Assembly (NCBI RefSeq): GCF_048128805.1
Contig: NC_135999.1
Location: 20,566,949-20,630,948, forward strand
Length of the DNA stretch: 64,000 nucleotides
Source of the DNA: Centroberyx gerrardi
Taxonomy: Eukaryota; Chordata; Actinopteri; Beryciformes; Berycidae
Reading direction: 5' to 3'
This document shows, piece by piece, positions 1-64,000 of the stretch; position 1 is the stretch's first letter; each line of letters opens with the position of its first letter. The position numbers were made by a program, and so were the translations under genes. The notes beneath the pieces are model-generated. The model was given only the letters and a program-made list of their open reading frames with translations, was not told the origin of the DNA and made no database searches.

Positions 1-801
1 GTGTGTGTGTGTGAGTGTTGCAGTAGAAATTTGTGCATATGTTTGCCAACGTTCTGCACACGTGTGTATGTCTCTGAAATAGTGAAACAGCCTGTGGAAG
101 AAATTAAGCTCTAATCATTTATATGCATTAAATCTACTGTATATATATCATTCTTTCTTTAGTTTTCCACTCTGCAAACAGATTCACACTAATCACACTA
201 TACACACTAATAATCACACTAATAAACTTATTGTTTATATATCTAGAAGGGAAAATGTTGTCCTTAACTACCCAGCAAACATTTCTAAGTCTATCAGTTG
301 ACTCATGGACATCTTGAAATTTTGGCCCAAATGGGTAATTTTACTTAAACATTAAGTAAGATAGGCCTCAAATTCAGGACCATAAGCCTAACTCCAGATG
401 AGATGGTTCTTGTTACAGGTCTTGCTTATGCCATTAAAAAAACAATCCACGTAACACAAACTATTTAACATCAATTTCAGAGGCTCAGAGCAAGTCTTCT
501 GCATCTCACTTTCAACTTGGATTGAACTGAGGCTAACTTACATTCGGCTATCACATGATATCAGTTTCCTGGATCAGTCAGCCAGTTGATTTGTTTGATA
601 CAGTTTATGTAGAGTACGTTCACTGGAGGAAACTGTCCTGATCTGGCCCTGCGCACATTATAATTCATTAGGACTCAGTAAGCCACGAGGCGCCGGGGCA
701 GAGGAGGACATCAGGAAAACAAACGACAACTGTGGAGAAGACAGTTCTGCCCTCAGAATAAAAATCGGCTTGTTCAGTGTTGTCTCTTTATAGCTGCACA
801 A

Positions 802-802
<1 letters not shown>

Positions 803-834
<32 letters not shown>
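803..834. repeat. (AC)n microsatellite
   Basis: An uninterrupted AC dinucleotide run of about 16 units. It is one of several in the first 1.5 kb. Confidence 0.95.
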
Positions 835-836
<2 letters not shown>

Positions 837-1134
837 CTTAATGTAACATAAGCAGTCAAATTAGGGGAAGGGGAGCATGTGACTTGTAGCTCACATGGAG
901 GTAGCAAGCCAAAGTGTGTCACTGCCACATCCTGACACCCAAGCACAGGTGGTGACAGTGTGACAGCTAAAACTAACACACGTGTCACACATATGTGAAG
1001 GCCAGACCCTCTAGACACCTGATATAGATACATGTGCAAATGTATAAAAAAAACATTACTAAACACCACACACATACAGTTAAAGACAGTCTATATATAT
1101 ACAGTAATGCTGTAAAGGCATGGTAAAGGGAGAG

Positions 1135-1137
<3 letters not shown>

Positions 1138-1173
<36 letters not shown>
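1138..1173. repeat. (AC)n microsatellite
   Basis: An AC run of 18 units. It is followed to about 1460 by imperfect CA/TACA sequence that gives long Thr/His-rich or Val/Cys-rich spurious frames on both strands. Confidence 0.95.
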
Positions 1174-1175
<2 letters not shown>

Positions 1176-3820
1176 AAGTACACACATGTATGAATCCACA
1201 TACCAACAACCGCAACCACAACCACACACATACACACGCACACGTAAGAAAAAATACACACACCTGCATCCACACATGCAGACAACCTCTCTCTCACACA
1301 AATCATACACACACAAACGCAAAAATATATACACACATATACAGGAACACACCCCTATACACACATGTAAATATACACCCACATGCAAATACACACCCGC
1401 ATGCATCCAGACATGAAGACGACCACACACACACACACACACACACAAACGCACACATTAACCATTTGCTCTTGGAAAGCTAAACCCCAGAAAGAGAAAG
1501 CGGAGAGTGTGTGAGAGGTGGAGAAGTGTGTGTGTTCATAGAAATATGGAGATGACAAAGTGCAGCAGCAGCAGAGGAAAGGCAAAGCGGGTCACAACCT
1601 CCCGCTACGACACACACACACACATCTGTCACTTTGAACTCTGACCTCCCAGGTTTTGTGTCCTTGATGAGGCCACAGAGGCGGGAGAATGGCCAGGTTG
1701 TTGTTTTAACCCGTCTCTTGTTTTTCTAATCCATATATATTCTACTTTTTTGCTTTTCTGCTGAAGCCTATTACTTTGCTGCTGCAGCAACCTAATTAAT
1801 ACGTTGCATCTTATCTTAACCTGTCTTACATTGGTCGAAACATGTAGGCCACTGCTGAAATGACTTCGAAATTGATTGGTTGATTGACTGATAAACCGAT
1901 TGATTATCTTTGAATGGAAAAGGATGACAATAGCACTTAAGACACTAGGCTGAGGTCACTTAAGGACATTTTCTTCTCTCCAATGGGTTCTGCTGGATTT
2001 CGCAACCTGCACATCTCAAGTCACAACATCTCATGCAAGAAAAGCTAAAGGCAGTTTAAGTTTAAATTCCTGACAGATAATTTGCAAATGTGTTATAATG
2101 TGATTCCCTTTGATGCATAACCTGGGTCAAAAATGACCCGGCTTAGTGTTGCTTTGATATATTATCTTTGCAATCAATGAGTTTTGTAATTTAATATTCA
2201 ACTATTTTGTTTTTGATGTCCACAAATTGTTGGCTTCATTTCTAGTTGAAACGAATGAGTGAATGAGTTTTTGCATGATCACCCCAAGTTTCCATAACAT
2301 GGGTCAAAAATAACCGGTGTATTGAATCTAATGCATTGCTCCAGTCAGGGTAACCTAGGGTGTTTCTTTGCTGTATCTTTCATCATTAAATATCTTGTTC
2401 TTGATGTTCACAAATAATTATTTTCTTTTCTACTGTATTACTTTTTGAGTAATAGTTTTTGCATTGCAGCCCCAAATGACGCCCACACATTCTCTATGGA
2501 ATTTGATAGGGAGCTATGATCGTCATTACTTTAATGTAACAATTTCATCACTTTACATAACCAAGTTATATTTTACATTTTTTCTCAGACAAGGTTTGAT
2601 GTCTTATGATGGATAATGTTACATAATATTTGCACATCCCTTATTATACAGCAGATGTAGATGCTGACTGAGGACCAGATACCAGATCTAGTGATATTTA
2701 GACATAAATACTGTTTTAAATACTACTTTTCCTGATTCAGAGTCTGAAATCTCTGATGCTGCTGACCTGGAAGATGACAGAGGGACAGGCTGGAGTTGTG
2801 GGCCTGAATGTCAAGCTCTGCTAGAGGTGAACAGACAGACGAAGAGGAAAGTCAGAATCAGTCTAATAGAGTTTAAAATGGTTTTATTGGAGGGTTTTAT
2901 TTTATTGGTCAAATGCTCCAATTTCAAAGGGCGGAGAGCAGCAACAGCAGAGAGGAACTCAGGGCCTCTATTGGTTTGACACTCCTTGCTGGTGGAAAAA
3001 GAGCTGGGACGTCTCTGTGGGAGGTTTTTAAGGCCACAATGAGGCTCAAGCTAAAATGATGGGCTATCCACTGCCCTTATATATTTAAATATTATGGAAA
3101 TTATTTAATTGCATGAAATGTGCTGTAAAGGCAAATAAACATATTTCAAATATTAAAGCATTCTTGCGTGATCCAAATGACAGCTCAAATTATTATTTTT
3201 AACAAAATGAGTAACATAGTATTCCTTTATTAGAAGGTCATTTCTGATAAGTTATGTATTCTCTGGGTTTGAATAGGTTACGTTGGCCGTTTACATAGCC
3301 TACAATTTATTTTCCAAATATGTTTCGAGGGAAGGTATCTAAAATATTTCCTCTTCTAATAATAGGAGTCACAGTGCTTGAAATAAACAGATTAGAAGTG
3401 TTTGCATCTGGCGCCATCTAGTGGTCGGTGACAACTGTGACGTTTATCCAGATAATTTCATAAGTGATTCTTCCTGGTGAACCTGCAAAGTCTGAGATGG
3501 TAATATTTTTTAAAGGGATGATTATAAACATAACCCTAATCTTAATCTTAACTGTAACCTCTCTGGAGACTTTATGTTGATATTAACACCCCAATTAACA
3601 GCCTTTCCTTTTCTTCTGGACCCTAAAAAGTCAACCTCACCCACAAAGATCAATATTACAGTTGACAAAGGTGTTTGTTTAGCTTACTGTGATTTGGTTT
3701 TCTTATCTTCTTATCAGGAATTAATGACTTCATCCAGTAGCAAACCCTGAGCACTACGGTTCAGTAAAATATAATTAATTACAGCGTGGACACGATGATA
3801 AACATTTGCAGTAAATTGGC

Positions 3821-3826
3821 TTTATT
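3821..3826 (-). terminator. candidate poly(A) signal for rgl3
   Basis: On the minus strand this reads AATAAA, about 2.5 kb beyond the rgl3 stop codon. No AATAAA was picked out closer to the stop by eye, so a long 3' UTR is inferred. Transcript evidence is needed; a variant signal could be used nearer the stop. Confidence 0.3.
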
Positions 3827-4035
3827 ATTAGACATGTCATGATAATTACAAGTGACACTGAAAGGCAAGTGCTTAGATTAAACTAAAAATAAAGCATCTG
3901 TTGAAATAAAATATTAGCACATACACATGTAGGCTCACAGAACAACATACATTATCTTGACAATTTCACTCCCAACTCACGTTTCAAACCCATAGAGTGA
4001 AGGAGAGAATGAAAGAGAGCAAACCAGTAATGCAG

Positions 4036-4060
4036 CAGACAGACAGACAGACAGACAGAC
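4036..4060. repeat. (CAGA)n microsatellite
   Basis: About six tandem CAGA tetranucleotides. Confidence 0.9.
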
Positions 4061-5019
4061 GGGCGACTCGCTCATACCTCATGGCTGCCAAACCTTTGTC
4101 TTGTTACCAACCTTTCTCCTTACTCTCTGAACACCACATTAACATTAAAGCTGCACCCAGTGATGCAAAGTCCCACACTTCTTCACCGGCAGTGTTTTTT
4201 TAAAAATGTATTTAAATATATTTCAAACAGGGGTGTGAACCACTGTGGGTGCTCGTGCATTATCAAAGGACCGAAAGGACAATAAAATTTGACTTGGATC
4301 TGCTTGAGGATGCTGTCTCATCGGTTAATATTATATTTCATCAATGCTTTTTCAGAAACACAAAATTCACTTTCTGATCATTCCTGAGAGCTGCCTTGTT
4401 TGTTTTGGGGAGGATGTCATCACATCACTGAGACGATCTTAAATCTCACATTAAAGTCACATCCTGGGACTTTTCATATTCACATACAGGAGTCATTCTT
4501 CAGACTAATCTGGTTCACACCGTAACAGATATGGAGTGGAAACAGACAGTTTTACTTACACACTGAGCAAAGTCACCCTGGATTGCAGACTGCAGTGATC
4601 AGCTTCCCCTCCCTAACCAGAACCTTTGGGGTTCATAACGAAGAGGCAACAGCGACCCACCCCATATCAGCATCTGAGTGCCACTCTATTGTAAATTGCT
4701 AGCATAAATGTCGTAGTCCACTCATTACAAGCAAGGCCACTTTAAGACTCACGCATATACAAGTACGCATGCATGCACACTGTAGTCACATACGATATTT
4801 CCTTCATTTAACCACGAGAGCAGACAGAAATGTCGGCACTCTTCCTTCAAATTGATACAAAAATAAACCTCAAAGACTTGAGGACATAAGATAACATTGA
4901 TACCGTCATTACCTGAGGTTATAGTACAAAAGGAACTAAAGGACATGTACGCTTAGTAACATTTAAGACTGAGAGGAGGATGGTGGGTCCATGAGTTGAA
5001 CCCTTCAACCTACCATCCC

Positions 5020-5020
<1 letters not shown>

Positions 5021-5055
<35 letters not shown>
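5021..5055. repeat. poly(A) plus (TA)n tract
   Basis: A run of about 14 A followed by about ten TA units. It could be the tail of a retroposed copy, but no body is recognised beside it. Confidence 0.85.
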
Positions 5056-5056
<1 letters not shown>

Positions 5057-6311
5057 CTAAATATATTATAAACTAAGACACATTTACATTACACCACCAT
5101 GGCACTCTAAAAGCTGAACATTGAAATGTATTAAATAATTAAAGATGATAAAATTACATTATGTTAAGTTACATTAAGACATTAAAATTGTTAATTAGAA
5201 AACGACTGGATACTTAGGCTACTTTATCTATCTGTTATTATATTGCCAGTTCTAGCAGTGTTAACGAACCTGCTGCCACACAGAATCTCCACTTCAGCAA
5301 CAACCTGCTTGAGTCCAAACAGTATTTGAAATACCATTAAGACGAGCGGCATTTGCAGATTTTGGGGGAATCCTGTTGCTTTTCAATGCTTTAAGCAAGA
5401 TTGAACAAGAACAGCTCAATAATTTCAAAGATTTTACATTCGACCCAGATCTGCTTGGGAACGCCGTCTCACCGATTAACAGGAAACGTCCCTACTTAGT
5501 AAAACATCTTTCCTCTGCGGCCTTTCTCCAAGAAACACAGTGGATCCGGCTCACCATACGGGCTGAAGGAGAGATGAAGACGTGTTGTTCCTCTGTAGAG
5601 TTACAGCCTGCATGACCATCTTCCTCGACCAGCATTAACAGGCTGGCTGTTCCTTAACCCTTGTATTTACGCAGCCATAGTGACAGTCGTGGTGCTGTAA
5701 GCGTCAGGTGTGGAGGACTTACAGTATGTTCAAGAATCCACAATATGACAGATGCAGGGTGAGAGACTGCAGCACTTGTGTACAGTACACATCAATAGTC
5801 CTAGAATATCACAGCTTATTTGCTTATGTTGGCAGAGAAGAAAGGTCACGGGTGTGATGTGGTTCGTTTATCCAAAGACGTTGATGAACGGGATAATAGA
5901 GAACAATGTGAAAATACAAAATTCGCTATTTCCTCCTCCATTTCTTCTTCTTAGCATTTCTCTTCTGTGTACTTGCACATTTCTCCATTATGCCATCTTC
6001 TTGTATCACTCTTCAAACTGTCCGCAACTTTTCCTCTGAGACTTATTTCCTGGCTTAACGTCTTTCAGCGCAGACTTCATGTATTCCATGACACTCCGGG
6101 TGAAACCTACTACCTCTTGATGAAAATGCCTAAAGTGACTTTTCAGGCTCTAAGGTTACTTGGGAAATCTCTATGGCAGAACCACTTGTATCTGTTGCAG
6201 AGTGAGTAGATACACACCTGTAGATCTGCTAGTGGGCTATTGTTCCAGGTGAGCAGTTCCTCTGTATTCTCCTCGATGTAATTCTAACATTCAGACAGGA
6301 TCGGTTTCTAT

Positions 6312-9300
6312 TCACTTGGCATGGCGGCTCTTGGGTTGAGCCCCGGGGCTGGAAGGGGAGCCAAGATGTCTCCCGTGGCTCCTCCAGCGCTGGCGCAGGA
6401 CGAAGTCGTAATTGGCCGAGGTGCACATGGCGTAGAATACGTTGGCTTTGTCGGGGATCTGGAGCTCTGGGGCAGAAAGAGGAATGCTGATTAAAAGGAA
6501 AAACCCAGCCACAGATACTCTTACACTGTTAGGTATCGTCAATCTGTGAGGCTCAACGCATTCCAGGAGCTACTTTGTGATGAAGTGTTGTAATTTACTT
6601 TTGTTAATTCACCTTTTCCATTGTTGAGCACCTGGCTGAGGCTGAAGTCATGGCAGCTGACAGTCTCCATGTTGTGTTTCTCTAGAGCTCTCTGAATCAC
6701 GTGGGGTGTGTGGTCTTGGCTGGTCAGCTGGGGAGCAGACAGAGGAGCAGGTATGCAAACAGAGTCAATACTTTATCTCTATATTCTCTGTATATTTCTA
6801 AACACGTTTTGGAGACACTTATTACTGGAGACATGTAACGTTCTATTAGGCTGATTTTTAAATTGTTCGACTCTCATTTCCCAGAGAAAGTCAACAGGCT
6901 CTTTTTCAACCTGTGACAGTTACAGTGAGTGTGTTTACATCCGAATATGAGCTTTATCCCAGCTAAGGTCTTAGTCAGGATATGGCATTTACACAGAATG
7001 ATCAGTGACCAGTTTTTCATATACCTGTATACATTACTGGCATGTTATTTTGATACATATGACTCCATGGAAACAGCACTTGTGCTATTTGCCCAAACCC
7101 AACAGTAAATGGGATATGGTGTTTACATGAGCCAACTCATAAAACGGAATATTTGAATATCCAGAATATGAACAGAATATTATTGCACTGTTGCATGTAA
7201 ACGCACTCATTGTTGTTAACAGAATGTTGAGCATCTCTCCTGCACCAGTTTTTGTTTACATGCATGTACATCCTCAATTCAAACTACTATAGGTTAGGGC
7301 AAAGCAGAGGTGGAAAGTACATTCTTAAAGGGAAAGGACACTTTAAACTCACTTTTTTCAACTGTTAAGGTTCATGAATCTTATAATGTGGATTTTATCC
7401 CGGATTCGTATCACCGACTAACAACTGAAATGACTTTATTTGAATGACGTTGTTTTGGTGGTGTGGAGATTTTAAAGAGTAGAAGAAGTGCGAGTAGGTT
7501 ACAAAAACTCTTGACTTTCATTTTCCTTACCAGTATGCTCTTGTAGACATTACCGTTGTTGCCACACTCCACACTGACCCTGATGATGCAAGAGTCAGCA
7601 ACCTGCTTGTTGTAGACGGGCAGCAAAGGCTGAGGAGAGCAGGTGGAAGACGACGACTCGGGGCTCATGACTAGGGAGGACGAGCTGAGGTCCGGATGGG
7701 AGGAGCTACAGGAGGAGGTGGAGAGACTGGGGGAGGAGGAGGACATGGAGGTCGAGGAGAAGTCCTCAGCTACGTTGTGAAGAGACCCGGAGAGAGACTG
7801 GGGGAAGCGCAGAGAGGGACAAATATGATTATCATGCTCCAATTTCCAGCTAAGTTCCCTCCAGAATATAGCAAATGGCAAACATCTTGACAATGGCATA
7901 TTTATACTGTCCAGGGTCTGAAAATAACACCCGCCAAGCAACAAATGCGGATGAAATTTGTCTTTGGCGGATTAATCAATGAGATGATATTATTTAAATG
8001 CCTCAGTTATTTACAATCTTTGGTCTTTGTCTGTTTTCAATCTTTGTCCCTGCTGACCACCGTACCCTCTCTGACCGACTGACAAACAGCCTGTTCATTG
8101 GCTGCCTGTTACGCTGCTCTACACAAAGCTGTAGCATCTAAACTTCTGTGCATCTGCTGTCGGGATAGTTAATTAGCCTAATGTTGTTCAAATGACACAC
8201 AGCAGGTGTGAGGTCATCAAAAACAAAAAATGAAGACTGTCTTTGTCGACTGTCGCACACGTGATTCTGTATGTGTTAGGGTGACATATTTCTAAGAAAA
8301 GTAAGTATACTAGCCACATTTCGGACACTGCCAGTGGCCATACCTTGAGTTTGAGTCTGAGGGGCGAGGGCTGTGGGGTCGACAGGTCCTCCATCTCCGA
8401 ACTGCTGGAACCAGAGGAGGACACACTGATCTGGTCAGCATGCGTCTTCCTATTGGAGCTTTCACTAGCTGTTCGCAACCTGTGCACACAGGGACGTTTC
8501 AACTGTTTGCCTTATCAGTGATTAGTGCCTGAAACCCATTCTTAGAAGGCTGGCATGAGAACCTACTTTCTATTTACAGCCAGTCATTGAAAAGGATCAC
8601 ACCTTTTGTAAACTGTGATTATTAAGCTATCCAAGTTAATAAGGAAGAAGGATTTTCATCACAGCAGCAGTCATAACAAGCAGCTTGAGGTGAAATGTTA
8701 GCTTATAGGCAGACTTACGAGGTGAGCTTTTTAGTGAGCAGACGATGGCTCCATGAGCTGGGTGAGCTGGGACAGGGGTCCACCGGGGGCTCCAGGTCAC
8801 GGGACAGCTCATAGCTAGAGGAGACAGTGACAAAAAAAGGAGAGGGTGGACTGAGTCTCAGCTACTGAGTCTATCAGTAGCTGATAACACTACAAAACTG
8901 GCTTAAAAAAAAAAAAAAATCTATGTTCTTGTCTATCCCACTAGGTTGTCTTCATATTGTACTGTGGTGTCAGTGTGTGTCTCACCTCTCCTGGTCTGTC
9001 AGCAAGGTGTGTGCCTGCAGCCAGGCGGTGATGTGAGGGTTAACTGGAAGGCTGTACTGGGAACAGGAAGCCTGAAGCTGCCGGATCTGGGAAATAATCT
9101 CAAACTCCTGGAATAGAAAAGGAATAAAAACAGAACAGAACAGTAAAGAACTCGTAACTCTGAAAAGGCTGTTAAAGTTGAGGACATTGGAAGCCTTTCT
9201 TGAAGACACCACTAGGAGGCGACACCTACCCTTCTGCGCTTCTCAAAGTTGATGAGTCCACCCTTTGGAACGGGAGACAATAATTATTAGTGTTATATGG

Positions 9301-9528
9301 CATCGTAAACCTACTTAACTGCCATAAAAGAACAAACAAAAACAGTGGGTGGGGGTTGTGGGCCGCGCCGGTGCGATGTGTGCTCACCTCCACAGTGTCA
9401 GTGAGTGCCGTGTCCAGCATGGTGAGGACAGTCAGGTAGGTGCCCAGGTACGGCACAATGCCACTGGTGCAGCTCTGAGGGACAAACAGGAGGACACAAA
9501 ATCATGCAACATGTTAATACTTGGCGCA

Positions 9529-9574
<46 letters not shown>

Positions 9575-12500
9575 TGCACACCATAATCATCATCACTGCT
9601 CACCCATTAAAACATTGCACTTGAACATCTGGCTCTAAGTTTTGTTCCATGCACACACTAGGGTTTCCCATATATTGATTATATTTTAAAGGTGCAATAA
9701 TTAAGATTTTTACTATCCCAATGTACAACATGACCATAATACATCTGTGGGGATATGATAGGGTTGTAGATCAATACCACTGACTCAATGATTACAAGTG
9801 CTGAGATTTCTGGCTTTCAAAACTCACTTTCCGGTCTGTACTCTCATTAATTTTTAGAATGAAAACTCCCCACCCATCCACCCACCTGCTCACATTTGAC
9901 TGCTCAATGATGGGGGACAGTGCTATAAGCGAGCGACTGGCGTTGCAAGACATTTTCTATTAACAGCTGCCACCCAAGCACATTTTTGTTCTTGAATGAT
10001 TGCAGGTGCTGTGGTGCACTAAACTGGTGTTTAAACCTGGTGCTTCTTGTCGATGGAGTTTAATGTCGTCAAACACTGAAAGCGTGTTAGTGAACTACAA
10101 CAACCATAATTCATAGCACCTATGACGCAGTTTGTGCCAACAGAAACTAAATAGAGGCATGATTGAAATGCAGCCTACACAATATACTGAGGAAGTAACC
10201 CATTTGTAATCAGCTGCATGTCATACTTACTCCATAAATCTAGAGATAATCAGATGGCAGTGTAATTTAGTTAGCAGGTTAGCCAATACTAGCCTCTTTA
10301 TCTTGTAGTTCAGGGAGTGAGAGACTTTAGTGTCTGAACAAAGACAAGATACTGAGCTGAGCACATGAAAAATTTAATGGAGGAATTTTCTGCACACAGC
10401 TCCCCCTCACCCTGCCAAAGTAAAACTGCCAACCTGTGGGAAACACTGCTCACATGTCAAGTTTTATATCCTCGCCTACATAATGGGTAATAATAACAGT
10501 CATGTGATTTCAAAGCACGTAAGCTTTTCCATTGAATGAACAGATGAATGAAGAAGAGGGAACTGGAAATCTGAAGTCTATTTTAGTAGCGCATATCAGC
10601 TTTAATCTTACCCTAGACTCCAGACTCTAGTTAAACTGCATGTGACTTTTAGGGAAGTAGAACTGATGACCAAGCCAGTGAAAAACTTAGACCTCTGCTT
10701 TTCATTTTGCGTTGGCTGGCAGGCTGACGGATCCACGTTATTTTGGTGGTTGAACTTGACAATGAGGAAGCAAAGGTTATTTCCGAAAGAATGACATTAT
10801 TTTGTGTGGGAGGCAGTCTTACCATTTGTTTGGACACGGGGCAGAGTCTGGGTGATTTGGAGCCCAGGGTGCCATTGTCCTCTGGGTGACTCCCATCCTG
10901 CAGCAGATAAATACAAGAGTCCCATTAGCTTTGATATAAGAGGCCCTTGTCATAACAACACTATCACTATAAAATTCCTGGGTGAGTCCTGAGTGGTTCG
11001 ATGACAACGTGCTTAAGATAGTTACATAACTGTTCTTCATATGATATGGAGCACCTATTGAGATCGTGTTGTTGGGTGTGTGTGAGGGTGTCTCCCTGTT
11101 ACAGGCTGAGTGACACCTAATTAACATACACTGGGTGTTCCTGTTCACATGTTCATACACATCACATCGACCTGGTTACAGGTTGTTGTGCCTGTTCTAT
11201 TTACAGGTGTGCGTGTTTGTGTGTATTAGGGGAGTATTATATGTATTGAATAAAATTAGTAAGGACTCAAATTGCTCACCTGATAGTAGACGAGCCACCT
11301 CTATTTGTAGGTCTGTTTGTTTGTATTGGTCATGAACAATGGTGCTTTCATTACTTTATGGAAACTGGCCTGACCATGATAACAGCCATATCACTAAATA
11401 AACATTCATATCAATTGTTTTCGATGGGGCAACGGCTCTAGGGACAAGAAAGGAAGAGTGGCGGGTAACTGCAAAAACGTTCAAGGATTTGAGGAAGTTT
11501 AGTCCTGTAATTTTAGTTTAAAAATTATGAGACTGACATCAGATCAAAACAATTTTGATCTAATGACAATTTGTGTGTGAATGATTGATTTTAAGGCAAT
11601 TCCTGTTTCTGTTATTAGATTAGACCTCTATAAGAACCGGGCTCTGTGTGCACTGCAAAGGTAAATACAGTGTGCGCTCGTACACCAGGCAGTACGGTAG
11701 AAGTCACACAAGCATGAGGTGGTGTGTGGTACATTCACATACCAGGAAGCAGCTCAGTGATTTTGATTTTTGATTAAGTACTGTGGCTAAGTCAACGTAT
11801 AAATGAAATAGTTTGTTCAGTGATTCTCTCAGTTACAACAACACTGTGCTACCACAGCACTTCGGTGTTAACAGGTGGAGTTTTTAAGGTCAACGTAGGT
11901 TCACTCACTCCAACCATGCACCCCCCTCACCCCACCCCGCCACCCAAGCACCTAGAAAGCACCAGCACACTTGATGAAATAATTATCCAGATTTTTCCTT
12001 CATAAATTATGCAGCACCATCAGACCACATTATCCTGGATGTTTGTTAATGTAGAAAACACAGCTGGTTACCTCCTCCAGGATCTCTCTGCTGGTTAACA
12101 CACAGTTCTCATCAGGGAAGGTCTCACATAGGTGGTCAAAGCTGGCCATACATTCCCTGAAACAAAACATATCCAAGCTATTAGTTTTCATAGTTGTAGA
12201 TTCAATATTCACGACTGCATAATCCAGTTTGGCAAACTCTAAGAACCTGTAATGTGCTTCTCACAGCCTGCTTTTTGTGATTCAATGAGCCAGAAGTGAA
12301 ATAATTTTGGGAAATCAATTTTATAAATTATTTTCTAAATCTCTCCTTTATCCACTCTCTGAACTGTTTAAAAAAGTCAATATTTGGCAAGTTACAAGTC
12401 CCACTGCTAGTTTTTCCTTTTATGCCCACAGAAATGTCTTGATGGTGCATTTGACATGATTCTGAGTAAAAACAAATCAACATCACTGAGTTAAGGCCTA

Positions 12501-15500
12501 GCAGTGTCTTGGAATCTCTCTCTGACCTGCTGACAGCGGCCCAGGTCTTCTTGAGGCGATAGACGGCGTTGGACTGCAGGGCTGAAAGGATGGCTCTCAG
12601 AGAGGAGAAATTCTTCAGCTGTCTGCACTCCTACAGAGAGAACAGCAAGCCAGGTCGAAACACAAAGGTTGCTTTTCTATGAAAGTTGTACTGGTTTGAC
12701 AGAAATTATGTCCATATATGTCACTGACTATTTATGGCATTTTACTGTATTTTCTCCCCATTCTCTCCCAGTTCACTCTTTGATCCTGACCTGTGCGATG
12801 GCGATCCACCTCTCGATGATGCGCGCTCTGTGGGCGGGGCTAGTGTGTGAAGAGCGAGGTGAGCCTGGGGCAGTGGAGGGGTAGAGGAAGGAAGAGGGGG
12901 ACATGGGGGAAGAGACAGGAGAGGAGGTGACGGGGCTGGGCGTGGGCGGGCAGAGCAGTGAAGTGATGACACGGTTGGTGACAGCGTTGAACTGGGAGAT
13001 GGTGGCTCGGACAGTGGGCGCCAGGTTGCGGTTTTCTTTCTTGTCGCGCTGCGACCAGACGCAGCCGAGGCAGTGGAAGGGCACCACTCTGACAAACAGA
13101 TCCTGCAGGAGGAAAGAGGGAGAGGTCATACGACTGAGAGAGGAAGAGTGGTCAAAAGAAACGTTTCAGAAAACATCGACCCCCAGAAACACAGAAATAA
13201 TTTTTTTGTTGACACCTACAGCATCCAATCTGGTCAGCTGCTCTGCGACTTCCTTCACAGGAAAGTCCATAAAGATATATTTGGCCATCTCTCCTCCTTC
13301 CTCCTGATCTCTGTGTTCCTCTTGCTGAGACTCACCATTCTGCTCTGATGCAGAATGGCTGATTAAGGTGCAATCTATCAAACAGACCGAATTATGAATG
13401 ATAAGTAAACAGAGAATAAAAAAACATACACAACACTGCTTTGTTAATAAAACAACAAACAAGAGGCACTTGAGCTGCCTAATGTCCCGCCCTAATCATC
13501 ATGATATATTAAACAACCAGCTAGTTAACACAATAATTAGCAAATATTTCTGTCAACACACTTGTATTCACATAACAAATGGGTGGTATTAATATGAACT
13601 CCACATCTTAAAGCATTAAGCAGTTATAGTAGTTTAAAGAAAATCTGTTTTCCTCTCATTAATATACAAATTTATGCAGCAAGGTGCTACAAAATCTAAC
13701 CAGATCATCTACTCTACAGGCAGAACCTGTGGTGCGAGTATGAAATTTCTATCATGCATTGTGAATGTGTGTACGCACAGACAGAAATACCATGACACGC
13801 CACCATGATGACTTAATGTCCCACATACCACGTATCATAGTGGCGGGACATAACAAACAAATTAATAAATAAACCTGTATCCCATTTTGCTGTACCTTGC
13901 TCCTGGAGCCTCTTGAGCAGGCTCTCGGAGATCTGGGCCAGGCGTCTGAAGCAGAGCCGGTGTCGCAGGTGGACACACAGCAGCCGGAGGGCCTGGTACT
14001 GAGGGGGCCCGTCAAAGTCCTCGCTGTATTCCTCCAGCCACAGCCGGATCACAGGGGGGAGGGTACTGAGGAGGACGGGTAGGGAGATTAATAAGCATTA
14101 ATGAAAGTGGATGAGAAATCTGCTGTGTTTTTAAAACCTTTATTTATCCAGGTTGGTCCTGCTGAGATCAAGGACCTCGTTTACAAAGGGAGACCTGGCC
14201 AAGACAGCAGCAGCACAATTTGTTGCAGACAGAAATAAAAACAAGAACATTTGATAATTGATAATTAATCTCAGGTAATAGAGAAAGGAAGAAAAGGAGA
14301 CAGAGAGAAAGAGAGAAAGAAAGAGACAGAGAGAGAAAGAAAAACTGACTTTGGACTGATGGTAAAGCCAAATTGCACTCTCACCTCCTTGGGCAGACAG
14401 TATTATCCAGGTTGGCGATTGAGTCATCTCTATGGAAAGGGAGAACAAAAAAAAAAATCATGAATGCTAAATTAATTAAGAAGGTAACAACACATAGCGG
14501 GGGGCAGCAGGGTGTCCTAGCAGTGAGAGAGACCCTCCTATAACAGGAAGGTCCCAGGGTCAAACCTCCCTGTACACAACTGTTCATCCTGCGGAAACGT
14601 CCTTGTACAAGACACTGAACCCCTACCAGCTGCAGGGACTGTGACCTTCTGGAGGGGCGCAGGCAAAAAGACAAACCTCTACCTCGGGGATCAATAGAGG
14701 ATCATAAAAAAATTGTATATAGTACATAACTCTGAACCCTTCTGCCATGCTGTCTCATTTCTAAGGACCTGACCCCACTGAGGCTTAATTCACAGTCATT
14801 CTCTTTATAGCTGCAAAATGCTATACAAAAGAGCAATTTTAAGAAATTTAATAAAGGGGTTTTGCGCACAGTGATAAGTAGTCAATTGCATTCGAGTAAT
14901 CAATCCAAGAATGTGAAGGAGGGGATTAAGAAAACACTTATCAAAAGAGTTACAGGTGCTTCACAAGATAATGACAGCATCAAAAACTTGTATCCTGTAC
15001 AAAATCCTGTAAGCCAAAGGAGTGAAAACACACTTCCCAGACTGCACTGAGGCTGACACCACTTTGAGCTCACAGGAAGCCTGTTGCCACCAGCACCACA
15101 GATATGAGGGTGTCTGTTTGACAACTAATATATCAAGTCTACAGCAGCAATGGCCATAGGTTCAAGCAGGCAGCCATTTGCAATACATTCAGCAACACTG
15201 AGCTGTAAAGAACTAGGTACAACGAAAAAGAGAGACTAGGCAAGTTTTATGGACTTGGATTTAAGCCTATATGTTATGGTTTTTCAATTATCTCTATTGG
15301 TAAATGAATTTAACTTTCATCCAAGTCTGCAGTGAGGGACAGATTGGTCTATAAAAACAACTTTGGTTTCTATTGCCTGTTCTTTTCAGGTTGTGACTAT
15401 AAGACTTGTCATAGAAACGTACCCAGAGTCAATAAAGGATTGCTTATTGTATAGCTCAAGCTACATAAGAGACTCGGTGACTGTTTAACAGCTGTCTCTC

Positions 15501-18500
15501 TCAGACATTGTTGTCGCATCTGTCATGTTGTAAAAACCGGTTAGGCATATGCTACTAATCACAATGCCACTTAATTACGCATGTGGTGACACGATTTTTG
15601 AAAGTGGGACATCCTGGAATATAAGACACTGCCACTGTAAAGCCACACCACCTGCCAACCGTGACTGAAGATATGCAGCAAATATCGCAGCCTTCAAATC
15701 TCTAGCTGGCTCCTGATAAGGCACGCTATTGTTGGAGATTTAGGCCAAGGACTCAGTTTAGTCTTCACATGATGACTGAAATCCTACAGTAACACTTCCC
15801 CTGCAGGGCAGATCTTTTTCAATATTTTTCTCAGCCAAATGGCAATAAAAAATAATGTAACCACAGGGAAATGTAGCCCTAGAGCATCTTAAACCAACTC
15901 CTCAGCTTCATCATAATGAAATCTTTATCTTTTGTTTTATTTTTTAGCAAAGTTCCCAGCACTTTGCTACTCTTGAATCTCCATTTCTGAACTCTTCTGT
16001 CCACTGACCAAAACATGAATGCTGTGTTTAATCTGTGTTTAAGCCAGTTCATTCTTTAGTGATGACTTTGATCCTTTTCATTAATTTATCCTAAGTCTGT
16101 GTAAATCGGCTGCTTGTTCAAATTATTGCTGACAACTTTTGGACTAGATTTTCAGGCACAGAATAAATAAAGCCAGTCTTTAACTATACCATCTTTGAGC
16201 AGAGATTCTTCTCCAGGATAAATTGTAAGACTGACAAAACGGCTCATAACTTCATGTAGATCCCACTACAAGTCAAACAGCAGCTGGATCCTGATGTCTG
16301 GACTTGCAGCCGACTGAGCCCTCATGGTTTAGCAAACATATTTCTTAGCTCAACAAAAGTCTGATCTGAGTCTGACCAAGTCTGACCTCTGAAACAGCAG
16401 TTCTATGAGGGTGCTGGTGGAGGTGAAGGCCCTGTAGGTGGAGAGGAAGATGCGGATGAAGTCGGGCTCCTGGTGCTCGCGGTCCAACAGGTGGGTGACC
16501 AGACGTTCCAGGGTGCCGGCCTTCAGTCTGCGCACCTTCACCGTGTGGTACTGGATGAAGCTGAAGGCCGTCGGGGGCTCGGCCGTGTCCAGGCCCGGCT
16601 GGACCGGCTCCCTGCGCAGCGTGATGCCAAACACGGCCCCGTCCTCCACCTCCTCCCCCCACTCCTGCACTGGGTCCTAAAGGGAAGACACAGGCAGAGA
16701 TATGGGACAGATATAAGACTTGAATGCAAGGTCATCCAGATACGGCAAAGACCAGATAAGTATTTCAGTGATAACGCCAACCCCAGCACGTGATACAGTC
16801 TTCTACCCTGCTCCTCACTTGATCATATGGTAGATAAGACAGACCCAGCTGTCCAGTAGTTAATTAACCTGTGATGTACCGGAGATCAAGGATGGCTATG
16901 GAGTAGGAGGCTTCTGTTGAATGAGGCACATGTGGATCCTCTACTACAGTACAGAGACTTAAAACAGCCTTAAGATTTTACTACATAATACCAGTATTTA
17001 CCACACAGTATGGGGCATTGAGGAATCTACTTGCCACAGTGCCTGCTTCAAATGAAGATGTTCTTTTTTTGTCATATTATCAAACCGGTATTATGTCAAA
17101 AACATCATTTTCTTGCCTTTTTTTTGACATCTTAATACCTGGATGACTGAAATGAATCTACACAGACATACTTGCCCATACATTAATGTATACACAGATA
17201 AACTAACAGATGCAAATAGCAGAAAAGGATAAATGATGACTCAACCATAAATTAATGACATAGGCAGTTTTTCTGTCCTAATAATTTTGCTTTTGAACTC
17301 TATAGGACAATTCATAGGAATAAAAAAATTGTTTGCAATGTCTTTACTAATGTTGAGAGTACAGCATCATGATTTGAATCTGGCATGACAAATGAGACCC
17401 TTGGTTATTTTCACTGATTTACTTCATACAGCCCCACACTATTTGTAAGTTGTATGCAGAAATGTATGCAGAAATGCAAAAAGGCTCGAAAGGGAACCTG
17501 AAAATAAGATATCAACAGCCTGGTAATGTTTATGGGTTGGAGACTTTTAAAAGTCATTGTAATAATTTTTCACAGCACATGAAAAACACTTTACTGAATA
17601 TAATCTTGATCTGTTCAAATGTTTTTGGCACAAAAATGAGGCGACCATGTACAAAAAGGCTGTGGTTTTTACCTGTCCAGTTGATTCGACTGAACATAGC
17701 CTAAATTTAAAGCTGTATAAACATCAGTGGACCTACTTATACACAGGCTGCATGTATAAAAGACTTAATTACATTCAAAGCCTGACATACTGGAACGAAT
17801 ACCTCAAGACAAATGAAATAACCATTCAAACTATGAGTCATTTCATTAAAGGTCAAACACAACGTCAATTAACCTCATTCTTGATATTCTGCCTGTAACC
17901 CAGCCTTGAACTCTGACGCAAACAGACACCTGGTGATTAGACCGGCTGCTGTGATGACAACTTGTTTGGCCGTCTCCAAATGCTTTTGGATCCAAAGAAG
18001 CCCTGTGTATTGTATACATTCAGAAACGCAGTATTAACTAGTTGAACCACAAAAATGGCGTTTTATTTTTTTTTCCAAATGATACAGATTTTCCTTAGTC
18101 TTTTTTTTCTCTCAGGTATATATGACTTTATATCTGGAATAACAGCACCAGCATGCATTCATTTTGCCACTAAAGAAAAAATGAAAGTGGTCAAGAGAGG
18201 TCAGGCCTTGAATGTAAGTTTAGTTGACACGTTGGCATGATTGATTTTACCATCATCACCATGGCAACTCAAAGGGAGTGAGCACTGGGCATACAAAGCA
18301 AAACCTAATTAACTGGACACATTACTGTAAAAGGAATCCTTAGTGGGTTAATATCTCTTTGTCACTGTCCATGTTATTGCCCATTTTATTGTTTTGTCCC
18401 GGCACCTATTGCTCAGTCGTCCTGGTGGTGGATCAGTCTTTGAATTGCCCAGTGCAAGGTGCCTTCCACTGTTTTTGCTAATAAGGCTTACATGGGAGTT

Positions 18501-19596
18501 TTTCATTGTCTTCACTGAGGGTCTAGGTTTGGTGGTTCTGGTCAGGCTTTACTCAGTAGGCCTGTTCTGTCTTTCCAACATGCTATTTCATGTCCTGTGC
18601 TTTGTTTTGCTTCCTTGCATTTTATTTGCATACTGTACTGCATCATTTTGTGTTGTGATTGTTCATCAGATATAGGTAGGCTTGTTCTCTGTAAAGTCCT
18701 TTAAGACAGTGGTTCTCAACCTGCGGGTCGGGACCCCCCAGGGGGTCGTGAGACAATTTTGTGGGGTTGTGCGATGATTCATGGGATCGAAAAAATGAAA
18801 TTTCTACTATACAGATTTATTATGATGTGTATTTTTTTCAGCTTTTTCTCTAATTTTTTGCATTTTTCTTGTAAATTTGGAATAGTTTTAAGCCTAGCTT
18901 TAGTTTTAGGCCTCTGATAATTAATAAAATGGAACGACCCAAAAAGAGAAAATCGTTCTTTGGTTGAACTGTTCACAACTCTGCATATGCACACCTGTAA
19001 CTGGGGGTCACAAGTAGGCATCTCTTTGTTTTAAGGGGTCACGACTCAAAAAGGTTGAGAACCAGTGCTTTAAGAAGACATGCTTTGTGATAAAATTTCC
19101 CTTGGCTTAATGTATGCACAGTGTCAATGAAACTATGAATAAGCCAGACTGAGGAAGGGGGGAATTGCTGACAAAATGAAGCATGATGCTGACCTCTAGG
19201 AAACTGCCTCCCTATTCTCAACAACTACAGTATAACCAGTGCCCAGCTGCTCCAGTGGTGCTGCTCTGCTCAGAGGACAACAGTTCAACACTGTGATTGT
19301 ACTGGTAGCACACAGTTGCCAATTTGTCTATATGTAATCAGCAAGCCATGATACAATGGGTATTACTTTGGTAGTCAGGAATAGACAACATCATCACCAC
19401 ATTAAGTCTCCATATAAATAAAATTGGAAAGCAGCATCTAGCACAAACAGTTTAGAGTCAGGCTATTCTTTAAGCACCTGATATCATCATATGACAGCAA
19501 CTCACAGAAAAACATCTATTGTTCCCTCCTCAGGTCAGACACTGGTGGTCACTGAATGAACCCATTATCAATATGTTTGTCTTGGTGAACACCACA

Positions 19597-19635
<39 letters not shown>

Positions 19636-19883
19636 ATAAGCTAATAAGGAGGTGGTCTAGCAGAGCCAATACAAAAGGCAAAAAAATAAATAACATGCTT
19701 GAAGGACCATTTCATAACGGATTAGTCAGGAGCCAGGTGTTGACATGAATATTCCACGCCATTTAACTATTTCGAGTCGATTCAATATTCTTCAAAAACA
19801 AGACAGAAAGTACCATTAATCGTCAAAACGAGAAACATAACCCCAAGTTAATAACCTACCATTGATAAGTGCCATTTCCTCAT
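6312..19883 (-). CDS. rgl3: Ral guanine nucleotide dissociation stimulator-like 3 (short-promoter isoform)
   Basis: RalGEF that activates RalA/RalB downstream of Ras. Coding exons in transcript order: 19860-19883, 16387-16676, 14385-14429, 13896-14065, 13220-13344, 12791-13102, 12527-12630, 12072-12156, 10823-10897, 9388-9474, 9230-9262, 8986-9107, 8719-8814, 8344-8479, 7531-7797, 6613-6727, 6312-6466. They join in phase to about 746 residues. The order is: [11 protein letters not shown] leader; RasGEF N-terminal (REM) domain about 45-175; CDC25 catalytic domain about 205-485 ([55 protein letters not shown]); Ser/Pro-rich linker; Ras-association domain about 635-730 ([15 protein letters not shown], ending KANVFYAM and YDFVLRQR). 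Several motifs resemble RGL1 as much as RGL3. The rgl3 name rests on adjacency to odad3 in the human order and orientation. The catalytic domain carries an extra Ser/Pro loop. Confidence 0.9.
6926..7209. mobile_element. TIR-flanked MITE candidate in an rgl3 intron
   Basis: The segment begins with a 15-base end (6926-6940: TGAGTGTGTTTACAT) and finishes with its inverted partner (7195-7209), differing at one base. Extending the ends outward by three bases still matches except at one position. The AT-rich, non-coding interior and the GTTTACAT end motif fit a non-autonomous DNA transposon. I could not find a clear target-site duplication. Confidence 0.5.
7919..8056. repeat. dispersed repeat, copy A
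   Basis: This segment shares blocks with 46617-46790: an ACACCCGCCAAGCAACAAATGC-like block, then TTGTCTTTGG, a GGATTAATCA-like block, and near the end CTTTGGTCTTTG followed by CTGTT. Copy A lacks about 40 bases in the middle relative to copy B. It lies in the rgl3 intron between the exons at 8344-8479 and 7531-7797. Probably a non-autonomous DNA transposon relic; the family is not identified. Confidence 0.5.
9533..9572. repeat. (CA)n microsatellite
   Basis: A CA run of about 20 units, in an rgl3 intron just upstream of the VPYLGTYL-encoding exon. Confidence 0.95.
14134..14215 (-). repeat. retroposon 3' tail fragment (copy 1 of 3)
   Basis: On the minus strand this reads a CTTGGCCAGGTCTCCCTTTG-like block, then CTTGATCTCA, then CCTGGATAAATAAAGG. 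The same order of blocks recurs at about 20610-20705 and, more decayed, at 34200-34275 on the plus strand. It looks like the conserved 3' end of a teleost LINE/SINE family; the body is not recognisable. Confidence 0.55.
14497..14700 (+). mobile_element. tRNA-derived SINE (probable)
   Basis: About 200 bp with a tRNA-like head: an A-box-like GGTGTCCTAGCAGTGAGAG followed after about 45 bases by a B-box-like GGGTCAAACCTCC. Then come the teleost SINE phrases GACACTGAACCCC and CCAGCTGCAGGGACTGTGA, and a short A-rich end. It lies in the rgl3 intron between the exons at 16387-16676 and 14385-14429. The B box has lost the TTCGAA core, so this is an old copy. Ends are approximate and no duplication was confirmed. 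Confidence 0.6.
18707..19077. mobile_element. hAT-type MITE with perfect 8-bp target-site duplication
   Basis: A 371-bp element. Its left end CAGTGGTTCTCAACCTG and the inverted right end CACTGGTTCTCAACCTT match at 15 of 17 positions. It is flanked on both sides by the exact 8-mer CTTTAAGA (18699-18706 and 19078-19085). The 8-bp duplication and CAGTGGTTCTCAACC ends are those of Charlie-like hAT elements. The interior is AT-rich with GGGTC/GACCC words and has no transposase frame, so it is non-autonomous. It lies in rgl3 intron 1 of the short isoform. Confidence 0.9.
19600..19633. repeat. (CA)n microsatellite
   Basis: A CA run of about 17 units, a few hundred bases downstream of the short-isoform first exon of rgl3. 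Confidence 0.95.
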
Positions 19884-20216
19884 GTTTGCAGGTCCGAACA
19901 AATCAGATAGACATATCCGTCCTGTCGGGGAACTTCTGCTAGCTTGTTCCAAGTGGAGCAGATCAGTGACAGTTGCTTCGCTCCGTCCTCCGACAGTTCA
20001 CTTCTACTTGAATTACATCCGCCAGCTTCATTTTACAGGTTGCATGTTACAGCGACGGAAGCAAAAAAAAAAACAGTTGATTTATTTCCAGATCTCAGAG
20101 GAGAGCAAGTGCGTGAGAGCCGAGGAACCAGTTTCAGTGAGAGGAGGGGTAGGGAAAGGCACTGACCGGTGTCCGACTGGGCGGGGCTAATGGAATGTGA
20201 CAGGTGTGGGCGGGGC
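19860..20216 (-). promoter_or_regulatory. rgl3: rgl3 proximal promoter, 5' UTR and 8-codon first exon
   Basis: The first coding exon (ATG at 19881-19883, donor after 19860) encodes only eight residues, MRKWHLSM, and joins in phase 0 to DPVQEWGEE. It resembles the short MKLLWQ-type start of RGL1. Upstream on the minus strand lie GC-box words (20179-20187 and 20208-20216) and a CCAAT word (20249-20253), consistent with a TATA-less promoter. The transcription start is not determined. The start codon is inferred from the in-phase donor and from the short leader typical of the family. Confidence 0.6.
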
Positions 20217-20395
20217 CTGGAATCCCCTTGGAACCACTGCATTGCTGACCAATGATGTGTAGATTTCAAAATTGGAATTGGACAAAAATCGAAAATTACT
20301 GGTACTGTTGATGTTGTTACGATTAGTGGGCTTGCTGAAAGCTTGCCCATCAATGCTACCCCCACTATTTTAGCATGATTATTATTACTATTAGA

Positions 20396-20396
20396 G

Positions 20397-20432
<36 letters not shown>
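20396..20432. repeat. (TAG)n microsatellite
   Basis: About twelve TAG trinucleotides, in the intergenic side of the short rgl3 promoter and within intron 1 of the long isoform. Confidence 0.95.
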
Positions 20433-20609
20433 ATAGTATCTCTAAAAAGGGTTTGGAGGCAAATTCAATTGGAATTTGTAATTGCTTCCTTAGCTAGACC
20501 CGTTTCCTCCTGTCTGTCTTTTAGGCATATGATTCTGAGAGTTGCTACTGTATGTTTTGTTTTATGTGCTTTTAATGTTTGCTTGTATGTTGTTTGAAAT
20601 TCTGTATTG

Positions 20610-20705
20610 CTGCTATCTTGGCCAGGGCTCCCTCGAAAAAGAGATCTTGTAATCTCAATGGGACTCACCTGGTTAAATAAAGGTTTAATAAAAATAATAA
20701 TAATA
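20610..20705 (+). repeat. retroposon 3' tail fragment (copy 2 of 3)
   Basis: Best preserved of the three copies: GGCCAGGGCTCCCTCG, AAAGAGATCTTGTAATCTCA, ATGGGACTCACCTGGTTAAA, then TAAAGG and a terminal (AAT)n tail. The AAT tail supports a retroposed 3' end. The source family is not identified. Confidence 0.6.
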
Positions 20706-21082
20706 ATAAAAACAGGGGTGGGAAATCATGTACCATGGACTGCCAAGAGTATGCACGTTTTCCATTCCAACCAAGGAAGGACTACACCAGCTGATTTTAC
20801 TGATTAGTGATGTAGTGTGGTATTCATAGCATTCCCATGATGTCACATGCATTTCCTACCAATATGGTGCTTTACCATATACACAGGTCATTGGCTGTGG
20901 CTGTCATTTGATTATAATCACCTGTTAATTTATAACAATTATCTGTTATTTTCCTGCCAAGATGGCAGTGTGGTATGTGATGTAGTACGATGTATATGTA
21001 CTATGAATATGTTTATGATGTAGTATGACACAGGGTATATAGTATATAGTTATGTAGTATGGTACATGACATATATATATAT

Positions 21083-21155
21083 GATATTGTATGTAAAACC
21101 CTTTGAGGCACATGCTTGTGATAAAGGGCTACATAAATTGACTTGACTTGAATTA
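21083..21155 (+). repeat. retroposon 3' tail (CTTTGAG...TGATAAAGGGCTACATAAATT type)
   Basis: The phrase ACCCTTTGAGGCACATGCTT followed by TGATAAAGGGCTACATAAAT and a short TTGACTTGACTTG tail matches the form of fish LINE ends that finish in tandem ATTGA-like pentamers. No reading frame remains upstream. Confidence 0.5.
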
Positions 21156-22352
21156 GTTCCTCCTCTCTGGTTGAAGGTGTGTTAATCAGTGAAATCAGCT
21201 GAAGTAGTGTTTAGTTGGAATGAAAACCTGCAGATTCTTGACACTCCATGCCACATGGTTGCCTGTCCCTGATCTAGAGACTCCGTTCCAACTTAAAAAT
21301 ATTCATGTAGACTTAAGGAGATATGTGGATGTGTTCAACCTTTTGGTACACTTTATACTTTTTTAAAAGGTATTCAACTTTTAGTCTTATTTTTTTCCCA
21401 TAGAAATGAATGGAGACAGTATACTGACATTTGGTGGTCAAACTAAACACTTAAAAGATTAACTTTCCAATGAATTTAACTTTCTAACTTCTCAGACTGA
21501 ATCAAGCACACGTTCAACTGCTTTCAACTAGCTGCCACATTTTCACAAGAAAATGTACTTTTCTCGTTTTAGAACACGCTGAACTGTTGAAAAGCTACAA
21601 AATGCTAGTGATAATTGGACAGGTAGAAATATAATGCAAGATACTAAAGAAAAAGCTCTGTGAGCCGGAAATAAGATGACTTCAGACCGATATCAAATGC
21701 TCGGAACAACATGGAGCAGATACTTGACATTTCTTCCTGTCACTTCGCTGCCACTACCTCTAAAGAATCCAGTCGGGACAGTTTTTCTCAACAGCTTCTC
21801 GCTTACTTGTTCCTACCCATGATGTCGGGTGTGGTGGGTAAATGACACATAAAACAAGTCTGATCTGTTCCTAAAATGTCACTTCGATTGGTTGACTTCA
21901 AGAAAAGTCATAAGATCAGGAAAAAGTGTAAATTAAGAGTAACAATGAGTGGGTGGCACAGCCAGCATACAAAAACAGCTGTTTGGTTACAAAATAAACA
22001 AGTCAACTGTGTACTAGCTTTGCAGTATGACTGAAATCATTGCATTTAATCACATTCATGGAGATAAATGAACTCACTGGCAGCAACACATTATCATACC
22101 CCTAGCTGAGCAGATGGCATGTCTTTAACCAGGCTGTCCACTCATTAGGCAGAGGACACCCTGAGTTTCAAAAGGAAGACTGAGCAATTTTGTTGAACTA
22201 ATGAATCCATCTCTGTCTTTCTTCTGTTTACCCATGCTGCTCGGTCTATCTATGTAAACTAAACAAAAGAACAGACAAAACAGCACCAGAAAAGAGCTCA
22301 ATTAATACTGATTAGACACATGAATGGGTGATGAGGTGGCAGGCCAGCAAGG

Positions 22353-22356
<4 letters not shown>

Positions 22357-22389
<33 letters not shown>
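22357..22389. repeat. (AC)n microsatellite
   Basis: About sixteen AC units, in the long-isoform intron of rgl3. Confidence 0.95.
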
Positions 22390-22390
<1 letters not shown>

Positions 22391-23538
22391 TTGAAGTTGT
22401 CTCATCAAAATCTCCCTGACTGCCATGTTCAAATGACATAATTCAGCAGGAAAGGATCATACTCCAGGAGTGATATACACACTTCCTGGAGCGTCTCCTT
22501 GTCACAAATAGCTGCTGGTGTGTGACGTCTCAAGTGAAACTGTTCAGCAGAGTGGAAACAATAGCAGAAGTTTACAGAGAGCCATCTGACGTAAAATCAC
22601 CAGAGTATTGAAGTACATGACAGCTGTTATGCGACACACTAAACTCCCATTCGTCACAGGTATCTGTATAATTACACTGGCAGTGAAATGACCCCTAATA
22701 ATTCACTGCTCCATGGCTCTTATATACCAACTCATCAGAGGACACTTTTAAAGTTATAGTAAATCTAGGACAGAGAAAGTAAGTTAAAATCCACACAGTT
22801 TCATTCCAAAATTAGATATCCACCATCTGAAAAAACACTACTACTATTCCAAAAGATTGACAGCACAAAATTGAAACAAATTATGGTACTTTTTAAAAGA
22901 TACTAAGAAACTTAAGGCTTTGTTTTAGAAAATGGGAACACTTTTCTAAACTGAATCCTCCGTATTTAAGCGACACTGAATCATGAAATTCGGTAATTAT
23001 CTTTTTTTCCCCAAATGGACATAAAGCATTTTGGAAATTAGCTCTTCACATGGATCCCCTTGATCATTATAAAACCAAAGTGCCCTGGGTGCCTATATGT
23101 GTGTCACTTTCACTTTTGCTTTAGTTTTGAACATGCCAAAAGTGTTAATTTCATATTCAGCAACTGCTGTTCCTACTGTAAAAACTGGAACACATGGAAA
23201 ACATGGAATACCTCAGAAACCTCCTTATCTCAGTTTTTGCCATTTTATACCATAACTTACATCTGACATTGTCTCCCACATTTAGAAAATGTCTCATGAG
23301 CCTGGGACTAAGTTTAAGCATTGATAGAGAATTGTAAAATACAACAGAAATACATGCAAGTCAGTTAAGAGTTTCTAATGATACTGAAGGTTTCAGGACA
23401 CAACACCAGCACCTACTACAGAAGTATAGGACATAAGAGGAGCAACAGGGTTTTCAAATGCATCTCAACACTACAATCCCCTCTGATCTGCTGGTTTACC
23501 GTGCTAACCTGGTGTCGCACTGTTCTGTTCTGACTCAC

Positions 23539-23885
23539 CTCACATTGTCCATCAGTGTCCAGCAGGTGGAAGCTCCTCAGCCAGACGCCGGGCTCCATGT
23601 CCATGTGGACATCCACACGGTGGCTGGGCCTCAGGCACAGCAGCCTCTTCATCCTGCCCACCCTGGACCTCAGGCCCCGACATTCGCCTCCACCACCAGA
23701 TCCAGATCCTCCTCCTCCACAGAGAGTCAGAGTGGACCTCATCTCCCACCGCAGCTGCAGGGGGGCTTGGTGTCGCGCTGTGGGGCCGCTCTCTCGTCAG
23801 ACCGCCACCATGGCTGCTGCTGCATCTGTGTCAGACAGGATGGTGTCAAAACGATAAGTGATGTGCCTCACAGAATCGTTTCCTC
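23539..23885 (-). CDS. rgl3: rgl3 alternative first coding exon (long isoform)
   Basis: Probable exon bounded by an acceptor (TTTTCAG before 23885) and a GTGAGT donor after 23539. The ATG at 23740-23742 opens 68 codons ending DTDGQCE in phase 0, so it splices onto the same DPVQEWGEE exon at 16387-16676 and gives a protein of about 806 residues. The new leader has a Gly-rich stretch, a basic block (MKRLLCLRPSHR) and VWLRSFHLLDTDG, which recalls the VVLHSFTQLDPD leader of RALGDS upstream of its REM domain. An in-frame stop lies upstream of the ATG, so this is the first ATG in frame. A 28-codon uORF precedes it and overlaps it. The assignment to rgl3 is inferred from phase and family resemblance. 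Confidence 0.65.
23740..23828 (-). other. uORF overlapping the rgl3 long-isoform start as ATGA
   Basis: An upstream ATG at about 23824-23826 begins with three CAG codons and runs 28 codons to a TGA. That TGA shares the bases ATGA with the main ATG. A second, shorter uORF (ATG GTG GCG GTC TGA) lies inside it in another frame. Such overlap is compatible with termination-reinitiation control; function is inferred only. Confidence 0.5.
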
Positions 23886-24589
23886 CTGAAAATAAGAATC
23901 ATTCTGGGAAGATAGCATTTTACCTTTGATCCAACCATCAAAGCAGTCTTCAGGTTTATAGTATATGCCCTAAAAACTTAGGCATTTAAACCTACTGGTT
24001 GAATTTAATGGATGAGGCTCAAAAACTGGGTCAGTGGTAGTTTAATTTTGATTTAAGCATTAAGAAATCATGATTACATTTACCATGGAAGGACAAAAAT
24101 AAGACTGTGCCTTAATGTTTCAGCATAATTCAATTCATTAGGATTTGCGTTAGCACGATGACATATGACCCCAATTCTGTGAATTCCATTTGGAACAGGA
24201 AATGCACATAAAAACCTGACTCCTAACCTACTACTATGTAAAAATGTCTTTTAAAAAGCTGTTTTGGCTAAACTGACTTGAATGAATCCTTTCTTGAATC
24301 AAAACACCTTTGAGTAGTTGGCAACGATCATTAAAATCAGTGTTATCATGAAAGCATGACACAAAAATGTACAAAAACTACAAAGTATTAATTTGACTGT
24401 GCCAGTATGAGATGTCAAGTTTGTTTGTACAGTCCTTAAATTACTGTTGCAGTCTCAAAGGGCTTCACAACACCTACAATTATGAAAACAACAAATGAAA
24501 ATATGAAGACCACAATGATGAGACTGAACTTTCTGGTTTTTAACCCTGTGCATGCTGCATTACCTTATTTTATTGTGCATTGTCTCTAA

Positions 24590-24676
24590 TGTATAGTTAT
24601 ATGTTAATACAGATTGTGTGAGCTACTGGACACCTGAATTTCCCCAAGGGGATGAATAAAGTATTTATCTATCTAT
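24590..24676 (+). repeat. retroposon 3' tail ending in (TATC)n
   Basis: The sequence reads GACACCTGAATTTCCCCAAG, GGGATGAATAAAGTATT, then TATCTATCTATG. AATTTCCCC followed by an AATAAAGTATC-type end and a TATC repeat is a recurrent 3' end of fish retroposons. Confidence 0.5.
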
Positions 24677-25506
24677 GGTCAGTGTTCCAAGTAACTCTAA
24701 AATACATTTTATAGGCTAAACAATCAGGGCTATCACTCATTGACACATATATGAAATTCACATTCACAGTGACCTGTGTTAAAAGAATTGGAGTTGCTGA
24801 CATAAGATGAATGATCATGTTTCTCTTACTGCCCCCCCAAGGAAAATCTTTACAGCTCAGCATTCATTCGGCACTCCGAATACAGGCCATTATCCATAAA
24901 CCTTTAAAATAGTCACTCAACTGTTCTCTTCTGGCTTCTCTTGAATCTGCATCTTGTAAATCCTCCTGAAGACCAGGTTAAAGGTGTGTTTCCCCCAAGT
25001 AAAGACAGAATATTCCAGAGGACACGCAGTGACAGTGTGACCCTGACAGACAGACTCAGGCAGTCACTGAGGACTTGATTGTTCTTTGTGGGTGGATGAT
25101 GCTCTGTGTGTGTGAGCGTGTGTGTGTGTCAGTGAGTGTGTGTTGGAATGTCCTCCTCCCAGTTTGGTTTGCCTGTATTGTGCAATACACACTCATGCCC
25201 CATTTGATTGCATTTCAGATCCCATTATTCCACTTCACTACTCCCCTCATTAGGATAAAGCATCCAAACTCTCTGTCCTCATTTCCCTCTTTGGCCCTCC
25301 AAATATACACTGCAGCATGTCTGTGAATGGTTCGTCTCGGCAAAATCGTGTATAGCAATGACGACAAAAGTAATGTTTCGCTCTGGATTCGCGCTATTTC
25401 AGCTGCACAAGTGTACAAACGGGATAATTTGATTTCGACTGATTGATGCCACTGAAGAGATTCCGGGTGAAATGTTAGGCTAAAGGAAACTGCAAATGTG
25501 TCTTAC

Positions 25507-25674
25507 CTGCGCGTGGGCCTAACACTGTTCAGACGAGGTGAGCGTTTAAACCTGCGCTGACAGCTGCTGAGTCATGTTTAATTTCAATTTCTGGAGGAAG
25601 TGGAGGAAGCGCAGTCTGACAGATTCAAACTCTGTATCAGGAAGCGCACAGGTCCATCTCTTCTCTCTGATTGG
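25507..25674 (-). promoter_or_regulatory. rgl3: probable upstream non-coding exon and promoter of rgl3 long isoform
   Basis: On the minus strand a GC-rich segment ends in a strong donor (GCGCAG followed by GTAAGA, exon edge at 25507). A CCAAT word (25670-25674) lies just upstream, which gives a plausible 5' UTR exon that would splice to the acceptor at 23885. The evidence is a donor, a promoter-like base composition and position only. It could instead belong to an unrelated non-coding transcript. Confidence 0.35.
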
Positions 25675-25718
25675 TCAATCGCCTAAACATAAAATCTGTT
25701 CGTACTAAAATATCAGGA

Positions 25719-26146
25719 TTAGAGCGATATATCGGTGGTTTGCCGATATATTGGCCAGTCAATGCCATCCACTAATATGATGTAGGTCTGTTAAATTTCT
25801 TTGCAGATTTGATTTATTCATTTAAAGGTTCAGTTATGTTTATTGTAAATTAATTCTTCATTTTAAGGCCTAATGTATCCCAGAGTCATTGATTAGGTGT
25901 TATCTTCTGACCCACCTATCATGGGTTTCAGTGGAGAGTTTTAGTGTCCTATGATAGTCTAAATGCTGTTTCAGAGATGTATCCATCCCAACAATAATAA
26001 AATTATGGGGGAAACTGATTGAATGACACTGACTGAATACTTTTTTGTAATGAAAATGGTCAAATTTAAAGATTCTTCAGTCTAAATACTGTATGGAGCC
26101 TATGTGTCAGTATTGGCCTTGAAAACCACATAACAGTCAAACCCTA
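25719..26146. mobile_element. degraded DNA-transposon remnant (GATATATCGG type)
   Basis: The left part carries GCGATATATCGG and GCCGATATATTGGCC words, and the right part ends ACAGTCAAACCCTAA. These are phrases of a common fish non-autonomous element whose ends begin TTAGGG. The ends here match poorly and no duplication is visible. Confidence 0.35.
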
Positions 26147-26382
26147 ATGTATGAATTGATGTCATCAGGATTGTGTGTATAAATAAGCCTAAAAAGGTGG
26201 GAAAACTCTGAGTTTAGGTGAGTTTAACCTCCACCACGTCCCTGTAGACAGCAGAACTTTAAGAATGAATGACATACATCCCACAGCAGATTATATTACA
26301 ACCCCAACTGCTCTCCTTTTCACCTTGTACTGAAAGACTGAAACATCAGGGTCCACTCCTTCCTATGACACATTTCTCTTTT

Positions 26383-26390
26383 ACACACAC

Positions 26391-26464
<74 letters not shown>
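26383..26464. repeat. (AC)n microsatellite, longest in the window
   Basis: About 41 AC units with one G interruption near the left edge. Confidence 0.95.
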
Positions 26465-26466
<2 letters not shown>

Positions 26467-27608
26467 ACACTGTACAAGGAACACATACTCCCTATGATTC
26501 AGTGGGTCGGTTCAAAAAAGCTTTTGTTCACACCAATCAGCTGTCTGTCCGGTTATATAAGTCATTCAATCCCTGCTGCTGTGACCATGTGCAAGGAAGA
26601 GAAACAAAGACAGAAAAACAGACAGAGAGAACACCACTGACTAGTTCCTCTGATATTATGGTATGAAGGATTATTGTTCTGCCAATAACCTGACAACACC
26701 CAAGAGCTGACTGTAAAAACTACTAAGCATTTGTGAAAAGAAAGCCAGAATAAACTTTAAGTTACATAACAGAAATAGTTCAATATTGACCTCACTTGTC
26801 AAATGTGTAAAGGAGATATTTTTAAAGCAGGCCTACATAATAATAACATCAACTGTAAATTACAAAGTTGGCTATTGAGTTATAAAAAAAACATTTGGCA
26901 TGCATGACTCATTTGTGAAAGAAATATATTCTAACAAAGTAGCATCTTTCAACCAAACATTGATATATGATGCCAAATGTCCAGACAATTGTTTGTCTTT
27001 ATTTTTTTTAACTTGCTAGCTAAACTTTAGTTTGATAACAGGATCAGGCATTGACTCATGCCTAGAATAGACAATCTTATCTCCCTGCCACTATTTACCA
27101 ACTGCCAGTCTGAGCTATTATTGATGTGATTCACTAATGAATAAAGGTTGGAGTTGTTACAGAATACATCAAACCATAGAGAACAATGATACCGGTTTTC
27201 CGTGAACTGCAGGCTATAGTGCATAATATCTGTAAGATGACCCCATTGCATTCACAATAGATGGGGACAGGTGACCTGTTTCTCCTGCTTTGATCTATTC
27301 TGGGTCAAACGGGACAAAATATAATCAAAATGTGTGACAAAAATTGTTTGGATTTGTTTTTTTAATGGCTTGTGGTTTTCCCATGAGGGAGAGGGTGTAA
27401 TTCTGAACAGTGAAAGAGAAAAGGCGAAACAACTGTTGACGCAACAGTGAAACATGGCAGAGAACATTTCTGTTGTCAAAACAGACCCACTTAAACATAC
27501 ATGTAACCAGTTTCAAAGGCACACAGAGAGAGCTGTTGATAAATATCCCGAAGAATTGTAATAGTAGCCATGATAAAAAATGTGTACTTCTTTCAGCATG
27601 TTTTTACA

Positions 27609-27614
27609 TTTATT
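27609..27614 (-). terminator. candidate poly(A) signal for odad3
   Basis: Minus-strand AATAAA about 240 bases after the odad3 stop, giving a normal-length 3' UTR. Confidence 0.55.
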
Positions 27615-27854
27615 TTCATTTGGATTTTCAGTCTTACAATATAGAATTACTTGTAGCCACTGCTAAGCTAACATAGTGATCAATTATAATAGATTTGATA
27701 CAGTGGAAATAGCTAAAATAGCAATATGAAGTGTTGGAGGATCTCGAGTCCCCAGAGGCCCTTTGTCCTCTAGTGCCGGAGCCTGTTTTACACTCAAACC
27801 AGGTTTAGGTGCTGTATGTTTTATCTTCTGGACCCTGGAGCCTCTGGTTTTGGA

Positions 27855-30800
27855 TCAGAACTTGCCCTTCTTCTTCTTCCAGGGTTTTCTCTTGGTCTTG
27901 GAGTCAATGATGAGCTGAGACTGACGCTTCAGCGCCTCCCGTGAGATGATGTCAGCTTCATCCTCTTCACTCTCGTCTTCCTCTGAGATGGAGAGAAGAA
28001 GTGATAGTTTGAAAGTGAGAAAGATTTACACAGTTGTGTATGTGTGTGTGTGTGGCTCCCAACTCACCGTCGAAGAGGTCCAGCCTTTGGTCCTCGGGCA
28101 GTTTGATGCGGGTATTATAATCTGGGAGTTTCCCCTCAATCCTGGCATAGAACTGCTCAGATAACACAGACACATAGACACACATTCACACATGCACATT
28201 AACAAACAACAACAGCCATTGACTTCCACCAGGACAAAGACAATTTTGTTCACCTGAAATAGTTCCAAAAATAAACCAGGCTATATCAGCTCTATTGAGT
28301 TCATATTTTACTTTCTGAAATTTGGAAATGTATGAATCTATAGGCCCTATAATAAAAACCACTAACAACTTTTTATTATTTTTTATTATTGCTAAAAGGT
28401 CATCAGGATAATGCTAGTCGCCTACTATCACTGCAGTGCATGCTGAAGTGTTAGCATGGAGCACCAGAGCCAACGATCTACCAGGGACACATGGATGATT
28501 TTGGTGTCTGTGTTGTCATCACTTAATGGGTAAGATGATCAACAGGCCGATCTCTCATGAACTTGGTGTGCTCCTTTATGGCAGAGGTGCTAGCCATTTA
28601 ATCAGGACAGCCAAGGAATTTCTGTCAGTGCCGGTCAAGCAAGGCTTGACTGATTTTCACATTATTATCAGAACAGAGTTACGTCAACTACAGAGATTAT
28701 GCCTTACTTGACTTAAACCCTTTTGCTCTTTGGGGAGCATAGGTCATTCATGAACTTTTTCCAGCTGGTTCAGTGTTGGGTGGAACTACAGAGATTATGC
28801 CTTCCAAAGATGGATCTGAGAGTAAAGTGGTCAATGTCATTAGTAAATGACAGACACTGTTACGTCATAACATTTTTCCTATGGTACACCGTGATACGGT
28901 ATGTTCTCAAACAAGAAGGTGCTGCCGAGCGTTAGTTAATCAAGAGCAAACATTTCAGGTAGCTCTAATGGCTGGCTTTCCATTCAGCTGGGACAGATAA
29001 GCTACACAAGCACGACAGCATGGCTGAATATGTATGTAGGGATAAGCTTACTGTACAATGTACAGTAGACTTAAACAGGAGCCCCAACAGGTGAAAAGAT
29101 GCTTCATATCCATATGCAAAACTGTCTTTGATATGCTAACCCTAACCCTAAATGTAAACTATATTTCAAACCACAGTGGCACTGACTGAATTTTCATATC
29201 AACCAGCAGCCAAGTTAAGCCTGGTCTCACCTCCTCTTCCTCCATCTCCTTCATAACAGCAGCCAGATCTTTTCCCTGCAGCTCCTCCTGCAGCAGCTGC
29301 AGCTTCAGCTCACACTGGACCAGCAGCTCCACCACAAACTCCTCTGAGCTGGGAGACAGCTGGGCCACCGAGCCTTCACTCTGGTGGGACAAGAAGGGTT
29401 GAATTGGAGGATAGTTTGGGGAATGAATTTAGATGGTGTGTGGGTGGATTGATGGATGGATAACTGTAACCAGATTTTTTGAGATGTTGTGCAGCAGACA
29501 TATTCTCTACCTTTGTTATACTTCAGTGCCAAATATAATGGTTTATTTGGTTCATAAACATTCATATATTATGGGCAGAAAAAGGGAAAGTTCTTCACTG
29601 CTAGATATGAACACTGTTATAATAACAAGTGACCACTGGAGACAAAAGAGTTGCTTTTCACTTGGTAAATCAACAGTTGGACAATATATGTAAATAGTCA
29701 TGATTCTTGAGGATGTTTTCTACCAGTGTGATGTGTTGCAGTTTGTCAGCTAGGTGCTCCACTCCAGCACGGACAGTACTGAGGGTTTTAACAAGCCAAT
29801 CCAGGCGCTCTTTGGCTGCATCACACCTCTGCTGCTCAGTCTGCAGGTGCTGCTCACACTCCTCCAGCATCTGCTGGCCACTATTAAAACCATAGAGGAA
29901 GGACAGAGAAAGACAGAAAAATATCATACAGCTGCAAAAAAGATCGTCAAGCCTCTTCAAAACTGAGTGCCTGTTTAAATTAGTTTGGCCTCTCTGACCA
30001 TTTTGAAATTGGTGAGAGACAAATTGGTTGGTCCTAGCAGGAGGGCTTTAACTACTGTAATTATTAGTTTCCTAACTTTGACTTTTGAGATCAGATAGGA
30101 CGGGATAGAGTTGGGCTGCTCCCTAGCACTCCTATACAGCAGGGTTTGGGTCAATTCACGATCAATTCAATACACACTGGTAGTGGCTTTTCTTCAAAAT
30201 TTGAAAATTGAACATCTTTTGTAATGAAATAGTTCATGCAGATGCCTACAGGGAAATTGTACAGAATGAATTATCTATCATTAGTTGGTGGAATGTAGTT
30301 TCAATTTATGTTTTGAAATGATTGAAGTGAAAGACCCAATCACGCTACCCAGAGCAGTTTGATACCACTAGTACTGTCTGTACTGTCTCACCTGGAGAGT
30401 TTAGCCTCCCCAGAATATTTCATATCCTGGAACTGTTGGTTCAGGAGTTCCTTCTCCTCCTTCAGCTGCAGCAGGATCCTCTCGTTCTCCACCTTCAGCT
30501 CCTCCAGGTGTTTGTGTGTCTCCCCCTGAGAGACGAAGCGCTCCGCTATTTCCTACAAACATGAACACATGAAGACACTTATGCATATGTGCACATTGGT
30601 AGTACACGGATTAACACATCCATGTACAGTATTGTGGATAGCTAAGTACTTCACAGAAACAAATGCGAAACTACTTACACAGATAAAAAAAACCAACACT
30701 TAATGATATCTTTTCACACCCGTACCTGTATATTGGTGACTCCAGTGGCCTCCTTAATGCGTCGGAAGGCTTCCTCAAAAGTGGAGATGGTCTTCTCCTC

Positions 30801-33009
30801 TTCACTTCCCATCCTGGTGGTGCTGCGCTGGGCCTCGCTGCTCAGCTCGTCCGGCTGCATAGGCACTCTCTGGGCCTGGAGGTAGCAGAGGTTACAACCA
30901 CTCAGCGCTCCAAACTCAATTATTCATTTTCTCTCTACAGAATTTCCCTGTTTCCCTGTTCTGAATCAAGCTTCAATTCTTACCAAAAAGACTTGAATAC
31001 TAGTTTGATATCAACAAGTAACCTGTTATGTGGGTCATGTCTGTTGATATCATTCAGATATGTCACTCCCCTCCATGATTGGACTGGACACCAACTGTTT
31101 GTATTCAAATTATATACTAACCAAATAGTAATTGAGGTAAAGCTTTTGTGTATGATAGATTGGCGCGATTGTTGGAATTGTGATTCATCTCTGGTCTCTG
31201 GTAGGACTAGCACAGCATTTGATACTGTACTGTATATATGTTCAGTTACAAGTGCAGAGGGCCAAGTAAGAATGATTGATTAGTAATCAAGAGAGGGAAC
31301 ACCACTGAAATAAAACCATACAGTACTGTATGGTTATTATATATATTATTAAGGTATACACATATACCGCCATGTGTAACTCACCCTTCTATCGACTTTT
31401 TCGGTCTGGGCCTTGCGCTCCTCAACCTGTTTCCTATAGCAGGCTATGACGCGCTCTCTCTCTTTACGCTCTTTGTAGAGCAACTCCTCCTGCTGCTGTA
31501 ACTCCGCCTGGAAGGAGCAAGAAAGGAAGGATGGGGAGGGAGAGAGAGAGAGACAGTAAGACAGAGTGTTAGTATGATAGCAATGTGTAAGTGAAGAGCA
31601 TGTTCGAGGATAATAAAGTAATAATGGATATCAGTAATGATGATGACAATAATGACGAGGGCAGTCATCCTTGCTAGTACTAATGTAGATGGTGGAGGAG
31701 GTTGTGTGTCACCTTGGCAGCGTCTTTAGAGAGCTGGGCATCATTGTTCATGACCTGCAGGTTGTGATGCTCCTCTCTGTGCTTCAGGATGTCTGCTTCC
31801 AGGCAGTCCAGCTGGCCCTGGAAGGACAGACTCTCCTCCTGACGTGGTGAGAGTGGAAGAGTGAGAGAAAGAAAGAGAAGGACAGGAAAGATAGAGGGAA
31901 GAGAGAGAGAGAGAGAGAGAGAGGAGGAAAGGGTGTGAAAAAGGACAAAGGATTCTGTAGTCTTAGAAAGATTGTCACAGCACTATGGCCCTGAGCATTA
32001 CACTCGTTTTTATTGGCTGTTGTAATCTAGAAATTGAAGCTTATTCTATGGTTTCACTGGATAATAGCATCAGCTGAATGCCTAAAATGTAAAATTTAAC
32101 TGATGATGTCAAAGGCAGCTGATGGTTTGACATTGTCCACCACTATGAATATCTGTCTAGTGACTATGATAAAGTTTCCTAAATACAGAAAAAAAAGGCT
32201 GATAAGGCCCAAAAAGCTTCACTGATGCATGGAAGTGCTGGTAAAGTGAGTCTGGGACAGGAACTACCAGTGTGGAAGCCTCACTCGCAGTTCACACACC
32301 ACCAGGTACAGAGTCCCATATCACAGGTACAACACAGTCTCATAGCACAGGCAATTACACTGTGGAGAACTCGAGAGCAATGGAGAGTATCCGTTGTTTC
32401 TCTGCATAATACCCAGTGAGAATGATTAGCAGACTGTGTACAAAACATTTAAGGTACGCAAGCACTTCAGCTCTCATGTGGGTGTGTAATGTAATGAGCA
32501 GTTGAATCACTGAACTTATGATCGACCTATTGATAAATACTGATAAATAATATGGACTGTGACCAAATTTGTAGTTCTTTCATCTGTAATCTCTACATTG
32601 AAAAAGGCTGTACAAAGTGTTGAGAATCTATATATAGAGTGCTATAACAGCTCAGCACAATGAGCGAATGATGCCATGGAAAAATAAAGAGGTGACACAA
32701 TCCATCATGGGAGACAGTGCCAAGAGAGCTTGTGGCAATGTCCACTACAAATTAAGTTCATTTCAATTCAGCTCAGTTGAGTTGAGTTCAGCTAAGTTCA
32801 GTTCTGCACAATTCAGCTCAACTGAATTCAATTCGATTCAAACATCTGACAATTGCACAAAATATTACCTAGAGGCTAAAAACGTTTGTATGTTGGACTT
32901 ACCTGCAGGTGGTTTTTGAGTTTGAGATAACCTCTCATGATGTGCTCAGCCTCCTGGCACTTTAACTGGGTCTTCTCCAGATTGTTCTCCAGCACCCGCA
33001 GGTTCTGAA

Positions 33010-33054
<45 letters not shown>

Positions 33055-34518
33055 GTTTACAGGAGCTGTTTATCTCTGTATGTGTGTGCTCACATGCTAG
33101 AAACTGAATGAGTGTATTTCATCAGGACTGGACACTGGGTAGAAAAGTTGTGGTTATCATGGGTTGCACGTCCCTACAGGCATCTACATGCGCCTGACAG
33201 TTGAATACCCGGGCATCCTCTGCTCTTTTCTGACTGCGAATGTCAGCAGACTGTGTTATACTGCTGCCCTCCGGCTTCAGTCTCTGGTACTGCAGCTGCA
33301 GCTCCTCCAGCTGCTGCCGGTGGGTCTGGGTGCTGTGTTTCAGGGCGTTGAGACGCTTCATCTTGATCAGCACCTTCTGGTCCAGCACTGTGAGGGCCGC
33401 CTGAGAGACAGTAAGCGAGTGTGTGTGAAAGACAGACAGACAGACATATATATATAGACTTAGAGAGAGGCTTATAGCCATGCTTGTGTGGTTGCTTTTA
33501 CCTTCCCGGACATGTTGCGGTAGGCATCCTTCTCCAAGCCTCTGTTATGAAAGGCTTCTTTGATGACATGTTCATCGCCCTAGTAGACATGAGACCAAAA
33601 CACACATTTTTCTCGAAGTGAACAAGACTGTAACTGCAAAAAAAGCAGTCTCGCTCGATCAGATTTACTGTTTAGTTGAATGAGGTAATAACAGGTAAAA
33701 ACAGACAACAACAGACAATAGATAAACAACAGAGCTGGGAAGGGGACTGCACTTACAGCAAGAGTTTCTGCAAACTTCCTGTGCAGTCTCTTGTTGTCCT
33801 GCCTCAGCTGAAGGATGGTCTCTCTGTTCTTCTTGATGCTGGACTGAGAGCTCTCATAGTACGCAGTTCTGTCGCCCTCTGGTGGATACATTCGTGGTTA
33901 CACCACCAATTATATAGGACAATTTTTTTGTTATTTTTATTTGGCATAGAAAGACTTCTCACATCCTAGGTAGGTACCCTAGGTCTCTTCCTGCCTATAT
34001 GTATTTGCCCATATACAACAATACTGGTATAAATGCCATTTCGTTGATGGTAGATTTAAACAGTTTATGTTGGATTTCTTTTTGTTATCTGTCCCTAAGG
34101 TCAGAACTGAATTAGACATGAGTGCCTTAAGCTCCCTCTTCACTTTTCACAAGCAAAATCATTTATGCGACTTTGACTGCATCATGCTTTTGTTAATTTT
34201 TTTGCTATGTCGTTTATGCTGTTTTCTCGGTCAGGTCTCCCTCCAAAAGGAGATTCTTAAACAAAATAAACGTTACAAATGAACATTGTTTATTGTAGCT
34301 ATTGATTAAACTTATATCGATGAAACTGATAACTAAAAGTAGCCTAAACTTGATTTGCTAGTTAACCTAGCTAAGATCAGCCAAGACCTCGCTCCTGCAG
34401 ACAGTGACGGTCAGGCTGTGTAGTTTCAGACAAACTTACCGAGTAGTTGAATTTTTCGCTGCATTTCATTTATTTGGTCATGTAGGGGCGGTTTCATCGC
34501 ATCGGCACTGAATGCCAT
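27855..34518 (-). CDS. odad3: outer dynein arm docking complex subunit 3 (CCDC151)
   Basis: Coiled-coil subunit of the docking complex that anchors outer dynein arms to the doublet microtubules of motile cilia; human loss causes primary ciliary dyskinesia. Thirteen coding exons in transcript order: 34440-34518, 33757-33878, 33502-33579, 33209-33400, 32903-33004, 31713-31838, 31385-31507, 30726-30875, 30392-30552, 29724-29880, 29231-29380, 28068-28152, 27855-27982. They join in phase to about 550 residues (human about 595). The start is MAFSADAMKPPLHDQ; conserved pieces include RTAYYESSQSSIKKN, LRQDNKRLHRKF and MKRLNALKHSTQTHR. Most exons are Glu/Gln/Lys/Leu-rich heptads, and the C-terminus is acidic, then basic (EEDESEEDEADII, ending KPWKKKKGKF). 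Its position next to rgl3, on the same strand, matches human RGL3-CCDC151. Many exons start and end in phase 0. Confidence 0.92.
28686..28803 (+). repeat. 20-bp perfect direct repeat, spaced 98 bp
   Basis: AACTACAGAGATTATGCCTT occurs at 28686-28705 and again at 28784-28803, in an odad3 intron. It may be a remnant of a small tandem duplication or of recombination between element copies. Confidence 0.75.
31901..31922. repeat. (GA)n microsatellite
   Basis: Eleven GA units inside a longer purine-rich stretch (31850-31930), in an odad3 intron immediately upstream (in transcript sense) of the exon at 31713-31838. Confidence 0.9.
32756..32850. repeat. degenerate TTCAGCTCA-type pentamer/decamer repeat
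   Basis: Repeated, imperfect TTCAG, TTGAG and TCAAT words with a period near five. It resembles the ATTGA-like tails of fish LINEs after decay. Confidence 0.5.
33011..33049. repeat. (AC)n microsatellite abutting an odad3 splice acceptor
   Basis: About twenty AC units. The run ends six bases from the acceptor AG of the exon at 32903-33004 (read on the minus strand as GT repeats, then CTTCAG). There is almost no ordinary polypyrimidine tract between them. Confidence 0.9.
34200..34275 (+). repeat. retroposon 3' tail fragment (copy 3 of 3, decayed)
   Basis: CGGTCAGGTCTCCCTCC, AAAAGGAGATTCTTAA and AAATAAACG keep the block order of the copies at 14134-14215 and 20610-20705. It lies in odad3 intron 1. 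Confidence 0.45.
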
Positions 34519-34623
34519 TTTCTATCTGTCTATTATTTCAAGTACAGATGTCAAAGAAATATTAATTTGTCCACATTCAGTGTTGGTCCTAACCCAACGA
34601 AAGACCTGTGACGAAATCCCAAT

Positions 34624-34636
34624 GTTGCCTAGCAAC
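34624..34636. promoter_or_regulatory. odad3: X-box (RFX site) upstream of odad3
   Basis: GTTGCCTAGCAAC is a perfect palindromic X-box: half-sites GTTGCC and AGCAAC around one base. It fits the RFX consensus GTNRCC-N0-3-RGYAAC and lies 106 bp upstream of the odad3 ATG. RFX2/RFX3 with FOXJ1 are known to drive motile-cilium genes through such sites, so function here fits the gene. Confidence 0.8.
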
Positions 34637-35076
34637 AGTACACTTCACCAAATCGAGGCTCAAAGTTTCAAATGAACTGTCTCGGTGTCTAAATTCATTT
34701 ACAGCTATTGATTACGGAAATGTAACTTCAATCCCTTGCTACTTACCGTTTCATTACATTTTATGACTTAATGAGTCGGGTAAAAATGGTAAATCCGCAA
34801 TGACCATACCTAAAAGCCCCAGAAAGTCATTTTCTTTTTTCTTTTCAGGTTCTCAAACAGAGGGTAGGCTATTGATGTGATAAATTGTGTGCACCATAAC
34901 TCAGTAGACCTATTCCTATTAGGCCTTATGGCAACAAAAGAATGGAAACAAAATCCATACTTTTGTTTAAACTAACTTGAACTAGTTTCCCACATAGGCC
35001 TCCTCAAGAAATTCAACATAGGCCTATTAATGAAGAAGTGTAATCAGATTACACACTTTTCAAAAATTGCAGTAAC

Positions 35077-35082
35077 TTTATT
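35077..35082 (-). terminator. slc44a2: candidate poly(A) signal for slc44a2 (distal terminal exon)
   Basis: Minus-strand AATAAA about 1.1 kb after the TAA of the distal terminal exon. Confidence 0.45.
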
Positions 35083-36145
35083 TTTGAAATCTAATTTACC
35101 AACATAGTCAAACAATTAATGAACACCTACCACGGAAAACACTGATTCAATATCAAACAGTGATCGTCCAATCCATATACCAGTCCACTATCAAAAACTG
35201 CTTTGTACAAAGCCTTGGTCTCGAAGAAGCAGTGGCTTTTCTTTTTGTTGCTTTTTTTTCTTTGAACACTGATATGGCAACACAAAACTTAATTTACAAC
35301 AAAATGAAATTCTACTGCTTTCATAAACTCAAAATCCGCACATTTATCATGGATATGTTTCATATTTAATGGAAAGCATGAACATTAACTTAAAAAAATG
35401 AACTTGAGCTATTAAAAAAATTAGCTTTAGTCCAAGTAAAAACACTTGGGTCAAGACCTGTAATCTCTTATGGCTATATGATTAGTACATCTACTCAAGT
35501 TTTAATAGCCTGCAGTTTAGGAACATTGCTTTGGTGAGTTAATTTCAAACAGTGCAATATGCAGTATGCTTAATGAAATCGATAACGCATAGTTTCACTG
35601 ATGTAACAGCATACATTTGCCATAACACTGGCAGCCTCATGGAAAGATTATGGACCCTTCAAAGCCTCCACACAGGCTGCATGACTTTAAACAATGGCTG
35701 ATTTGAAAACAAACAAACAAACAAAAGTTACAACATCAAAGTAAAACAGGCACAAGAGCAAAATACACAAAAGTGACAAAGAATAAGAAAAGACAAAAAC
35801 AATACTGAAATAGAAAAAGAAGCATTGCTGCTTAAATTATTTGTTATAGTCTGAAACGTGAGCTCCCATATTTCCTTCTGGAATAAAATCACCTTTGTTC
35901 AGAGGGCATATATGAGGCATAATCTGAAGGCTAGTAACAAAATACAAAACAATCAACAGTATCATAGAGACAAAATACAGTAAGTGTTACTGTAATACTC
36001 TCTTTGTGACGGAGATGAACTCTGCTGCTCATCTGCAGCGTCACAAACGTAAGGCACACTATACATAGCACAAGACATGGAACATCCCATAGTGGTTAGG
36101 ATTAAATTTCTCCCTTTGTTCTGCTCTCACTCACAAACAAGACAT

Positions 36146-36146
<1 letters not shown>

Positions 36147-36183
<37 letters not shown>
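36147..36183. repeat. (CA)n microsatellite in slc44a2 3' UTR
   Basis: About eighteen CA units starting some 20 bases beyond the distal stop codon of slc44a2, so transcribed in that isoform. Confidence 0.95.
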
Positions 36184-36189
<6 letters not shown>

Positions 36190-36204
36190 ACACTCAGGTG
36201 CGAG

Positions 36205-39200
36205 TTAGTCTACAGTTTTGGGCTCTTCATTGGACTTCTTGAGGAGGGTGAGCAGGTTCTGGGACATGAAGTACGGCCTCTCTGCTGTTCCATCGTTGCG
36301 TTCAAGGTCCTCCACTGTGACATGGACAAAAGGGGTTGAGAGAAAACACTTGCCTAGCAACATGCTAATATTGGCTGACAGCTCTCCTGTGTTTGTATTT
36401 GTCCATTGTCTCTAAGTGCCTAGCTTATTAGGAATTGTCCCTCTCTTATTTAAAGCTGACTTTGTTGTACATGCAAACTCACCTGTTTTCCCTTTATCCA
36501 AACGCCAAACAACGCGACGCTCATACATTTACACAGAACAAAACTACTGTGATTAAATACAATTACCTTTAATCAAGAACTACATCCAATAAACATGGAA
36601 TGTCATCAGTGGAAAATCTACTTACAACGCTCACAACGTGACAAACGAGAGAAAGGTACAAAAGCATCCAGAGACGTAAAGATGTTAGTAGCAAAGCGCT
36701 CAGTAGGCCGTGTTTACACCATGCAGCACTGAGAAAGGAGGGCAGGGGAGAGGAGAGGAGAGGAGAGGAGAGGAGAGAGCAAGGCAAGTCAAGTCAGTAA
36801 ACAATTGTAGGGTTTGCAGAGTCTGAGAGGTCAAGACGGTTGCGTCATGGCAACACAATCACAGCACTTATGCCAGTCTGAAATACCAAGGCAAGTAGGT
36901 GGCAATACAATACATGGGATCCCATCCAAGTGAGTGATCTTGGCGGGGGCGTCTCTACCAAGACTGAAGCAAAATAAATACGTTATAGACATACGCTGCT
37001 GCTGTATATACACATTAGTTCCATAGGAAAAAAAAAAAGATCTAATATTCATACAGTATATTAAATATGTTTGGAACCATTTGGCGTCAGCTGGTATTAT
37101 TGTAAACAGTGAAGGAGATTCACCATTGATTGAGATGGGTAGTTCTGACTGTAAACATGGTATTTAGTGGTTCTGTAGTGCATTCATCGACAGGATTAAG
37201 ACAGCAAAATATTAATGACAGTAATCAGGCACAGGGTCAGCACTTACAATGTTCTACAGATCTTCACGATATAAAAACCAACACTGTCTAAAACCAACAC
37301 AACAGAACGTTTTTTCAAGCTACAGAGATGCACTGGGCTTTTCGACCTGCTTCGACCCCCCACATGATGACCAAGACTCAAGGTCACACCACTGACACAG
37401 CAAGGCGATCTGCGTTTTAGCTCGTTGTATAGCCTACATTTAACAGGTCCTGATCACAAAGTTGTTAGGTACAGTTGTTCCGTTCGGCACGTACGCGTTT
37501 TATGTTTTATGAGGTTTTACCAAGCCTCGCTTTTTTTTCTTTTGTTTTTTTTGCCATTGCATTAATATTAACATCTACTCCTGTGGTGCAGACGGAGGAT
37601 CCTCTCCTTTAGGTTCCTCCTTCTCATCTTTCTTTTCAGCAGTCTCCTCTTTCTCAGCCTCTGCAGATGGAGGCGGCACCTCCTCGGCTTTATCCTCCTC
37701 TTTCGGCTCCTGCTTTTCTGCCGGTTCTGTCACGTCCGCTTCTTCTTTCTTTTCAGCCTCCTCCGGTTCACTGACTTCCGCTTTTTTCTCCTCGGTCTTC
37801 TCCTCCTGCGGCTCTTCAGCATCCGTCTTGGACTGCAGGGGCTGCTCCTCCTCGTTGCCCTGCTTCAGCGCTTCCTGCTGTTTTAGCTGGATCTCTCCAT
37901 CTTGCTGAAGAGGCGTTTCCTCCTCCACTCGCACCTCGTCCTGCCTTGCAGAATCTGCCTGCTCGACCCCGTCCCGGTCTTCCTCCGCCCTCTTTGTTTT
38001 GGAGAGGATCTCGTGCAGCTCGGGGGACATGAAGTACGGCCTGTCGGACGAGCCGTCGTTTCTTTCCAAGTCCTCGCCTTTCGAGTGTGCGTGTGTGTAT
38101 GTGTGATTTATGTTTGATTGAGTTAATAGAAAATGAGGAGAAAATGAAAACATGGGGAAAACGTGGTGAAAGAGAAGGTGTGAAAAATAAAGGGAAAAGT
38201 GAAATAAAGGGGGAGAAACGAGACAAAGAGGAGAACAGTCAGAAACATCGCAGGAACAAGAGGAAACCAGCAGCTCAGCCTGAGACAGTTGTATGAGTGT
38301 TTAAAGAGAGGACAGCTGATATAAAGATGCACCTGAAGAAGAGATCTGAATCACAACACTGTGCCTATCCACCGGCATGTTAATAACACCTACGCAGAGT
38401 TACTTACAGAAGCAGAGGAAGAGTGTGTCCACACACATGGCGTACACGCTGAAGAAGCCATGGGCGATGAGGTAGGATCCCACTACCACCGTCTAGACAA
38501 AGACAAAGTTGTAATGTAAGAGGTATGATGCAAGACCCACCAAGATGTAAATTAGGGCTGGGCGATAATTCAATATTATCGTTTATCGTCTTTCAGTGGA
38601 ATCATAACGTGATTTTGGATATCATGACAATTCTGCTGTCTAAATTGATGATAACAAGCAAATTTTATTTAAAAACTCAAAATGAGGTATGTGAAACACT
38701 TTAAGGAATATTACTTGAAAATTTCAGTTTTGTTTGACATCACACATTCAGTTCAATGGGATGCATATTAATTTGATTATTTAACATGTGATTTTGCATG
38801 CAATATCGTGATATATATCGAAATTGAAAAAAATCCTTATGATTATCATGATATTACAGTAATTTCAACCATATCTATAAATACAGTCATCTTGTTCTCT
38901 TTCTCTGTGGTAAAGTTTCACAGCCAAAGATGACATTGTATAGACATATTTCTATCTCACCAGTATGGGAACCCAATAGTAGTTGAGAGAGGGAGCGGCC
39001 TCCTCTACTGCTTTGATCCTTCCAGAGAAGAAGAAGAAAGAGCAGATCCCTGTACAGGAACAAAAATGTGAATGAAGGCTTACTGAATTTAAAACAGAAA
39101 GGCAGACAGACCGCTTCATTGCTTTTTGACAAGGTTTAGAAAATGTATCTTCATTTCAAAGGCAACTGCTCCCTTACCAACAATTCCAACAATGAGGAGC

Positions 39201-42200
39201 TTCCCAAGAAACAGGAGGAAGTCGGTCACTTTGTCTAAAACAGCCACTCTGTATGGAGAACAGGCACATTGCAGGATATGAAAGTAGAAAATAAACTGTT
39301 CTGAGAATGAATACTTAATGAATATTAGGATGTAGTCTAATGCTTATTGATTTTTCGAAACAAGATAACAAATAATACATGTAAATACTTATATTAATAG
39401 TAACAATAATAGAGGCTAATGTAGCTCTATTCAAAACCTAACGTTACATGAATGCCCACCTGACAATGTTCCTCATGAGAAGGAAGAAGGCATCTCGAGC
39501 CGAGGGACAGAAGCTTTTGCCATAGATGGCAATCTAGAGAGAGAAAAAAAGTATTTAACATCAGTTTAAAAAACAACCAGATCTGAAATCTTTTAGTCAG
39601 CCGTATTCCAGTTACAGAACCTCACCATGATGTAAGCGTTTCTGTTTAGGAACTTGATGCATTTCTCCAGACACCAGAAGCAGCACTTCATGCAGCTCAG
39701 CAGGAACTTGGTAAATTTGTTCTGGGCACCTGAAGGGTGAGAGCAAGAGGGATGAACAGTGTTGCATAAAATATCATGACTGGTTTACATGCGCAGAGTA
39801 ACCTGAGTATTGGCTGTACACTGTTATGGTGTTATTCAAGTTAGACTGTTTACATGAACCTTTGATACCCTGCAATTAAGTCTCCCTGTTTCCATGAATA
39901 AACCAATTAACAGAATATTCCTGTCCACCTGTGATGTGTCGCTTACAGACAGAACAGTCCGCAAGCGAAAAAGTATTAAAAGAGCTGGTTACTTCAAATA
40001 CAGGGGAAAGAAATGATGATCCCAATAGTAATAGTCCATATTTTTGTTTTCTAAATCTGAGTTTGCCACAGTAGCCCATTAAATATGGGAGTAGCCAGGC
40101 ATTTTAAGCAGGTTTCTCATGATCAGAATTTCATCTTAGCCGCGTTTTCTAACCAAGTTATGACGTTTACATGCGTTGACCCAAAGCCAGATTACATGAG
40201 TCATTAGATTACATGGATTATGAGCATTATTATCTATGCATGAAAACATAGCCACTGATAAATGTATGATAAATGTATGAAATGTATGCCTGATGTCTGT
40301 AGTCAATGAACCCCAAAGTGTATTTAAGTCAGTCTCCTTGTTCTAATGTTCTGCCATCTGACCTTTCAACTTGTGATCCAGGTACTCCAGAACGACCCTG
40401 ATGACCTGGACCAGAGACAGGATGAGAGAGCCGAAGGCCAGGGAGCCAGTGTGGAATCTGGACCGGAAGAGGAAGCAGAAACCAGGAAGAAGAGGGGGAT
40501 GGTAAGGGTGAGAGAGGCTCAGAAAAATCTGTATTTGTATAAGACAAGGTAACAACATTTCTTGCTCAGTGTTGAGATCTTGCCATTAGCCTACAGAATT
40601 TTTTTTTTTTTTTAACAAAGCAGGAGTTCACACACAAACACACACACATACACAAAAAAGTACACGCACGCACACACACACAAATACATACGAACACATC
40701 CAGCTTCTAACCTGAGCGCCCGTCCCAGGGAGGAGAAGATGGGGTAGGCGGGGATGTCGTCTGGCTTCTTGAAGGCCCAGTAGTAAGAGGCGAAGGCCCC
40801 CGACAGAGTGACCTGGCCCAGCGCCGTCACAAAGTTGGCGCACCAGAAGAAGAGGAAGACGTTGTAGAACTGGAACAAGATGAGGTATTTGTGGTAGAGG
40901 GTCTCACCACCGTAGAAGGCAAACAGGCACTCTGCGTCAGGACACGCGATTGACATGTTGGAGGTGTTGAACGTCTGGAGAAAGAGAAGGGGGCAGACCG
41001 GAGGATTAGAAAAGTGATTTTTGATACTGTGTATGGAGCTAAATCTGTGATGTTATCATGGGTAAAGATAAACAGTTTCATAAACAGTTTTTGACATTTA
41101 GTGGCATACCTTGGGGTCGCAGGTCTCTCTTGCGTGCTCACACTCTGTGGTGTTGAACACTTTGTAGACCTGGTCGTTGGAGGTGGACAAGAAACTGTGA
41201 AGCTGTCAAGGAGATTGCGTTAACGAGGGGGAATATGTTTGGAATGGTGATTTTTTTGTGTACAGACCAAGGTTATTATAGTTAACGAAAACTAACGAAA
41301 TAACGAAAACTAGGTGTGAAAAAACATTTTCGTTAACTGAAATAAAAATAAACACGAGGCTTTACAAAAAAACGATAACTAACTGAAACTGTATTGTGTA
41401 TTTACAAAACTAACTAAAATAAACTAAAATTATAGAGAAAATGTCTTTGTCAATTTATTTCATACATAAGCCTAGTATTATGGGTGGATATGAAATCTAT
41501 CTTCCAATTTTTTTTTTTTTTTCACCTTTTTGAATCTCGCCCCTGACAAATACCCCATATTACAAAAAAAGACTAAAACTAACACTGAAACTAATAAAAA
41601 CTAAACTAAAACTAAGCATTTTCAAAAAATAAAAACTAAACTAGCAAACCCACTTTAAAAACGAATTAAAACTGAAAATGAAAACAAAAAGTCAAAACGA
41701 AATAAAAATAAAAACGAATGAAAAATGCAAAACTATAATAACCTTGGTACAGACGAGCCACACGCAAGACAGCAGGTCAAACACAGACCTGGAGCAGCTC
41801 CCACATTTCATGCTGGCAGCTGCTGTCAAAAGCATCCCGCATCAATCTATATGGAATTTTCCACTATCACAATGATATAAAGAGGGATTAATTATGCAGT
41901 TAAACATTTATTATTAATCATGTTTTGAATGGCATGGAATAGACAGAAGGATACACAGCAGTGATGGCCCAGTAAGCAATCACTATGGCCAGGAGGGCAA
42001 AGGTCAGTAGCGGGTAGAACAGCGATGACATCACGTGCCCGACAGCTCTACCGAAGAAAACAATGGTCAAAAAACTGTCAACAGATCATCATATAATATT
42101 TTCCACTGGGGGGGAAGAGGGAGTTCCCAAACCAAAGTAACACATAAGCTTTGTCCACAGTTGTAATGAGACTACATACTTTCTTTCAGTGATGTTTGGG

Positions 42201-45200
42201 TGTAAGAACTAAATGTTTCCTCTCACTGTTACAGCAAACAAAACTGATCAAACTATATCTGAGCAGGCATGGTCACTTTTCCACCACACTTAAGAAGACT
42301 GTACAGTGTGAATAAAACAGAATGACCCTGCGCATTACAAGACGGGAATAAATTACCAACTCAGTGTGGCTAGAGAGGCGGTTAGACTGACCTGCTGGCC
42401 TCTTTGATGAGGGCGATGGCGATGAGAATTCTCTTCCTGAGGAAGATGAGCAGTAGGATGATGATCACCTCCACTATGGCCAGGATGATCACTGGGGAGT
42501 AGGGAGGAAAAATTAACACAGTAGATTAACAGCAACATTGATTTAACGAATGTTAGGGTTTGATTCATCAACCATTAATTCAAGAGCCTATTAAATAAAG
42601 GGTGTTGAGGAAGTGTGTTGTCCTGTATGTGTACATATGCACAAATAATCATAATGCGATTCTTTTCCTGAATATTGCAATTGCGATATAGTATACAGAC
42701 AGATTTTTCAATATTTTAGATTTTTCAGCAAACAAGAAACATTTTAATAATAAAAACTGAGATGTTATTGCTTAATATTTGCTGTGTTGGAATACAATGA
42801 ATGTTTTTTTATAATGTGCAATTTAATTTATAGGCCAGAAATTGGGCTCAGCACCAGAATACCATGACTAGGAGTTCAATTTGGTGCACCCATGACCCTG
42901 ATAAAATAATTGCAGCTTCTTGCGATTTGGAAGTTGAAGCAGTTCATGTCGCAATTTTAGTTTTTTTTTCTAATAATTGTGCAGCCCTAGTGTTTACATG
43001 ATAGTAAATCACATACACACTGGTAAAGAGTGTGTGCATGAATTTACACAGCAAATGTGTGTATGCTGCACGGACAAAAGAGCTGCATTATAGCATGGAC
43101 GTGTGGCTGTGCGTACTGAAGGCCAGCCAGGTCTGTCTGATCTGCAGGTAGACAGAGAAGTCCGTCTGCAGGCCGAGGTCACGGATGGTGACGTCAGCTC
43201 CAGGCTCGCCCTTCAGACTGGCAAACTCCATGTAACAGTGGAAAATCCCTAAAAAACACACGCAATAATATCCAAGTTAGAAAAGAGCATTTTAAAGTTT
43301 AAGTTGAAATATACGTTTAATATCTTGTAACATAAGCAGCATGATCTCAAATAGCAATTTTCTTATCTCTGCCAAGACACGGAAGACTTACCGTATCCAA
43401 TGACCAGAATAACCAAGACAATCATGACCCAGACCATGATGCCGGCCAAGAACCGCAACAGGACGATGAAAATCAGACTGACGACCATGGCGATCACCAG
43501 ACCGCTGGAGAGGGAGGACACATCCGACAAAAGCTTTAACACTTCATGGTATTTTAGCTTTGCGTGATCCTGAGTTAAACTAGTTCAACAAGTTCAATGT
43601 GGGGAAAACTGGGTCTGTTTCACATGTAAAAATATCATGTTTGTCTGTGTCGTTCTATTACAGTAACCACTAGAGAATGGAGAGACTTACAGCAATATCC
43701 AATGCCAAGATTGAGTGTAGTCCTCAAAGATCCTCATGGCCACCTGGCGAGCTTCAACCACCACATTTGACTTCCTGTAACAAAAGGAAATCTATTTAAC
43801 GCCTCCCACCAGTTTCCGAAATTAACTTTTCGGCTCACCTGCAAAACTAAGAAAAACATTTACTGCTAAGAATCATTTTTACCAGCCAAAGTTAATATAC
43901 ATTTTTCATAAAAACATATCACCCGGCCTGTTTTCAATGCTAGCTCTTGTATAGATTCGGGTGCTGTGTATAACATTCAATAAAGACACTTATACAGTGG
44001 ATAAAGTTTGTAATCCATCTGTTTGTAATCACCTGTGACTCGCCACATGAGACTAATGTTATGTTTCAACTAACGTTAGGCCAGTTAACCATGTAAACAG
44101 CTGAGGAACAGGAGGAAAAGTTTACAGAGGTTTAGATGCTACTGCTCTGTGTAAAGCCAGTGTAATCTGATTGGAGCACAGTCAGAGAGTGTAGTGTGTG
44201 GCCAGCAGCATATTTGAGAAAAGGCAAAGACTGTGTATTTGGGTTAAATATTTCAGCTCCTGACAAAGTTCCCCACAGGCTGCATTCGTGGTCCGGCTAA
44301 ACTAGGCTTGCCTGGTCTTGTTTTGAATAGGGGTGTGGAAGTGTGCACTGCCATACAGTAAGAAAGACTCACTTTGACGCTTCCAGCAGCTCTGTGGCAT
44401 TGACTTTGTCGCCCTCTCCGTTATCCAAAATGGTCTCGTTGCCCACCACCACCACCCCGCCTTTCATCGTTCCCAAGGCAGGCAGGCAGCGACGTGTGAC
44501 TGGAGAGAGAGTAGATGATCAGTTTGTTTGGTTCTATCTGGGTAACTTCACACATAAAAAACAAACCTATAGACACAACAGCTTCTAATAAAGGGTGTAC
44601 CTACCACTACGACTTCTTCCATTTCTACTAGTACAATTAGTACTGCTACTACTACTACTACTTAAACCACCTAGTACACCCTAGCAACCACCTAGTATAC
44701 CCTAGCAACCACCTAGTACACCCTAGTGACCACATAGTACACCCTAGCAACCATCTAGAAACACCCTAGTGACCACCTAGTACACCCTAGCAACCACCTA
44801 GTACACCCTAGCAACCACCTAGAAACACCCTAGTGACCATATAGTACACCCACCTAGTACACCCAAACTATAACTTTAACTATATTTTTGGTTCGATCTC
44901 AGAGTGATTTTTTGGATGTAGAGACAACGTCGGTAAAGTAATCATCCTCCATTTTGCTGTGAATATTCAGCGCCGAAATAAGATGATATCGTTGTAGTGT
45001 GAACGCTTGAGCAACAATGTATCGTTACAGATTACAGTTATCTTTTTAGTTATCACTCTAGGTGTGAATGGGCCTTAGGGATGAAAATTAAGTGAATAAG
45101 CAGGAGACATTCACTCACAGGCTTTACTGGGCATGAGCATGGAGGGACACAAGCCGTCCCTCAGGATCTCAGGAGCACTCTGAAACACACAAGTCCTTCA

Positions 45201-48200
45201 CTGTGCTTTCTTATAACTACATTTCACAGCATCGGTTTAAACATGCATAGAATGTGAATTGTCTACTCATCCGGTTGTTTACCAATTTGGAGAGGTCCAC
45301 TCCTTCTTTACAGTATTGCTTGTAGTAGTCTTTGTCTTCTTTGCTGAACTGGGCTTTCACCAATGTAAGGTGCTTGGTAGGACAGCTTTCCACACATAAC
45401 TGCACAAAAATAACGACATAAAAGTCATGGCAATCAGCATCGCATGAGATTAAATTCGCCCAAATTAAAAAAAAAAATACACATTGTTAGAAAGGGGAGA
45501 AAATAAGCAGTTTGATAGATGCAGTAGATGTAATTTCTGACCTGTGTGGTCGGGCACTGAAACTCCAGCAGCACCAGAGGACTGGCGCACTTCAGGATGT
45601 TGAAGTAGAACAGCAGAGGCTTCTTCCTATTGTGTAAGAACAGTAACAGAACAGTTATCTCTCTCTCTCTCTCTCTCTAAGGCCTAAAAGCAGATTATTA
45701 GTTCACAGTAATATATATCATTCTCTGAGGTGTAAACAAGCTGTTTTTCTGAGATAATCTCAACGTGAAAGACTTCCAAGGACACATAGATATTGTAGGT
45801 GTCATATTGTTCATATCAGTGGGTCCAAGCATGAGAGGACTCACTCCAGAGGCGTTCCCGCCTGTCCGCAGAACTGCCCCCTGCTGTCGGTGGGATAGAT
45901 GACTTTCCTGGGGTCTCCCTGGGACCAGGCTGCATGGAGGAGAATAGAAATCACTCATACTGAGGCAGAAGAAAGGTGGCTTTTGCACTGAATAACAATC
46001 AAATAACACTGGAGCCCCTAAAGACAGAATCTATTCATATCGTTTATCGAGTTTCAGAGTGTAAATGGACACATTTGCACTGATTAAGTACACATTATGG
46101 ATGACAGGTAAACATAATACTATGTGTGCTGTATTTGAAATACAGTAGTAGCAGCAGAGTTGAATCTTACCTAGGATACCCACACCAAAGTAGCCCACCA
46201 GGGCAATGATGAAGAGAATACAGCAGAGGACATCTGTGCATCCTCTGATGTGAGGAGAGAGGAGAGGAGAGGAGATGAAAAGATAAAAGAGGAGATTAGG
46301 AAGAGACAGTATGTTGTTATTGGTGCGTTAGAGTAAAGTGCAGAATGATCAGCAGTGATTGAAACACAGACACTCTTACCTGTTGTGAATCGGTCCTTTG
46401 AAAGTGGGGTCAAACTTCCTGGACTCCCCTGTGGACAAGAAGAGATGTTTTGTTATTGTCTGCTCCTGCAATTTGAACCTGTGACTTTCAACTTCTATCT
46501 CACTCTCTCGTGCCTCTAAAATAGAATGCATGCCATCAGACTACTTCACCAAAATCTAGTAGGCTCACTTTAGTGACTATCAGTAGTTTAGTTGAACTAT
46601 CCATTTGTGAATCTAAGCAGCCAAAATTAACACACACCAAGCACCAAATGCTGGTAAAAAGTTGTCTTTGGTGGATAAATCAACAGGGATCACCTGCCAC
46701 ACTGGTCAGTAACTTTTTGAGACAAGAACATTTGAAAGCCTCACTTGTCTGCAGTCTTTGGTCTTTGCCTGTTCTCAAACTTTGGTAAGTGTAAATGAGT
46801 AAAAAATGACTAGATGTGAATGGGGCTATATAGCTAAAATGGCAATTCATGTGAATATGCAGCTATCAGACCCTTGTGTTTTTGTGGTTTTGGTATTAAC
46901 TCAGTCTCAGCATCTCCGAATACCATAGCTTGCATGGCCAATTACAGACAACTTTAATATTTTTTTTTTGACGCATTTTGGCTAACCAACGCTGACTGGC
47001 CAAATGGTCTCAAATATAAAAATCAGCATGGACGTGTTGCTTGCAACAGTGTTACAACATTGTCAGCAGCTTGTAAACACAAATTTTATTACTCATTGGT
47101 ACAAAAATTAAAATTTCCTTTCGCAACAAACATCATTTGTCATCTTTCATTAATGTTGTTGGATAGCTTTAACGTTAGCACATTTGAGGTGCATATGGCT
47201 GTGGCTGATATTGTTTATGTATCACTGATAGCTCGCTGCCAAAACATGATTGTGGAAGCCACATCACCTGCTGAGTGTTTAGTTTTGCAATCTAATTGCT
47301 TATAGAATTTACATCAAAACAAAATCAAAACAAAAGGCGTGCCGTAAATCAGTTTCAGCACACAGGTTAGTGACACACAGATGCACTCATTAAGTATTTA
47401 TGATTTAGTAAATAGGCTAAAACCCATTTTTCCCAATAATTTACAGTATATTTCATATGAATATGATATTTTAACAGTATCTTTGAGGGCACTCTTTAGA
47501 AAAGTAAAGGCTTTTTCTACTGTGTGGGTGGGAGATACATGCACATGAGTACAATCTATATGAGTCAGCGCATGTGTTGACAAAGCAAGGACATTTTCCA
47601 CAACAAAAGGATTCTTCTGCCAGTCTGACATGCCTAGCAACCCACAAAATGGCTCCCCGGTGACGGAGAGCTCCCTGTGGACATCTCTAGCCACCATGGA
47701 AACACCTCAGACACAGGAGAGGAGGAACACCAGCCAAGCCTACTCAGCCTGCTCGCTTGCAGGGTGACATCATCATGTGCTAACACACTGTGAGTCAACA
47801 CTTTCAAAGAACAATGTGCATGAATGTACACATCAACAACATTTATAAAACACACACAATAAAACAGTGTCGCAATGTGCAATACATGTAATATCCCTAG
47901 TTCAGGAACAAGACCACGCCTCAAGCACACATTCAATTTCCTGCTCCACCCTATTTAAATGCGCCTAACCATGACCTTTTCTCTCTCTCGTATGTCTCAG
48001 TTCTCTCATCCCCCCCCCCCCCCCCCCCCCAACCCCTTGCTCTTCTCTCTCAGCACAGGAACCACAGGGGGATACGATGGAGCCAAGAAGACTCCCCATC
48101 AGCGAGACAGCACCCCCACCCTGAGTCTCAATTCCCTGGTTCCTCGAGCTAACCATCGACCCCAACTCACTCGACCCCCTCGATTCATCCCTTCATCTCG

Positions 48201-51200
48201 ACCCCTGATTCATCCCTCCACCCTCGACCCTTGTTTCATCCCTCCATTCTCGACCCCTCTTTCCCTCAATAAACCATCTAAATACATCTCATAGTGGCGT
48301 GGTCTTTGTTAGTGAATTGAGTAATGTGTGAGTCAAACAGGCCGGACCAACATCCTCTTATGAGCCAAGATCCCAGACACTGTGGCATCTTGTCACGTCA
48401 CTGTAAATGTCTGCTGCTGGCTGCTCAACTCAACTATCCCCTAAATACACTGCAGCTACAGCAGCACAGTGACATTTTGAGCCAAGCCCAGCTTGTTGTT
48501 GTCACTGCCTACCTAGTCTGCTACTCCACACACTGGACACACACACACATACACTCACTCTCTTCCCACCCATTGTAGAGGCACAACTGTACCACTTGAA
48601 AGGTGTCACTGGTGTTTTAAACTGTCTGCTAGAGGTGATGTGTGATATACAGTATTTGAAAACAGTCTACTACGCCTAACTGTTACAGTTAGTGAAGGCA
48701 GTACTCTATAGCACAAGTTCTAATCATGTCAACAAACAAGTATTCAACAACAAATTAGCCTCCAATCTGTCATAAATCCAAAGCAGTGGGCAGAATCTGT
48801 CCTCTGAAAGATTATTACAGTACCGTTTTTTCTGTGTTTCGTCATTCCACCGTTATTTCTTTCTCACTCGCTTTCATGGACAGCTTTGTAGAGTTCTCTC
48901 AGTGCGCTGCGTTCGTGAGTTTCTTTACGTCTCCTTCCTGTATGAGGTTTGTGTCTCGAACCACTAACTCATCGCTTCCTTCTTCCTTCTGTACAAAAAC
49001 TAAAGCTTGTATCAGCTCTGCCTTCCTCTCCTCTCCCTGCTCTCTCTGTTTTTCTCCCTCCTTTTACTTGGTCTCTTTTCTCCCTCTCTCAGCGAGGGTC
49101 TTGTCAGGGGAATTGCGGCACACGCACAGAGAGAAGTATTGATGGGGGAATTGAGAGAAGAGCGGCGCCACAGCAACAAAAGATTTGAGGTCTCTTTGGC
49201 TCTGAGTAAGCCGCCCATGAACCCTCTGTTGCTAAATGTGTTGACATACACAGGACTAAAATATGTAAGTGTCACAGTTCTGGGTGCGGGGCGTGTTGTT
49301 GCCAACACTGGGGAAAACTGACTCTGCCATCCAAACATCAAAACAGTCTTTTACTCTGGCATAACAGTCATTACAGACTTCATTTGAATGAACATGGTAA
49401 ACTATCTTCACTGTTTCCTTCTGTTGCAGCTGTGCCAACAGAGCGGATAAACTCAGTTATTAACTGCATGCATTGCAGGATAGAGGGGTAACACTGTAAT
49501 GTACTGTCAAATCTTCAAAGTGGTTATATGCTCCAAAAATATCTTTTACTCTAACTATATAGCACTTGACAATACATAGGCTACCATATTAGCTGTACAT
49601 CATCATGTCTATAAATAACAAACAGGAAAAGAATCATTCATGTGCTATTGTACAGTTTGCTGCTCTTTGTCTCAAGAGATTACTGGACTTCTCACAATGA
49701 TTTCTCAACTTCTTGTTTCTACTCTAAGGCGTATTTTCCAGCCGTCACTTCGAACACACTCCCCTCCCTTCCCAGCGCTGTCAAATCATTCGCCTACAAA
49801 TGAGTCAATTTAGACTTTACTTCACGGAGCTTTAGCTGAAACGCGCACGAATCACACCAAGGATCAAAAACAACAAAGACTTTGAAGCATTCTCAAGACA
49901 ATGACTTGGTTATGGTGTGATGTGCGTGCCTGACACATGCGAGGCGGCGCGCTGAGCTGTATGTCCAGAGTATGTGAGATAAGACCGTCCTACGTGTTCC
50001 CCGCCGGCACATGACCTGCCCACCTTCACTGCCATGTGAGGGACCGACAGCATGCCATACTGTGTAAGACAATACTGACTATTGACCTACACATGCCCAG
50101 TCCAGAAACAGTGCCGTGTCCTTGCCCCTACTTCCGCCCTCTTGATGCTGATGCAGTCTAGATCTATTCCCCAGATACTAACCCTCCGCTCCTCAGAGCA
50201 ACGGCATGTCCAGGCAGTTTTCTACCTGTGACTGCATCAACATTACACAAAATACTTTGTGGAGGACAGGAGAGGAGTGGAGACTAATTAGACTACTTTA
50301 AAATAAATACTCTGTAACACTCACGCCTCCCTTATTTCTGTCATTCTGTAATATGTTCTCTATTCCCTTACAATAGAAGGAGATCTGAGAGGGCAGAAAG
50401 GAATAGAAATTTGTGTGGTATGAGAGATACTGGAAATTACATGTTAACTGCTGGCGAGAAGAGAGAGATTAGTGTCTAGATTGGCAGTAGGGGTATAAGG
50501 CATTAGTTTTAGGGTTATTAGTGATGATAATAACACATTTGTACAAGACTGTACAAAGTGCTTCATATAAAAACAAAAAGAAACAACTCAACATGGAATA
50601 AAAAGGAAGGGAACAAATAAAACGAAAAGACGACAGATGAAGATAAATCATTATATAAAACCAAGTCTAAAGAAATATATATATATGTAGCCTTAAAGGT
50701 GCTAAAAGGTTCTTAAAGCTGATGTTGTTAGTGCTTGTGGTTCTCAAAATGTCGACCTTATTTCTCATAAACCCTGGTTTATGAGATAAGGTTCCTGCCA
50801 CAAAGAGGATGTTGCTACTTGTCCCCGCTCCCCCCTCCTGCCATCGCTTCACGTGTGTTTGTTTTCTCTTTCACTTTGCTGAAAATGATGAACATGTTAG
50901 AAGTGATTTTTCAATCAGGCTTTCATTCGTTCCACCATCTGCCACTGCGAGAAACTCTGAAAGCTTTAACTCCAACAGCAGCCTCTTCCTGATTTGTGCC
51001 ATAAACCGATCCAGGAGATTTTCCACGAAAACCGACCCGGTGGCACACAATGTAAAATGCAGTGTAGATGCTGGTAAAGGCTGCCAATCTTCTCAGTGAT
51101 TGTCTTGTTTGTTTATGGCAATTACAGTAATTTCTCAAAATTGACGTGGTAATGATTTATTTGTGTTAATCTGCTACACATAGCACCTTTAAGAAGAGAT

Positions 51201-51708
51201 TTAAAAAAGATGTAAAAGTTGTATAAGATGATCCTGGGTTCCTCAGGCAGGTCGTTCCACAATCTAGTCTACTGGGGAACCATCCTAAAGGCCCGGAGGA
51301 TCTCAGTCTGAGCTCAGGTCAAAGGGGTTAAAAGGTCTGCAACATAACCAGGGGCCAAACCCTACTCAACTTTAAAAGTAATCAGTAAAATCTTGAAATT
51401 AATTCTAAAATTGAATGACAACAAGTGTTAAGATGCTAAAATTGGGGTGATCTGGTGTTTTTGTTCTACTGACAATAGGATATGTTTCTGGCTGACTGTT
51501 GACAGTTTGTATGAGTGTGCATGTATGCGTGTGTGTGTGTGTGTGTATGTGTGTGTGTGTACGAGTGTGTCTTAAGGGAAGTGATGATGTCATGACTGAT
51601 GTGATCCACTAATGGGCCCAGAGGGCTTATCAGATGACCCTTCCCTGGCTACCTTAATGGGTTAGTAGCCATTGTGGTTGCATGTGTGTTTGTGCGTGTG
51701 CGTGTGCG

Positions 51709-51763
<55 letters not shown>

Positions 51764-54074
51764 ATGTGCATGTGCATGTGTGCTGTACATAGAAGACATT
51801 ACGGACAGATTTGTTCTCTCTGTCACTTTTTTCTCACGTTTTTCTCTCTCCATTTAGGGCTTGTACAAGAATGTATGATTAATATACAGGAAATGGATAG
51901 AGTCACATAAACTGTGACATGAAAAACTATCTAGCAGCTGTCAATTCTTCAAAACCTCCCCTTTGGCGGTCACTAGTAAAGCCATTAGCCTACATGCTCT
52001 TTGACAGAGAGAGGAGGAAACACATTTACAAGTCCCTTTTCTGAAGGGCTAAATATTTGTAAAGTGCCAAACCCCGGCTCAAATCACCATCCCTCTCTCT
52101 AGTCCTTACAAGGACTGCTTAGACCACAACGGCAATCTGTCTGATTCTGCCAAACCAACAGCCAAGTCAGAAAGACAAGAGATCACTGGGAAACATTTAG
52201 GTCTAATGTGTGTATGTGTGTGTGCGCGTGCATGTGTGGTGTGTGTGCGCCCGTGCAGTGTATGTGGTAATGCATCTGACTGAGTGTTTGCCAGCTTAGT
52301 ATTGACTGGTTTGCCCCTTGAGTCTGTCTGTTGAGTGGGTAGAGCGGGCAGGGCTAGACACGGCCGAGGCAGAGCGAGCTGCAGCCTGCCCGACTCTGCA
52401 CACTCCCAACACACTGAGGGAAAATATTACTGTAGCAGGCAGCCATGGACGATCCACAGGTCCAAATATCCTAGTAAAACTGCAATTATTTGGGGAAGAT
52501 CCATTCTGTCGTATAAAGCCCTGGCTCTGTTTAACTGGCCATAGATGTCGGTCAAGTCGTTTATAACACAAAGGCTAAAACTGAGCTGGAATTGTGTCTG
52601 GTGTCTGGGAGAGAATCCAGCTTCTCCATAGAAAAGACCTTTAACTCCAGTTTAAAAGGGTCAGGGTTTATGACCTCTCACTGGATGTGGGGGTGGGGCG
52701 CCACGGGAAAAAAAAGGGCTGTTTACATGGTAACAGGAAAGCGACATGGAAACACTCCACACTCTGAGCTCCAAGGATCATCTGGAGAGGATGTGCATTT
52801 AACTCAGATATCGTGGGTGTGGTCTGGTTTACTATTGTAAGCATCTTACATTGTGAAAGAATAAAAAAACTGTAGCGGAGCAGCTCTCGCTTTGTCAGTG
52901 TTGTCCTCCCGCTGAAATGCCGGTGTGAGATGGTGGTTTTCTGCTAGAGCGGTCTCCGGCCATTCTCACATGTAATGGCACTGACACGGGGGTATTAAGG
53001 CAAGGAAAACACGAGTTACGAAAACTTCATGACTCAACAGTCCATATGAACAACAACCCGGCCCAGACACAGGACTGCACCAGTCAGGCTGCCATGTGGG
53101 CTGTCTGGTCTTGTGGGAGAAAATCCCAAAATGTGACACACAGCAATCTGCAATGAGTCACATCTTGATGGCTGTTATAGAGTATGAGTTTTCCATTATA
53201 TGCATACAATGCATGGGGATGAACAAAAACAATTACTATCTGTGAGTGCGTGTGCTTGTGTGTGTGCTTGTGTGTGCGTGTGTGTAAGAAATGACCATAT
53301 GTCATCCTACAAAACACCACATGGTTGTTGTGGCAGTTGATTAGTGCCAAGGGGAAAACACAAAATAGCAAACCTAATATAGCATAGATGCATATGTGAA
53401 CAGTTTTCTCTTCTGTAGCTTAAATGTGTTCATGTTTTCTTGTAGTTTGTCTATAATGCGCTCATATAGAATAACCTGAACATTAACATAATTTAATTTA
53501 AACCTAATTTTGTTTGGTATATACAGTAGGTTACTGTATGCAGGCCTCGGTTGTTTCAATGGATGACAATCTATATCAGGCTACTTTAGGCTATAGCTAT
53601 CAGTTACTGCAGTGGTAAAATGGTAGATTATGCCATATAATAATAACAAATAATTAAAAAAAAAAACTCTAGGCTGAACTGTCTGGTTGGTGGTTTCTTT
53701 TGAAGCTACGTGTCTGGTTTGTATCATAGGCTATTATAGTAGGGCAAACTACTGTAATTCAATATCCATCCCGATGCAGCGTCCATGACGCCTTCATCCA
53801 CTCCGTATTTTCCAATGAAAAAGAAATGGTCTAAGTACATGCACATTATCCAAGATTACAGATTAGACTACTTTTGAAAAACAAGCCGGGTTTGGAGGAT
53901 GAGGATGCCATAGATCTGCGTGAGACCCATGCGGTCCACACCCATCCATCCATTGCAGTCATTGTTTCCATTTCTTCCCTCGTTTTGAGAAAAATAAAAC
54001 ACCGAGACGAAAAGCAGAGAAATAAGTCTCTTCTCACCGTATTTCGGGTCCGGGTTTTTCTCCTCCAGCTCCAT
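36205..54074 (-). CDS. slc44a2: choline transporter-like protein 2 (conventional C-terminus)
   Basis: Multi-pass plasma- and mitochondrial-membrane choline/ethanolamine transporter. Exons: 54038-54074, 46380-46428, 46171-46244, 45845-45929, 45542-45626, 45283-45399, 45119-45179, 44373-44499, 43691-43774, 43392-43504, 43117-43248, 42392-42491, 41955-42047, 41110-41194, 40712-40974, 40363-40457, 39626-39729, 39460-39533, 39178-39248, 38961-39049, 38408-38492, 36205-36314. All phases agree; about 710 residues (human 706). Features: [14 protein letters not shown] leader; first membrane span about 31-55; Cys-rich extracellular loop to about 235 with two NXT/NXS sites (GNET, VNAT); the remaining spans; family signatures [29 protein letters not shown]-terminus [17 protein letters not shown]. 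The residue equivalent to human Arg154 (HNA-3a) is Arg. The MELEEKNPD start resembles the human second-promoter isoform; no exon like the first-promoter MGDERPHYYG was found. Confidence 0.93.
36741..36778. repeat. (GAGAG)n microsatellite
   Basis: GGAGA pentamer repeated about seven times, in the spacer between the two slc44a2 terminal exons. Confidence 0.85.
37575..38077 (-). CDS. slc44a2: slc44a2 alternative terminal exon with Glu-rich tail
   Basis: The acceptor (CGAAAG before 38077) is in the same phase as that of the distal exon, so exon 38408-38492 can splice to either. The start, [18 protein letters not shown], is clearly homologous to [17 protein letters not shown] of the distal exon. 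Where the distal exon stops after about 18 more residues, this one continues for about 145 residues that are highly Glu/Lys/Pro/Gln-rich (roughly three in ten Glu), with no hydrophobic segment. This makes an isoform of about 841 residues with a long, acidic, probably disordered cytosolic tail. The junction codon changes Leu to Cys. The stop is at 37575-37577. No strong poly(A) signal was found; a minus-strand ATTAAA at 36568-36573 is a weak candidate. Confidence 0.8.
38551..38879. mobile_element. degraded MITE (AGGGCTGGGCGATAA type) in slc44a2 intron
   Basis: It begins TTAGGGCTGGGCGATAATTC, the recurrent left end of a fish non-autonomous DNA transposon, followed by repeated ATATCGTGAT/TTATCG words typical of its interior. 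The inverted right end is not clear, so the copy appears truncated or diverged. Confidence 0.5.
41268..41746. mobile_element. hAT-type MITE with perfect TIRs and 8-bp duplication
   Basis: A 479-bp element in the slc44a2 intron between the exons at 41955-42047 and 41110-41194. The left end CAAGGTTATTATAGTT and the right end are perfect 16-base inverted repeats. Both flanks are the exact 8-mer GTACAGAC (41260-41267 and 41747-41754). The interior is A-rich with many AACTAAAACTAA-like words and no coding capacity. The 8-bp duplication places it with hAT elements. Confidence 0.92.
42640..42990. mobile_element. degraded MITE (AGGGCTGCACAAT type) in slc44a2 intron
   Basis: The right edge read on the minus strand begins CTAGGGCTGCACAATTATTA, and the interior carries GCGATTTGG, CGCAATTTTAG and TTGCAATTGCG words of a well-known fish MITE class. 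The left end is less clear. Confidence 0.5.
44668..44873. repeat. 20-21 bp minisatellite (CACCTAGTACACCCTAGCAAC)
   Basis: About ten tandem imperfect copies of a unit built from CACCTAGTACACCC and TAGCAAC or TAGTGAC, with an alternate ACATAGTA/ATCTAGAAA form. It lies in the slc44a2 intron between the exons at 45119-45179 and 44373-44499 and is preceded by a short (CTA)n run. Confidence 0.85.
45658..45678. repeat. (CT)n microsatellite
   Basis: About ten TC units, close to the acceptor side of the slc44a2 exon at 45542-45626. Confidence 0.9.
46617..46790. repeat. dispersed repeat, copy B
   Basis: Partner of 7919-8056. The shared blocks are CAAGCACCAAATGCTGG, GTTGTCTTTGGTGGATAAAT and CAGTCTTTGGTCTTTGCCTG. 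Copy B keeps a middle part (ATCACCTGCCACACTGGTCA) missing from copy A. Confidence 0.5.
48010..48032. repeat. C homopolymer
   Basis: An uninterrupted run of about 22 C. Such runs are prone to assembly and length error. Confidence 0.9.
48166..48262. repeat. short minisatellite (TCGACCCC...TTCATCCCTCCA unit)
   Basis: About four imperfect 24-27 bp units combining TCGACCC with ATTCATCCCT or TTTCATCCCT. It is followed by AATAAA and a GTGGTCTTTGTT phrase. The arrangement could be a solo-LTR edge, but no TG...CA ends or duplication were found. Confidence 0.65.
50692..51193. mobile_element. inverted-repeat element nested in another repeat
   Basis: Perfect 13-base inverted ends CTTAAAGGTGCTA (50692-50704) and TAGCACCTTTAAG (51181-51193) bound a 502-bp segment. 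A clear target-site duplication was not found. It contains a perfect 10-base-arm hairpin (50764-50785). Confidence 0.6.
50764..50785. repeat. perfect 22-bp hairpin
   Basis: Arms CTCATAAACC and GGTTTATGAG separated by two bases. Flanking bases extend the pairing imperfectly. Confidence 0.85.
51716..51762. repeat. (GT)n microsatellite
   Basis: About 23 GT units, bordered by GC-interrupted and GCAT-interrupted copies on either side. Confidence 0.95.
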
Positions 54075-54484
54075 TCTCACACACCGGGGCTTCTCGCTGC
54101 GGATCAGGCCTCGGACAGGACAGTTACCATGGAAATGTCGAGGGGAAAAAGCATCAATAACAGTCACCGACTGCTAGCGGCGTAACGACCATCCCGAACC
54201 AAACCACGGCGCATTCCATTCTGCGGGAGAGAGAGGAGCCAGCCAATGAGAGAAGGGAACTTGGTGATTGACCGATTTACCGGCGAATTATAATGCGCAT
54301 GGGCGGGACAAAAACAAAATTTGTCCTGCCGCTACCACAATGGAATGTGTAGAGCGTGTTTGTACGGACTGATGTCCAGATAATAAACAGAGCCAGCACA
54401 GCATTTACTATGAACTATTTTACTTTCTATATAGCTAGATTTGATGTTTTCTAAAGTGTGTTTTTTACATTTGTCCTACAGTGA

Positions 54485-54503
54485 GTGTGTGTGTGTGTGT
54501 GTG

Positions 54504-54553
<50 letters not shown>
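54485..54553. repeat. (GT)n microsatellite
   Basis: About 34 GT units with one C interruption. Confidence 0.95.
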
Positions 54554-54554
<1 letters not shown>

Positions 54555-55587
54555 AACTCCAAGAGAATATAGCCTGCATAGCCTACAGAATCCACAAGAC
54601 AGACCATAATATCCAGTAGTATTTCTCATAACTGCTCCCATGAAAGAAATGTCAATATGAAAAAGCAAAAGCAATTTTTCTCACTGAGAAAAATCGATGG
54701 GCTTACTGTGAATTCCTTAGGCTATCTGAAAGCACAATTTGATAGTAATTGTTTTTGCTTTAAAGAATTTTAAAAAAGCATTACAGGTCAGGGCTGAAAA
54801 ATGACTTGAGGCTACATCATAGATCTAAACCCTAACCCTAACCCTTCTTGCAGCAGACTATAACAACTCTGTGATGTAGTCAAAACTGAGTAACATTCAT
54901 GCAAAGAAGGTAATATTCCTTTTGTTAACCTTTTATTATCAAAGATGGATCAGTTCAGGAGAGACTATCACAAAGTGTGACATAACAAATAGGATACTGC
55001 AGGATAACTGGCACAGGTAATTGTACTCTGCCCCATTCCTGCCTAAAGGAGTGTCATGTGCATCTCTGTGCCCAGTAAAGCAATGAATAATGAAACAGTT
55101 TGAGCAAAATCTTTGTTTCGTGGTTGCTCATGTTTCTTGAGAAAATCGTGTGTCATCATTTTCTCTCTCTATTTTTCTTTCTTTTTTTTTCTTTTTTTTT
55201 TGACATAAAATAAGATGCATAGGTCTGATAAATAAATAAACAAATAAATAAATATCATCCACTTTCAACTGTTTGGCAGCATTTCAATTCAGGTTATTGG
55301 ATACATATTATGTCCTTAACCGAGCTCCTGAAAAAAATATGAGAGCATGGTTAGTGGAGAGCTGTTTTTGCTATATATGAATCTTTAATTATAAATTATA
55401 ATTAGGTGGAAATACTACTTTGAAAACTTGAAAAATGTTCTTTGAGCATGCTTGTCACAAGCCTACTAATTAGGCTTAATTAAACTCAATGTTATAAACT
55501 ATCCTTTGCATTTACTATCCTTTCTTTTTCTTCCTTAAATACATTATATAACATTTTTTTCACAATATAAGCTAATCAGGGATAAAT

Positions 55588-55870
55588 AGCTTACTACTAC
55601 ACCTACTACTATTAATACTACTACTAATACCACTACTACTAATACTATTACTACTACTGCTACTAGTACTACTACTACTACTACTACTACTAGGCTACTA
55701 TTAATACCATTAGGCTACTACTATACTTATACTAGCTACTACTACTACTACTACTACAACAACTAGGCCTACTACTAGGCTACTACTGCTACTACTACTT
55801 TTAATACTTTTACTACTAGCCTACTGCTGCTACTACCACTAATAATAATCATCATCATAATCATCATCAT

Positions 55871-55903
<33 letters not shown>
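55588..55903. repeat. compound trinucleotide repeat (TAC)n / (ATC)n
   Basis: About 255 bases of interrupted TAC/ACT repeats with AGGC and AATAC interruptions, followed by about 60 bases of ATC/CAT repeat. Confidence 0.95.
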
Positions 55904-56389
55904 AGGAATATTGATAATGATTCTCATGTAACTTGCACAGCCAATGGGAATATCTTCCTGTTGTCTGGTGTCTCCACTGCCAGCTGCAATGTCACTTATA
56001 AAAGTTGTGTACACTGTGCACATGCATGCAGGCATTCTGTACATATGGCTGAGGAGCCTTATTATTACAAGCCAATCAGCTGGGAGGGCGTGGGCCAACA
56101 CCCCTCCAAACCCCCCGGCCATACGGCAACACCAAAACGCCATTTTGAGTGTGGAAACGTGTTGGAAATTCAATTCACACATGTATAACTTAAAAGGTAT
56201 GACACGAGTAATTAAAAAAAAGTAGGCTTTTACATTCCCAATAGACAAGCATATTGTTACTTAGTCGTCTATTTGTGTTTCCACTGTAAATAAAGTCTAT
56301 CCAACCTTACTTACACAACTCCATGTGTTGCATAACTTTGCTCCAGCCTCTTTTGCCTCACCTTTCATGGAGGAAAGAGGCTCCCATGT

Positions 56390-56516
56390 TTGCCAGGTTT
56401 GACGTTATGTATCCCTCTGACGTTTCACGAGTGGAAATATTACTTAAGCGACAGTGAGACTTGGCAGCGTTACCGACAGCTATCAAATCACCGGATAAAC
56501 CGACCAAGAGAAAAAG
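56390..56516 (+). promoter_or_regulatory. gcdh: probable gcdh 5' UTR exon and promoter
   Basis: A donor AAAAAG followed by GTAAAG (exon end 56516) can splice to the acceptor TTCAG ending at 57075, which lies seven bases before the gcdh ATG. This implies that the start codon is in exon 2 with a non-coding exon 1. The start of transcription is not determined. Confidence 0.45.
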
Positions 56517-57082
56517 GTAAAGTGTGATTTGCGCGGATGTTCGCATGAGTTTTCTTTAAAAAAAAAAAAAAAAGTCACTAAATGGTTATATTACTGCATG
56601 GATAATTTAAAGGCTTAACAATTTCACATTTGGCATGCAATACTTTTGAACGCCACCTCGTAAAAGGACAATATGTCCTTTGCTCTGAAATAATAATTCA
56701 AACATCCAACTGTCTGATTTTCTTGTAATCACATCCAGAAGAACAGAGAAAGTATTTCTATTTCGCATCTAACCCAGTGTCAATTCAGCACCTAAATCCC
56801 AACAGCTTGTCCTATACTAAGTGATAATGTAGTGATAATAAATAATGCAATTATGATCAAATCCAAACAGTATATGAAGTGTTATTAAATTATGATAGTG
56901 TACATTAATAACTCTAAAAAATATAATGTTAATATTTGAACAAACTTGCCTGATGACAATGAGTGACAGATTCACTGTTCTGCTGTTTCAACACAATGTG
57001 AATGAGTTAACTCTGGAGTGTAGCCTATAGTCTATAATTATATTTTGAATATACATTTCCTCCTCTCATATTCAGTCAACAA

Positions 57083-62786
<5,704 letters not shown>

Positions 62787-63374
62787 AGACTTCCCAACTT
62801 CCCCTTAGTGAAATGGACTTGAGGTGGAATATGTAGCAACGTGCTACCTGTCCACCTGCCTCCTGAGACACATGACCTCACTGGGCAAAGTATTATGTAG
62901 AAACCTGAGGTGCGCTTCATTTATTCTATGAGATGCTTTGAATACCTCAAAATACCTCAACACATTTAAGATGCAGTGTATTTTCAAACTACTGATAGGA
63001 GTGCTCTATGCCTCTGTTTGGTCTCCTCTGTGAATATTTAAATAAGGTCAACCTAACAAAGCATTGGGTCCAAGTGTGATATAGCTTTTGTACAGTTAGT
63101 ATGCCTGGAACTTTATTTCGGCCAAAGATAAGGCAGGGTGCATTTAAAAGGTGTGGCATTATGAATAATGATTTGGTTTAGTTTGAAATGAGTGAATTAT
63201 CTGTAAATGAGTGGCTTTGAATGAGTGGGAAGGTATGAGTGAATGACTGTCCAGTTCTCTGCTATTTTGCCTTTATAGTTGCTATTATGGTCATGTTGGT
63301 TACTGTATTGTAACCAACATGCATGTATGTATTGCCTGTTTTTATTGAAGCAATAGATGCTGTAATCGAACATA

Positions 63375-63380
63375 AATAAA
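63375..63380 (+). terminator. gcdh: gcdh poly(A) signal
   Basis: AATAAA about 590 bases after the gcdh stop. The region between is AT-rich with no other frame, consistent with a simple 3' UTR ending near 63400. Confidence 0.75.
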
Positions 63381-63399
63381 ACATGGGCTGAACAACTTG

Positions 63400-64000
63400 T
63401 TTTCTCATTCTCTTACTGTGACTGAGAACTATAACCTGAACTACTGTCCTACTGACAGGGACACAGTCAGCTGTGTATTCTTGCAAAAAACAATGCTTAG
63501 GTGCTCTTCTGTTCACATTGGAATAATTTTTAATATAACATTGGACACTTTTAGAAGCACGTTAGTAAAATGAAAACTTAACTCAATTATCTTCAGTTAT
63601 GTCAGACAAAGAGACAAAAAACCCTTGCGAGACACGACTTTGCCATAAGGCACTGTGTTAATTTAAAAGTGAAATAAAAGGAACAGACTCTGAGGTAATT
63701 TGCACTCAATGAACTGGAAATACAACTGTGTAATAACCAAAATCCCCAGATCTAGAAAGCAGAAAGAGGGATCCAAAAGGAGTATAAACTTCTCTGCTCA
63801 AAGCACATGGACAGATCAGATCAGCTAGTCTGAACTCTCTAACCCAGAAATGGAATAGCGAGCCTCGTAATGCAGTAACACATTAACTAGAAATGGAAAT
63901 GGAAATAGTAATGGAATAACCTCATATAGAAATGGAATAGCCTCATAGCAAATGGAGGAACACATTAATTGGAAATGGGAATGGAAATAGAAATGGAACA
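63400..64000. other. intergenic, entering a minisatellite
   Basis: No exon recognised. From about 63840 to the window end GGAAAT/GGAATA words recur. A larger unit of about 81 bases is visible, beginning ACACATTAACTAGAAATGG near 63880 and ACACATTAATTGGAAATGG near 63961. The array continues past the window. Confidence 0.6.

Follow-up and report, generated by a model that had tools for sequence, protein, structure and literature searches.

Does the slc44a2 gene of the berycid fish Centroberyx gerrardi end in two homologous 3′ exons between which splicing may choose, and does one of them provide this choline transporter-like protein with a long acidic C-terminus? Both possibilities were raised by an initial annotation made from the sequence alone, and they are considered here over the whole 64,000-nt stretch of DNA that was analysed (contig NC_135999.1, positions 20,566,949 to 20,630,948; hereafter the window). 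The coding features on which the question turns are the following:

54074..38408, minus strand: the 21 shared coding exons of slc44a2, from the ATG at 54074 to the phase-1 donor after 38408
38492..38408, minus strand: exon 21, the last shared exon (85 nt), with its phase-1 end at TTCT/GTAAGT
38077..37575, minus strand: coding part of the proximal 3′ exon, comprising a 17-codon homologous start and a 149-residue acidic tail, with the stop codon TAG at 37577-37575
36314..36205, minus strand: coding part of the distal 3′ exon, comprising a 17-codon homologous start and a short tail, with the stop codon TAA at 36207-36205

In the rebuilt splice model all introns are GT-AG and no frame break occurs across the 21 shared exons. 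The model bears out the claim that exon 21 ends in phase 1 and that both downstream acceptors are in frame, the two bases needed after this exon being GC from the acceptor at 38077 and TG from the acceptor at 36314. Translation of the spliced models gives a protein of 710 aa for the distal form and of 841 aa for the proximal form. Residues 323-679 of the 841-aa form match the Choline_transpo domain (PF04515, E 1.7e-114), which places the predicted product in the SLC44 choline-transporter-like family. When the C-terminal 130 residues of the distal form were compared with PDB chains, residues 1-124 aligned, at E 3.5e-18, to chains named "Choline transporter-like protein 1". The gene is flanked by gcdh on one side and by odad3 on the other, the human counterparts of which both lie on 19p13. 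Human SLC44A2 itself has been placed at 19p13.2 (table in PMC11406361). These flanks favour slc44a2 over other SLC44 paralogues, the comparable paralogue sequences being CTL1 chains only.

Some further observations were made on the gene and its surroundings. Exons of gcdh were located at ~57600-62400 on the plus strand, five joined pieces being compared with 1siq (glutaryl-CoA dehydrogenase, E 1.3e-118), and exons of odad3 (ccdc151) at ~31400-33900 on the minus strand, where joined pieces were compared with 8j07 (outer dynein arm-docking complex subunit 3, E 1.8e-33). Intron 13 of slc44a2 (41195-41954, minus strand) is of the U12 type by sequence, judged by the consensus of this class, with the donor GTATCCTT and with TCCTTGAC shortly before the acceptor. 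Reading frames at ~12000-14100 on the minus strand resemble an RGL/RALGDS-type gene, and for the frame at 13169-13495 Pfam returned a sub-threshold FAM176 match and nothing else. Rfam gave no match at gathering thresholds in the whole window.

One 3′ exon was proposed to be a duplicate of the other, and both a motif search and a codon comparison agree with this. The proximal exon begins gcGAGGACTTG and the distal one tgGAGGACCTT, and a degenerate EDLERNDG-x3-RPYFM pattern occurs at exactly two sites of the window, both at these 3′ exons. In 100 shuffles the same pattern was found 0.00 times on average, by which a chance pairing of the two exons is ruled out. Among the 17 aligned codons ten are identical, four differ synonymously and three change the residue, with a pS of 0.60 (6 synonymous differences over 10.0 sites) and a pN of 0.12 (5 nonsynonymous differences over 41.0 sites). 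Over what is a short stretch, this is the pattern that would be expected of an old exon duplication of which both copies were kept as protein. Downstream of RPYFMS the proximal and distal exons are hardly alike.

The 18 bases of the RPYFMS codons (36262-36279 and 38025-38042, minus strand) are identical between both exons, unlike the EDLERNDG codons, of which four out of eight differ synonymously. This may reflect gene conversion or a constraint at the RNA level. The EDLERNDG-x3-RPYFM pattern was found neither in viral nor in prokaryotic contigs, and when 728 of the 841 residues (the tail being shortened) were compared with the prokaryotic contigs, 23 pattern-matching stretches were obtained, none of which was confirmed by tblastn; neither result says anything on vertebrates.

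Beyond RPYFMS the proximal frame continues for 149 residues, close to the ~145 first estimated and, as had been described, rich in Glu, Lys, Pro and Gln: the tail contains 44 Glu (29.5%), 18 Lys, 14 Pro, 14 Ala, 13 Gln, 10 Asp and 4 Arg. Its net charge is about -32 and its pI 4.27, it falls on the disordered side of a charge-hydropathy plot, and no Pfam family matched it at E values up to 1. A microsatellite origin was considered and rejected, no tandem array being present within 37575-38077 at a score of 30.

Because the stretch is T-poor, its open frame alone is weak evidence of coding; 2.6% of Markov-1 sequences and 0.6% of mononucleotide shuffles of equal make-up are also open. Stronger evidence is provided by the triplet signal. 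The period-3 (base-by-codon-position) statistic of the acidic tail is 127.9, the strongest triplet signal in the window. The maximum is 30.6 in 5000 Markov sequences and 58.6 in 1253 other 447-nt minus-strand windows, which are mostly non-coding, no unbroken shared exon being of the tail's length (the longest is 263 nt). The signal falls at the stop codon, from 50.6 (37700-37551) to 14.3 (37625-37476) and 4.1 (37550-37401), and its reach as far as the TAG at 37575 favours the long proximal form; a tandem array does not account for it. Codon preferences of the tail show no clear match to the shared exons and are not decisive: GAG makes up 31 of the 44 Glu codons of the tail, compared to 24 of 29 in the shared exons, and CAG 12 of 13 Gln codons, compared to 15 of 17, but GCC just 1 of 14 Ala codons, compared to 32 of 50.

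An alternative C-terminus of SLC44A2 had been hinted to be undescribed. This is not supported, as the literature already describes one human CTL2 isoform whose C-terminus differs (Kommareddi 2010, cited in PMC4320306), together with exons of mouse and human at the corresponding place. For the mouse, a table of splicing changes in SMN-depleted cells lists a Slc44a2 exon trio, the lengths of which, computed from the coordinates given there, are 85, 128 and 1348 nt; from the format of the table, the 128-nt exon in the middle would be alternative (PMC5063418). For human, exon 22 of ENST00000380614 (104 bp) is described as alternative and repressed by hnRNP H/F, and in HeLa cells the tested SLC44A2 exon was mostly skipped, while hnRNP H/F knockdown raised its inclusion (PMC4320613). 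The paralogue SLC44A1 (CTL1) offers a parallel in that it also has alternative C-termini, two splice variants having been reported that differ in their C-terminal peptide (PMC4320306).

Judged by position, by the 85-nt neighbour and by rank, the proximal exon is most likely the counterpart of the mammalian alternative exon. It would have in common with that exon the gene, the site between an 85-nt exon (in mouse) and the last exon, and the 22nd rank, and alternative use in mammals changes the C-terminus. It differs in that the 149 residues that follow RPYFMS here cannot fit in 104 or 128 nt, in that the acceptor has a CA-rich spacer without a G tract, and in that the exon is possibly a true last exon here. 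Either this lineage extended the exon and turned it into a terminal one (or mammals shortened it), or the exon is internal here too and has a truncated tail. As the choice of 3′ exon is already known in mammals, the part that may be new narrows to the long acidic tail and the odd acceptor. No description of the acidic tail was found in a literature search covering open-licence papers; predicted fish proteins that carry it may well be listed in gene-model databases.

On these grounds we consider it probable, with moderate confidence, that the locus represents the fish form of a conserved SLC44A2 (CTL2) alternative 3′-exon choice, in which inclusion of the proximal exon would add the acidic tail. 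The initial annotation had taken the two exons to be alternative last exons; the homologous, phase-matched pair and the long acidic frame with its coding signature are upheld, while the proximal copy is only possibly a true last exon, as the mouse exon at this position has a further exon after it (PMC5063418) and in this respect speaks against the reading preferred here. The features relevant to the 3′ edge of the proximal exon are:

36568..36573, minus strand: ATTAAA, which may serve as poly(A) signal for the proximal form; GU-rich sequence follows
36482..36485, minus strand: donor-like CAG/GTGAGT, with the G of its GT at 36482; an internal exon might end at this donor
37934..37937, minus strand: donor-like GAG/GTGCGA inside the proximal frame, which would make a 143-nt exon

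Four signal forms were searched between the exons (AATAAA, ATTAAA, AGTAAA and TATAAA), and the ATTAAA at 36568..36573 alone is present. Splice sites were scored from general consensus frequencies, not with a published scoring program. The donor at 36482 has a score of 8.3 and is one of three such sites on the minus strand, with a TGCATG 7 nt past it (36475-36470); the donor at 37934 has a score of 2.5. It is conceivable, if rather unlikely in our judgement, that the proximal exon is joined to the distal one by splicing and is therefore an internal cassette exon, like the exon of the mouse. A donor at 37934 would give a 143-nt exon that codes for the start of the tail only, the distal exon then being read in another frame; a donor at 36482 would give a 1595-nt exon with its stop codon ~1.1 kb before the intron, leading to nonsense-mediated decay. 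The donor at 37934 outscores 7 of the 21 shared donors and that at 36482 all of them, and such an arrangement would agree with the exon that follows the 128-nt exon of the mouse (PMC5063418) and with the 104-nt length of the human exon (PMC4320613), 104, 128 and 143 each leaving a remainder of 2 on division by 3. However, the triplet signal extends ~360 nt beyond 37934 to the TAG, which a 143-nt exon leaves unexplained, and the ATTAAA and the GU-rich sequence that follows it precede 36482.

Ending at the same strong donor, an acceptor-like site (7.1) and the donor-like site (8.3) frame a segment of 246 nt (36728..36483, minus strand), a combination that, at these cut-offs, occurs nowhere else in the window on either strand. 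Entered from exon 21, this segment would reach a stop after nine codons (LLHGVNTAY). It is not claimed as a real exon, because the pyrimidine tract of its acceptor is a CTCCT-type microsatellite.

The acceptor of the proximal exon has the lowest score in the gene (-6.8), against -5.2 to 11.0 for the 20 shared acceptors and 4.9 for the distal one. As 52% of all AGs on the minus strand score below it, it is about mid-range among them and therefore unrecognisable as a splice site by score alone. Its surroundings are characterised by the following features:

38080..38273, minus strand: AG-free pyrimidine-rich stretch (194 nt, 73% pyrimidine) upstream of the proximal acceptor
38084..38105, minus strand: CA-rich stretch between the pyrimidine tract and the proximal 3′ AG
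38122..38126, minus strand: candidate branch point TTAAC, the nearest YTNAY to the proximal acceptor, a consensus match only

The 194-nt zone is the longest of the 4188 AG-to-AG gaps on the minus strand, compared to 8-137 nt at the other 21 acceptors, and a pyrimidine content of 73% is reached by 5 of 3191 windows of equal size. The absence of AGs is partly due to composition, 4.4% of shuffles of the zone being AG-free as well. CA dinucleotides number 11 in 40 nt at the proximal acceptor and 0-6 at the other 21; equally CA-rich 40-nt windows make up 0.6% of the minus strand, and the stretch could have arisen by chance in microsatellite-rich DNA. The candidate TTAAC starts 49 nt upstream of the proximal AG, with further YTNAY candidates 60-107 nt upstream, and the pyrimidine tract ends near it, the remainder up to the AG being CA-rich. 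CA repeats are bound by hnRNP L and pyrimidine tracts by PTB.

This layout can be compared to known classes of exons. Exons preceded by a long AG-free zone are likely to have distant branch points and are more often alternatively spliced, the AGEZ threshold being 100 nt (PMC1431707), which is exceeded here, and a CA-rich element in this position relative to the acceptor has been named CaRRE1 (PMC4320613). The proximal exon would resemble distant-branch-point and REPA exons (PMC1431707, PMC4320613) both in its AG-free zone of more than 100 nt, with the expected link to alternative splicing, and in the non-pyrimidine element between pyrimidine tract and 3′ AG. It differs from REPA exons in that this element is CA-rich instead of a G tract, no G run being present in the sequence between the pyrimidine tract and the proximal 3′ AG, and in that the branch point is assigned by consensus only. 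In the species comparison of PMC4320613, the G tract at the acceptor of human exon 22 is found in other mammals and marsupials, and birds, reptiles and fish scored 0.

From 38000 to 37601, beside the acceptor with the lowest score in the gene, each of four 100-nt bins has a purine content of 69-80%, and it could be argued that this stretch was kept as an exonic splicing enhancer, the acidic peptide being a by-product. We hold this to be very unlikely: the in-frame triplet signal over ~450 nt stops at the stop codon, whereas an enhancer need respect neither frame nor stop. That the proximal copy is an unused relic, or is used only as splicing noise, is hardly credible, for although its acceptor is weak by score, the frame is open and phase-matched, the divergence from the distal copy is rich in synonymous change, the coding signal is strong and a mammalian exon lies at the same place.

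Under the preferred reading of a conserved alternative 3′-exon choice, an old duplication of the exon coding for the start of the cytosolic C-terminus would have given rise to two copies, both of which retained EDLERNDG-x3-RPYFMS and diverged afterwards. By default, the ordinary distal acceptor would be used and the 710-aa protein produced. Judged by sequence, the proximal acceptor is a poor one: an AG-free, CA-rich spacer separates it from its pyrimidine tract and its likely branch point, which lie far upstream. Its use would accordingly be limited to settings in which repressors are removed or activators act. Inclusion of the proximal exon would result in the 841-aa protein, the cytosolic tail of which (149 residues) is strongly acidic and probably disordered, and the mRNA would end near the ATTAAA at 36573. 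Since both forms share the transport domain, the effect of the tail would most likely be on partners, trafficking or membrane domain, and not on the substrate. The mid-range score of the proximal acceptor, the contribution of composition to the AG-free zone, the commonness of CA-rich stretches in this DNA, the codon preferences of the tail and the lack of an equally long unbroken exon among the windows compared for triplet signal count against this explanation. A bolder proposal, which we put forward tentatively and with considerable doubt, is that fish made the SLC44A2 alternative exon truly terminal with a selected disordered polyanionic tail, creating a tissue-restricted transporter form with partners of its own, and that its acceptor is held by a CA/pyrimidine-type silencer, at the place of the G tract for hnRNP H/F that arose independently in mammals.

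SLC44A2 carries the human neutrophil antigen HNA-3 and has been linked to venous thrombosis. The roles of its isoforms were called unclear in a research paper of 2014 (PMC4320306). If the homologous alternative exon spans fish to human, the isoform would be an old one with a probable function, and the much larger tail of one form would offer a clear handle on the role of the C-terminus. A single acceptor at which the control element has likely changed would, in turn, represent a tractable case of regulatory turnover.
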